Source: a virus. From it: DNA of 44,641 nucleotides. Both the position numbers and the translations under genes were made by a program. Each line of letters starts with the position of its first letter. Position 1 is the first letter of the stretch. The notes under the pieces are model-generated. The model did not search any database. It was not told the DNA's origin and saw nothing but the letters and a program-made list of their open reading frames with translations. Location: IMG/VR virus record IMGVR_UViG_3300030104_003057, positions 1-44,641 of that record; one strand, given 5' to 3'. Below, one piece after another: positions 1 to 44,641 of this stretch.

Positions 1-1052
1 ATGATAAAGTTGGTAAAAATGGTGTAGTATTAATGGAGGAGAGTGAATCAGAGGATACATATGTTGATGTAGTAGATGGCGTTAAGGTTGAGTGTGGTAT
101 AACATCACCTCACTTTGTAACAAACACGGATAAACATACATGTGAATTAGATAATCCACTAATTCTAATATGTTCATCTGAGATACCTAACATACGTAAA
201 ATACAATCTATACTTGAATATGTTATAAAATCTAATAGATCACTACTAATAGTAGCCCCAGTAGCTCAATCAGTAAAAGCTGCTTTAATGATGAACAAAG
301 TAAAAGGTAATATAAAAATCAATATAATTGACTTACCAGGCTTTGGTCCCACTAAAAAAGATGCTACAGAAGATTTAGCTATATTAACTGGAGCAACAGT
401 ACTTAACGAAGAGCTAGGTGACGATTTAGATCTTATGAAACCAGAACACTTAGGCGAAGCTGAGTTTTCAGTAACAGACGACAAACACACTGTATTAACA
501 CTCGAGGGTATGACCGATGGTATTGAAAATAGAATAGATGAGCTTAATAGTAAACTAGCTAAAGAAAAAAGTGGATACATAAAAAAGAAACTAGAAGAAA
601 GGTTAGCCATGTTGTCTGGTAGCGTTGGTATTATAAGGGTTGGTGCTGGTTCTAAAGTTGAACTTAAAGAAAAGAAAGATAGAGTTGAAGATGCTATCTA
701 TGCTACCAAAGCAGCACTACAAGAAGGTATAGTGCCAGGAGGTGGTGTAGCACTACTAAATGCATCTCAAAAAATTTCGACCGGACCAGCCGGTAAAGTT
801 TTATTAAACTCTTTATCTTCTCCATTTGAAACTATAATGGATAACGCAGGCATGAAGCTTAACACCGGTATGAAAGAAGGTTATGGTTGCAACGTAATAA
901 ACGGTACATTTGTTAAGATGATCGATGAAGGTATTATTGATCCAGTACTTGTAACTAAGTCTGCACTTAAAAATGCTGTAAGTGTAGCTTTAACAGTGAT
1001 GTCAGCAGATTGTGTAATTTCAAATATAAGAGTAGAAAATGCAAGCAGTTAA
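1..1052 (+). CDS. groEL: Phage chaperonin GroEL (Hsp60), C-terminal part; 5' end outside window
   Basis: The reading frame is open from base 3, before the first in-frame ATG at 33, and the residues there (DKVGKNGVV) match the GroEL intermediate domain, so the true start lies upstream of the window. Visible are most of the apical domain (GITSPHF, then LPGFGPTKK, equivalent to APGFGDRRK), the second intermediate segment with RVEDAIYATKAAL, whose Asp at 690-692 is equivalent to the catalytic Asp398 of E. coli GroEL, then VPGGGVALL and MIDEGIIDP of the equatorial domain. By eye the equatorial part has deletions relative to E. coli, the Gly-Gly-Met tail is missing, and several apical substrate-binding positions differ (Tyr199 to Ile, Tyr203 to His, Leu234 to Gln). 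It should form an ATP-driven folding chamber. Its last 14 bases overlap a GroES gene, so the pair is probably translationally coupled. Confidence 0.95.
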   Translation, partial: DKVGKNGVVLMEESESEDTYVDVVDGVKVECGITSPHFVTNTDKHTCELDNPLILICSSEIPNIRKIQSILEYVIKSNRSLLIVAPVAQSVKAALMMNKVKGNIKINIIDLPGFGPTKKDATEDLAILTGATVLNEELGDDLDLMKPEHLGEAEFSVTDDKHTVLTLEGMTDGIENRIDELNSKLAKEKSGYIKKKLEERLAMLSGSVGIIRVGAGSKVELKEKKDRVEDAIYATKAALQEGIVPGGGVALLNASQKISTGPAGKVLLNSLSSPFETIMDNAGMKLNTGMKEGYGCNVINGTFVKMIDEGIIDPVLVTKSALKNAVSVALTVMSADCVISNIRVENASS

Positions 1053-1296
1053 CGATTATGTAATAGTTGATATAATAAAAGAAGGGCCAAAGAAAGTTGG
1101 TGGCCTTATATTAACTGATGAAACAGATGAAACAAACAGATATAGAAAAGCAAACATTATATCTGTAGGTAATATGGTTGAAGTAGTTAAACCAGGTAAT
1201 ATAATATACTACGATGCTATCGCTGGCCACGATATAGCTTATAATGACACTATGTATAGAGTTATTCGTGCTAGAGATATAGTTATAGTAGAATAA
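1039..1296 (+). CDS. groES: Co-chaperonin GroES
   Basis: An 85-residue protein with GroES layout: an N-terminal strand (MQAVNDYVIVDII), a mobile loop with KVGGLILTDETDE (GGIVLT in bacterial GroES), a central SVGN turn, KPGNIIYYDAIAGHDI, and a final strand RARDIVIVE. The length is slightly below the roughly 95 of bacterial GroES. GroES caps the GroEL ring in the cytoplasm and the GGLIL loop is the contact point, so the phage appears to carry a complete matched chaperonin. The ATG lies inside the end of groEL (14-base overlap). A likely client is the phage's own capsid or another large virion protein, but that is inference. Confidence 0.92.
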   Translation: MQAVNDYVIVDIIKEGPKKVGGLILTDETDETNRYRKANIISVGNMVEVVKPGNIIYYDAIAGHDIAYNDTMYRVIRARDIVIVE

Positions 1297-1416
1297 TTAC
1301 TATTTACTAAAAACGTGTAATTACTATTAAAGTAGATTATACGTAAACTATAAACCATAAACAATAAACAAAAAATCAAAATCAATTAATTAATAATCAT
1401 TTAAAAAAATAAAAAT
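1297..1416 (+). promoter_or_regulatory. A/T-rich intergenic region, candidate promoter and leader
   Basis: A 120-base gap between the chaperonin pair and the next gene. It contains an 11-base direct repeat, taattactatt, at 1294-1304 and 1318-1328, and a tgtaattactattaaagta segment (1316-1334) weakly resembling the 20-base motif found at 14713 and 24975. The last 70 bases are very A-rich, as in Bacteroidota 5' leaders. No hairpin terminator and no obvious Bacteroidota -7 box (TAnnTTTG) were seen. The call rests on position and composition only. Confidence 0.35.
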
Positions 1417-1830
1417 ATGAAAAAATTTGTTGTATTCCACGCTAGCGCTGTTGACAGTAATTCTGTAGGGTCAGCTGACGATGGAACAAACTTAGATTTA
1501 GCAGCGTTTGATTTAAACGACTTACAAACAATGACTGGTACTGAAGATACGGTTGAACTGACGTTTAATGAAACAGGTATGTTCAACAAGCACTTTGGAG
1601 TTGGTGACGCTGGAGGTGAAGGTATTGAAAACTCTTTAGTTATCTTAACTGTAGCTGAAGGAAAAGAGGCGGATGTTATCAAAGACATTGCTGCTTTAGC
1701 TAATGCTAGCCAAATCAATGGTGTTGCAGTCCCTGTTTTTGACGCTGTTAATAGTAAATATCCTATTAACAATGTTACTGCTATAGCTATTAGAAGAACT
1801 ACTACTACTAGAGTTATATCAGCTGCTTAA
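1417..1830 (+). CDS. Hypothetical protein, probable virion component
   Basis: A 137-residue acidic protein starting MKKFVVFHASAVDSN with no hydrophobic signal segment. It has alternating beta-type segments (LDLAAFDLNDLQ, DTVELTF, NSLVILTVAEG), a helical stretch (KEADVIKDIAALANAS) and a C-terminal strand ending in threonine/arginine-rich RRTTTTRVISAA. No catalytic motif was recognised. It is the first gene after the candidate promoter region and has an A-rich leader, which suggests an abundant product. A small structural or decoration protein would fit, but there is no direct support for a specific role. Confidence 0.7.
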   Translation: MKKFVVFHASAVDSNSVGSADDGTNLDLAAFDLNDLQTMTGTEDTVELTFNETGMFNKHFGVGDAGGEGIENSLVILTVAEGKEADVIKDIAALANASQINGVAVPVFDAVNSKYPINNVTAIAIRRTTTTRVISAA

Positions 1831-1836
1831 TCTTAA

Positions 1837-2277
1837 ATGAGATTAACTAGTCACGATTTACGTGATTTACAAATCCTTAAGTATTACAGGCTCGTTCGTA
1901 AATGGGCCTGTAAAACTTATGGGTTGACAGACGCTGATCTTGAGCTATTAATTTATTTAGACTGCAAAGGAAGATTTACGCGTCAACAATTTATCGACGG
2001 TACATACACAATGAGTTGGGATAAAAACCGTTGGGAAAAATTAAGGAGGAATGGTTGGATCGAAGCGTGGCGACACAGAAACAGAACAACCATCAAATAC
2101 TCTGTATTCAAAACCTCCTTTAAGTGTTCGCACTTAATAAGTAGAATATATAGAATACTCTTGGGTGAAGAGGATATACCAACATCAGAGAAGAGTATAT
2201 TTTTTAATAACAAGTCATACACCGATAAGGTAATGAATAAGTCTATCGATGATATGATAAAAGATAATGAAAGATGA
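1837..2277 (+). CDS. Predicted winged-helix (MarR-like) phage protein
   Basis: A 146-residue basic protein. Residues about 10-85 read as a winged helix-turn-helix: LQILKYYRLVRKWACKTYGL, then DADLELLIYLDCKGRFTRQQF, then a basic recognition/wing region (WDKNRWEKLRRNGWI, EAWRHRNRTTIKYSVF). The LELLIYLD-x-FTR-W-LxxxGWI pattern is what MarR/PadR-type regulators show. The C-terminal half (SHLISRIYRILLGEEDIP) resembles proteins I recall from other Bacteroidota phages. It probably binds DNA, either as a late-gene regulator or in packaging. It overlaps the downstream holin gene by 4 bases (ATGA). Confidence 0.7.
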   Translation: MRLTSHDLRDLQILKYYRLVRKWACKTYGLTDADLELLIYLDCKGRFTRQQFIDGTYTMSWDKNRWEKLRRNGWIEAWRHRNRTTIKYSVFKTSFKCSHLISRIYRILLGEEDIPTSEKSIFFNNKSYTDKVMNKSIDDMIKDNER

Positions 2278-2696
2278 TAGGAAAATTTATAGGTGGCTTA
2301 TTCGGCAAAGTAGTAGACAATGCAGAAGGAATACTTGACAAGGTTATTACAACAGACAAAGAGCGCGATGAAGCGAAGCTCGCTCTTAGAAAATTATTAC
2401 TTGAAGCCGAAACTGAAGCTTTCAACAAAGAGGTCGAAGACAGGAAGAGCGCTCGTGATATGTATAAAGACGATGCACTTATTCAAAAGATACTTGCGAC
2501 GTTATTTACAATCGCGTACTTTGGATTAAGCTTTATGATGTTTAGATACTTCGTAATGGGTGATCTAGAGTTAGGAGAATTTGAGATAAGTTTTATCTCT
2601 ACAATATTTGGTGCTATGAGTGCTAAGGTTAATACGGTAGTCGATTTTTTCTTCGGCGGATCGTCAAAGAAAAATGAACAACAAAATAATAAATAA
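2274..2696 (+). CDS. Holin, 3TM-holin superfamily (Holin_3TM-like)
   Basis: A 140-residue protein. An amphipathic N-terminus (MIGKFIGGLFGKVVDNAEGI) is followed by a charged helix (TTDKERDEAKLALRKLLLEAETEAFNKEVEDRKSARDMYKDD, given here as its start and end at about residues 27-67). Two hydrophobic segments follow at about residues 72-94 and 103-128, then a short charged tail. This order, with the E-x-DRKSAR-D motif just before the first membrane segment, is typical of holin superfamily III proteins from phages and gene transfer agents. It would permeabilise the inner membrane at the end of infection. A lysis partner could be the DUF5675-like protein at 37256. Confidence 0.8.
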   Translation: MIGKFIGGLFGKVVDNAEGILDKVITTDKERDEAKLALRKLLLEAETEAFNKEVEDRKSARDMYKDDALIQKILATLFTIAYFGLSFMMFRYFVMGDLELGEFEISFISTIFGAMSAKVNTVVDFFFGGSSKKNEQQNNK

Positions 2697-2699
2697 ATT

Positions 2700-3296
2700 A
2701 TGGGAATAAATTCACAAGGGGTTGCTTACAACTTCGGACAATTAGGATCTGCTCTCTTAAGCGGTGCTGATAATACAATAACAGCACCGGAAGGTCAAGT
2801 AATTGTAGCAATAACATTTTTAGGAGACACAACTAACACTGGAGCACTAAGTGCTTTGGTTTCATCAGATAATACAAAATTTGTAAACCATGATGCTTCT
2901 GCTCACAGTACAGGTACTTACACTAGAACAGTTGATGGCGCTAGTAGTGCAAATAAAGTAATATTCGATGAAGAAAATACTATTTCAGGTAACAACACTA
3001 TTGAGGTTGGCGATGAGCTTTATATAACAAGTACTGGTGTTAGTTTAGGAACTGTAACAGCTTTAAATCCAGATGGTGATAATACTAAAGAAATAAGTAG
3101 AAGCACAACTACTACAATGGGTGACGGAATTACTATAACTTTTGTAAAGCCAAAATTGTCAGGCTATAGAGGTGTTGGTGGCATGACTCTTACTGCTAGT
3201 CATAAAATCCCAGCTGGAACAACAATATATGGAAGGTGGGATTCTATTTCAGCTAATCATGCAGAAGATCTTTTAATAGTTTATTTCGGTGAATAA
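2700..3296 (+). CDS. Virion-type protein, TIYGRW paralogue 1
   Basis: A 198-residue, mostly beta protein. N-terminal YNFGQLGSALLSG, an early strand VIVAITFLGDT, and a C-terminal PAGTTIYGRWDSI followed by LLIVYFGE are shared with the protein at 3653-4006 (YGFGQMGS, VAIQFLEDT, PKGLTIYGRWTSI, VIAYIGY). The extra 80 residues in the middle contain an insert with IEVGDELYITSTG. No enzymatic motif is visible. The compact beta fold suggests a decoration, spike or fibre-associated protein. The stop codon overlaps the next start (TAATG). Confidence 0.7.
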   Translation: MGINSQGVAYNFGQLGSALLSGADNTITAPEGQVIVAITFLGDTTNTGALSALVSSDNTKFVNHDASAHSTGTYTRTVDGASSANKVIFDEENTISGNNTIEVGDELYITSTGVSLGTVTALNPDGDNTKEISRSTTTTMGDGITITFVKPKLSGYRGVGGMTLTASHKIPAGTTIYGRWDSISANHAEDLLIVYFGE

Positions 3297-3646
3297 TGGC
3301 TTTAGGTTCTGCAAATAATAGCGCTCAAGCTAGAGGTAAAAATAAAGCTGTAAAAATTAAAAGGCGTAGAGAAGTTAGAAGCGCAATAAACTACAGATCT
3401 ATTGGTTGTGGAAGAAAAGCTGCAAATCACCCAGCATCTTGTTCTGGTACACCTGTAGGAGAGGTGTTTTACCATAATGGTAGTAGTGCTATTCCAGCTG
3501 TTAACGATGTAGTTTACACTAGTAAAAGAGCACGTAATCCAAATTCATTTGAAGCTGGTTTTTACAAGGTTGACGGCGGTGGAGGTAGATTTAAAACTTT
3601 AGAAATAAATAGCGCTGGAGTAGTAGTAGCAACACAAAATTGTTAA
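3296..3646 (+). CDS. Small hypothetical phage protein with basic N-terminus
   Basis: A 116-residue protein between the two TIYGRW paralogues. The N-terminus (MALGSANNSAQARGKNKAV, then KIKRRREVRSA) is rich in Arg/Lys, the middle has three cysteines (GCGRK, ASCSG), and the rest is beta-like, with AGFYKVDGG and a closing VVVATQNC. The MALGSANN-QARGKNKAVK opening recalls a family seen in other marine phages. Function is unknown. Placement between two virion-type genes suggests it is structural. Confidence 0.65.
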   Translation: MALGSANNSAQARGKNKAVKIKRRREVRSAINYRSIGCGRKAANHPASCSGTPVGEVFYHNGSSAIPAVNDVVYTSKRARNPNSFEAGFYKVDGGGGRFKTLEINSAGVVVATQNC

Positions 3647-3652
3647 TGAAAT

Positions 3653-4006
3653 ATGGGATTTAAAAACAATACAATAGAATACGGATTTGGACAAATGGGT
3701 TCAATACTTATAACAGGTACAACTAATGCTGTTACCTGTAGAGATGTTGCTAATACAACATTTAAAAGTAATAACGCTGTATTTGTTGCTATACAGTTTT
3801 TAGAAGATACAGTATTTGATAATGCTGGTTTAACATCAGAAGATAACAACATATACATAAACGATACAGTTGCTTCAACTAGTATAGATGCTAATGGAGG
3901 TGCTGTTACAGATGGTGTTACATTTCCAAAAGGATTAACAATATACGGTAGATGGACCAGCATACTACTAGATAGCGGAAAAGTAATTGCTTATATAGGT
4001 TACTGA
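3653..4006 (+). CDS. Virion-type protein, TIYGRW paralogue 2
   Basis: A 117-residue shorter relative of the protein at 2700-3296. It keeps the same three landmarks in order: YGFGQMGSILITG at the N-terminus, FVAIQFLEDTVFDNAG in the middle, and FPKGLTIYGRWTSILLDSGKVIAYIGY at the C-terminus, here split by 'FPKG' and 'TIYGRWTSI' as the key elements. It lacks the long insert of its paralogue. Probably a small beta-sandwich virion protein, perhaps one of two variants on one scaffold. The stop overlaps the next start (TGATG). Confidence 0.7.
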   Translation: MGFKNNTIEYGFGQMGSILITGTTNAVTCRDVANTTFKSNNAVFVAIQFLEDTVFDNAGLTSEDNNIYINDTVASTSIDANGGAVTDGVTFPKGLTIYGRWTSILLDSGKVIAYIGY

Positions 4007-5061
4007 TGTTAGGATTATCAAGTGGACTAGTATTTAATAATTACCCTATTGAAATAATTCCAACAGATATATCTGATTTAGTAGGTTGGTGGGATTTTAC
4101 TGATGCTTCATCAATGTATACAGACGCTGGGTCTACAAATGTTTCTTCTAATGGAGATCTTGTAGAAAGAATAGATAATAAAGCCTACACAAATAACAAC
4201 TCCTCTGTAATGCTTGGAAGGTTTATGGCAAGAAAAACCACAAGTGGAGATGATTATGCTAATAAATATGTTACCGGCGGAAGTAATGGTAAATCTTATA
4301 TATCTTTTGCTCTAAGAGGTGGTTTAGTAACAGCGCCAGCAGATGCATATGGTGGAATTGACATAAGTGGTAGTGGTGATTATAGAGTTAGTACGTCTAC
4401 TGTTTCTTCAGATAGCTGTACGTATTTTACCGTTGGTGGACAAGGTGCAAATCCTATTGGTCTACCAAACGATACAGGCCCTAGAAACATATTATTTAAT
4501 ATTCAAGGAAGTCAAATGGTAGGAGGATTTCCGAATACTATAACAGCTACTGGAATGGCTATAAATAATGGGGGATCACAACCAAATTGTTGGAATCCTG
4601 TTTGGGGTAGCGGAACATTTTTACACCCCATGACAGGAAATATTTCTGATGGGTTTACTAATGGCTTGATAAACGATAGTGGTTCTGGAGCTCAAATACT
4701 AACTGTTCAAGGTGCTGGCAATGGATCATCTATAGTGCGCAAAAATGGAGTTGGCGGTACAACAACTGGAGATAGCGATAGTGTTAGTGATGTAGCATTT
4801 CAATATGATTTTGACTCTACCGCTGGTGGTATTAGCAACCCGCTATGGAGTTTCATGAAAGTATCAATAGGTAATGAATATACCCACACTTTAGTATCAA
4901 ACACTTGGGCCGAAGAAGCCCAAGGTTGGGGAACAACTGTTGATTTAGCAGATGATCAAACACATTCTATATATGAGGTTATATTTTACAATAGAAAATT
5001 ATCATTAAACGAAATGGTTGCAGTGGAAAAATACTTAAAAACAAAATACGGAATATCGTAA
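4006..5061 (+). CDS. LamG/concanavalin-like virion protein
   Basis: A 351-residue protein. Near the N-terminus, DLVGWWDFTDASSMYTDAG is the usual opening of phage LamG-like jelly-roll domains. The C-terminus has the matching closing signature YEVIFYNRKLSLNEM followed by VEKYLKTKYGIS. The middle is Gly/Ser/Asn-rich with short strands. Such domains bind glycans or line surface-exposed parts of virions, so host surface recognition is a reasonable inference. No signal peptide or coiled coil is present. It follows the two TIYGRW genes without a gap and is probably co-expressed with them. Confidence 0.72.
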   Translation: MLGLSSGLVFNNYPIEIIPTDISDLVGWWDFTDASSMYTDAGSTNVSSNGDLVERIDNKAYTNNNSSVMLGRFMARKTTSGDDYANKYVTGGSNGKSYISFALRGGLVTAPADAYGGIDISGSGDYRVSTSTVSSDSCTYFTVGGQGANPIGLPNDTGPRNILFNIQGSQMVGGFPNTITATGMAINNGGSQPNCWNPVWGSGTFLHPMTGNISDGFTNGLINDSGSGAQILTVQGAGNGSSIVRKNGVGGTTTGDSDSVSDVAFQYDFDSTAGGISNPLWSFMKVSIGNEYTHTLVSNTWAEEAQGWGTTVDLADDQTHSIYEVIFYNRKLSLNEMVAVEKYLKTKYGIS

Positions 5062-5090
5062 TAATTAATAATTAAATAAAATTAAATAAA

Positions 5091-5363
5091 ATGGCAAAAA
5101 AAGAAAAAACGGTTGAATTAAAACCTAAGGTAGATAAAATATCTGACGAACATTTAAAAGATTTACAAAAAGTTGTAAATGAAGTTAATGGTCTACAATT
5201 TAAAGTAGGTCAATTAGAAAGTCAAAAACATAATGTTCTTCATGAATTAGTTTTATCTCAAAACAAAATAATTGAAATGCAAGATATGTTTTCAACAGAG
5301 TATGGCTCGTTTGATATAAACATAGCTGATGGAACCATTAATTGGGATGGAGATGAAAAATAA
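5091..5363 (+). CDS. Small coiled-coil phage protein
   Basis: A 90-residue charged protein. A lysine-rich start (MAKKEKTVELKPKVDK) leads into a long helix with heptad spacing at about residues 20-68 (LKDLQKVVNEVNGLQFKV, then HNVLHELVLSQNKIIEMQ) and a short acidic tail (FDINIADGTINWDGDEK). The helix plus 'YGSFDINIADGTINW' tail matches a small conserved family I recall from phages of marine bacteria, of unknown function. Likely an oligomeric helical accessory protein. Confidence 0.7.
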   Translation: MAKKEKTVELKPKVDKISDEHLKDLQKVVNEVNGLQFKVGQLESQKHNVLHELVLSQNKIIEMQDMFSTEYGSFDINIADGTINWDGDEK

Positions 5364-5577
5364 TATAATAAGAAAAATTACCATAGGTAAAGACTATAAA
5401 AACGATTCAATGCACTATGCTGTAGATCAAGAAGTTTATGGTGGTCATAAAATCTGTGATATAATAGAAGAGGAAGACAAGTACTGTATTTATATTAGAA
5501 AACAAGAGGTTGTTATACCTTGGAAAGATTTTAATAAGAATATGGCTATATCAGTTGAGTATAACTTAGAGTACTAA
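5353..5577 (+). CDS. Hypothetical small phage protein
   Basis: A 74-residue protein. The ATG at 5353 (MKNNIIRKITIGKDYKN) is preferred over an upstream in-frame ATG at 5329, because it gives a natural beta-strand opening and only a short overlap with the upstream gene. Features are HYAVDQEVYGGHKICDIIEE, a strand KYCIYIRKQE and an aromatic-rich end (PWKDFNKNMAISVEYNLEY). It looks like a small beta-rich fold. Function unknown. It sits between the coiled-coil gene and a possible GroES-like gene, with a 1-base overlap with the latter. Confidence 0.68.
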   Translation: MKNNIIRKITIGKDYKNDSMHYAVDQEVYGGHKICDIIEEEDKYCIYIRKQEVVIPWKDFNKNMAISVEYNLEY

Positions 5578-6164
5578 TGAATGCCTACAAAGATTATATT
5601 GTTTCTCCTATGGGTGAGCGCTATAATAATAGTGTACAAGTTGGAGAACAAGAGTTGATATTAAACACTGAAATATTTAATCATCAATATATAAACAGAC
5701 TTGCAAAGATAATCGCTACTCCACTATTGTTTCAATCACCTTTAAATGTAGGTGATGAAGTAATAGTACATCACAATGTCTTTAGAAGATGGCACGATAT
5801 GAAGGGTAGAGAAAAGAATAGTAGATCTTATTTCAAAGAAGATAAATATATAATATCACAAGATCAAATATATTTATATAAAAAAGACGATTGGTCTGCT
5901 ATGCCTGGTTATAGCTTTGTTAAACCGCTAAAGTCTATTGATAGCTTAGAAGCGGAAATAGAAAGACCATTAATTGGTATTATCAAATACTCTGATGGTA
6001 GCTTTAATAAAGAAGAGCTAGTTGGTTTTGCACCTAGTATGGAATACGAGTTTATCGTTAATGGAGAAAGATTATATAGGGTTATGAATAAATTTATTAC
6101 AATTAAATATGAATATAAAGGAAACGAAGAAGAGTATAATCCAAGCTGGGCAAAAAGCGGTTGA
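5577..6164 (+). CDS. Hypothetical protein, possible GroES-like beta-barrel
   Basis: A 195-residue protein. NAYKDYIVSPMGERYNN opens like a co-chaperonin strand and is followed by GEQELILNTEIF. Then come PLNVGDEVIVHHNVFRRWHD (compare the GDIV turn of GroES) and ISQDQIYLYKKDD, which could close the barrel. A second part from about residue 105 (YSFVKPLKSIDS, then RPLIGIIKYS) might be a repeated half. A GroES-type fold is a by-eye inference, and no GGIVL mobile loop is visible, so it need not be a co-chaperonin. It lies directly upstream of the terminase genes. Confidence 0.6.
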   Translation: MNAYKDYIVSPMGERYNNSVQVGEQELILNTEIFNHQYINRLAKIIATPLLFQSPLNVGDEVIVHHNVFRRWHDMKGREKNSRSYFKEDKYIISQDQIYLYKKDDWSAMPGYSFVKPLKSIDSLEAEIERPLIGIIKYSDGSFNKEELVGFAPSMEYEFIVNGERLYRVMNKFITIKYEYKGNEEEYNPSWAKSG

Positions 6165-6381
6165 AGAATTAATTAAAGTAGCTAAAGAACCTATTGTTGA
6201 TTCAGACGACGATATATCAGCTGACAGATTAAAAAATGCAGCTGCTACTAAAAAGCTAGCTATATTCGATGCTTTTGAAATACTTAATCGTATAAATGAA
6301 GAAGAGAATATGCTTGAAGGTAAAGTAGAAGAAAAAAAAGAAACAACATTTAAAGGCTTTGCAGAAGGTAGATCAAAATGA
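6109..6381 (+). CDS. Candidate terminase small subunit
   Basis: A 90-residue charged, mostly helical protein that overlaps the upstream gene by 56 bases and the large-terminase start by 4. An N-terminal helix (KKSIIQAGQKAVEELIKVA) is followed by an acidic turn (DSDDDISADRLKNAAATKK) and a second helix (LAIFDAFEILNRINEEENML). Position immediately before the large terminase, small size and helical build fit the DNA-recognition subunit, but no clear helix-turn-helix motif can be read. Its start at 6109 is the only ATG that covers the conserved-looking helices. Confidence 0.55.
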   Translation: MNIKETKKSIIQAGQKAVEELIKVAKEPIVDSDDDISADRLKNAAATKKLAIFDAFEILNRINEEENMLEGKVEEKKETTFKGFAEGRSK

Positions 6382-8615
6382 ATTACGAACAAAGTTTATA
6401 TAAAATAGTAGAACCAGTAAAACTAACTACCATAAAAAGATTAAACAAATCTAAAAAGTGGGAGTATGGATATAACAAAGAAAACGATATTGTTGTTATA
6501 TCTAAGACGGGTATGATTGGTGATATTATAGAAATACAAGGTTTGCAAATAGCTTTACCTAATCAACCTAAAAAAATATATTCTTGTAGCGATAAAAAAG
6601 AAGAGCAAAAATGGAAACAATTTCCAGCTAATCCAGCTTTTAAGAAAATTAAAACTGTATTTGACTGGCAAGATTATCCAGATGATTTTAAACAAAGTCA
6701 CTATGAATATATAGATGAAGAGTTTAAAAGAAGAGAAGAAGGTTTCTGGTTCATCAACAACGACGAACCAACCTATATAACAGGAACACACTACATGTAT
6801 TTACAATGGAGTAAAATAGATGTTGGTGCACCAGATTTTAGAGAGGCAAATAGATTATTCTTTATATTCTGGGAAGCTTGTAAAGCAGATAAAAGAAGTT
6901 ACGGTATGTGCTATTTAAAAAATAGACGTTCTGGTTTTTCTTTTATGAGTTCAGCTGAAACTGTTAACTTAGCCACATTAGCTAGTGATAGTAGATTTGG
7001 GATATTGTCTAAAACCGGTGCTGACGCAAAGAAAATGTTTACCGACAAGGTAGTACCGATTAGTTTAAATTACCCTTTCTTCTTCAAACCAATACAGGAC
7101 GGTATGGACCGGCCAAAGTCCGAGCTCGCTTACAGAGTGCCAGCAAAAAAGTTTACTCGTAAAAAAATACGTGAACGTGAAGAGATGGATGATGTTGAAG
7201 GATTAGATACAACTATAGATTGGAAAAATACAGGTGATAATAGTTATGATGGTGAAAAACTAAGTTTATTAGTTCATGATGAGAGTGGTAAGTGGGAAAG
7301 ACCTGATAATATAAAAAATAACTGGCGAGTTACAAAAACGTGTTTACGACTAGGTAGTAGAATAGTTGGTAAGTGCATGATGGGAAGCACATCTAACGCA
7401 TTAGATAAAGGAGGTGATAACTTTAAAAATTTATATAATGATTCAGATGTTACCAAGCGAAACAGAAATGGACAAACTAAGTCGGGATTATATTCTTTGT
7501 TTATTCCTATGGAATGGAATTACGAGGGATTCATTGATGAATTCGGACGACCTGTGTTCACTGATCCTGAGCAACAAACATTTGATCCACACGGATTAGA
7601 AATAGAACAAGGTGTGATAGATCACTGGGAAAATGAAGCTGAAGGAATGAAAGACGACCAAGACGCTTTAAATGAATTTTACCGTCAGTTTCCAAGAACA
7701 GAAGAACACGCGTTTAGGGACGAAACAAAAAATAGTTTATTTAATCTTATAAAGATATATGAGCAAATAGATTATAATGAAGGAAATAGAAACTCTTCGG
7801 TATTAACAACTGGTAACTTTCAATGGGCTGGTGGTAAAAAAGATACAATGGTAACTTTTAACCCAGATCCAAATGGTAGATTTAAAGTTAGTTGGGTACC
7901 AGGAGGTAAATTACAAAATAACGTTATATTAAAAAATGGCGTAAAATATCCAGGCAATGAACACATGGGTGCATTCGGTTGTGACTCATATGATATATCT
8001 GGAACAGTAGATAAACGAGGATCAAAAGGAGCTTTGCACGGATTAACAAAGTTTTCAATGGAAGACGCACCAGCAAATACCTTTTTCCTTGAATACATAG
8101 CAAGACCACAAACAGCTGAAATATTTTTTGAAGATGTTTTAATGGCATTAGTATTTTACGGCATGCCACTACTTGCTGAGAATAACAAACCAAGGTTATT
8201 ATACTATTTGCGTAGAAGAGGTTATAGAGCTTTTAGTATAAATAGACCTGATAAAGTTTGGAATAAATTATCAACAGCAGAAAAAGAAGTTGGTGGTATA
8301 CCAAACTCTAGTGAAGATATAAAGCAAGCTCATGCTGCTGCAATTGAAATGTATATCAACGATCATGTTGGTTTATTAGAAGATGGTACTTATGGTACTA
8401 TGTATTTTAATGAGACATTAAACGACTGGTCAAAGTTTGATATAAATAGAAGAACGAGGCATGATGCCTCTATAAGTTCTGGCTTAGCAGTAATGGCTTG
8501 CAACAGACATTTATACCGACCAAATCCAAAACAAAAAAGAGAACCATTAAATTTAACCATATCAAAATATAATAACGCTGGATTTTCATCTAAGATAATT
8601 AAAAATAAAATATGA
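6378..8615 (+). CDS. terL: Terminase large subunit
   Basis: A 745-residue packaging motor and nuclease. ATPase part: KNRRSGFS at residues 181-188 is the degenerate Walker A of large terminases, and LLVHDE with D301-E302 is Walker B plus the catalytic carboxylate. Nuclease part: GCDSYDISGT with D536 as first metal ligand, FFLEYIARP in the core strand region, and RRTRHDASIS with D696 as the last catalytic acid. It pumps DNA through the portal encoded immediately downstream and cuts concatemers. Length is at the upper end for terminases, mainly from a long N-terminal extension of about 100 residues. It overlaps the portal gene by 4 bases. Confidence 0.93.
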   Translation: MNYEQSLYKIVEPVKLTTIKRLNKSKKWEYGYNKENDIVVISKTGMIGDIIEIQGLQIALPNQPKKIYSCSDKKEEQKWKQFPANPAFKKIKTVFDWQDYPDDFKQSHYEYIDEEFKRREEGFWFINNDEPTYITGTHYMYLQWSKIDVGAPDFREANRLFFIFWEACKADKRSYGMCYLKNRRSGFSFMSSAETVNLATLASDSRFGILSKTGADAKKMFTDKVVPISLNYPFFFKPIQDGMDRPKSELAYRVPAKKFTRKKIREREEMDDVEGLDTTIDWKNTGDNSYDGEKLSLLVHDESGKWERPDNIKNNWRVTKTCLRLGSRIVGKCMMGSTSNALDKGGDNFKNLYNDSDVTKRNRNGQTKSGLYSLFIPMEWNYEGFIDEFGRPVFTDPEQQTFDPHGLEIEQGVIDHWENEAEGMKDDQDALNEFYRQFPRTEEHAFRDETKNSLFNLIKIYEQIDYNEGNRNSSVLTTGNFQWAGGKKDTMVTFNPDPNGRFKVSWVPGGKLQNNVILKNGVKYPGNEHMGAFGCDSYDISGTVDKRGSKGALHGLTKFSMEDAPANTFFLEYIARPQTAEIFFEDVLMALVFYGMPLLAENNKPRLLYYLRRRGYRAFSINRPDKVWNKLSTAEKEVGGIPNSSEDIKQAHAAAIEMYINDHVGLLEDGTYGTMYFNETLNDWSKFDINRRTRHDASISSGLAVMACNRHLYRPNPKQKREPLNLTISKYNNAGFSSKIIKNKI

Positions 8616-10993
8616 GACAAGAACACTCTATACATTTTCCATCACAAGCTGTTAGCGATTTAGAAAAGCTAAGTGAAGATTATGGTTTAAAAGTAGCAAG
8701 AGCTATAAGACACGAGTGGTTTTCAGGAACTACATCAAAATATAATAGTCATAAAAACAACTTTCATACACTAAGATTATATGCTAGAGGTGAACAACCT
8801 ATACAAAAGTACAAAAATGAATTATCTATAAACGGTGATTTATCTTATTTAAACTTAGACTGGAAGCCAGTACCTATTATACCTAAGTTTGTTGATATCG
8901 TTGTTAACGGTATGGCTCAAAGAAACTATGAGATAAATTGTTTTTCACAAGATGCTTACGGCGTTAGTAAACGTACTGAGTATATGGAATCTATGCTTAG
9001 AGATATCAGGGCTAGAAAGTTTGATCAAATAGCTATGCAACAGTTTGATATTGATCTTACAGAAAATGAACCAGATAAATTACCTGATACAGAAGAAGAA
9101 CTAGCTTTACATATGCAGCTTAATTATAAGCAGGCTGTTGAAATGGCTGAAGAGCAGGCTTTAAATGTATTGATGGAGAACAGTGATTATGATTTAATTA
9201 GACGAAGAGTTTTATACGATTTAACTGTGTTAGGTATTGGTGCAACTAAAACAACATTTGATTTTAGCAGTGGAGCTAAAGCGGAGTATGTTGATCCAAC
9301 TGACTTAGTGTATTCTCACACAGAGTCACCTTATTTTGATGACGTATATTATATTGGTGAAATAAAAGAATTACCAATAAATGAATTAGTCAAACAATTT
9401 CCTAGTTTATCAGAAGAAGAAATAAAAGAATTATCAGACAAGTACGCTTATCCTTTAGATTACGTAACAAATAGAGATAAAAATAAAGTTCAAGTTTTAT
9501 ATTTTAATTATAAGACACATATGAATGATGTTTATAAACTAAAGAAGTTAGCTACTGGTGCTGATAAAGTCATAAAAAAAGATGATACATTTAATCCACC
9601 TAAAGATAAAGAAGGTGAGTTTAGTAAACTAGAAAGAGTTATAGAGGTTTTATATGAAGGTGTATATGTTATTGGTGCTGATAAACTATTAACTTGGAAG
9701 ATGTGTGATAACATGATGCGTACAGACTCTGATTTTTCTAATGTAAAAATGAATTATCAAATTGTAGCACCAAGAATATATGAAGGAAGAATAGAAAGTT
9801 TAGTTGGTAGAATAACTAGTTTTGCTGATATGATACAGCTAACACATTTAAAGTTACAACAAGTAATGGCACGTATGGTTCCTGATGGTGTTTACTTAGA
9901 TGTTGACGGTTTAGCTGAAGTTGATTTAGGTAATGGAACAAACTATAATCCACAAGAAGCTTTAAATATGTTCTTTCAAACTGGTAGTGTTGTTGGTAGA
10001 AGTTTTACTTCTGAAGGTGATATGAATCCAGGTAAAGTACCAATACAGCAAATAAACAACGGTGTTAATAGTGGTAAACTACAAAGTTTAATTACTACTT
10101 ATAACTACTATTTACAAATGATTAGAGATGTGACTGGATTAAATGAAGCTAGAGATGCTAGCACGCCGGATCGTAACGCTCTAGTTGGTGTACAAAAAAT
10201 AGCAGCAGCAAATTCTAATACAGCAACAAGACATATACTACAGTCAATGTTATATATCACTGCTGAGGTAGCAGAGTGCTTGTCTTTACGTATAGCTGAC
10301 ATAATTGAATACTCGCCAACAAAAGATGCTTTCATAAGAGCTTTAGGCGCACACAATGTTGCTACATTAGATGAAATGTCAGAGTTACATTTATATGACT
10401 TTGGTATATTCATAGAGTTACTACCTGATGAAGAAGAAAAACAATTACTAGAAAATAATATTCAAGCAGCACTAGCTCAACAGTCTATAGATTTAGACGA
10501 TGCGATTGATTTAAGAAACGTTAGAAATATAAAACTAGCTAATCAATTGTTAAAAGTTAAAAGAAAAAGAAAACAAGAGAGAGATCAGGCAATGCAACAG
10601 CAGAATATTCAAGCTCAGTCTCAAGCAAACCAACAAGCACAGCAAGCTGCAGCACAAGCTGAAGTGCAAAAGAACCAAGCTAAAACACAAGCTGATGCTC
10701 AACTAGAGAGTACTAAAAACGAATTAAAGATAAAATACTTACAGCAAGAAGCTGAAGTTAAAAAAGATTTAATGCAGCTTGAGTTTGAATTAAACTCTAG
10801 ATTACAAAACATAAAACAAGGTGCTAGTTCTCAGCTTGAAGCACGAAGAGAAGACAGAAGAGATCAGAGAGTTAACATGCAAGCTGATAGGCAAAAAGAA
10901 ATGATTGCTCAAAGAAGTGGGGGTGAACCACTTAAAAAGTTTGAGTCATCAGGTAATGATATAATTACAGGGGATGCAGGTTTAGATCTGTAA
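8612..10993 (+). CDS. Portal protein
   Basis: A 793-residue protein immediately after terL, the usual portal position. The N-terminal third carries YLNLDWKPVPIIPKFVDIVVNG and AQRNYEINC; the core has YVDPTDLVYSHTESPYFDD and YYIGEIKELPINEL, typical of podovirus-type portals of Bacteroidota phages (here read as separate landmarks). VTGLNEARDASTPDRNALVG lies near residues 508-527. Residues about 649-763 are a Gln/Ala/Lys-rich coiled coil (QQNIQAQSQANQQAQQAAAQ), probably the crown or barrel projecting into the capsid. The dodecameric ring would serve as the packaging channel and the neck attachment point. Confidence 0.88.
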   Translation: MRQEHSIHFPSQAVSDLEKLSEDYGLKVARAIRHEWFSGTTSKYNSHKNNFHTLRLYARGEQPIQKYKNELSINGDLSYLNLDWKPVPIIPKFVDIVVNGMAQRNYEINCFSQDAYGVSKRTEYMESMLRDIRARKFDQIAMQQFDIDLTENEPDKLPDTEEELALHMQLNYKQAVEMAEEQALNVLMENSDYDLIRRRVLYDLTVLGIGATKTTFDFSSGAKAEYVDPTDLVYSHTESPYFDDVYYIGEIKELPINELVKQFPSLSEEEIKELSDKYAYPLDYVTNRDKNKVQVLYFNYKTHMNDVYKLKKLATGADKVIKKDDTFNPPKDKEGEFSKLERVIEVLYEGVYVIGADKLLTWKMCDNMMRTDSDFSNVKMNYQIVAPRIYEGRIESLVGRITSFADMIQLTHLKLQQVMARMVPDGVYLDVDGLAEVDLGNGTNYNPQEALNMFFQTGSVVGRSFTSEGDMNPGKVPIQQINNGVNSGKLQSLITTYNYYLQMIRDVTGLNEARDASTPDRNALVGVQKIAAANSNTATRHILQSMLYITAEVAECLSLRIADIIEYSPTKDAFIRALGAHNVATLDEMSELHLYDFGIFIELLPDEEEKQLLENNIQAALAQQSIDLDDAIDLRNVRNIKLANQLLKVKRKRKQERDQAMQQQNIQAQSQANQQAQQAAAQAEVQKNQAKTQADAQLESTKNELKIKYLQQEAEVKKDLMQLEFELNSRLQNIKQGASSQLEARREDRRDQRVNMQADRQKEMIAQRSGGEPLKKFESSGNDIITGDAGLDL

Positions 10994-11025
10994 TCTTTAT
11001 TTTTAATATTTTATAAAATTTTATT

Positions 11026-12195
11026 ATGGCAGAAGAAAACAAAGAGGTTATTGAAGAAATAACTGAAGAACAAAATGAACAACCTTTAGAAGAGGCGGTA
11101 GAAGAAGTTATTGATGAAACTAAGTTTGATAGTGCTGATGACCCAGATGTTATCAAAGTAAACTTAGACGCTCCACCACCTGAACCAAAAGAAGAAGTTG
11201 TTGAAGAACAAAAAGAAGAGGTTGTTGAAGAACAAAAAGAAAACGTAGAAGAACCTACTGAACAACCAGTAATGGAAGAGATTACTGAGGAAACAGTAGA
11301 GGAAGTACAAGAAGCAGTTGAAGAAGCAGTTGAAGAAGCTATTGCAACTGGAAAACCACTACCAGAGAATATACAAAAACTAGTAGATTTTATGGACGAA
11401 ACAGGTGGTGACTTAGAAGACTACGTAAACCTAAACAGAGATGTTACTAAAATGGACGACTCTGATGTGTTAGATGAATACTATCGATCTACTAAACCTC
11501 ATTTAACAGCTGAAGAAAGAAACTTCTTAATGGAAGATACTTTCAGTTATGATGATGAGTTAGATGATGATAGAACTAAACGTAAAAAGAAAATAGCCCT
11601 CAAAGAGCAAGTTGCCGAGGCTAGAGCCCACTTAGACAGGCAAAAGTCTAAATACTATGATGAAATTAAAGCTGGGTCAAAGTTGACCAAAGAACAACAA
11701 GAAGCTATTGATTTTTATCATAAATACAATGAAGATCAAAAAGGTCAGAAAAAGTTATCTCAAAAAAGCAAGAGGACATTTTTAAATAAGACTGATAGTT
11801 TCTTTGGACAGAATTTCAAAGGTTTTGAATATAATGTTGGAGATAAAAAATATCGGTTTAATGTTAAAGATGTCGATAAAGTAAAGACAACTCAAAGTGA
11901 TATCAATAATTTCCTCGACAAGTTTGTTGGTGAAGATAAATCAACTATTGAAGATGCTGCAGGTTATCATAAATCTTTATACACGGCTATGAACGCAGAT
12001 GCTATTGCTAAGCATTTTTATGAGCAAGGTAAAGCAGATGCAATCAAAGGTCAAGTTGCTAGAGATAAAAACATTAACCTAGAACCTAGAAAAACTCATG
12101 GCGAAACTAATGTTGGGGGTGTTAAGTATAAGGTGTTAGGTAAATCTTCTTCTGATATTAAAAATAGATCTTTTAAAATTAGAAAGAAAAATTAA
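11026..12195 (+). CDS. Probable capsid scaffolding protein
   Basis: A 389-residue highly charged protein between portal and major capsid, the standard scaffold position. Residues 1-115 are almost entirely acidic with repeated EEVVEEQKE and EAVEEA units. The middle is a Lys/Glu-rich helical region (RTKRKKKIALKEQVAEARAH, about residues 184-204). The C-terminal part is basic (SDIKNRSFKIRKKN), as scaffolds often are where they bind the coat protein. It should direct procapsid assembly and leave or be degraded before packaging. No protease motif is visible. Assignment rests on composition and position. Confidence 0.75.
   Translation: MAEENKEVIEEITEEQNEQPLEEAVEEVIDETKFDSADDPDVIKVNLDAPPPEPKEEVVEEQKEEVVEEQKENVEEPTEQPVMEEITEETVEEVQEAVEEAVEEAIATGKPLPENIQKLVDFMDETGGDLEDYVNLNRDVTKMDDSDVLDEYYRSTKPHLTAEERNFLMEDTFSYDDELDDDRTKRKKKIALKEQVAEARAHLDRQKSKYYDEIKAGSKLTKEQQEAIDFYHKYNEDQKGQKKLSQKSKRTFLNKTDSFFGQNFKGFEYNVGDKKYRFNVKDVDKVKTTQSDINNFLDKFVGEDKSTIEDAAGYHKSLYTAMNADAIAKHFYEQGKADAIKGQVARDKNINLEPRKTHGETNVGGVKYKVLGKSSSDIKNRSFKIRKKN
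11191..11238 (+). repeat. 24-base tandem repeat inside the scaffold gene
   Basis: Two adjacent 24-base copies (11191-11214 and 11215-11238) differ at one base and each encode EEVVEEQK. They lie in the acidic N-terminal tail and probably arose by slippage. In-frame copy changes would only lengthen or shorten the acidic tail. Confidence 0.85.
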
Positions 12196-12219
12196 TTAAC
12201 AATTTAAAAAAAATATATT

Positions 12220-13716
12220 ATGGCAATTACACCCGGAGGTAATTTGAATAGCGTGCCTGCTCCAATACAGCAAGCACTAGCTTCAAATTACATTGATTTT
12301 ACGAGTACAACCACACAAGGTTGGGCTCAACAATACCTGCCTGACTTAATGGAGAAAGAAGCTGAAGTTTTCGGACCGAGAACTATTTCGGGTTTTTTAT
12401 CTCAAGTTGGAGCGGAAGAGTCTATGACATCTGATCAAGTTGTTTGGTCTGAACAAGGTAGACTACACTTATCATACAAGTGTGATATAGATACTAACAA
12501 TATTATTACTGTTCAACAAGATATTGATGGTAACACAATGACAAGTCATGGTGTTAGATTAAATGATACACTTATTATTGCTGCACCAACTGGTGTTTTT
12601 AAAGCTGTTGTAACAAGTATTACTGGTCTAAATATTACTGTTGCAACTTTTAATGGTGACACAATACCTACAAGTGGTAACACTGCTGATTTTGCAACTA
12701 CTATTTTAGTATATGGATCTGAGTTTGGAAAAGGAACTGGTTACTATACTAACTCTGCTGCTTCTACATCAGAAGACTCAAGAGGTGGTAACGAACCACA
12801 ATTTAAAACTTTTAGTAACAAACCAATTATATTAAAAGATTACTACGAGGTATCAGGATCTGATGCATCTAGAATTGGTTGGGTAGAAGTTTCATCTGAG
12901 CAAGGTCAAAGTGGTTACTTGTGGTATTTAAAAGCTGAAGCTGATACAAGAGCTAGATTTACTGATTACTTAGAGATGTCAATGATTGAAGGCGTTATTG
13001 GTTCTGATGCTGCTCATAATTACGGTGGTGGAACTGATGCTACTGGCGCTAACGCTGCTGATGCTTTTATCGCTACTAACGGTGACGTGGTTGGTACACA
13101 GGGTCTGTTTGACGCTATTGAGCAAAGAGGTAATGTTACATCTGGTGTTACAGGTGTTAATGCTGCTACCGATTTAGCTGAGTTTGATGCTATTTTAGCT
13201 GAGTTTGACAAGCAAGGTGCTATTGAAGAATACATGATGTTTGTAAATAGATCTACTAGCTTAGCAATGGACGACATGCTTGCTTCAATGAATTCTTACG
13301 GAGCTGGAGGTACTTCTTACGGAGTATTTGACAACGATGAAGATATGGCTTTAAATTTAGGTTTCTCAGGATTTAGAAGAGGTTCTTATGACTTCTACAA
13401 ATCTGACTTTAGATACTTAAATGATTTAGCTACAAGAGGAGGTATTAACGCTGTTGCTGGTAGCGCTGCTATTAGAGGTGTTATGATACCTGCTGGTGTT
13501 TCAACTGTTTATGACCAACAAATGGGCAAAAACATGAAGAGACCTTTCTTACATGTTAGATTTAGAGCTTCTGCAACTGATGACCGAAGAATGAAAACTT
13601 GGACAACTGGTTCTGTTGGAGCTGCTACATCTGCGTTAGATGCAATGCAGTTGCACTTTTTATCAGAAAGATGTTTGATCACTCAAGGTGCAAACAACTT
13701 TATGTTAATGAAGTAA
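12220..13716 (+). CDS. Major capsid protein
   Basis: A 498-residue protein following the scaffold gene and ending at a strong terminator. The N-terminus (PAPIQQALASNYIDFTSTTT, then GWAQQYLPDLMEKEAEVFG) and RTISGFLSQVGAEESM match HK97-type capsid proteins I recall from marine Bacteroidota phages. A central region has RFTDYLEMSMIEGVIG and LAEFDAILAEFDKQGAIEEY; the C-terminus has KRPFLHVRFRASA. Length and the neutral, Gly/Ala/Thr-rich composition suit a coat protein. An A-rich leader precedes the start. It would form the icosahedral shell and is a plausible client of the phage chaperonin. Confidence 0.88.
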   Translation: MAITPGGNLNSVPAPIQQALASNYIDFTSTTTQGWAQQYLPDLMEKEAEVFGPRTISGFLSQVGAEESMTSDQVVWSEQGRLHLSYKCDIDTNNIITVQQDIDGNTMTSHGVRLNDTLIIAAPTGVFKAVVTSITGLNITVATFNGDTIPTSGNTADFATTILVYGSEFGKGTGYYTNSAASTSEDSRGGNEPQFKTFSNKPIILKDYYEVSGSDASRIGWVEVSSEQGQSGYLWYLKAEADTRARFTDYLEMSMIEGVIGSDAAHNYGGGTDATGANAADAFIATNGDVVGTQGLFDAIEQRGNVTSGVTGVNAATDLAEFDAILAEFDKQGAIEEYMMFVNRSTSLAMDDMLASMNSYGAGGTSYGVFDNDEDMALNLGFSGFRRGSYDFYKSDFRYLNDLATRGGINAVAGSAAIRGVMIPAGVSTVYDQQMGKNMKRPFLHVRFRASATDDRRMKTWTTGSVGAATSALDAMQLHFLSERCLITQGANNFMLMK

Positions 13717-13727
13717 GACTATTTATT

Positions 13728-13761
13728 TATAAGGGCGGTCTAGTATCGCCCTTATATTTTT
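13728..13761 (+). terminator. Rho-independent terminator after the capsid gene
   Basis: A perfect 10-bp stem, tataagggcg (13728-13737) with cgcccttata (13747-13756), and a 9-base loop, followed by ttttatt. It sits 11 bases after the capsid stop and would end or attenuate the head-gene transcript. Confidence 0.88.
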
Positions 13762-13785
13762 ATTAATTATATTATATATTATATT

Positions 13786-14637
13786 ATGGCAAAGAAAAAA
13801 CAAACAACTAAGGTTGAAGAACCTGTGGTTGAAGAAATAGTTGCTGTTGAAGAACAGCTGGTTGTAGAAGAACAACCTAAGGTTGAAGCTCCTAAAATAA
13901 AAGCTAAACCAAATAGTACTTGGGAAATAAAAGATAGAATTTATTATCTAAAAGGAAGAAAAAAACCTTTATCAAGATCTATAAAGTCTGCAAACTTATA
14001 TTGGTTTGATGAAGAAAAGGGTTATGAAAGAGAAATAAAGTATTGTCAAAATCAAAGAACTTGTTTTGTTGACGAAATGAAAGGTGAGCAAAGACTAGAG
14101 CATGTTGTTTTTAGAAGCGGTAGTTTATTTGTTTCTAGAGAAAAAACAACGTTACAAAAATTTTTATCTTTATATCACCCTGATAATGGAAAATTGTTTT
14201 ATGAGTATAAACCAGTTGAAGTAGCAGAAGATCAAATTGACAGATTAGAATTAGAAGCGGACGCTATACTACTAGCTAGACAAACAGATATAGACATGGC
14301 TGAAGCTATTATGAGAGTAGAAAAAGGATCTGAAGTATCTAACATGAGTTCTAAAGAGCTTAAAAGAGATTTATTACTATTTGCTAGAAATAATCCAGAT
14401 CTATTCTTAGAACTAGCTAATGATGATAATGTTCAACTTAGAAACTTTGGTATTAAAGCTGTTGAAGAAGGTATTTTAAACCTATCAAGTGATCAACGAT
14501 ATTTTATGTGGGGATCAACAAATAGAAAACTAATGACAGTTCCTTTTGATGAACATCCATATACAGCTTTAGCTCATTGGTTTAAAACTGATGAAGGTAT
14601 GGAAATATACACTCAAATAGAAAAAAGATTTAATTAA
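13786..14637 (+). CDS. Conserved hypothetical protein of the head module
   Basis: A 283-residue protein. A low-complexity Val/Glu/Lys N-terminus of about 45 residues (VEEPVVEEIVAVEEQ) leads to a compact domain with STWEIKDRIYYLKGRKKPLS, WFDEEKGYEREIKYC and VDEMKGEQRLEHVVF. Later landmarks are KELKRDLLLFARNNPDLFLE, LRNFGIKAVEEGIL and a closing TALAHWFKTDEGMEIYTQIE. This set matches a conserved protein I recall beside capsid genes of marine phages, with no known function. It is bracketed by two terminators, so it may have its own expression level. A head-completion or assembly role is inference. Confidence 0.7.
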   Translation: MAKKKQTTKVEEPVVEEIVAVEEQLVVEEQPKVEAPKIKAKPNSTWEIKDRIYYLKGRKKPLSRSIKSANLYWFDEEKGYEREIKYCQNQRTCFVDEMKGEQRLEHVVFRSGSLFVSREKTTLQKFLSLYHPDNGKLFYEYKPVEVAEDQIDRLELEADAILLARQTDIDMAEAIMRVEKGSEVSNMSSKELKRDLLLFARNNPDLFLELANDDNVQLRNFGIKAVEEGILNLSSDQRYFMWGSTNRKLMTVPFDEHPYTALAHWFKTDEGMEIYTQIEKRFN

Positions 14638-14655
14638 TATCTTTTAACTAATATT

Positions 14656-14687
14656 AATAGCCACTCATTACGGGTGGCTATTTTTAT
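14656..14687 (+). terminator. Rho-independent terminator
   Basis: A 9-bp perfect stem, aatagccac (14656-14664) with gtggctatt (14674-14682), and a 9-base loop, followed by tttattt. It lies 19 bases after the preceding stop and separates the head genes from the connector genes. Confidence 0.87.
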
Positions 14688-14712
14688 TTAGGGGCTAACC
14701 TTCCACTTTATT

Positions 14713-14732
14713 ATGTAACTATAATATAGTAA
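14713..14732 (+). promoter_or_regulatory. Repeated 20-base motif, copy 1 (candidate promoter or operator)
   Basis: The 20 bases atgtaactataatatagtaa are identical to 24975-24994. Inside is the inverted repeat actat-aat-atagt. The copy sits 23 bases before the ATG at 14756 and just after a strong terminator, exactly where a new transcript would begin. Whether it is a promoter, an operator or a processing site cannot be told from the sequence. Confidence 0.5.
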
Positions 14733-14755
14733 AATATATTTATAAGAAAAGTAAA

Positions 14756-15550
14756 ATGGTTGGAGTAAATAGTGTATATCAAAAAGTTTTAGCTATAGCT
14801 AATAAAGAACAAAGGGGTTATATAACTCCTCAAGAATTTAATTTGTTTGCTAGTAGAGCACAAATGGAAATATATAATAATTATTTTCATAGTATCAAAA
14901 TGGCTGAACAAAAACCTAAAAATCAAATGCTTTATGCAGATGAAATAGAAATGATAGAAGAAAAACTACAACCTTTTCTCGAAGATAAAACTATAAATGT
15001 TTCACCAGACAATAACACAACTATAACAGCTGATCCATCGGTGTCAAGTCCTTTAGATTTATCAAGTTTAAATTACACTGTACATAAGTTAACAAGAGTA
15101 ACAAGAGGTAATGGAACTGTTGTTGTACCGATAAACAAAAGTCAAATACACCATACTGAAGGTAATCCACTCACTAAAGCAACTTTAACTAGATCTGTTT
15201 ATGTTAGACAAAATATGAATGGTGGAACTTTTATAAATATAATTCCAGCTGTAACTTCGTCAACTGTCAATGTTGATACAAATAGTAGTGGTTCTAACGA
15301 CTCTGAGTCTTTTGTGGTAAGTTTCTATAAAAGACCAACTATTCCAAACTGGACATATGTTGTTGTTAATAATAAAGCTCTTTATAACGCTTCTGCTGGT
15401 GACTTACAAGATTTTGAGTTGCATATGAGTGAAGAAGAAAACTTAGTTTCAAGAATACTAATGTCAGCTGGAGTAACTTTAAAACAACAGGATATCTATC
15501 AAGCTGGCGCAACAAGTATTCAATTAGAAAAACAACAACAAAATAGTTAA
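14756..15550 (+). CDS. Probable head-tail connector / ring protein
   Basis: A 264-residue protein. VNSVYQKVLAIANKEQRGYI and TPQEFNLFASRAQMEIYNNY form helical segments at the N-terminus; a beta-rich middle contains VHKLTRVTRGNGTVVVP; DLQDFELHMSEEENLVSRIL is a C-terminal helix near residues 223-242, followed by a Gln-rich end. The KEQRGYITPQEFNLFA opening is characteristic of a neck/connector family I recall from Bacteroidota phages with crAss-like or podovirus tails. It would sit between portal and tail. The gene is the first after the 14656 terminator and carries a conserved 20-base motif upstream. Confidence 0.68.
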   Translation: MVGVNSVYQKVLAIANKEQRGYITPQEFNLFASRAQMEIYNNYFHSIKMAEQKPKNQMLYADEIEMIEEKLQPFLEDKTINVSPDNNTTITADPSVSSPLDLSSLNYTVHKLTRVTRGNGTVVVPINKSQIHHTEGNPLTKATLTRSVYVRQNMNGGTFINIIPAVTSSTVNVDTNSSGSNDSESFVVSFYKRPTIPNWTYVVVNNKALYNASAGDLQDFELHMSEEENLVSRILMSAGVTLKQQDIYQAGATSIQLEKQQQNS

Positions 15551-15552
15551 TT

Positions 15553-16449
15553 ATGGGATTACTAGACGGAACAACTCAAGAAACTTATTATGGATCTGGT
15601 AATGCCGCTAACTATGGTGATTATCAGTTTGTAACATTAGAAAATATTATACACGCTTTTATGTATATATATGTAGGTGAAAGCAAAATAATAAGTAAAG
15701 TTAGTAGAACAGATGTGCAGTTTCACGCTATGCGCGCAATACAAGAGTTGTCATATGACGTATTAAAATCTTTTAAATCACAAGAGATAGAAGTGCCAAA
15801 TACTTTATCCATGATACTACCTCAAGATTACGTTAACTATATAAAAGTAGTTAGAGTCGGTAGCGATGGTTTAGAAAGAGTGTTATATCCAGCTAGAATA
15901 ACATCAGATCCATTTGCTATAGAGCAAACTGCTGATGGAAGCTATGTGTTTAATGATGACAATAGTTTAAGGCAACAAGGTGGAAATGGTCCTAGTAACA
16001 CATCTGAAAACTTTCAAAATGTAACACCTGTCAACTACCAGTTATATGATGTTAATTATTCTTCTGATATAGAAATATCTACAGAAGGTAGAAGATATGG
16101 GTTAGACCCACAATACTCTCAAATTAACGGTAGTTTTTTTATAGATCAATTAAGAGGTTTAATAAAGTTTGGTGCTGCATTAGCTGGTGAAACAATTACA
16201 CTTCATTACGTTAGTGACGGTTTAGGCACTGACGCGGAAATGGTTGTTCATAAATTTTGTGAAGAAGCTATATATAAGCACATAGCATACGGAGTATTAT
16301 CTACTAGATCTAATATACCAGAGTATATAGTTCAAAGATATAAAAAAGAAAGATTTGCTGAAACTAGAAAAGCAAAAATAAGATTATCAAATATTAAGAT
16401 AGAAGAATTTACACAAGTACTAAAAGGTATGGGTAAACAAATTAAGTAA
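15553..16449 (+). CDS. Probable neck/tail ring protein
   Basis: A 298-residue protein. FVTLENIIHAFMYIYVGESK, then KVSRTDVQFHAMRAIQELSY and SMILPQDYVNYIKVVRVG, matches structural proteins that follow the portal/capsid block in many Bacteroidota phages (tail tubular or ring-type). A later helix reads VVHKFCEEAIYKHIAYGVL, with a basic C-terminus (RYKKERFAETRKAKIRLSN). There is only a 2-base gap after the preceding gene. Assembly into the tail ring is inferred from context and from the QFHAMRAIQELSYD signature. Confidence 0.72.
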   Translation: MGLLDGTTQETYYGSGNAANYGDYQFVTLENIIHAFMYIYVGESKIISKVSRTDVQFHAMRAIQELSYDVLKSFKSQEIEVPNTLSMILPQDYVNYIKVVRVGSDGLERVLYPARITSDPFAIEQTADGSYVFNDDNSLRQQGGNGPSNTSENFQNVTPVNYQLYDVNYSSDIEISTEGRRYGLDPQYSQINGSFFIDQLRGLIKFGAALAGETITLHYVSDGLGTDAEMVVHKFCEEAIYKHIAYGVLSTRSNIPEYIVQRYKKERFAETRKAKIRLSNIKIEEFTQVLKGMGKQIK

Positions 16450-16451
16450 TT

Positions 16452-19400
16452 ATGCCGGAAATTAAACACAACTTTACAGCCGGTAAAATGAACAAAGATC
16501 TTGATGAAAGATTAGTTCGTAACGGTGAATATAGAGACGCATTAAACATACAAGTTAGAACCACTGATGGCGATAGCGATGGTGTTGGTGACGCTGGTTC
16601 AGTGCAGAATATAAAAGGTAACACAAAAATAGCTGAAGCATATAAAACTGTAGGTTATAATGGTAATGAAACCAAAATCATAGCTAGTGTAGCTGATGAA
16701 AAAAACGACTGTGCTTATTTTTTTGCTGCAGCACCTTTACCTCAACAACAAGCTGGAGCTAAAAGAGGTTTTTTAGAAAATCTTGAACCTAGCTTAATTG
16801 TTGACTTAACTGACAACCCATTAAACTCAGATGTTAGATGGGTTGATAGTATAATTCAGGTAAACGCTGATGGCACCGACACAGAAGTTGTTTTTGTAGA
16901 TTATTATGCTAGAACTGGACAAATTATAAACTATATCACACAAGAAAATTTTAATGCTTTAAATGGCTCTACAACACCTTTCAACTCAATAACATTCAAC
17001 GCACCTATTGCTAGAATTGGTATGAGGCTTTTTATTCAAAGAACCCCTTCAGGCGGTGGTCTTACAACCAATTATTTATTCGATAGCAATGGAACTGCTG
17101 GTGTTGAAGTTATAAATATTAATGGAAACCAAGTTTTACTTGAGTTTGGACAATCCATTGATTTTAGTACTAGTGACTTTAATTCAACTGAAACTCAAAA
17201 TATAGTTGTAAAACTAATTCACAAAGAAAGAGTTTTAGAGTTTGACTATGATAGTTTAATAAGTTCTTCTGTTAATGTTATTGATGATTTATTATTTTAC
17301 ACAGATAATAAAAGTGAACCTAAAAAAATAAATATAACAAGATCTAAATTAGGTAGTATTCAAGATAATTACCTAACAGATCCTGAGCATACTAAACTTT
17401 TTGTTAAAAACGCACAAGGTGAATTAGTTAATGTAACAGAAGTTGAAAACTATAATGATACCTCTTTAAGTGCGTCTGTTGATGCTCATGGTGATGTGGA
17501 AAAAGAACACGTTACAGTTATAAGAAAGAAACCAACATCACCACCAACGTTAGAAATGAGTCCATCAGATAGAGAAGGTCCCATAGAGTTTGATATACAA
17601 TACCCTGAAATTATAACAGATAGTAATGGTGAAGATTATCAACTTGGTGGTTTTATAAACTTAACACAAAACTATGTTGATTTCGACGAGAGTGGTGATG
17701 AGTCTTCAGGTGAAATAGAAATATTTGAACTTCAAGCTGGTGATGGTGTAGCAAGCGTGGGTTCTGAAAGAGTTGTTAAGTTTCCTTCTCAAGTAGATAT
17801 TAGGTTAAGCGATATATTAATATTTGAAAGTGTTCAATTTGGGTTTTCAAATCCAGTAATTGTGCAAGCTACTGTTGAAGAAACAGATATTGCAAATGCA
17901 GTATCTGGTCAGTTTAAGTGGCATAGAATAAGATGTACTGTTATTGATCCAATGTTAGAGCAACTTAATCCAGATCAATGGACTGTAACAATACAGCAAC
18001 CAGCAGCGTTATTTGAAACTAAATTTGGAAGATTTGCGTATAGATATAAATACGAAGACAACGAATATTCAGCGTTTTCACCTTGGTCAGAATTAGCTTT
18101 TTTACCAGATAGTTTTTCCTACACGCCAAGCACTGGTCACAATGAGGGTATGGGTAATAGTGTTAGAAGACTTAAGGTTAGAGATTTTATACCTAATAAC
18201 TCTTATAGACCAGATGACGTTAGGTCTATAGATATACTATGGAAAACAACAGACGATCAAAATGTTTATGTTGTTAAAACTATAACTAGAGAATTAGATG
18301 ACGAGTGGGAAGATTTTGTAGACAACAACTCTATTGAATCTACAGGTTCTTTAAGCATAACTTCTGAAATGATTAATAGAACTCTACCAGCAAATCAACT
18401 ACTAAGAACCTGGGATAATGTTCCAAGATTTGCGCTAGCTCAAGAAGTTACAGCTAGTAGAATAGTATATGCTAACTATGTTCAAGGTTACAATATCGAT
18501 ACTGTTGTTGGTTTAAAACAAACAATTATATCTGATTCAGTGGATTTTCCAAATCCACAAAGATCTGTTAAATCAATGAGATCTTACAAGTGGGGCATGG
18601 TATTTGGTGATAAGTATGGTAGAGAAACACCTGTACTAGCTAGTAGTTATAAAACATCTTCTGGTGAAACAATAACAGGCACGGCGTCTGTAGCCAAACA
18701 ACTATCTTCATTTTCTAATAAATTTGAATTACAGCAAAATTGGAACTCACAGCCTTTACCTTGGATGGATTATGTTAAGTATTATGTTAAAGAAACATCT
18801 AGTGAATATTACAATTTAATTTTAGATAGATGGTACGATGCTGGTGATGGTAATATATGGTTAGCTTTTCCTTCTGTAGATAGAAATAAAGTTGATGAAG
18901 AAACCTACTTGATACTAAAAAATGAACATGGTAGTCAAGCCGCTGTTCTTGATAAAGCTAGATATAAAATACTAGCAATAGAAAATGAAGCTCCTGATTT
19001 TATAAAAACAGAAAGAAGAAAGTTTAATAGAATAGAAATAGATAGAGATAATATATACACAGCTTCAATTGCTAGTGAGATTACGGGTGTTCCTGATAAA
19101 TTAATAAACAACTCTACTTTGCTAACCATTAATCAAGATGAAAACACTATACATCGAAGTGATTTTAAAGGTAGAAAAAAAGTTAGAATAGTAGGTGTTT
19201 ATACACCAGATGGTACTGACGATCCTATTGAAGTTTTTAGTCCTTATAAGTCTGTTACACAAATAAAAAATCAAAACGACGGTGGTTGTGTTATATCTGA
19301 AAAATTTACAAATGAAGAAGCGAATATGTTTCTTAAAATATCTAGCGCACTAGCGAGTGCTGGATTAGAAGCTGAAATAAACGTAACAGATGTTGATAAT

Positions 19401-22400
19401 AATGAAAGCGACGATTATATTTACTACTACTTAGAATATATGGACGAACAAACAAATAACCTTCCTGAGTTTGATGGTAGGTTTTTTGTTAAAATTCAAA
19501 AAGATCAAGCACTAAGAGATAGAGTTTTAAATGAAGGTCCATTAGATTACATTGTGACAGATAGTTTTGATATAGCTTACATATCAAATTCAAATACAAA
19601 TCCAGCGGTAAGCGGTCCTCAAAAAGATTTTACATGGCCAACAGATAATCCCGGATTCTCTGGAAGTGCTGTTGAGGCTATGGTGTCACATGAAACTCTA
19701 TCAGGAGAAGTATCACAAGATCACAGTAATCACTGTGCTGCTGACTATAACAACTCTCAACTTACAACAGCGCCTTATTCAACAAATCCTGAAATAGACG
19801 CATCAGAACAAGGCAGTATACCAGCTTTTGGACCTGGTAACTTTTTTGCTACTAGACAATTTTGGACAGATTGGGATCAAAACAAATCAACTAATATATT
19901 TCTAGATAATGCTCCAGCAGCTACTGGGCATGAAGATATGGTTTCTACTTTTAGTTTGTATTTACCTAACAATTCAACGGTTCTTGACAATGGCGGTACA
20001 GGTGATTATGCAACGGGTTATTACAATGGTAACTTAATGCCATCATATGGTGGGGGTACAACCCCAATAAGTTATACGTGGAAAAGCCAGATATGGGGAC
20101 CAAATGATTATATGGAGCTTAATTCTCAATTTTACAATACGAATGGCGGTAGTGGCTCAGGTGGTACGCAAATCAACCCAAACTACCAACCAGCTGGATT
20201 ATCTCAAGGTACTGCACAAGATGGACTTTTTGGTCAAATGACGTTTTCGGCTGTAAGTAATCAAGAGGTAAATAATCTTAGTGAAGGCAACAATACTAAT
20301 GTTGTAACTAATCAATTTTCACCTGGATCTGATATTGTGTTTAAAGCTAAAATACAGCAACCAGGAACTTTATTTAGATTTGCAGCAGACCCAGATCAAA
20401 TTGTTTATAGAGTTATTGAAAATTCTCAAATAATAACAGCTTACTACGTTTATTTAGGCGCTCAATATTTCGATCAACCAGATGTTATTTCCAACAATAC
20501 TATTGATGATATTTTTGAACACAGAGGTCCAATGAATATAGGTACATCAAGTAATGGTACAAATGGGCAAATGCTTCAATATAACTACTATAGATCTAGC
20601 CCGAACTTTAATTCACCAGCTCAAACCAACCAGTCAGGTGCAAACAATAACCATACTCCTGTTGAACCAGCTCAACTTAGAACTAGTATAGTCGTTAGGT
20701 TTGAAAGAGTAGGTACTGCTGGAGAAAGTATACCAAACTCAGGGGTAGATGTTGAAAGATTCGATCCTAGAGGTGAGGTAACACATGATGGTCTTGGTTC
20801 TTTTCAAATTCAAATACTACAAAGATCATCAGAAGGTGAACTAAGTACAGATGATGTTGTAACAGAATCTTCATGTTGGGAAACAGAGCCAAAAGAAAGT
20901 GCAGATTTAGATATATACTATGAAGCTAGTTCTGCTATACCTATGAAACTAAATATGTTAAATATAATGGAGTTTGTAGGTTCTAATGCAAACCGTAATT
21001 TTGCAAGCTTAGTTTATGTAAAAACTAGAATGTTTAATCAAGTTGTGCAGAATGTTAATCTTGATGGAGATGCTTTTGCTTTTAGAACGATTGGAGATGA
21101 TGGTGTTGTTGTTCATAGTAACTTCTCTATTAATCAAAATAATAATAGTATAAGTTCTAGTGCTATATCACCTAGTTTAGATAATAATTTAAATTTAATT
21201 TCAGTTGAAGATACTATATGTTTTAGAAGATCAAATGGTTTTGAAACTAAAAGTAAAGTACTAGATCATTATAAAATAGTGTATGATTTTGATTCAGAAA
21301 ATGGAGAATCTTTACAGCTATCAGATAGATATGGTCCTGTTAGTTTGCCTCCAAACAGCACCGCTGGTTTTGATACATTTGCTGTACCTGAAGACGGTAT
21401 TGGGGGAGCGGTTTTAATATATAACGGTAGTATAGCGTCAGATCCAGGAACTGTAAACATACCTACTATAAACGGTCAAACCGCAGCAATGCCATATCTT
21501 GGTAATATTATAGATGGTCAAGCGCTTGGTGACGTTAATAATTGGCCTGTAAAAGTTGGTATGAATGTTATTCCTTCTCCAGGCTTTGAAGATATGATTA
21601 TACCTGGAACATATGTTACTGGTGTTGAAGTAACCTTAAATACACCTTTTACTGGATCAAACACCATATTTATTACTGTGCAACTTAACAACCCCATTGT
21701 TGGTAGCTTTAATAACGATACTGTTTTAGAAATAACATACGCTGATGTTACTGGTGTATTTAAAATAGATGATGATGTTTGGCAATATCCGGTTAAGTTG
21801 CCTTGGTTTAATTGTTATTCATTTGGTAACGGTGTTGAGTCAGATAGAATACGAGATGATTTTAATGCTCCACAAATAGATAATGGATGTAGAGTATCTT
21901 CTACGTTTTTAGAGTATGGTGAAGAAAGAATAGGTAGTGGTATAATACACTCTGGTCTTTACAATTCAACATCTAGTGTTAATGACTTAAATGAATTTAA
22001 CATGGCTGAGAAAATTACTAAAAATTTAAATCCAGCCTACGGTTCTATACAAGCCATGAAAACTAGAGAGAACAATATAGTAACATTTACAGAAGATAAA
22101 ATATTAAAAGTTCTAGCCAATAAAGATGCTGTATTTAACGCAGATGGTAATCCGCAACTTGTTGCAACAAATAGAGTTTTAGGAGACGCAACGCCCTTTG
22201 CTGGTGACTACGGTATATCTAAAAACCCAGAGTCATTAGCTAGTGATCAATATAGAATGTATTTTACTGACGCGCAAAGAGGGGCTGTTCTAAGATTATC
22301 AATGGACGGGTTGACACCTATATCAAATGTAGGTATGAAAACGTACTTTAGAAACAACTTAAAAACATGTGATAGTTTAATAGGTACTTTTGATACCGTT

Positions 22401-23099
22401 AACGGTGAGTATAACTTATCGTTATTAAGAAAACCAGCTAATGCTAGTGTAGATAGTCCTTATGTTACTGTTTCATTTAACGAAGGTAGTAAAGGTTGGG
22501 TTAGTTTTAAAAGCTTTGTTCCATTAACAGGTGTTTCTATTAGTGGTAAGTATTTAACCGCACCATCAGGTTATAAGTGGTCACAATCCTCTGGTTCTTC
22601 TAATCAGCAAGTTTCTGGTGTTACACATAACATCTATGAGCATTACGCTAGTGATTCTCATAATGTTTTTTATGATGTTGGCGCAGGGGATGCTCCTTCA
22701 AAAATAAAAATTTTGTTCAATGATTTACCAAGTGTTATTAAATCTTTTAAAGCAATTAACTACGAAGGATCTCAAGGAAATGTAACACAAAATAATGACG
22801 ACACGTCAGAGTATTATAATATATCTGCTTCAAGTGGATGGCAAGTTAGTACTTTTAAAACTGATATTGAGCTTGGTAAAGTTAATGAATTTATTAAAAA
22901 AGAAGGAAAATGGTTTAATTATATTAAAAGTTTTGCTGAATTTCCTCTTTTATACACATCAACTTCAACAGAAGACTCCGGTGACGTAGGCAAGTTTGCT
23001 GTACAAGGATTAGGTAAACCCTTGGCTAATACTGATGACACCCAAAATCAAGTAGATATAAATATAAACACAGAAGATACAGAAGATACAGATGGCTAA
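16452..23099 (+). CDS. Giant stabilization / tail-hub-like protein
   Basis: A 2215-residue virion protein. The N-terminus (KHNFTAGKMNKDLDERLVRN, then GEYRDALNIQVRTTDGD) is the hallmark of the 'stabilization protein' family near the neck and tail genes of crAss-like and other Bacteroidota phages. The C-terminal part has KILKVLANKDAVFNADGNPQ, RVLGDATPFAGDYGISKNPE and RMYFTDAQRGAVLRLSMDGL, also typical of that family. Between them are about 1500 residues of beta-rich sequence including FAYRYKYEDNEYSAFSPWSE, which suggests fibronectin-like or propeller-type domains. It is much longer than most relatives I recall. No coiled coils, so it is not a tape measure. It ends in an acidic NTEDTEDTDG and overlaps the next gene by 8 bases. 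Confidence 0.78.
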   Translation: MPEIKHNFTAGKMNKDLDERLVRNGEYRDALNIQVRTTDGDSDGVGDAGSVQNIKGNTKIAEAYKTVGYNGNETKIIASVADEKNDCAYFFAAAPLPQQQAGAKRGFLENLEPSLIVDLTDNPLNSDVRWVDSIIQVNADGTDTEVVFVDYYARTGQIINYITQENFNALNGSTTPFNSITFNAPIARIGMRLFIQRTPSGGGLTTNYLFDSNGTAGVEVININGNQVLLEFGQSIDFSTSDFNSTETQNIVVKLIHKERVLEFDYDSLISSSVNVIDDLLFYTDNKSEPKKINITRSKLGSIQDNYLTDPEHTKLFVKNAQGELVNVTEVENYNDTSLSASVDAHGDVEKEHVTVIRKKPTSPPTLEMSPSDREGPIEFDIQYPEIITDSNGEDYQLGGFINLTQNYVDFDESGDESSGEIEIFELQAGDGVASVGSERVVKFPSQVDIRLSDILIFESVQFGFSNPVIVQATVEETDIANAVSGQFKWHRIRCTVIDPMLEQLNPDQWTVTIQQPAALFETKFGRFAYRYKYEDNEYSAFSPWSELAFLPDSFSYTPSTGHNEGMGNSVRRLKVRDFIPNNSYRPDDVRSIDILWKTTDDQNVYVVKTITRELDDEWEDFVDNNSIESTGSLSITSEMINRTLPANQLLRTWDNVPRFALAQEVTASRIVYANYVQGYNIDTVVGLKQTIISDSVDFPNPQRSVKSMRSYKWGMVFGDKYGRETPVLASSYKTSSGETITGTASVAKQLSSFSNKFELQQNWNSQPLPWMDYVKYYVKETSSEYYNLILDRWYDAGDGNIWLAFPSVDRNKVDEETYLILKNEHGSQAAVLDKARYKILAIENEAPDFIKTERRKFNRIEIDRDNIYTASIASEITGVPDKLINNSTLLTINQDENTIHRSDFKGRKKVRIVGVYTPDGTDDPIEVFSPYKSVTQIKNQNDGGCVISEKFTNEEANMFLKISSALASAGLEAEINVTDVDNNESDDYIYYYLEYMDEQTNNLPEFDGRFFVKIQKDQALRDRVLNEGPLDYIVTDSFDIAYISNSNTNPAVSGPQKDFTWPTDNPGFSGSAVEAMVSHETLSGEVSQDHSNHCAADYNNSQLTTAPYSTNPEIDASEQGSIPAFGPGNFFATRQFWTDWDQNKSTNIFLDNAPAATGHEDMVSTFSLYLPNNSTVLDNGGTGDYATGYYNGNLMPSYGGGTTPISYTWKSQIWGPNDYMELNSQFYNTNGGSGSGGTQINPNYQPAGLSQGTAQDGLFGQMTFSAVSNQEVNNLSEGNNTNVVTNQFSPGSDIVFKAKIQQPGTLFRFAADPDQIVYRVIENSQIITAYYVYLGAQYFDQPDVISNNTIDDIFEHRGPMNIGTSSNGTNGQMLQYNYYRSSPNFNSPAQTNQSGANNNHTPVEPAQLRTSIVVRFERVGTAGESIPNSGVDVERFDPRGEVTHDGLGSFQIQILQRSSEGELSTDDVVTESSCWETEPKESADLDIYYEASSAIPMKLNMLNIMEFVGSNANRNFASLVYVKTRMFNQVVQNVNLDGDAFAFRTIGDDGVVVHSNFSINQNNNSISSSAISPSLDNNLNLISVEDTICFRRSNGFETKSKVLDHYKIVYDFDSENGESLQLSDRYGPVSLPPNSTAGFDTFAVPEDGIGGAVLIYNGSIASDPGTVNIPTINGQTAAMPYLGNIIDGQALGDVNNWPVKVGMNVIPSPGFEDMIIPGTYVTGVEVTLNTPFTGSNTIFITVQLNNPIVGSFNNDTVLEITYADVTGVFKIDDDVWQYPVKLPWFNCYSFGNGVESDRIRDDFNAPQIDNGCRVSSTFLEYGEERIGSGIIHSGLYNSTSSVNDLNEFNMAEKITKNLNPAYGSIQAMKTRENNIVTFTEDKILKVLANKDAVFNADGNPQLVATNRVLGDATPFAGDYGISKNPESLASDQYRMYFTDAQRGAVLRLSMDGLTPISNVGMKTYFRNNLKTCDSLIGTFDTVNGEYNLSLLRKPANASVDSPYVTVSFNEGSKGWVSFKSFVPLTGVSISGKYLTAPSGYKWSQSSGSSNQQVSGVTHNIYEHYASDSHNVFYDVGAGDAPSKIKILFNDLPSVIKSFKAINYEGSQGNVTQNNDDTSEYYNISASSGWQVSTFKTDIELGKVNEFIKKEGKWFNYIKSFAEFPLLYTSTSTEDSGDVGKFAVQGLGKPLANTDDTQNQVDININTEDTEDTDG

Positions 23100-24579
23100 T
23101 TATACATTAACAGGTTTTAGTACAACAGAAAATAAAAATGACTCTATATTTTTTAATAATATGGTTACGTCTGGAAGTATTACTATAACTCCAAACGATG
23201 GTTATGTTGTGTCTGCGTCTGATTTTTCTGTTTCAAGTTTACCAAGTAGTATCGCTTCTGTTGTTTTTACAGATACAACTACAGCTGGCGCGGTTGGTAA
23301 CACTGTTACTGGATTAGCTACTTTTGCCTCTAGTTTTGTTGCTAGCGAAAATACTGATATAACTCTTGATATAGTTGGTGACGCAAAAGTATTTACAGAA
23401 AAAACTAAAACATTTTCATTTAAATCTAGTATAAAAAACGATGCAAATAAAAATACTTTTGGCTCAGTTGTTTTTACAGCAAATAGTGGTTACACTTTTA
23501 CAACTTCTTCACCTGTTAATAATATAACAACAACTTCTATTTCTGCTACATTAACTAATAATATATTAACCAAAATAGGTACGTTAACTGTTACAGCTAG
23601 TGCAAATCATCACTTTAGATCTAAACCATATTTGTTTTATGATGATAATAATGATTATAAAAATATAGTAATAAAAACCACTAGCACAACAATAAATTCA
23701 AATGGAGAAAAAACGGCATACAACTTTGATGTACTAGCTAAGGCAAACGTAGATATTAACACTTCTAATATAGACTTAAAATATACTGCTACACCCATTA
23801 GTTCAACAAGTAAATTAATAACAAGTGTTAGAATAGATTCAACTCAATTATCTAGTTTGGGTGGTGACAAAATAATAAAAGTACAAGGTACAGACGAGGC
23901 TGAATTTAGTGTTGTTGTTATAAAAGATAGTGATAGCTCTTCTATATTAAGTAGAAAAAATGATAGTATATTAACTTCATCATTTGGTGCTGTAGATGCT
24001 TACACTAAGAAAATAATTGGCGCAAGAAATTTTGGCCTAGGATATTGTTATTACAATCAAACGTTTCCATCTGGAACAGGTACCTATAGTGTTTCTATAA
24101 TCCCTAAAGATGGAACTTCTATCTCACCTGGTGTAACCACAGAATATACTATAACTCAATTAGCTAATCCAACAATAACGCTTACTGTTTCTACTGGTAA
24201 TGCTAGAATAACTACAACAGATGTTCCTACTATGAAGTTTACTGGAAGACCTAACACTAGAGCGGTAGAGTTGAAACACAATAAGAGTATACTAAGCTAC
24301 AACTCTATAGATATACCTTTAAAAACTAATGGTGGTGTAACGTTTAATGCTCCATCTACAATAAATTTTTCAAACAAAAATCAATCAGCATCTTCTTGGA
24401 CAAACTCTGTATTTGGTGACTCTAATGGAAACAATAATGTAGAAATGATTAGAATAGCGGCAACAAGAAGCAATGGAAATAATAATTTGAATATAACTTT
24501 TAAATTTATAATAATTAGCTTTGGAAATGCTAGTGTAACAATGAATTTAAACTTAGACGACCACATAACAACATCTTAA
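23092..24579 (+). CDS. Beta-rich virion protein, probable tail fibre or appendage
   Basis: A 495-residue Ser/Thr/Asn-rich protein of repeated short beta-strands. Two similar N-terminal units can be read: SITITPNDGYVVSASDFSVS and VVFTANSGYTFTTSSPVNN, both with a G-Y-x core. A later strand set includes TGTYSVSIIPKDGTSISPG and TITLTVSTGNARITT. There is no signal peptide, coiled coil or catalytic motif. Composition and position after the giant tail-hub-like protein fit an appendage or fibre shaft made of Ig-like or similar beta domains. Confidence 0.65.
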   Translation: MANYTLTGFSTTENKNDSIFFNNMVTSGSITITPNDGYVVSASDFSVSSLPSSIASVVFTDTTTAGAVGNTVTGLATFASSFVASENTDITLDIVGDAKVFTEKTKTFSFKSSIKNDANKNTFGSVVFTANSGYTFTTSSPVNNITTTSISATLTNNILTKIGTLTVTASANHHFRSKPYLFYDDNNDYKNIVIKTTSTTINSNGEKTAYNFDVLAKANVDINTSNIDLKYTATPISSTSKLITSVRIDSTQLSSLGGDKIIKVQGTDEAEFSVVVIKDSDSSSILSRKNDSILTSSFGAVDAYTKKIIGARNFGLGYCYYNQTFPSGTGTYSVSIIPKDGTSISPGVTTEYTITQLANPTITLTVSTGNARITTTDVPTMKFTGRPNTRAVELKHNKSILSYNSIDIPLKTNGGVTFNAPSTINFSNKNQSASSWTNSVFGDSNGNNNVEMIRIAATRSNGNNNLNITFKFIIISFGNASVTMNLNLDDHITTS

Positions 24580-24580
24580 T

Positions 24581-24964
24581 ATGGCAACACAAACAGTACA
24601 TTTACCTAGACAAGATTATTCTTCTTTACAAATTGGAGACAGGGTTTATAGAACCAGCACACAACAACAAGGTGGATTCGATACAAACTCAGGTTCTCTA
24701 ATAACAATGGGTGAAATAACAAATATACAAGACGGAACAATAACTACAGATGGGATTGTTACTAATACAACTGTTTTAACCATTAACGTTGATGATAGTT
24801 TAGAACAAACAACTACTGATCATTATTTACTTTTTCAAAAATCTAATATAGCTAATAAATCATCTATATTGGGTTATTATGGAGAAGCAGAGTTTCAAGC
24901 GTTAACAAGTCTTGATGTTGAATTATTTTCTGTAGCCTGTGAATACAGCGAAAGTAGTAAATAA
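24581..24964 (+). CDS. Small virion-associated protein
   Basis: A 127-residue protein with an N-terminal LPRQDYSSLQIGDRVYRTST, a central beta segment (SLITMGEITNIQDGTITTDG) and a C-terminal ILGYYGEAEFQALTSLDVEL, ending in VACEYSESSK. The QIGDRVY and LGYYGEAEF pieces recall a small family next to ejection-protein genes in related phages. No catalytic residues were seen. Position suggests a minor structural protein. A 45-base gap with the repeated motif follows it. Confidence 0.65.
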   Translation: MATQTVHLPRQDYSSLQIGDRVYRTSTQQQGGFDTNSGSLITMGEITNIQDGTITTDGIVTNTTVLTINVDDSLEQTTTDHYLLFQKSNIANKSSILGYYGEAEFQALTSLDVELFSVACEYSESSK

Positions 24965-24974
24965 ATAGCAATAA

Positions 24975-24994
24975 ATGTAACTATAATATAGTAA
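24975..24994 (+). promoter_or_regulatory. Repeated 20-base motif, copy 2 (candidate promoter or operator)
   Basis: Identical over 20 bases to 14713-14732, with the actat-aat-atagt inverted repeat. It lies 15 bases before the ATG of the first ejection-type gene, in the only sizeable gap between 16452 and 27089. The copy upstream of 14756 has a different distance to its start (23 bases), so this is not a fixed ribosome-binding element. Confidence 0.5.
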
Positions 24995-25009
24995 TAAATA
25001 GAAAATAAT

Positions 25010-25702
25010 ATGGATCCATTTACAATAATAGGTATAGGTATGCAGGTTGGCTCGAGTATATTCGGGGCAGTTCAAGCTAAAAAAGAAGAAGAAGCTGCTA
25101 AAAAGAAAGCAGATGAAGCTAGAGAAAAAATGAACTCATTAAGAGCTCAATACGAAAGCCTTGACACCAGTAATCCATATCTAAACATGGAGAATACAAT
25201 GGAGGATTTAACAATCAACCAAAAACAAGCTGATTTTCAACGACAATCATTTCAACAAAGTCAAGCTAATATAATGCAAGGACTTAGAGGTGCAGCTGGT
25301 GGTAGTGGTATAGCAGCTTTAGCTCAATCGCTAGCTCAACAAGGTCAGATAGCAGCTCAACAATCTGCGGCTAGTATAGGTCAACAAGAAGCAGCTAATC
25401 AAAGAGCGGCTGCAGCAGAAGCATCTAGAATACAAGGGATGGAAAGGCAAGGTGAGATTATGTCTAGAGATTTAGAAAGAGAAAAAACATCTACACTATT
25501 AGGTATGGCACAGCAAGAAACTGCAGCTTATCAAGCTCAAGAGGGAGCGGCTAGACAAGCAAGAACAGATGCTATAACTGGAGGTATGACTGGCATGGCA
25601 GATATGTTTGCTGGTTTTGGTGATAGTGGTACTAGCAGTAGTGGTTATAATATACCAGAAGGTTTTTCATTAGTACCAAATACAAACGAAGAAGACTTAT
25701 AA
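25010..25702 (+). CDS. Internal virion / ejection protein (T7 gp14-like)
   Basis: A 230-residue protein. A hydrophobic N-terminus (DPFTIIGIGMQVGSSIFGAV) is followed by an Ala/Gln-rich helical body with AGGSGIAALAQSLAQQGQIA and QSAASIGQQEAANQRAAAAE. The C-terminus has a Gly/Met-rich stretch and an acidic end. This layout (short hydrophobic start, GSGIAALAQSLAQQG core) is shared with the T7 gp14-type internal proteins that insert in the outer membrane at ejection. It begins a three-gene run of small, medium and giant internal proteins, as in T7. Confidence 0.75.
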   Translation: MDPFTIIGIGMQVGSSIFGAVQAKKEEEAAKKKADEAREKMNSLRAQYESLDTSNPYLNMENTMEDLTINQKQADFQRQSFQQSQANIMQGLRGAAGGSGIAALAQSLAQQGQIAAQQSAASIGQQEAANQRAAAAEASRIQGMERQGEIMSRDLEREKTSTLLGMAQQETAAYQAQEGAARQARTDAITGGMTGMADMFAGFGDSGTSSSGYNIPEGFSLVPNTNEEDL

Positions 25703-25712
25703 ATAATATAAC

Positions 25713-27089
25713 ATGGCAGATCAAACATTAGTACAAGGTGCTGGTTTAGTAGCACAAACAGAAGGAGTAGGTAAACTAGCTGCAGCTGAAGGCGCAACGA
25801 AAGTTGCAGCGCACTTGGCTGAAGGAATAAGTACTGTTGTACAAAAAAGAAACAGAGAGTTTAATGCGATTGTTAAAGCTACTTTAGCTAAAACAGAAGG
25901 CATGGACGACGAGACATATAAGAAGTTATCAAAAGCTCTTGAAAGAAAAAGAGCTGGCTATGTTTACTTAAATAAAAAAGAAAGATTATTATCTGAAAGA
26001 GATTTACTTAAATTTGCTGATAATATTAAAAAAGAAAAAATAGCTAAAAATACAATAGCCAGTGATCTTGAAAACGAAGGAGCTATAGTTGAAAAGTTGG
26101 GAGATGATGTTGATGATATCAAAGACATACTAGATGGCACAAATCCTCCTATTACAAATAAAAATGGAGACGTTGGTTATATCATGAGACCTCAATTTGC
26201 GGATAAAAGACCATCTTTAAAAGAGTTTGTTGTTGAAGATGAAAATGGTAAGCAAACTTTATTGAGTTATAGAAAAGCTTGGGATAATGATAGATTCAAA
26301 GTTTCATCAGATGGTAAATTTAAAACTGATAAATTTGGTAATAAGTATGAAAATACTACAGCTGGTTTTGAAAAGTTTCAAAGAGAATCAAAGCTTTATT
26401 GGATAAATCAAGCTAGAAAGACTGGAAATAAACTATTACATTTTAATTCAACCACAGGTAAAAGAGAGTACTTAACTCCAGATGAAGCACAACAGCTATT
26501 AGATGATAAGCCTCAATTTGTAAAAATAGAAGATATACAAGAACATATTAAAGGTAACTTAAAAGATAAAGCTACGTTTAGTAAGATTGACGGTGCTACT
26601 GCTAAGATTATAGAAGATGCTAAAACTGGTAAGGAGTTTAATGCTGATGCCGTTAGAAATGATATGATGAAAATGTTAAATGATGAAAATACTAATTTAA
26701 AATCTTTAGCGTCAGACAAAAACAATATTACAGGTAGCTCTTTTAAATCAGACTTAACACAAGCTTTACAGACAGCTAGCTACGAAGATTTAGGTGTTAA
26801 AAATGAAAAATTATTAAAAGCAAAAATTGAAGATTTAGATCCAAATACAGATGGCGATGACGATAAGATATCTCAACAAGATGCAGAAACAATAGTTGAA
26901 TCTTTAATGAGTGACGACTCTACATTGAAATTTTATTTAGAACAATACTTTACTAAAGCAATAAAACAACAACATGATGCTTATACTTCTAATAAAGAAA
27001 AGCAAACTAAAGATAACGAAGTAGAGCAGGTTGAGATAGTAGGTGGTTCAATTGACGAAAATGGAAACTACATACCAGACAATCAATAA
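25713..27089 (+). CDS. Probable internal virion / ejection protein
   Basis: A 458-residue charged, largely helical protein. The N-terminus is Ala/Gly-rich (GAGLVAQTEGVGKLAAAEGA, then TKVAAHLAEGISTVVQKRN). The body is Lys/Asp/Glu-rich, with a small Asp-rich loop (DPNTDGDDDKISQQDAETIV) at about residues 376-395 that resembles an EF-hand-type calcium loop. The C-terminus is acidic with GGSIDENGNYIPDNQ. It occupies the slot of T7 gp15 between the gp14-like and the giant protein, so a periplasmic tube or cargo role is inferred from context. No enzymatic motif was found. Confidence 0.65.
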   Translation: MADQTLVQGAGLVAQTEGVGKLAAAEGATKVAAHLAEGISTVVQKRNREFNAIVKATLAKTEGMDDETYKKLSKALERKRAGYVYLNKKERLLSERDLLKFADNIKKEKIAKNTIASDLENEGAIVEKLGDDVDDIKDILDGTNPPITNKNGDVGYIMRPQFADKRPSLKEFVVEDENGKQTLLSYRKAWDNDRFKVSSDGKFKTDKFGNKYENTTAGFEKFQRESKLYWINQARKTGNKLLHFNSTTGKREYLTPDEAQQLLDDKPQFVKIEDIQEHIKGNLKDKATFSKIDGATAKIIEDAKTGKEFNADAVRNDMMKMLNDENTNLKSLASDKNNITGSSFKSDLTQALQTASYEDLGVKNEKLLKAKIEDLDPNTDGDDDKISQQDAETIVESLMSDDSTLKFYLEQYFTKAIKQQHDAYTSNKEKQTKDNEVEQVEIVGGSIDENGNYIPDNQ

Positions 27090-27125
27090 GCAATAAATAT
27101 TAACACGGGTAACTAACGATACAGT

Positions 27126-30100
27126 ATGAAAATAGAATATATATTAAATGGTAAAGTCGTAAAGATTGAGCCAAAACACGAAGCATATTTTTTAAAAAAT
27201 AATCCTACGGCAATAAAATCTACAGTGCCGGGAAAGTCTCAAGAGGCGGGCCAGCCTCAAACAAATCAACAAACAAATACGGAATCCAACTTGGAAGATG
27301 GTTCTTTGGAATCACTTGCAGCTAAAATAAAGCAGTCTGAAAAGAAAATATTAGACAATCAGTATGAGGAGAGATTAGGTTCTATTAATGAACAGTTGAA
27401 ATCTATTGATGGTGATGAAAACCCTGAAAAATATAATAATTTAGTAAACAACTACAATTCTATATTAAAAGAATATGAAGTTGAATATGAAATATTAAAT
27501 AATAACATTAAGGGGTATAATAATATTTACAACAAAGATAATCCTAGAATATCTAACAATCCAATAGGTTATTCACTTGTTGATAGTAGGTTTCAAAACA
27601 TTGAACTAAGTGACGAACTACCTGATTATGACATGAAAGAAAAAGAAATAGCTAAAATGTCAAAAAGGGCTAGAGATAAAAAAGCAGAGTTTATATCTAG
27701 TACTCCAGATCAAATATTAACTTATAACACAGCTAAAGAATGGTTTGATATAAATGCTAGTTACAGAAGTGATGTAAGAAAAAAAGTTGTAGAAGATGGT
27801 ACTCATGGTTATAATCCCAAAACAAAAGAACTATTTGAATTAACAGAGTCAGAAAGAAACATGAAACAAGCTACTCATAATGATATAGTAAAAGATTATA
27901 AAAAAAGATATGAAGATGGTATGTTAAGTAAAGATGAGTACGCCGAGGCCTTAGAAAATATGGAACTCATAACCCCGGGTTATGATGACTACCTTGAAGA
28001 TGTTCCTTTATTTTATAGGTTGCAAACTAAATTCATGACTAACACTGGTATTGGTAGATTAATCATGAATACTGGCGTAGGGTACGCAAGAACCGCGTCA
28101 AGTATAGGTACTGGATTAATGTCCACTATTGAAAGTGAGCGTATACTTGAAGGTGCTAAACAAGGTAAGACAATTGAACAAATGGTTGAAGATCGCGATA
28201 TATCCCCTGCGCATCTACTACAAAAAGAATTCGATAAAATAAATTATCAATTTTCTACAAAACATTTTGATGAGCAAGGTGGAGTGATGACTCCAAAAGA
28301 TCTTATACAAGCTGGTAGAATTGGAGATGCTGCAACTTTACTAGCTGAACAGTCTATAGCTCAAATTCCTAGTTTAGCAATTAGTGTTGGTGGTGGATTA
28401 GCGTTTGGACCTGCAGGTGCTGCACTTGGAGCTGGTGTATTAGGTACTAGCGTGTACGGACAAGAAATGGTAGCTGATTTAGAAAGATTATATATTGATA
28501 AAGGTATAATTATTACAGATAAAGAAGCGTCACTATTAAGAAAAGGATCTGCTATGAAAGCTGGTGCTGAGTGGGCTGGAGAGTTTGCTGGAGCAATGTT
28601 GTTTAGAGCGGGTGGTGGTCTACTTGGTGGCGGAGCTGCTAAGAAAACGGTTAAAGCGTTTACTGATAGTTATACGAAAAGATTTATAGCGGCTTACATA
28701 GGAGGTTCTTTATCAGAAGGTTTATCTGAATCTTTCACTAGTGTAATGCAAGATGGTACAGATAAGTATATTTATGGTGATGAAGTTGGTTTTAAAGATT
28801 TCTGGAGAAATGGTGTTAATAGTTTTTTAATAGGTAGTGTGTTAGGTGGTGGTCTTTCCAGTACCATGACTATTCTTGATAAACCCACTAAACAACAAGC
28901 TCAAATGGCTGTAGCTTCCATGAAGTGGAAAACAAAAAAGTCAAAGATTCAAAATGACATAATAGAAACAGAGTTAAAACTAAAAAATGCTAAAGGCCAA
29001 GAGAAAAATTATTTTGAAAACAAATTAAAAGGATTAAATAAGCAAAACACTTTGCATGATCAAAAATTAGAGGCTGCTTTTGATAATATGACAAATAAAG
29101 AGCTAATTGATTACGCTAAAAAACAAGATCAATTAAGTAAACAATTAGGTTTGTTAAATACTAAAATGTCTGCTAAGGACAAGAAAGATGTAGAAAAACG
29201 TATAGATAAAATATTAGAAGAGCAAAATAGTTTAACAGATGGATTTGTTGATGTGTCAACAGAAAAAGCTATTGGTGAATTTCTTCAGAATTTAGCCGAG
29301 ATTAAAAAACAAGCAGCAACTTTAGGTTTTGGTAGTGATTTAAAAATAAAATATTTAAACAATGAAAAACAAATAGAGGCTGCTAAAAAAGAACTTGAGG
29401 AAAAAAATATTAAATACAGTGGTGAAGAGGGTTTGTTTCTATCAAATGATGGTGTTATATATGTGAACACTATGGCTGCGGCGGCTGTTGGTCAAACAAA
29501 TGTTTTAGGCCACGAGCTACTTCACTACATGATGTCTAAAAACTTTAAGGTAGATAATGCTTCTATGAAGAAAATGGTAGATGCTCTTAAAGATTTTTTA
29601 AGTACTACTGAAAGAGGTAAAGCTATAATAGATCGTATAGATAAAAGATTAATACAAAACGGGTATTTAAGTAGAGACGGTAAGTTTCAACCTGGAGCTT
29701 TGGAAGAATATTTTCAAATGTTAAGTGATATTATAAAGAAAAATAAAATACCTTTACCAGATGCTAGTCCTAAAACATTATCAAAAGCCTTTAAAGATAT
29801 GTTTACTGGTCTTGGTCTTGGTTCTGTTGAATTGAATACAGGGCAACAAATATTTGATTTTATAAAAACATATACAGAGCATGTTAATAGAAAGGGTTTG
29901 TTTGGTCAAATAACTAAAAGACGAGTTTTAAAAACTAAATTAGAAAGTAAGCTTGGTGAAAAAGCTGATCCAAAAGAAACTCAAGAAACTCAGGATAAAC
30001 GTTCTAAAACAGAGGCCGAAAACATAATTAATGAAATAGGTTCTGAGTATGGCTGGGATAATGTTAGTTGGAAAACTGTAGGACACGTTTTTGCTATTAA

Positions 30101-33100
30101 GACAATAGAAGAAGAAAGTTTACTAGATAGATTAATAGCCGCTAAATTAAAGGTACCAATGTCACCAGCTAGAACAAAAGAATTTATAAAAAAGGTTTTA
30201 GCTGAATTAACTCCTCACATTAAAAACTTTAATCCAGAAATAAATGATAGTTTATTTGGTTGGATTAATTCTCAAATAGCAAATAAGGCTGGTAACGTAT
30301 ATAACAGAGAATACAAAGTAACACAAAGAGTTCAAGATATTGATGCTAGAACTAGTGAGGGTGCTCTTGTTTTTCAAGTAGAAGCTGATACTTCATTAGA
30401 ACAAGATCTTATAGATCAAATAGGTTTAGATGACAAACAGCAAGATATGTACTCTGAGCTTAGAAGAAGGTTGAATTTAGGTAAGGAAATGATGGACAAA
30501 GTTCGTCGAGCTGTTATAAAAACTTTTGGTACTAAACTACCAGATGTTAATACTAAAAAATTTAAAGATGAGCTTCAAAAAAGATTTAGAACAGAACTTA
30601 AAAAAACCATACAAGATTTAATAGGTTCTAGAAATAATTATAATGAGTTTTTAAAAAATAACTTTGAAGCTGTATATAACGCTTTACCAGTTGAAACATT
30701 AGTTCAAATGGAAAGGTCTGTTAAGCCAGAGCAGAGAATATTTACTAAATCAAAAAGAGTAACTAAGCCAGTAGAAGTTGATAAATTAATAAGTGAAGGA
30801 TTATTACCTAAAGACACTAATAGGTTATCCGGACCTCAATTACATATAAAAAATCCATATCCTGGTCAAGCAAAAGTAATGGCCTTTTTTAGGGGAACTA
30901 ACATGTTACAGGAATTAGGGTATGAGGTTGGTGCTTCAACTCTTGGTACTAGAAAAGATAAACTAGCCATGGAAATAGGTGTTGAATTAGCTTTTGATGC
31001 AACGGCTGAAACTGTGCAGATGCCTGATGTTCAAGAAAAAAGAAGAGGCATACTACAGTTACAAGGACAAGAGCAGGCTGTCAACGAATTAGCAGTTATA
31101 GCTAAACAAATAAATAGAGATCCTAGAGTTAAATTTAGTGCTAGTTCTGCTGGTTCTAAAGTATTTAAAGATGGTGTAGACTTAGTAAATGCTATATCAG
31201 CTCAAGGTGATTTAACAGGTATAGCTAAGCTAAATAGTAAAGGAAATTATGTAGGGCTAAATGAGTATGCGGATATACCTTCTAGTACTATAAACTTTGT
31301 GATAAAAAACTTTTATGAAAACAATAAGATATCTTTACACCCTGGAGATATATTAAAAAAATTATCTAAACTAGTTCCAGCTGGTGACACTAGAACAAAA
31401 GGATTTGAACAGTATGTTATTGACAGGTTTGGTAAAATAGAAGGAGTGGATCTTGTGTTTGAATATCAATCAGAACAAGGTGTTGATATACCAGATGTTT
31501 ACGCTAAGTTTCACGGTCAAGACTTTCATGTTGAAGTTAAAATGTTTGATGCTCAAGTTGGTAGTTTAACTATTAACGATGTTAATTTAGAAACTGGTAA
31601 AATTACAATAGATAAAATAGATAATTTATCTCAAGAAAACCAAAACAAAATAAAAGAAATAGCAAAAAAAATAGTTCCAGTTTTAAAAGATGTACAATCT
31701 AGAGCTAAAGAAATGTCTTCAATGGGCAAAGAAGATATCATATCTTTAATAAGACAAGCAAATAAAAAGTTACCAAGAAATCAACAAATAAAAATACCTA
31801 AGTCTATAACAAAGCAAGATATAAATTATTTAAAAAATTGGAATAGTCCAAAGAGTTTTATGCCAAACTGGGCTCACGGTGTGTTAAAAGCAGAGGGATA
31901 TTGGAGTAGATTAACACAAAGAGCTACGTTTACTCAAACACTAATAGAAAACTTTTACTTAAACAAAGCTACACCGACTAACTACATATATATATTAGGT
32001 AAAGGACTTTTTAGTATAGGTGGTGACGTTTTAAACCTTGGTGTTTCTAGATTAGAAGGTACATTTAGTGTACCTATAAGACAAGTTAAGTCTTCTCAAA
32101 AACAAACTGTAAAAAAGGTAACAACAAAAACAGGTTATGTTAATATTAATCTCAGAGCCATACCAGTTGTAGATAAAATAACTAGCAAATCAGACATAGA
32201 CATTTTAGATAAATCTGGTGTAGACGCTTTATCTAAAGCAGGTAAACATTTAGAAAGCGTAAAAAGATCTAAATCTATTGTAACTTATAATAGCGCTATA
32301 GCTAACAAAATTAAGTATAGTAAAAGTGGTAAAAAAACAGGTATGTCAACGTTTGATTTTGACGACACAATGGCTTACACTAAGTCTGGAGTTAGAGTTA
32401 CTATACCAAACAATGATGGTAAACCTAAACCAGGTAAAAAAGTTATATTTTTAGCTGGTGGCGCTGGTAGTGGTAAGGGTAATGTTATTAAAAAGTTAGG
32501 CTTAGAAGGTATGGGTTTTAAAATAGTTAACCAAGATATATCATTGGAATGGCTAAAGAAAAACCATGGTTTACCTGAAAATATGAATGAACTAACAAAA
32601 GAACAAAGAAGTTTATTAGGTAAATTAGGTCATCAAGCTAGAGGTATTGCTAGAAGAAAAATGATGAAGTTTCAAGGCAATGGAAATGGAGTTGTAGTTG
32701 ATGGCACTGGTGGATCAGCAAAGCAAATGCAAAAGCTCGTAGAAGAGTTTGAAGCTAAAGGATATGATGTTAGCATGGTGTTTGTAGAAACTTCATTAGA
32801 CGTAGCCTTAGAGCGTAATAGAGCTAGAAAAGAACGTTCGTTACTTGATGTTATTGTTAGACGTAATCACGAGTCTGTACAAAATAATAAATCTACATTT
32901 AAAGATATGTTTGGAAAAAGATTCATGGAAGTTAACACAGATAACTTAACAATGGATAGCCCTATGCCAACAGAGCTTATAGAACAGATGAATGATTTTG
33001 TTTTTAGTTATGAAAAGAGAAGATTAGATGCAGCTGAATTTGCTGAGCAAGGTAGTGTTATACTAGAACAAGGAGGTGAGTTTGATTTTTCAGAATTTAA

Positions 33101-35747
33101 CGATGTTGTTGAAGGCACGCCTGGTCCACTGTTAGACAAAGCTAAACAAAGAGCTGAAAAGTTTGGAACTAAAGACATGTATATTTTAACCGCTAGGCCT
33201 CAGGCTTCCGCTAAAGCTATACAAGAGTTTTTAAAATCTCAAGGTTTGAATATACCTATAGAAAATATAACTGGACTAGCCAATAGTACTGGTAACGCTA
33301 AAGCGAAGTGGTTCTTAGAAAAGTTTGCGGAAGGTTATAATGACATGTACTTTGTTGATGATGCTTTAGCCAACGTTGAGGCTGTCAAAAAAGTTCTTGA
33401 TCAGTTAGATGTTAAATCAGATGTTGTTCAGGCAAAGGTTAAATTTAGTAAAACAGCTGGTAAAGAATTTAATGAAATAATTGAAGAGTCACAGGGTACA
33501 GATGCTGATAGAATAATTTCTCAAGCTGAAGCAAAAAGACTAGGTAGAAATAAAGGTTGGTGGAGAATATTTGTTCCACCATCAGCTGAAGATTTTAAAG
33601 GTTTGTTATATAGGTTTTTAGGAAAAGGAAAACAAGGCGATAAACACATGGCGTGGTTTAAAGACAATCTTTTAGATCCATTTGCCAAAGGAATAAGATC
33701 TTGGAACATCTATAAACAAAACATGGTTAATGAGTATAAACAATTGAAGAAAGATTTTAAAGATGTAACTAAGTCTTTAAACGATAAGGTTCCTGGAACA
33801 ACGTTTACTGTTGATGCTGCAATAAGAGTATATTTATGGAAAAAAGCTGGTTTTGAAATACCTGGACTAGATGCTGCAACTGAAAACATACTAAATGATT
33901 ACGTTACAAATAATACTGAAGTAAGAAACTTTGCTGATGTATTGAGTGCTATAACTCAGACTAAAGACGGTTATGTTAAACCTGGTAATAATTGGAGTAT
34001 ACAAACTATAGCAACTGATTTAAATAATGTTGTAAACAAGGTTGGTAGGAAACAATTTTTAGCAGAATACTTAGCGAACGTTGAAGCTATTTTTACTACA
34101 GAAAATATGAATAAAATAGAAGCTCTGTATGGAACTGGTTTTAAAGAAGCTCTAGAAAACATATTATACCGCATGGAAAACGGTAGGAATAGAAACAGAA
34201 TATATGATAGAAACTCTAATAGATTATTAAACTGGATAAATGGCTCTATAGGTGCTATTATGTTTTTTAATATGAGATCTGCTATACTTCAAACTATATC
34301 TACTGTTAACTTTATTAACTGGAGTGATAACAATATATTTAAAGCATCTGCTGCGTTTGCTAATCAAAAACAATTTTGGTCTGACTTTGCTATGTTATTT
34401 AACTCACCTCAGTTAAAACAAAGAAGAGCTGGTATACAAATAGATGTATCAGCATCAGAGCTTTCAAGAGCTTTTTCTGACGGTAGAGGAACACCGCAAT
34501 CTGTTATAAACTGGTTACTAGAAAAGGGTTTTACACCCACCCAAATAGCAGATAGTTTTGCTATAGCATTTGGTGGTGCTTCTTTTATTAGAAATAGAAT
34601 AAAAACCTACATAAAACAAGGTGTGACTGAGGCTCAAGCTAAAGATAAAGCGATGCTTGACTTTCAAGAGATAGCTGAAGAAACACAACAGTCTTCAAGA
34701 GAAGATTTAATATCTCAACAACAAGCTAGTGTTTTAGGTAGATTAGTTTTAGCTTTTCAAAATGTAACAATGCAGTATACACGTTTAATGAAGAAGTCAC
34801 TGTCTGATATAGTAAACGGAAGAGGTGATATGAAAACTAATATATCTAAGGTTATATATTATGGTGCTGTACAAAATATTATATTTGCATCACTACAAAG
34901 TGCTTTGGCTTTCATGATGTGGGGTGATGAGGAAGACGAAGAAGTTATAGATGATAAAGCTAAAAGAACATTAAACTCTGCTTTCGACTCTCTACTAAGA
35001 GGTACAGGTATGTATGGAGCTGCTGTTGCGGCAATAAAAAATACTATACTTAGATGGCAAGTTGAAAAAGAAAAAGGTTATGGTAGAAGAGATGACGGTA
35101 GAATAATACTAGAAGCATTAAACTTTTCTCCACCTATTGGTAGTAAGCTTAGAAAAATATATTCAGCTATTAAAACAGAGTCTTATAATATGGACGAAAT
35201 TAGTGATGAAATAGGTTTTAGAATAGAAAACCCTAAAGTGTATGCTTTAGCTAGTATAATAGAAGCTGCAACTAATATACCACTACAAAGACTAGTTAGA
35301 AAGGCAAATAACCTAGAAGAAGCCATAACAAGCCAACATGAAACATGGCAACGTATAGCATTAGCTCTAGGTTGGGATATGTGGTCATTAGGTATAAAAG
35401 ACGAAGAGTTAGAGCAAGCTAAACAAGATGTTAAGAAAAACATAAACGATAGAAGAAGAGAGGATAAGCGTAAGAAGAAAGAAGATGAAGAAAAGGATAT
35501 GCAGAAAAGGGGTTTTAAAAAGATTAGATGCTCTGGTGTAAGATCAAACGGTGAAAGATGTAAAATAATGTCAGATTATACTAAAGATAAAAAATTCTTA
35601 TGTACACATCACATGGAGTTTAAAGATGGTATGGATAGAGATGGCGATGGATTAAAAGAATATAGATGCACTGCTATGAAATCTAATGGCAAAAGATGTA
35701 AGAATAAAACAGAGAATAAAAATAAGAAGTGTTATGCTCATCAATAA
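27126..35747 (+). CDS. Giant polyvalent ejection protein: protease, nuclease, kinase-phosphatase
   Basis: 2873 residues. Helical N-terminus; glycine-rich hydrophobic segments at about 415-450, 479-508 and 565-582 that could cross membranes. HELLH at 796-800 with a downstream ALEEYFQML fits a zinc metallopeptidase. Residues 1035-1053 (FNPEINDSLFGWINSQIAN) resemble sigma-70 region 2. IPDVYAKFHGQDFHVEVK, with P1456-D1457 and E1470-x-K1472, is a PD-(D/E)XK nuclease core. A HAD phosphatase begins at D1744-F-D1746, is interrupted by a P-loop kinase (GGAGSGKG, 1778-1785), and resumes with ILTARP (about 2020-2025) and FVDD (2076-2079). Residues about 2368-2612 form a conserved internal-virion region. 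Two Cys/His modules end the protein (2802-2829, 2848-2872). VKFS, IKYS and VKFS mark junctions at 1335, 1729 and 2105. Position after gp14- and gp15-like genes suggests ejection into the host. Confidence 0.85.
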   Translation: MKIEYILNGKVVKIEPKHEAYFLKNNPTAIKSTVPGKSQEAGQPQTNQQTNTESNLEDGSLESLAAKIKQSEKKILDNQYEERLGSINEQLKSIDGDENPEKYNNLVNNYNSILKEYEVEYEILNNNIKGYNNIYNKDNPRISNNPIGYSLVDSRFQNIELSDELPDYDMKEKEIAKMSKRARDKKAEFISSTPDQILTYNTAKEWFDINASYRSDVRKKVVEDGTHGYNPKTKELFELTESERNMKQATHNDIVKDYKKRYEDGMLSKDEYAEALENMELITPGYDDYLEDVPLFYRLQTKFMTNTGIGRLIMNTGVGYARTASSIGTGLMSTIESERILEGAKQGKTIEQMVEDRDISPAHLLQKEFDKINYQFSTKHFDEQGGVMTPKDLIQAGRIGDAATLLAEQSIAQIPSLAISVGGGLAFGPAGAALGAGVLGTSVYGQEMVADLERLYIDKGIIITDKEASLLRKGSAMKAGAEWAGEFAGAMLFRAGGGLLGGGAAKKTVKAFTDSYTKRFIAAYIGGSLSEGLSESFTSVMQDGTDKYIYGDEVGFKDFWRNGVNSFLIGSVLGGGLSSTMTILDKPTKQQAQMAVASMKWKTKKSKIQNDIIETELKLKNAKGQEKNYFENKLKGLNKQNTLHDQKLEAAFDNMTNKELIDYAKKQDQLSKQLGLLNTKMSAKDKKDVEKRIDKILEEQNSLTDGFVDVSTEKAIGEFLQNLAEIKKQAATLGFGSDLKIKYLNNEKQIEAAKKELEEKNIKYSGEEGLFLSNDGVIYVNTMAAAAVGQTNVLGHELLHYMMSKNFKVDNASMKKMVDALKDFLSTTERGKAIIDRIDKRLIQNGYLSRDGKFQPGALEEYFQMLSDIIKKNKIPLPDASPKTLSKAFKDMFTGLGLGSVELNTGQQIFDFIKTYTEHVNRKGLFGQITKRRVLKTKLESKLGEKADPKETQETQDKRSKTEAENIINEIGSEYGWDNVSWKTVGHVFAIKTIEEESLLDRLIAAKLKVPMSPARTKEFIKKVLAELTPHIKNFNPEINDSLFGWINSQIANKAGNVYNREYKVTQRVQDIDARTSEGALVFQVEADTSLEQDLIDQIGLDDKQQDMYSELRRRLNLGKEMMDKVRRAVIKTFGTKLPDVNTKKFKDELQKRFRTELKKTIQDLIGSRNNYNEFLKNNFEAVYNALPVETLVQMERSVKPEQRIFTKSKRVTKPVEVDKLISEGLLPKDTNRLSGPQLHIKNPYPGQAKVMAFFRGTNMLQELGYEVGASTLGTRKDKLAMEIGVELAFDATAETVQMPDVQEKRRGILQLQGQEQAVNELAVIAKQINRDPRVKFSASSAGSKVFKDGVDLVNAISAQGDLTGIAKLNSKGNYVGLNEYADIPSSTINFVIKNFYENNKISLHPGDILKKLSKLVPAGDTRTKGFEQYVIDRFGKIEGVDLVFEYQSEQGVDIPDVYAKFHGQDFHVEVKMFDAQVGSLTINDVNLETGKITIDKIDNLSQENQNKIKEIAKKIVPVLKDVQSRAKEMSSMGKEDIISLIRQANKKLPRNQQIKIPKSITKQDINYLKNWNSPKSFMPNWAHGVLKAEGYWSRLTQRATFTQTLIENFYLNKATPTNYIYILGKGLFSIGGDVLNLGVSRLEGTFSVPIRQVKSSQKQTVKKVTTKTGYVNINLRAIPVVDKITSKSDIDILDKSGVDALSKAGKHLESVKRSKSIVTYNSAIANKIKYSKSGKKTGMSTFDFDDTMAYTKSGVRVTIPNNDGKPKPGKKVIFLAGGAGSGKGNVIKKLGLEGMGFKIVNQDISLEWLKKNHGLPENMNELTKEQRSLLGKLGHQARGIARRKMMKFQGNGNGVVVDGTGGSAKQMQKLVEEFEAKGYDVSMVFVETSLDVALERNRARKERSLLDVIVRRNHESVQNNKSTFKDMFGKRFMEVNTDNLTMDSPMPTELIEQMNDFVFSYEKRRLDAAEFAEQGSVILEQGGEFDFSEFNDVVEGTPGPLLDKAKQRAEKFGTKDMYILTARPQASAKAIQEFLKSQGLNIPIENITGLANSTGNAKAKWFLEKFAEGYNDMYFVDDALANVEAVKKVLDQLDVKSDVVQAKVKFSKTAGKEFNEIIEESQGTDADRIISQAEAKRLGRNKGWWRIFVPPSAEDFKGLLYRFLGKGKQGDKHMAWFKDNLLDPFAKGIRSWNIYKQNMVNEYKQLKKDFKDVTKSLNDKVPGTTFTVDAAIRVYLWKKAGFEIPGLDAATENILNDYVTNNTEVRNFADVLSAITQTKDGYVKPGNNWSIQTIATDLNNVVNKVGRKQFLAEYLANVEAIFTTENMNKIEALYGTGFKEALENILYRMENGRNRNRIYDRNSNRLLNWINGSIGAIMFFNMRSAILQTISTVNFINWSDNNIFKASAAFANQKQFWSDFAMLFNSPQLKQRRAGIQIDVSASELSRAFSDGRGTPQSVINWLLEKGFTPTQIADSFAIAFGGASFIRNRIKTYIKQGVTEAQAKDKAMLDFQEIAEETQQSSREDLISQQQASVLGRLVLAFQNVTMQYTRLMKKSLSDIVNGRGDMKTNISKVIYYGAVQNIIFASLQSALAFMMWGDEEDEEVIDDKAKRTLNSAFDSLLRGTGMYGAAVAAIKNTILRWQVEKEKGYGRRDDGRIILEALNFSPPIGSKLRKIYSAIKTESYNMDEISDEIGFRIENPKVYALASIIEAATNIPLQRLVRKANNLEEAITSQHETWQRIALALGWDMWSLGIKDEELEQAKQDVKKNINDRRREDKRKKKEDEEKDMQKRGFKKIRCSGVRSNGERCKIMSDYTKDKKFLCTHHMEFKDGMDRDGDGLKEYRCTAMKSNGKRCKNKTENKNKKCYAHQ

Positions 35748-35785
35748 ACGTGTAATAATAATAGTATAACAAAAATATTTAAAAT

Positions 35786-35968
35786 ATGATAAATTGGATT
35801 AACTCCTGGAGAGCAGGCAATAAGAAAGATAGATACGAATTAGTATTGAGGATAAGTACATTAACAGTATTTGAATTAATGTTTTGTCCTTGCTGGAAAT
35901 GTGAGAACAAAAAGAAAAGCTGTGCTAGATTCAAGTTAATGGTGTTTAATTTTGGATTTGAAATATAA
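35786..35968 (+). CDS. Small hypothetical phage protein
   Basis: A 60-residue protein starting MINWINSWRAGNKKDRYELV, with a hydrophobic middle (LTVFELMFCPCWKCENKK) that includes a C-x-C-x2-C cluster and an additional Cys, and a closing FKLMVFNFGFEI. The opening and the 'LNFGFEI'-type ending recall a small conserved phage family of unknown function. The four cysteines could bind a metal. A 38-base A/T-rich gap, containing a weak version of the 14713 motif at 35751-35769, precedes it. Confidence 0.62.
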   Translation: MINWINSWRAGNKKDRYELVLRISTLTVFELMFCPCWKCENKKKSCARFKLMVFNFGFEI

Positions 35969-36036
35969 TGTGCCCTTGTCCAATATGTGTAACAGCAATC
36001 GTTCTTGCGGCATGTAGTTATAAATTATTAAAATGA
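35968..36036 (+). CDS. Micro-ORF, 22 residues, Cys-rich
   Basis: Encodes MCPCPICVTAIVLAACSYKL and two more residues. The ATG shares one base with the preceding stop (TAATG) and its stop overlaps the next start (ATGA), so it fits the translational chain exactly. A CPCPIC cluster is followed by a short hydrophobic run and a second Cys. It could be a tiny membrane-associated protein. The tight overlaps at both ends are the main support. Too short to assign a function. Confidence 0.5.
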   Translation: MCPCPICVTAIVLAACSYKLLK

Positions 36037-36917
36037 AATGGATAGGTCAACATATATGGAGTTTAATATCTAGGTTTAGATCTGATGTTTATTTAGAAAA
36101 CTTAACTGAGTCCGCTCAAGATCATGTTGTTGGTGTAGATGCTAGTGGTAAACTATATAAGCAAGATGTGGCAAGTGGAGATATTACATCTGTAACTGCT
36201 GGAACAAACTGTTCTGGTGGTGGAAGTTCAGGTGATGTAACTATAAATGTTGATGACGCTTTTTTAATCAACTCAGGTGATGACACAACGTCTGGAGTTA
36301 TAACTGCAGGTGGATTTACTACTGGCACAACAGTTATCACAGATGATTCTGTAGCTATGGCATCTGGTATTATAAACTGCTCCGGAACAGCTGAAGTAGC
36401 AGGAACAACTGTTACGTTAGATTCAGGTGCTAATATAGAATTAGAAGTTGGTGCTGCAACTAATTATGTAAATACAACGGGGTTATATAGAGGAAGTAAT
36501 ATAGGTGTAATTCAAGATCTTTATATTCCAGTTTTACCTCAAGATTTTGTAGCAGCATCTAGTTACAGGTTTTATCCAAACATGGCAACTGATGGAAGAA
36601 GTATGGCGCCAAGCTCTGCTTCAACTGGTTACATTGCACAAAAAATGATACCCAAAGGATATGAAGCAACTCACTTTAGAATAAATGGGGTTGATGGTGG
36701 TAGTACCACAGCAGCTTTTATAGCTTATGAAAACGATATCACTGGCACAGCTGCTGTTCAAGCTACTTTAATATTTAATTTTAACGCAGACCAAGCTGTT
36801 ATATCAGGAAAAGAAATTGTTGGTGATGGTGAAAAGTTTTGTACAATATATTTTAACCCAGGTGACACAACTGATATAATATACGGAGGTAAAATAACAA
36901 TAGCAAAAACAACATAG
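36033..36917 (+). CDS. Probable tail fibre / spike protein
   Basis: A 294-residue protein. MKWIGQHIWSLISRFRSDVY is a recurrent phage fibre anchor, followed by LENLTESAQDHVVGVDASGK, which resembles a repeat-type shaft start. The middle is Gly/Thr/Ser-rich beta repeat (GDVTINVDD, TSGVITAGGFTTGTTVITDD). The C-terminal about 130 residues form a compact beta domain (IPVLPQDFVAASSYRFYPNM, then FCTIYFNPGDTTDIIYGGKI) that may be the tip. No enzymatic motif was seen. Likely an adsorption protein. Confidence 0.7.
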   Translation: MKWIGQHIWSLISRFRSDVYLENLTESAQDHVVGVDASGKLYKQDVASGDITSVTAGTNCSGGGSSGDVTINVDDAFLINSGDDTTSGVITAGGFTTGTTVITDDSVAMASGIINCSGTAEVAGTTVTLDSGANIELEVGAATNYVNTTGLYRGSNIGVIQDLYIPVLPQDFVAASSYRFYPNMATDGRSMAPSSASTGYIAQKMIPKGYEATHFRINGVDGGSTTAAFIAYENDITGTAAVQATLIFNFNADQAVISGKEIVGDGEKFCTIYFNPGDTTDIIYGGKITIAKTT

Positions 36918-36921
36918 ATAA

Positions 36922-37254
36922 ATGTTAAAATTTTTAAAATTTACGGGAAACACTACTGACACAGATTTATTATCTACGTCTTCTAAAACTACTAACGATA
37001 GTAGTATCACTGTAAATAGAATACTAATAACAAACACTCACGATAGCAACGAGTTAACTGTAGACAGACTTTACATAGATGATACAACTAATGAATACGA
37101 TATTATAGCTAATGTTAAAATACCGGTTGGAGCAAGCCTGTTATTAGATGAAGATATAGTTTCTACTGGTATAGATTTTATTAAACAAAAAAATAAATTT
37201 CAATTAAAATTAACAACAACAGGTAGTGCTAACTGCGCTTTAATAATAAAGTAA
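36922..37254 (+). CDS. Small beta-rich virion-type protein
   Basis: A 110-residue protein with no signal peptide. NRILITNTHDSNELTVDRLY, then EYDIIANVKIPVGASLLLDE and a final KFQLKLTTTGSANCALIIK, which is a simple beta-sandwich pattern. The PxGxxLxLDE turn followed by a strand ending in II(K/R) appears in small fibre-associated or decoration proteins of phages. It sits directly between the fibre-like gene and the DUF5675-like gene. Function inferred from fold pattern and location only. Confidence 0.62.
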   Translation: MLKFLKFTGNTTDTDLLSTSSKTTNDSSITVNRILITNTHDSNELTVDRLYIDDTTNEYDIIANVKIPVGASLLLDEDIVSTGIDFIKQKNKFQLKLTTTGSANCALIIK

Positions 37255-37255
37255 T

Positions 37256-37747
37256 ATGAACTTAGAAGTAATTAGATTTTCCAGTGGTACTGATAGTACT
37301 AATGGAATATTATTTGAAACAATACAACAAGGAAACGAGATAGATGGTATATTTAAACAAAAAAAATTCTTAGCGTATACATTAGAAGATGAACAACGTA
37401 ATGAAAAAGTTTATGGAGAAACTAGAATACCTAACGGAACATACAAGTTGGGCCTTAGAAAAGTTGGTGGATATCATGCAAAATATTCTAAGCGCTTTTC
37501 TCATATTCATATTGGTATGCTTCACGTGCTTGACGTTCCTGGTTTTGAGTACATACTTATTCACTGTGGAAATACTGATGAACACACAGCAGGGTGTTTA
37601 CTTGTCGGGGACTCACAAGAAAACAATCAAATCACGACGGACGGTTTTATAGGTAAATCAACTCAAGCATATAAAAGAATTTATCCACGTATAGCAGAAG
37701 CTATTGAGTGTGGAGAAAAGGTTACGATAACATATAAGACTATCTAA
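37256..37747 (+). CDS. DUF5675-type protein, candidate lysis enzyme
   Basis: A 163-residue protein. LEDEQRNEKVYGETRIPNGT and YKLGLRKVGGYHAKYSKRF lead to HIHIGMLHVLDVPGFEYILI and then HCGNTDEHTAGCLLVGDSQ, with H103, H110 and C114. The IHxGNxxxxTxGCLLVG signature is that of the DUF5675 family, and it resembles the active-site neighbourhood of L,D-transpeptidase-like cell-wall enzymes. Many Bacteroidota phages carry such a protein, and it may act as an endolysin or cell-wall modifier. No signal peptide. The stop overlaps the next start (TAATG). The catalytic role is inference. Confidence 0.72.
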   Translation: MNLEVIRFSSGTDSTNGILFETIQQGNEIDGIFKQKKFLAYTLEDEQRNEKVYGETRIPNGTYKLGLRKVGGYHAKYSKRFSHIHIGMLHVLDVPGFEYILIHCGNTDEHTAGCLLVGDSQENNQITTDGFIGKSTQAYKRIYPRIAEAIECGEKVTITYKTI

Positions 37748-37875
37748 TGGCTAAGAAAGTTTATACATTTGAAAAAAAGAAACGTGTAAAAAGAGGTGTA
37801 CACGCTAAATCAAAGACCTCAAAATTTAAAAGTAGTAACAACTACAAAAAAGCATATAACGGACAAGGAAAATGA
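37747..37875 (+). CDS. Small basic phage protein, 42 residues
   Basis: Begins MAKKVYTFEKKKRVKRGVHA and continues with a Lys/Ser/Asn-rich tail ending in YNGQGK. About 40 percent of residues are Lys/Arg. The RxGVHAK(S/T)KTS and closing GQG(K/R) pattern is a family I recall from many Bacteroidota phages. It overlaps the preceding stop (TAATG) and the following start (ATGA). Likely nucleic-acid binding or a minor virion component; neither is shown. Confidence 0.68.
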   Translation: MAKKVYTFEKKKRVKRGVHAKSKTSKFKSSNNYKKAYNGQGK

Positions 37876-38924
37876 AAAAATTAATTATATTATTTTTATT
37901 GATTAGTACTATTTGTACTGCTCAAATAAAAGACTTCTTTAAATACTCAACGTTTTACACATCGATGACAATGGGTACTTCGTTTGTAGAAACAGAAGAC
38001 TATACTGCTGTTGACAAAGGATATGAAGATGTTACAGAAATTAATCCATATGATTACAACTTAACAATTGGTATAAGAAAAATCGCGCGTATGGATTATG
38101 AATACAAGGTTAAAACATGGTACTACGGAACAGAAGATGGCGTAAGTGATAACGTAACAATAGGTAATGCTGTTGGTTGGGAATACTTACTCAACTATTC
38201 TTTTATTCGAGAGCGTGGAGAAAAGTTTAATAATCAAAATGTCTGGTTAAGATATTTAGGTAACAGTTGCGTTACTAAAATGCAATACACAGACAACCAA
38301 AGAGTTGATTTAAGATTTGGATCGTTTGACACTAGATTTAGATTAACAAAAGGTAATTGGGATTTTACTATTGGCGCTGTTGCTAGAATACATCCAGTAT
38401 ATGGTATAACTCCAATAGATGATTTTTGGGTGCCAGGAGAAAATACATTTCAAGATCTAGCAGAAGACTTTGGTTATGCGTCAGAACCTTGGATTCAAGG
38501 ATTTTATATCGACCAGAATTGGTACGATGTTAGTGGTGGAGACTCACTCCTGATCGCTACCTCTAATGACGAGTTCTTCCACCACTATTTCGGCGACGCT
38601 GTTGCTAGGTTTAACGAGCGTGAGCTTGAAAAATTAGGTTTACAAAGAGAGCTTAGTGCTGTTATAGGTTTAGCTTACTACAAGTACACGCCTAAACTAT
38701 GGTTGCACTTTTGGTTAAACTGCTTACCACTACATTACGGTTTAGACGAATACTCATTTGAATATGGAGAAGAAAAATATGACAACATAGAGTGGGATGC
38801 CGGTGTTGTATTTGGCTCAAGAATAACTAAATCACTTGGGATGTTTATTGAAGGAACTCACATGAAGTATTGGAATAAACCAGTGTATGAAGTGAAGTTT
38901 GGCTTTAACTATTTAATATTTTAA
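37872..38924 (+). CDS. Secreted beta-barrel-like outer-membrane protein
   Basis: A 350-residue protein. MKKLIILFLLISTICTAQ is a Sec signal peptide of the Bacteroidota AQ type (cleavage near residue 17). The mature part alternates aromatic strands and turns: NPYDYNLTIGIRKIARMDYE, then VDLRFGSFDTRFRLTKGNWD, FTIGAVARIHPVYGI and PKLWLHFWLNCLPLHYGL. It ends in KFGFNYLIF with a terminal Phe, as outer-membrane barrels do for BAM recognition. The phage thus appears to place a barrel in the host outer membrane late in infection. Superinfection exclusion or envelope remodelling are possible roles, both unproven. Confidence 0.72.
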   Translation: MKKLIILFLLISTICTAQIKDFFKYSTFYTSMTMGTSFVETEDYTAVDKGYEDVTEINPYDYNLTIGIRKIARMDYEYKVKTWYYGTEDGVSDNVTIGNAVGWEYLLNYSFIRERGEKFNNQNVWLRYLGNSCVTKMQYTDNQRVDLRFGSFDTRFRLTKGNWDFTIGAVARIHPVYGITPIDDFWVPGENTFQDLAEDFGYASEPWIQGFYIDQNWYDVSGGDSLLIATSNDEFFHHYFGDAVARFNERELEKLGLQRELSAVIGLAYYKYTPKLWLHFWLNCLPLHYGLDEYSFEYGEEKYDNIEWDAGVVFGSRITKSLGMFIEGTHMKYWNKPVYEVKFGFNYLIF

Positions 38925-38926
38925 TT

Positions 38927-39202
38927 ATGGCGTTTAAAATGAAAAAATTTTCTGGTTTTGGTAACAAAATAAGAACTAAAAAAGCAAAAAGATTAATAAG
39001 AAAAAATGTTGGTAATACAACAGTTGATTCACCAACAGGAATTAATGAAAAAAAATTTATTAAATCAGAAAAGAAAATGATCAAGGCTGACAAGTTGTTA
39101 AAAAAAGCTGGATACAGCTTTGAAGATAGAGAAAGATTTGGTGGCGCAACTGGTTATAAAGATGCTATGGATTTTGCTACAAATAAAAACAAAAATAAAT
39201 AA
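38927..39202 (+). CDS. MAFKMK-tagged small basic protein 1
   Basis: A 91-residue protein starting MAFKMKKFSGFGNKIRTKKA, followed by a long Lys-rich helical stretch (KSEKKMIKADKLLKKAGYSF) and a C-terminal GGATGYKDAMDFATNKN. Strongly basic with no cysteine. The N-terminal MAFKMK is shared with proteins at 40732 and 43416. Embedded between two secreted-protein genes. Function unknown; nucleic-acid binding or a virion-internal role would fit the charge. Confidence 0.65.
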   Translation: MAFKMKKFSGFGNKIRTKKAKRLIRKNVGNTTVDSPTGINEKKFIKSEKKMIKADKLLKKAGYSFEDRERFGGATGYKDAMDFATNKNKNK

Positions 39203-39204
39203 CT

Positions 39205-39981
39205 ATGAAGAAATATATTATAATACTATTTGCGTTTATTAGCTCGCTCGTTAATGCGCAAGAATACGACTTTCAACAATTATGTTTAGACTGTGCTGAG
39301 GCAGAGGGTTACTACTGTGGAGATGATCCAGCTAATTGGACTCAATATGCGCCAATGGGTTGTGTACAAAACTCTTGGTTAAATGATGGTTGGGTAGACT
39401 GTGTGGACGCTGGTGATGAAAACGGTGCTGTCCCAACAACAACTGAAGAGTGCGCGCCTCCGCCGCCACCTCCATGTGACACAGTGTATGTTGATATTCC
39501 GGTTATAGAAATAGACACGGTTGAAGTTGAAGTGCCATTTTATATATATGAAACAGTAATTCAATTTGATACAATAGTTGAAACCGAATATATAACAAAC
39601 ATCGTTATAGACACGTTTGAGATTGAAACTTTTGTTCCAGAATACATTTATATAACTGACACGGTTTTTGTTTACGAGGATGTATTAGATACATTGTATA
39701 TTGATGTTATTGAATACGTTGATGTTATTGTTTACGACACGATAGTAGAAACACAAACTGAATATATAGAAATATTTGTAGTTGATACAGTTGTAGAATA
39801 CATTGAAGTGATAAACACAGAGTACATAGACTGTGATTCAGGCCTGCCTTGTAATTCCGCTATTATGGAGATAGTAGATAAATCTAAAACAAATGGTGTA
39901 ATATATAATATAAAGGGACAAGCGGTTCAAGTAAGAGAAGGTTTGTATATAGAAAATGGTAAAATTTATTATAAAAAATAA
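39205..39981 (+). CDS. Secreted Cys-rich protein with T9SS-like C-terminal signal
   Basis: A 258-residue protein. The signal peptide MKKYIIILFAFISSLVNAQ is followed by a Cys-rich domain (C27, C30, C38, C53, C66, C83) and a polyproline hinge at residues 85-90. A low-complexity Asp/Thr/Val/Ile stretch of about 120 residues follows (CDTVYVDIPVIEIDTVEVEV is its start) with repeated DT(V/I)-x-(V/Y) strands. Residues 231-258 (IYNIKGQAVQVREGLYIENG, then KIYYKK) closely resemble the short type A C-terminal sorting domain of Bacteroidota type IX secretion. It would be exported to the host surface. Target and function are unknown. The stop overlaps the next start. Confidence 0.7.
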   Translation: MKKYIIILFAFISSLVNAQEYDFQQLCLDCAEAEGYYCGDDPANWTQYAPMGCVQNSWLNDGWVDCVDAGDENGAVPTTTEECAPPPPPPCDTVYVDIPVIEIDTVEVEVPFYIYETVIQFDTIVETEYITNIVIDTFEIETFVPEYIYITDTVFVYEDVLDTLYIDVIEYVDVIVYDTIVETQTEYIEIFVVDTVVEYIEVINTEYIDCDSGLPCNSAIMEIVDKSKTNGVIYNIKGQAVQVREGLYIENGKIYYKK

Positions 39982-40325
39982 TGGCAAAAGAATTATCAGA
40001 AGATAGTAAGTTTCAAATAAGTGTTAAAACTTTAATTGGTATAGTAGTAGCTGTTGCTACAGTTATATCAGCTTATTTTGGTTTAATGGCAACAATAAAT
40101 TCTAAGTTCTCAGAGCTTGAAAGTAAAGTCGAACAAGCGTTAGAGTTGCCAAAACCTGGAACAGGTATATATACAATTGATATGGGTGATCCAGCTGCTA
40201 CAAACACGTGGCCACCAACTCGTATGGAGTTTAACATGAAAGATCAAATGGCTCGTAATCAAATTGACGCGTTAGTAAAAGAAGTAGATGAGTTGAAAGA
40301 CGAAATAAAACTATTAAGAAAATGA
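39981..40325 (+). CDS. Membrane protein with one TM segment and coiled coil
   Basis: A 114-residue protein. A cytoplasmic N-terminus (MAKELSEDSKFQISVK) precedes a TM helix (TLIGIVVAVATVISAYFGLM) at about residues 17-36 and a short coiled coil. Then comes a conserved-looking patch, LELPKPGTGIYTIDMGDPAA and WPPTRMEFNMKDQMARNQID, and a C-terminal coiled coil (LVKEVDELKDEIKLLRK). This recalls a small membrane family of Bacteroidota phages, annotated only as hypothetical. A lysis (spanin or holin-regulator) role would suit a single TM plus coiled coil. It overlaps the next gene by 4 bases (ATGA). Confidence 0.65.
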   Translation: MAKELSEDSKFQISVKTLIGIVVAVATVISAYFGLMATINSKFSELESKVEQALELPKPGTGIYTIDMGDPAATNTWPPTRMEFNMKDQMARNQIDALVKEVDELKDEIKLLRK

Positions 40326-40729
40326 AACAAAGAATAGACGTTACAACTTGGGCATATGTTGCTACTATAGTAATTATATATTTTCTTGGCACAGCAATGG
40401 GTTTAGCTCAAGAGGTTATTACTGCTAGCAACTTTGATAGTAAAATAGCTAAAGATATTTCTGTGGTAGAATTTTGGGCTGATTGGAATAAACAAAATCA
40501 ATTTGAAGAAATAAATAAATTAAAAGAAGCTAGTAAATATAGAGTTGATATAATGCATTGCTCTGATTTACAGGCTGAGTATAATATAACAGCTATACCT
40601 ACAATTGTTATATTCGACAATGGTGTGGAAAAGTGTAGGTTTAACGCAAACATTATGTTTCAATTAGAGGCTGATAAAAAAGTTATACAAAATTCTATTG
40701 ATACAATAATACTAAATAAATTTCAATAA
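40322..40729 (+). CDS. Exported thioredoxin-fold protein lacking the CxxC cysteines
   Basis: A 135-residue protein. Residues 10-30 (a hydrophobic helix ending AQ) act as signal peptide or membrane anchor. The thioredoxin fold follows: VVEFWADW at 48-55 matches the strand leading to the active site, and P93 in ITAIPTIVIFDNG is the cis-proline. The expected WCGPCK reads WNKQNQ (55-60), so both catalytic cysteines are replaced by Asn. Redox activity is therefore not expected. It may act as a binding or scaffolding protein in the periplasm. The gene lies between a membrane-protein gene and a basic tagged gene. Confidence 0.78.
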   Translation: MKQRIDVTTWAYVATIVIIYFLGTAMGLAQEVITASNFDSKIAKDISVVEFWADWNKQNQFEEINKLKEASKYRVDIMHCSDLQAEYNITAIPTIVIFDNGVEKCRFNANIMFQLEADKKVIQNSIDTIILNKFQ

Positions 40730-40731
40730 TT

Positions 40732-41394
40732 ATGGCATTTAAAATGAAAGCGGGTAAAGAAGGACCCATGAAAAAAAACTTCGGAGATGCAGTTACACCA
40801 ATGAATTTTAATGCTGGATTAAAAGCGGCATCAAAAGCTGGTAAGCTAGATAACAATCCTAAATTTAAAGCAGCTGTTGATAAAGCTCCTGTTAAACTAA
40901 AGAAAGATGGGGTTGTAACTGGTACTATGGATAAGCGTAGAAATTTAAAACAAATGGTCAACAAGGTTAAAGATGTTGTAAAAAAGAATCCAGAAGTTTT
41001 AGCTATTGGACCAGCTGGCTTAGCTATTTCTAAAGCAATTGCAAAAAGAAAAACTAAAAAAAATAACGATTCCCCTAAAAAATTTATAGGTGCAGCTTTA
41101 AGTGGTGCTATGAGTGGTATGGGTGGAATTGCACCAGGTGTTACTATGGGTTTAGGTGCTTTAGGTGGTTTACTTAATAAAAGAAAAAAAGGAAAAAGAG
41201 CTGCTGCAGGAGCTCAAGCTGCTGTTAGACGTGGTAGAGCTCCAATGATGCTTAAAGAAACAGGAGGTGATAAAAAAGAGCAGAGAAAATTAAAAAGAAA
41301 ATTAAATAAGCTTGAAAGAGAACATAATAGAGATGCTAGAAGAACTGAAGGCTCTAAGTTAAGACAATTTCTTAGAAGAAAAAAAAATAAATAA
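40732..41394 (+). CDS. MAFKMK-tagged basic protein with Gly-rich hydrophobic segment
   Basis: A 220-residue protein. It opens MAFKMKAGKEGPMKKNFGDA, then Lys/Ala-rich NAGLKAASKAGKLDNNPKF. A hydrophobic LAIGPAGLAISKAIAKRKTK is followed by DSPKK, then a Gly/Met/Ala segment (FIGAALSGAMSGMGGIAPGV, about residues 118-137) and very basic tails. This alternation of Gly-rich hydrophobic and Lys/Arg-rich parts is unusual for a soluble protein. Its first 19 coding bases are identical to those of the gene at 43416. It could be a packaged DNA-associated or membrane-disturbing protein; function unknown. Confidence 0.65.
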   Translation: MAFKMKAGKEGPMKKNFGDAVTPMNFNAGLKAASKAGKLDNNPKFKAAVDKAPVKLKKDGVVTGTMDKRRNLKQMVNKVKDVVKKNPEVLAIGPAGLAISKAIAKRKTKKNNDSPKKFIGAALSGAMSGMGGIAPGVTMGLGALGGLLNKRKKGKRAAAGAQAAVRRGRAPMMLKETGGDKKEQRKLKRKLNKLEREHNRDARRTEGSKLRQFLRRKKNK

Positions 41395-41396
41395 CT

Positions 41397-41726
41397 ATGG
41401 CTTACGTACAAAAAAATAATCCTATACCTAGAACTGGATGTGGTAGACGCCGCATGGAGCAAATGATAAATCCATTTAAAATGAGCAAACAAGCTTTAAG
41501 TAAAATGTCGGGTCAATTAAAAAAAGCTAGCAAGCTTCATGCTGGCCAGGCAGCTAAAATAGATAAAGCTACTAGCGCTATGCCAATGAAAACACCTATG
41601 AAAAAAATAAGTGGTCCTTGTAAAGCCGCGGCTAAACGTAAGTTTAAAGTATGGCCAAGTGCTTACGCTTCAGGTTGGGGAGTAAGATGTACTAAAGCTG
41701 GTGGACCTAGTAAATTTGGGGGATAA
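41397..41726 (+). CDS. MAYVQ-tagged small basic protein with VWPSAYASG motif
   Basis: A 109-residue protein. The N-terminus MAYVQKNNPIPRTGCGRRR is shared in outline with proteins at 42803 and 43078. A Lys/Met-rich linker follows (TPMKKISGPC). The C-terminus has AKRKFKVWPSAYASGWGVRC and GGPSKFGG, a mini-domain seen in many phages and large viruses (KxxVWPSAYASG). Its cysteines (GPC and RC) may be part of that module. Function is not known to me. The stop overlaps the next start (TAATG). Confidence 0.66.
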   Translation: MAYVQKNNPIPRTGCGRRRMEQMINPFKMSKQALSKMSGQLKKASKLHAGQAAKIDKATSAMPMKTPMKKISGPCKAAAKRKFKVWPSAYASGWGVRCTKAGGPSKFGG

Positions 41727-42268
41727 TGGCTAAGAAAACATCTAAGTCAATTACCTGGCACGACTCAGACGCACCAGATGCTAAAGGTAAATTTAAGGAA
41801 TTAGCACCAAATGCTTTAGCGTCATGGCTTATTAAAACTAGAAAAGGTAACTTATCTAAAATAATAAGTAGTTTAAATCAACAGTACGTTTTTAATAGGG
41901 GTAAAAAACCTAGTTATGCTCGTAAAATGAAAACAGTTATGAATATAGTTAGGAAACGTTTGGGTAAAAAAGAAGATTCACCTCTTAAAAAAGATCCACT
42001 GGTTGGTACAGGTAAAAAACCTAAAGGTAGTGGAAGAAGACTATATACAGATGAAAACCCTAAAGATACTGTTGGTATTAAATTCGCAACAGTGGCTGAT
42101 GCTAGAAAGACTATAGCTAAAGTTATGAATATAAACAAACCATATGCTAGAAAAGTACAGATATTAACTGTATTAGAACAGAGAGCTAAAGTTATGGGTA
42201 AAATGGAACAAGCTAGATTAGCTAAGGCTGCTAAAGCTAAATTAAAAAAGCAAAATAAAAATGTTTAA
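41726..42268 (+). CDS. Basic protein with RRLYTDENPKDTV module
   Basis: A 180-residue protein of two parts. Residues about 10-78 carry SKSITWHDSDAPDAKGKFKE and NALASWLIKTRKGNLSKIIS. After the linker GKKEDSPLKKDPL comes KPKGSGRRLYTDENPKDTVG followed by TVADARKTIAKVMNINKPYA and KVQILTVLEQRAKVMGK, a conserved small module seen in phages and giant viruses, of unknown role. The C-terminus is a Lys/Ala helix. Strongly basic overall, so nucleic-acid binding is plausible but unproven. It overlaps the next gene by 8 bases. Confidence 0.66.
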   Translation: MAKKTSKSITWHDSDAPDAKGKFKELAPNALASWLIKTRKGNLSKIISSLNQQYVFNRGKKPSYARKMKTVMNIVRKRLGKKEDSPLKKDPLVGTGKKPKGSGRRLYTDENPKDTVGIKFATVADARKTIAKVMNINKPYARKVQILTVLEQRAKVMGKMEQARLAKAAKAKLKKQNKNV

Positions 42269-42803
42269 AGGTTTTAATATAGATAAGTTTAAAAATATAA
42301 AACCACCTTCTGATAATTCTTTTAACACAATGCAGGAGGTAAAACAACTTAATACTATACCTATGAATAAAACATCTGTTCAACGGTATGATAACATAGA
42401 AAAAACATTTGCTGATATAGCTGCTAAAAATAATATAACCAACTACGACTCTAAGCTAGTTGGCGATTTAATAAAAAAATCTGCGCCTATAGTAACTAAA
42501 TTAAAAAAACATTTTAATAGACCTAGACCTAAAGTTATAGCTAAAAAGCTAGGTATTAACATGCAAGACTATGAGATGAGTTCTATGAAAACACCATCTT
42601 ATCCTAGCGGTCACTCAACTCAAGGTATATTAATAGGTAAAGTATTGGCAGATAAGTTTCCAAAAGCAGCTAAGCAGTTTATTAAAGCTGGTAAAAAAAT
42701 ATCTGATAGTAGAAGAACAGCTAAAGCTCATTATAAATCTGATAGTATAATGGGTGAAAAATTAGGTGAAGCAATGTATCAACACGTAAAAGGTAAAGTG
42801 TAA
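42261..42803 (+). CDS. Soluble PAP2-family phosphatase
   Basis: A 180-residue protein with the full PAP2/class A acid phosphatase triad of motifs. K82-x6-R89-P90 lies in KLKKHFNRPRP, with an alternative K80/R87-P88 frame. PSGH is at residues 115-118 (TPSYPSGHSTQG), and S150-R151-x5-H157-x3-D161 is in SRRTAKAHYKSD. H118 and H157 would be the catalytic histidines. No transmembrane segment or signal peptide is visible, so it looks cytoplasmic or virion-internal. It probably removes phosphate from a small phosphoester or lipid head group; the substrate is unknown. It is flanked by small tagged basic proteins. Confidence 0.82.
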   Translation: MFKGFNIDKFKNIKPPSDNSFNTMQEVKQLNTIPMNKTSVQRYDNIEKTFADIAAKNNITNYDSKLVGDLIKKSAPIVTKLKKHFNRPRPKVIAKKLGINMQDYEMSSMKTPSYPSGHSTQGILIGKVLADKFPKAAKQFIKAGKKISDSRRTAKAHYKSDSIMGEKLGEAMYQHVKGKV

Positions 42804-43078
42804 TGGCTTATATACAGAAATCAAACCCATTTAAAAAACAAAAAGGCGGTGGTACAACTAAAACTTGTTTACCAGCAGCTAAGATACGTGGCTTAAGTAA
42901 AGAAAAAAGACAACAGCTTGTTGACTCTAAACGAGCAGCTGGTGCTCAAGGTAAATATAAAAGATCATCTAAAACAAATGTTAAAGGCGCTCGTAAAAAA
43001 GGTGCTACACTAAGAGACTGGTTTCAAAAAGAAGACTGGAGGAGAGTAGATGATCCGTCAAAAAAATGCGGTGAATAA
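42803..43078 (+). CDS. MAYIQ-tagged small basic protein with RDWFxxEDW motif
   Basis: A 91-residue protein. N-terminal MAYIQKSNPFKKQKGGG is followed by KTCLPAAKIRGLSKEKRQQL, VDSKRAAGAQGKYKRSSKT and a C-terminal GATLRDWFQKEDWRRVDDPS ending KKCGE. The RDWF-x2-EDW patch resembles a short module found in phages and large DNA viruses. Two cysteines (TKTC and KKCG) frame the module. Basic and compact. Function unknown. The stop overlaps the next start (TAATG). Confidence 0.66.
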   Translation: MAYIQKSNPFKKQKGGGTTKTCLPAAKIRGLSKEKRQQLVDSKRAAGAQGKYKRSSKTNVKGARKKGATLRDWFQKEDWRRVDDPSKKCGE

Positions 43079-43395
43079 TGGCTTACATACAATCAAACAA
43101 CCCTTTTAAAAAAGCAGATGTTCGTAGAACTATAGGTAGAGGTAAAAACTTTAATCCTGTTTCTAAAGACAAGAGCGCTACTGGTGGTGCTGCTGGCGGA
43201 GGTATTACTCAAAGGGGAGTTGATGAATATAAGCGTAACAACCCAGGTAGTAAACTACAGACCGCTGTCACTACTCCACCGTCAGAATTAAAACCAGGTA
43301 GTAAGAAAGCTAAACGAAGAAAATCATTTTGCGCTAGGTCAAGAAGTTGGACTAGCGAAAGAGGTAAAGCTGCTAGACGTAGGTGGAATTGTTAA
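43078..43395 (+). CDS. MAYIQ-tagged small basic protein with DUF6321-like segment
   Basis: A 105-residue protein. It opens MAYIQSNNPFKKADVRRTIG. The middle is Gly-rich (ATGGAAGGGITQRGVDEYKR), then NNPGSKLQTAVTTPPSELKP and GSKKAKRRKSFCARSR, and it ends RRRWNC. The GSKLQTAVTTPP-x-LKxGSKxAKRRKSFCAR set matches, as far as I recall, the DUF6321 family found in phages and some giant viruses, with a shortened C-terminus. Function unknown. The family attribution is from memory. Confidence 0.68.
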   Translation: MAYIQSNNPFKKADVRRTIGRGKNFNPVSKDKSATGGAAGGGITQRGVDEYKRNNPGSKLQTAVTTPPSELKPGSKKAKRRKSFCARSRSWTSERGKAARRRWNC

Positions 43396-43415
43396 TATAT
43401 AAAACATAGAATAAT

Positions 43416-43775
43416 ATGGCATTTAAAATGAAAGGTTGGAGCCCTTATACGAAGGGCAAAACAAGTAAAAGATTAGATAAAGCTCAAACAGCATTGTCAG
43501 CAGCTGGTTTAGTTCCAGCCGTAGGTAACGTAGCTGATTTAGCTAACACGGCTATATCTGGCGCTAGAGCTGTAGGTGCTAAAATTAGAGGCGATAAAAA
43601 AGCTGTTAAAAGACATACCGCGGATGCTGCGATGAGCGCGGGTGCTATGCTACCTGTAGTTGGTCAAGGTATAGGCGCGGCAAGTCTTGCTAAAAGCGCG
43701 GCTAATATAAGTGGTAAAAAAGGTAGAACCATTGCAAAAAGAAAAACTAAAAGTAAAAAGAAAAATATTGGATAA
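43416..43775 (+). CDS. MAFKMK-tagged protein with pre-toxin-like hydrophobic module
   Basis: A 119-residue protein. MAFKMKGWSPYTKGKTSK is followed by a module at about residues 20-90: LDKAQTALSAAGLVPAVGN, VADLANTAISGARAVG, then AAMSAGAMLPVVGQGIG. This LDxAQTAL-x-GLVP-x-VAD-AN-x-A-A-x-G-AMLP pattern resembles the pre-toxin (PT-TG type) module of polymorphic toxins. Here there is no toxin domain, only a Lys/Arg-rich C-terminus. The two amphipathic hydrophobic hairpins suggest membrane interaction. It is the last + strand gene before the convergent terminator. Confidence 0.66.
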   Translation: MAFKMKGWSPYTKGKTSKRLDKAQTALSAAGLVPAVGNVADLANTAISGARAVGAKIRGDKKAVKRHTADAAMSAGAMLPVVGQGIGAASLAKSAANISGKKGRTIAKRKTKSKKKNIG

Positions 43776-43777
43776 AA

Positions 43778-43799
43778 AAAGGGGCTAAAAAGCCCCTTT
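43778..43799. terminator. Bidirectional hairpin terminator between convergent operons
   Basis: A perfect 9-bp stem, aaaggggct (43778-43786) with agccccttt (43791-43799), and a 4-base loop. On the minus strand it is followed by a run of T, and on the plus strand by tttattatttt. It ends both the + strand accessory array and the minus-strand reductase operon. Confidence 0.92.
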
Positions 43800-43822
43800 A
43801 TTATTTTAAGTATATATTATAC

Positions 43823-44002
43823 TTAGCTATTTTTAATAGCTTGAATTTGCACTCTTACGTTCTGAGCAGCTTCTTTAATTGTTTGCATACTCTTTCTAGC
43901 TCTAGTTCCAGCGGATTTATTTCCACTCATAAACTTTTCTATTTCTTCGTGTGCACTGTGCATTTCATCTTGCATAGTGTCTAATAATTCTGGTAAATTC
44001 AT
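43823..44002 (-). CDS. Histone H1-like small DNA-binding protein
   Basis: A 59-residue protein that starts at 44002 (MNLPELLDTMQDEMHSAHEE) and continues with IEKFMSGNKSAGTRARKSMQ and TIKEAAQNVRVQIQAIKNS. The GNK(S/A)AGTRARK(S/A)MQ-x2-K-x2-AQ-x-(V/I)RVxIQ pattern is that of the short H1/Hc1-like proteins of Bacteroidota, which bind and compact DNA. An acidic helix precedes the basic AGTRARK stretch. It lies 18 bases downstream of the ribonucleotide reductase gene and probably shares its transcript. It may coat phage or host DNA. Acquisition from a Bacteroidota host is likely. Confidence 0.72.
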   Translation of the reverse strand: MNLPELLDTMQDEMHSAHEEIEKFMSGNKSAGTRARKSMQTIKEAAQNVRVQIQAIKNS

Positions 44003-44020
44003 ATTTTAAATTTTATTAAA

Positions 44021-44641
44021 TTAAACAACTTCACATGACCCACCAGCGCAAGCTAACTCGCCTGACAGATCTGTGTTATCTTCAGCTTCAATAACTTTCG
44101 TTAAATCTACGTTAGATAATACTTTAGACATTTTATTATATTTCGCTTCGTCAATGTCCTCAAACGGAGCCTGTGTATACGTACCACCATCATATGGTAG
44201 TACAGATAACCCATTGTAATATTCTCTATTATCCCACATCCATTCACCAGCTTTCTTCCATTCGTTTTCTTTTAAAGATATAGTTGCTGACACGTTATGT
44301 GTATTGCTACCTCGTCTATGACCAGGCCGTATCCACTCTTGTGCAACACGCTTAACCCTCTCAAGAGTATCAAATGGTGATTCAGTTCTAAGTATTGAAC
44401 CATCAGGTGCTTTTTGTGGTATGGAAATAACAGCGGTATCGTGAGGTCTGAAGTACTCATCTTCAATTAATTCATTATGATTACCTAATAGATAATTATA
44501 TATAGCCTCATTCTTTCCTACGCGCATCCTACGGACATAATAATCATTATGCCAGGCGTGAATGCCCGAAGACGTTCCGAGGACCAGAGATGTCGTCCCT
44601 GCAGGTTTTACAGTTGTACATCTAGCTGATGAATTAATCCC
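44021..44641 (-). CDS. nrdJ: Class II (B12-dependent) ribonucleotide reductase, C-terminal part
   Basis: The frame stays open to the window edge, so the N-terminus lies outside. Bases beyond the first internal Met (44527) translate to INSSARCTTVKPAGTTSLVL and GTSSGIHAWHNDYYVRRMRV, the TTVKP(S/A)GT-SL and SGIH signatures of adenosylcobalamin-dependent ribonucleoside triphosphate reductase. The C-terminus ends in ACAGGSCEVV: a C-x4-C pair that re-reduces the active site, as in the Lactobacillus monomeric enzyme. It converts ribonucleotides to deoxyribonucleotides for phage DNA synthesis and needs host B12. Transcribed leftwards with the H1-like gene, convergent to the accessory array. Confidence 0.93.
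   Translation of the reverse strand, partial: GINSSARCTTVKPAGTTSLVLGTSSGIHAWHNDYYVRRMRVGKNEAIYNYLLGNHNELIEDEYFRPHDTAVISIPQKAPDGSILRTESPFDTLERVKRVAQEWIRPGHRRGSNTHNVSATISLKENEWKKAGEWMWDNREYYNGLSVLPYDGGTYTQAPFEDIDEAKYNKMSKVLSNVDLTKVIEAEDNTDLSGELACAGGSCEVV

What the first reader, a model, noticed from the sequence alone, without database searches (positions are those of the whole stretch)
32352..33370. HAD phosphatase interrupted by a P-loop kinase inside the ejection protein
DFDDT (from residue 1744) is HAD motif I. Only about 25 residues later a Walker A (GGAGSGKG, 1778-1785) begins a zeta-toxin/PNK-like kinase with a VVVDGTGG segment and an LERNRARKER arginine-rich region. The phosphatase then resumes with ILTARP and FVDD (about 2020-2079). 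The two activities look nested rather than fused end to end, a rare build for a polynucleotide kinase-phosphatase. Placed in a protein that probably enters the host cell, it might repair nucleic-acid ends or act as a host-directed effector.
Basis: partly seen in the sequence, partly recalled or inferred. Interest (0 to 1): 0.82.

Follow-up and report, generated by a model that had tools for sequence, protein, structure and literature searches.

The report
Kinase nested inside phage phosphatase
A giant protein of an uncultured phage carries a phosphatase whose lid loop has been replaced by a complete kinase, and relatives carry nothing or a different enzyme-like domain at exactly that spot, so the loop looks like a socket for swappable enzymes; the chemistry is untested.

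Summary
In the 2873-aa ORF 27126-35747(+), HAD motif I (D1744/D1746) is followed by a complete P-loop kinase (about 1767-1961), then HAD motifs II (T2022/R2024), III (K2059) and IV (D2078/D2079). The AlphaFold2 model puts the kinase at the tip of the HAD flap hairpin, the C1-cap site; a natural kinase-free relative closes that hairpin with a five-residue turn. Of 249 distinct relatives collected (capped searches), 163 have the site empty (3 with the kinase in tandem behind the HAD), 80 hold the kinase, 5 an ADP-ribosyltransferase-like domain, 1 an unidentified domain. Kinase presence needs at least 9 changes on each of 300 bootstrap trees, so the site is a recurrent insertion or exchange socket. 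After structural realignment both halves are nearest to polynucleotide kinase-phosphatases, but Foldseek alone disagrees for the HAD, T4 substrate residues are missing, and zeta-type kinases fit the kinase equally by sequence. Nucleic-acid end healing is plausible, not shown; so is delivery with the virion (synteny with crassvirus cargo genes). I saw no description of a P-loop kinase as a HAD cap in the papers searched. New variant of a known kind.

The parts
27126..35747 (+). Giant multidomain (polyvalent-type) protein, 2873 aa, that contains the nested element
   Evidence: N-terminal ~1700 aa variable, HAD to C-terminus conserved, in a comparison with 77 long relatives
32340..32411 (+). HAD core, first piece: strand 1, motif I, squiggle, first flap strand (residues 1739-1762)
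32355..32369 (+). HAD motif I DFDDT (D1744 nucleophile, D1746 acid/base by analogy)
   Evidence: both Asp in all 41 rows of A1
32424..33008 (+). Inserted P-loop kinase, PNK/zeta class (about residues 1767-1961)
   Evidence: model residues 64-258 match solved kinases; Pfam Zeta_toxin and AAA_33
32457..32480 (+). Walker A GGAGSGKG (1778-1785)
32529..32537 (+). N-x-D (1802-1804); D1804 aligns with T4 PNK D35
   Evidence: N-x-D in 80 of 80 nested kinases
32691..32714 (+). VVVDGTGG (1856-1863), aligns with the GTG motif of zeta kinase
   Evidence: D[GS]TG in 80 of 80
32814..32837 (+). Arginine-rich lid RNRARKER (1897-1904)
   Evidence: RNxxRxxR in 80 of 80
33009..33434 (+). HAD core, second piece: second flap strand to last strand (residues 1962-2103)
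33183..33200 (+). HAD motif II ILTARP (T2022, R2024)
33300..33302 (+). HAD motif III lysine K2059
   Evidence: invariant K356 of segment numbering
33351..33362 (+). HAD motif IV FVDD (D2078, D2079)
16452..23099 (+). Crassvirus-muzzle-like tail protein (2215 aa) upstream; basis for the virion-cargo inference
   Evidence: PF25729 E 2.2e-5, 25.2 bits, just under cut-off 27; phrog_14478 virion structural protein E 6.2e-108
6378..8615 (+). Terminase large subunit (phage identity)
   Evidence: tblastn: 87 phage records, 68 Flavobacterium and 15 Cellulophaga phages; best hit annotated terminase large subunit

Best explanation
The segment is one HAD-superfamily phosphatase core whose flap (C1-cap) hairpin is interrupted by an intact P-loop kinase of the PNK/zeta class. 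In this family of giant phage proteins the flap turn is a socket: it is empty in most relatives collected and elsewhere holds the kinase, an ADP-ribosyltransferase-like domain or another domain. Shown: the nesting (sequence and predicted structure), the empty and alternative states, the conserved motifs, purifying selection on both domains. Inferred: both domains are active; the protein enters the host with the DNA as virion cargo; and, as most likely chemistry, the HAD removes phosphate (probably terminal phosphate of nucleic acid or a nucleotide) while the kinase adds phosphate to a hydroxyl end, so that with the phage's ATP-dependent DNA ligase damaged ends can be made sealable early in infection. 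My probability for the end-healing chemistry alone is about 0.35; for the architecture and socket about 0.95.
For: Alignment of nested and empty relatives. Models: in the nested form strands 53-58 and 259-264 flank the kinase; in natural empty relative L051 strands 52-56 and 62-66 are joined by a five-residue turn. Kinase best match C. thermocellum Pnkp kinase 4gp7, Z 17.7, rmsd 2.8, 167 aligned, also first in Foldseek (4gp6); hhalign to ten T4-like PNKs 98.5%, E 3.7e-15; phrog_505 polynucleotide kinase E 6.3e-8. HAD-only best match T4 Pnkp 3'-phosphatase 5uj0, Z 13.1, rmsd 2.5, 127 aligned; phrog_415 'polynucleotide kinase' matches the HAD half of relative L429, E 3.6e-6. 249 distinct relatives: 163 empty, 80 kinase, 5 ART-like, 1 other; motif II to IV distance 54 or 55 in all; 9 to 12 changes of kinase presence on 300 bootstrap trees. 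DNA ligase in 6 of 6 kinase-bearing contigs of 59 kb or more.
Against: T4 PNK acceptor arginine R38 (invariant in 10 rows) aligns with L1807. T4 R279 aligns with A2080 and R246 has no counterpart (a weak alignment: 26.6%); the comparison of the HAD with T4 PNK alone found only motif I (0.7%). Foldseek alone puts class C acid phosphatase first for the HAD, T4 Pnkp not in its 50 rows. Ligase is also in 5 of 7 kinase-less contigs of 62 kb or more, so it is not tied to the kinase. An ART-like domain at the same site does not obviously fit end healing. RNA_ligase (PF09414, the only RNA-ligase family searched) hit only two genes, both the same as DNA-ligase hits.
Confidence: 0.5

Rival explanations
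1. The inserted kinase is a zeta-type small-molecule kinase (for example of nucleotide sugars of the cell wall) used as a conflict effector; the HAD merely houses it, or hydrolyses its product.
For: 23 of 23 kinases of A4 match Pfam Zeta_toxin; window segment E 1.6e-10 against 2.3e-10 for AAA_33. DGTG aligns with the zeta GTG motif. Zeta-like kinases are reported in polyvalent proteins (PMC5512222, passage). A relative is named UDP-N-acetylglucosamine kinase in the viral structure library. The socket is shared with an ART-like domain, another effector-type fold.
Against: Structural match is weaker (zeta 1gvn Z 14.4 against 17.7 for Pnkp kinase); all zeta evidence is family-level, and the same 23 of 23 match AAA_33.
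Confidence: 0.27
2. Kinase and phosphatase oppose each other on one small molecule or nucleotide signal, so that the nested pair works as a switch.
For: Both active sites are conserved in the nested relatives examined; nesting in the cap would allow coupling (inference).
Against: The HAD persists without kinase in its flap in 163 of 249 relatives, 3 of them with a tandem kinase; no candidate molecule.
Confidence: 0.1
3. The flap is only a tolerated landing place; the insert has no mechanical or chemical link with the HAD and the two serve unrelated tasks.
For: Three different occupants, repeated changes; in L049 and L050 the same kinase sits in tandem behind the HAD.
Against: A tandem copy equally suggests that kinase and HAD are kept together; in the rows collected the insertion is confined to one loop.
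Confidence: 0.13

Closest known systems
T4-type polynucleotide kinase-phosphatase (Pnkp; kinase then HAD, end to end)
   Same: Same two folds; kinase related by profile; HAD motifs I-IV in the same order; HAD nearest in fold after realignment
   Different: Kinase lies inside the HAD flap; T4 R38, R246 and R279 equivalents missing; part of a 2873-aa protein. PMC7824862 (passage) states that in jumbo phages this HAD is usually fused to an N-terminal kinase
Bacterial Pnkp kinase domain (C. thermocellum, 4gp7)
   Same: Closest solved structure of the kinase
   Different: Only 17% identity; its PDB molecule name is metallophosphoesterase, so its phosphatase partner is not a HAD
Zeta toxin / PezT kinases
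   Same: Pfam family match, GTG motif
   Different: Kinase is nested in a HAD in a giant protein; an antitoxin gene was not looked for
C1-capped HAD phosphatases
   Same: Insertion in the middle of the flap hairpin, as defined in PMC8069645 (passage)
   Different: That passage describes C1 caps as helical or alpha+beta units, and caps as shielding the active site; here the cap is a complete second enzyme domain and is exchanged between relatives
Polyvalent proteins of phages and plasmids (Iyer et al. 2017, PMC5512222)
   Same: Giant, modular, proposed to be delivered with DNA; zeta-like kinases and ARTs occur there
   Different: Term searches of its main text found no HAD domain, phosphatase or haloacid

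Membership tests
HAD superfamily | Motifs I (DxD), II (T/S), III (K), IV (DD) in order | tested here: met
   all 79 distinct rows (motif I and TAR were required there for inclusion). In the 249 rows D, D, T, R and DD were largely required for inclusion; the lysine was not and is there in 249 of 249
HAD superfamily | Rossmannoid core with squiggle and flap | tested here: met
   AlphaFold2 models and HAD structures at Z 9 to 13; prediction only
C1-capped HAD | Domain inserted in the middle of the flap hairpin | tested here: met
   definition
P-loop kinase of PNK/zeta class | Walker A, catalytic Asp, arginine lid | tested here: met
   80 of 80 nested kinases (Walker A was the inclusion rule, the others were not); Pfam cut-offs passed
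T4-type polynucleotide 5'-kinase | Acceptor arginine of the RDxxR motif (T4 R38) | tested here: not met
   aligns with L1807; its role in acceptor binding is recalled
T4-type 3'-phosphatase | DDR of motif IV and R246 (invariant in 11 rows) | tested here: not met
   window has DDA and no Arg; profile alignment itself weak (26.6%)
T4-type 3'-phosphatase | Same fold at domain level | tested here: met
   Z 13.1, best row; Foldseek alone does not list it in 50 rows
Zeta toxin | Pfam PF06414 over curated cut-off | tested here: met
   41.2 bits against 22.3
Zeta toxin | UDP-GlcNAc kinase activity | not testable with these tools
   needs an assay
Zeta toxin | Cognate antitoxin gene | not tested
   not searched
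Polyvalent protein / virion cargo | Packaged and delivered with the genome | not testable with these tools
   only synteny behind a muzzle-like gene
ART-PolyVal (alternative occupant) | Pfam PF18760 over curated cut-off | tested here: not met
   4 of 5 (E up to 1) and 9 of 10 (E up to 0.1) domains match weakly; best 28.9 bits in an un-nested copy (L520), 20.4 bits in a nested one (L429), cut-off 31.2; fold not predicted

The most novel reading that the evidence does not exclude
Probability: 0.35. Interest if true: 0.86.

Novelty: new variant of a known kind. Interest (0 to 1): 0.66.

Why it matters
HAD caps are known as lids over the active site (PMC8069645, passage). Here the cap is itself a complete enzyme domain, with natural empty, kinase, ART-like and tandem versions around a nearly fixed core. 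That makes two questions directly testable with natural pairs such as L429/L433 and L352/L478: how an enzyme tolerates a nested second enzyme, and whether nesting couples the two activities. It also shows an exchange site inside a giant phage protein that may enter the host.

Tried and rejected
Chance motif or assembly chimera: rejected, since dozens of contigs share the build and both domains are under purifying selection.

Single origin of the kinase insert followed by one loss: the first 79-row tree placed kinase-free L051, L063 and L065 inside the nested clade, but a single nested clade was not rejected (p-AU 0.066). The wider set changed the picture to repeated changes. In the wider quick tree L051 and L063 fall near the root of their half, and several forks are weakly supported.

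Clean insertion at DNA level: not shown. In the ten close pairs compared, DNA on the 3' side of the site is 74-89% identical, but the 300 bases upstream of motif I only 37-62% (ungapped), so exchange of a longer piece including upstream sequence is possible; an eleventh pair failed with an error.

DNA ligase as a specific partner of the kinase: rejected by the kinase-less control. A separate kinase copy elsewhere in kinase-less phages: none in 19 contigs, many partial. Named phages with this HAD: none with the L051 query at E up to 0.01. Bacterial genomes: 2 loci, both without kinase. PDB sequence search for the ART-like insert: no match. Third occupant (L480): no Pfam or PHROG match. HAD-only profile against PDB sequences: chance-level hits, PNKP at E 0.56. 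A Mimivirus kinase paper (PMC1876218, passages) mentioned no phosphatase; a listing for virus NIOZ-UU157, which encodes a relative, gave two papers that I did not open. The treekit change counter printed nothing.

Limits of the census: the search for related loci keeps at most 80 loci a call (80 of 212, 3 of 3, 80 of 215, 80 of 472, 80 of 235, 79 of 569, 80 of 259, 20 of 20), so counts are not frequencies in nature. Three rows without a standard motif I were dropped (all three look empty). The patterns would not have collected a HAD with a long insert between motifs II and IV, so 'only the flap varies' holds for the rows collected. Loci are not in the 249.

Full report
OBSERVATION. The ORF 27126-35747(+) encodes 2873 residues. 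Pfam finds the kinase in the segment (Zeta_toxin 1.6e-10, AAA_33 2.3e-10, both over cut-off) but no HAD family; DUF2608 scores 0.016, under cut-off. The HAD of kinase-free relative L066 matches DUF2608 over its cut-off (27.3 bits against 22.6), and 23 of 26 such HADs match it at E up to 0.1.

NESTING. One search found 212 stretches that encode relatives of the segment in viral contigs and kept 80. 48 of these 80 have the kinase between HAD motif I and motif II (277 or 283 residues apart where both were found), 30 have the HAD with the motifs only 77-80 residues apart and no kinase, and L049 and L050 have an uninterrupted HAD followed directly by the same kinase. In one alignment the two HAD pieces of the nested form fall on the two sides of the uninterrupted HAD. 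The AlphaFold2 model of the segment (mean pLDDT 85.4, pTM 0.70) has the two flap strands at 53-58 and 259-264 of the model, that is residues 1756-1761 and 1962-1967, with the kinase between them. The model of natural kinase-free L051 (pLDDT 78.0, pTM 0.70) has strands 52-56 and 62-66 with a five-residue turn. This is the place defined as the C1-cap site (PMC8069645, passages seen). The relative placement of the two domains is not certain at this pTM.

A SOCKET. A more divergent relative, L200, led to a second and larger set (569 stretches, 79 loci kept). Putting the loci together, 249 distinct HAD sequences fall into 163 empty (3 of them with a tandem kinase), 80 with the kinase, 5 with another domain of about 130 residues, and 1 with a third one. 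The distance from motif II to motif IV is 54 residues in 245 and 55 in 4 of 249; that from the FDF motif to motif II is 35 in all 246 where it was found. In the rows collected, length changes are thus confined to the flap; the search patterns would have missed long inserts elsewhere. Close pairs: L429 (other domain) and L433 (empty) are 89% identical in DNA over 390 bases around motif II and 84% over the first 57 bases from motif I; L352 (kinase) and L478 (empty) 89% and 77%, and 88% downstream. Upstream of motif I the same pairs are only 62% and 47% identical, so the exchanged piece may be longer than the insert. The second occupant resembles ADP-ribosyltransferases of polyvalent proteins: ART-PolyVal matches 4 of 5 and 9 of 10 of them, always below the curated cut-off of 31.2 bits (best 28.9 in un-nested L520, 20.4 in nested L429). 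A scan with it found 20 contigs. In 13 it sits in the HAD flap (11 by script, L507 and L515 by eye). In 7 it does not, and in L520, L521 and L524 it stands directly before the conserved C-terminal module, with no HAD in the stretch between.

HISTORY. On the quick tree of 249 cores (inserts left out) kinase presence needs at least 12 changes and any insert 17. On a thinned set of 104 rows, kinase presence needs 9 to 12 changes and any insert 11 to 14 over 300 of the 1000 bootstrap trees. Gain, loss and recombination between phages cannot be told apart here. An earlier 79-row tree had suggested one gain and one loss, without rejecting a single nested clade.

ARE BOTH DOMAINS ALIVE? In 29 aligned nested proteins the HAD catalytic residues and the kinase motif residues are invariant or nearly so. 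All 79 distinct rows of the first set keep the HAD catalytic residues, some of which were required for inclusion. All 80 nested kinases keep N-x-D, D[GS]TG and RNxxRxxR, none of which was required for inclusion. Median dN/dS is 0.23 for the kinase and 0.19 for the HAD over 156 pairs. The window's Walker A ends in GKG; 22 of 80 do, the rest in GKS or GKT.

WHAT KIND OF KINASE AND PHOSPHATASE? Realigned to solved structures, the kinase is closest to C. thermocellum Pnkp kinase (Z 17.7), then O-phosphoseryl-tRNA kinase (16.4), zeta toxin (14.4) and T4 kinase (14.3; a T4 Pnkp row spanning both domains has Z 14.6 but rmsd 21.6). Profile comparison with ten T4-like PNKs gives 98.5%, E 3.7e-15. But T4 R38 aligns with L1807, and the GTG motif aligns with that of zeta. 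The HAD alone is closest to T4 Pnkp 3'-phosphatase (Z 13.1) and to Pnkp1 (12.1), with the next HAD of another kind at 11.4. Foldseek alone ranks class C acid phosphatase first, at E 6.6e-4, and does not list T4 Pnkp in 50 rows. By profile the HAD is only weakly like T4-type phosphatases (26.6%, E 7e-4), and T4 R246 and R279 have no counterpart. So it works plausibly like a PNKP, but membership in the T4-type families fails on tested residues.

CONTEXT. The terminase (6378-8615) is nearest to those of Flavobacterium and Cellulophaga phages, so a Bacteroidota host is likely (inference). The 2215-aa protein upstream matches the crassvirus muzzle C-terminal domain just under cut-off. In crAss001 the muzzle protein is gp44 and the cargo proteins found in virions are gp45, gp46, gp47, gp49 and gp50 (PMC10172136, passages). 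That makes cargo status of the giant protein plausible. Its N-terminal part varies strongly between relatives while HAD to C-terminus is conserved. An ATP-dependent DNA ligase is encoded in 8 of 30 contigs (25 nested, 2 tandem, 3 empty), including 6 of 6 of 59 kb or more, all nested, and in 5 of 18 kinase-less contigs, including 5 of 7 of 62 kb or more: a possible partner, but not tied to the kinase. The window record itself (44.6 kb) has none.

WHAT IS KNOWN. Jumbo-phage work describes the PNK-type HAD as usually fused to an N-terminal kinase (PMC7824862, passage). The polyvalent-protein paper mentions zeta-like kinases and ARTs; term searches of its text found no HAD domain or phosphatase (PMC5512222, passages). 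Another HAD with its cap in the flap is the capsule phosphatase CrpP (PMC10299916, passage). Paper searches for a kinase as a HAD cap or a nested PNKP showed none in the rows listed (listings and passages only, open-access papers). Relatives of the protein already lie in a UniProt-based collection under names such as UDP-N-acetylglucosamine kinase, so the sequence is not new; I saw no description of the architecture.

VERDICT. The nested build is real and is one state of a socket in a constant HAD core. Its chemistry remains open between nucleic-acid end healing and a zeta-like effector.

Noticed in passing
27126-32230 and 33435-35747: N-terminal ~1700 aa of the giant protein are highly variable between relatives while HAD to C-terminus is conserved; L032, L033, L035, L036, L041 and L042 carry some 430-500 extra residues between HAD and the C-terminal module.
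   Followed up: partly
giant protein residues 1731 and 2107 (nt about 32316 and 33444) and relatives: A linker motif like [VIL][KRQM]FS[KR] recurs: 13 found against 0.7 expected by shuffling in 13 proteins (pattern chosen after seeing examples); could be processing sites.
   Followed up: partly
L520, L521, L524: ART-like domain directly before the conserved C-terminal module, with no HAD in between.
   Followed up: partly
L350 and L351 (contig IMGVR_UViG_3300025131_000066): Two copies of the nested locus, 83% identical in the matched stretch, in opposite orientation on one contig; duplication or assembly artefact.
   Followed up: no
31446-31544: Segment VDLVFEYQ...HVEVKM looks by eye like a PD-(D/E)xK nuclease core; not tested.
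   Followed up: no
29511-29525: HELLH, a possible zinc metallopeptidase motif in the giant protein.
   Followed up: no
33-1052: Chaperonin Cpn60-like phage protein (PF00118, E 3e-25).
   Followed up: no
44021-44641 (-): Weak match to ribonucleotide reductase at the contig end (E 0.0058, under cut-off).
   Followed up: no
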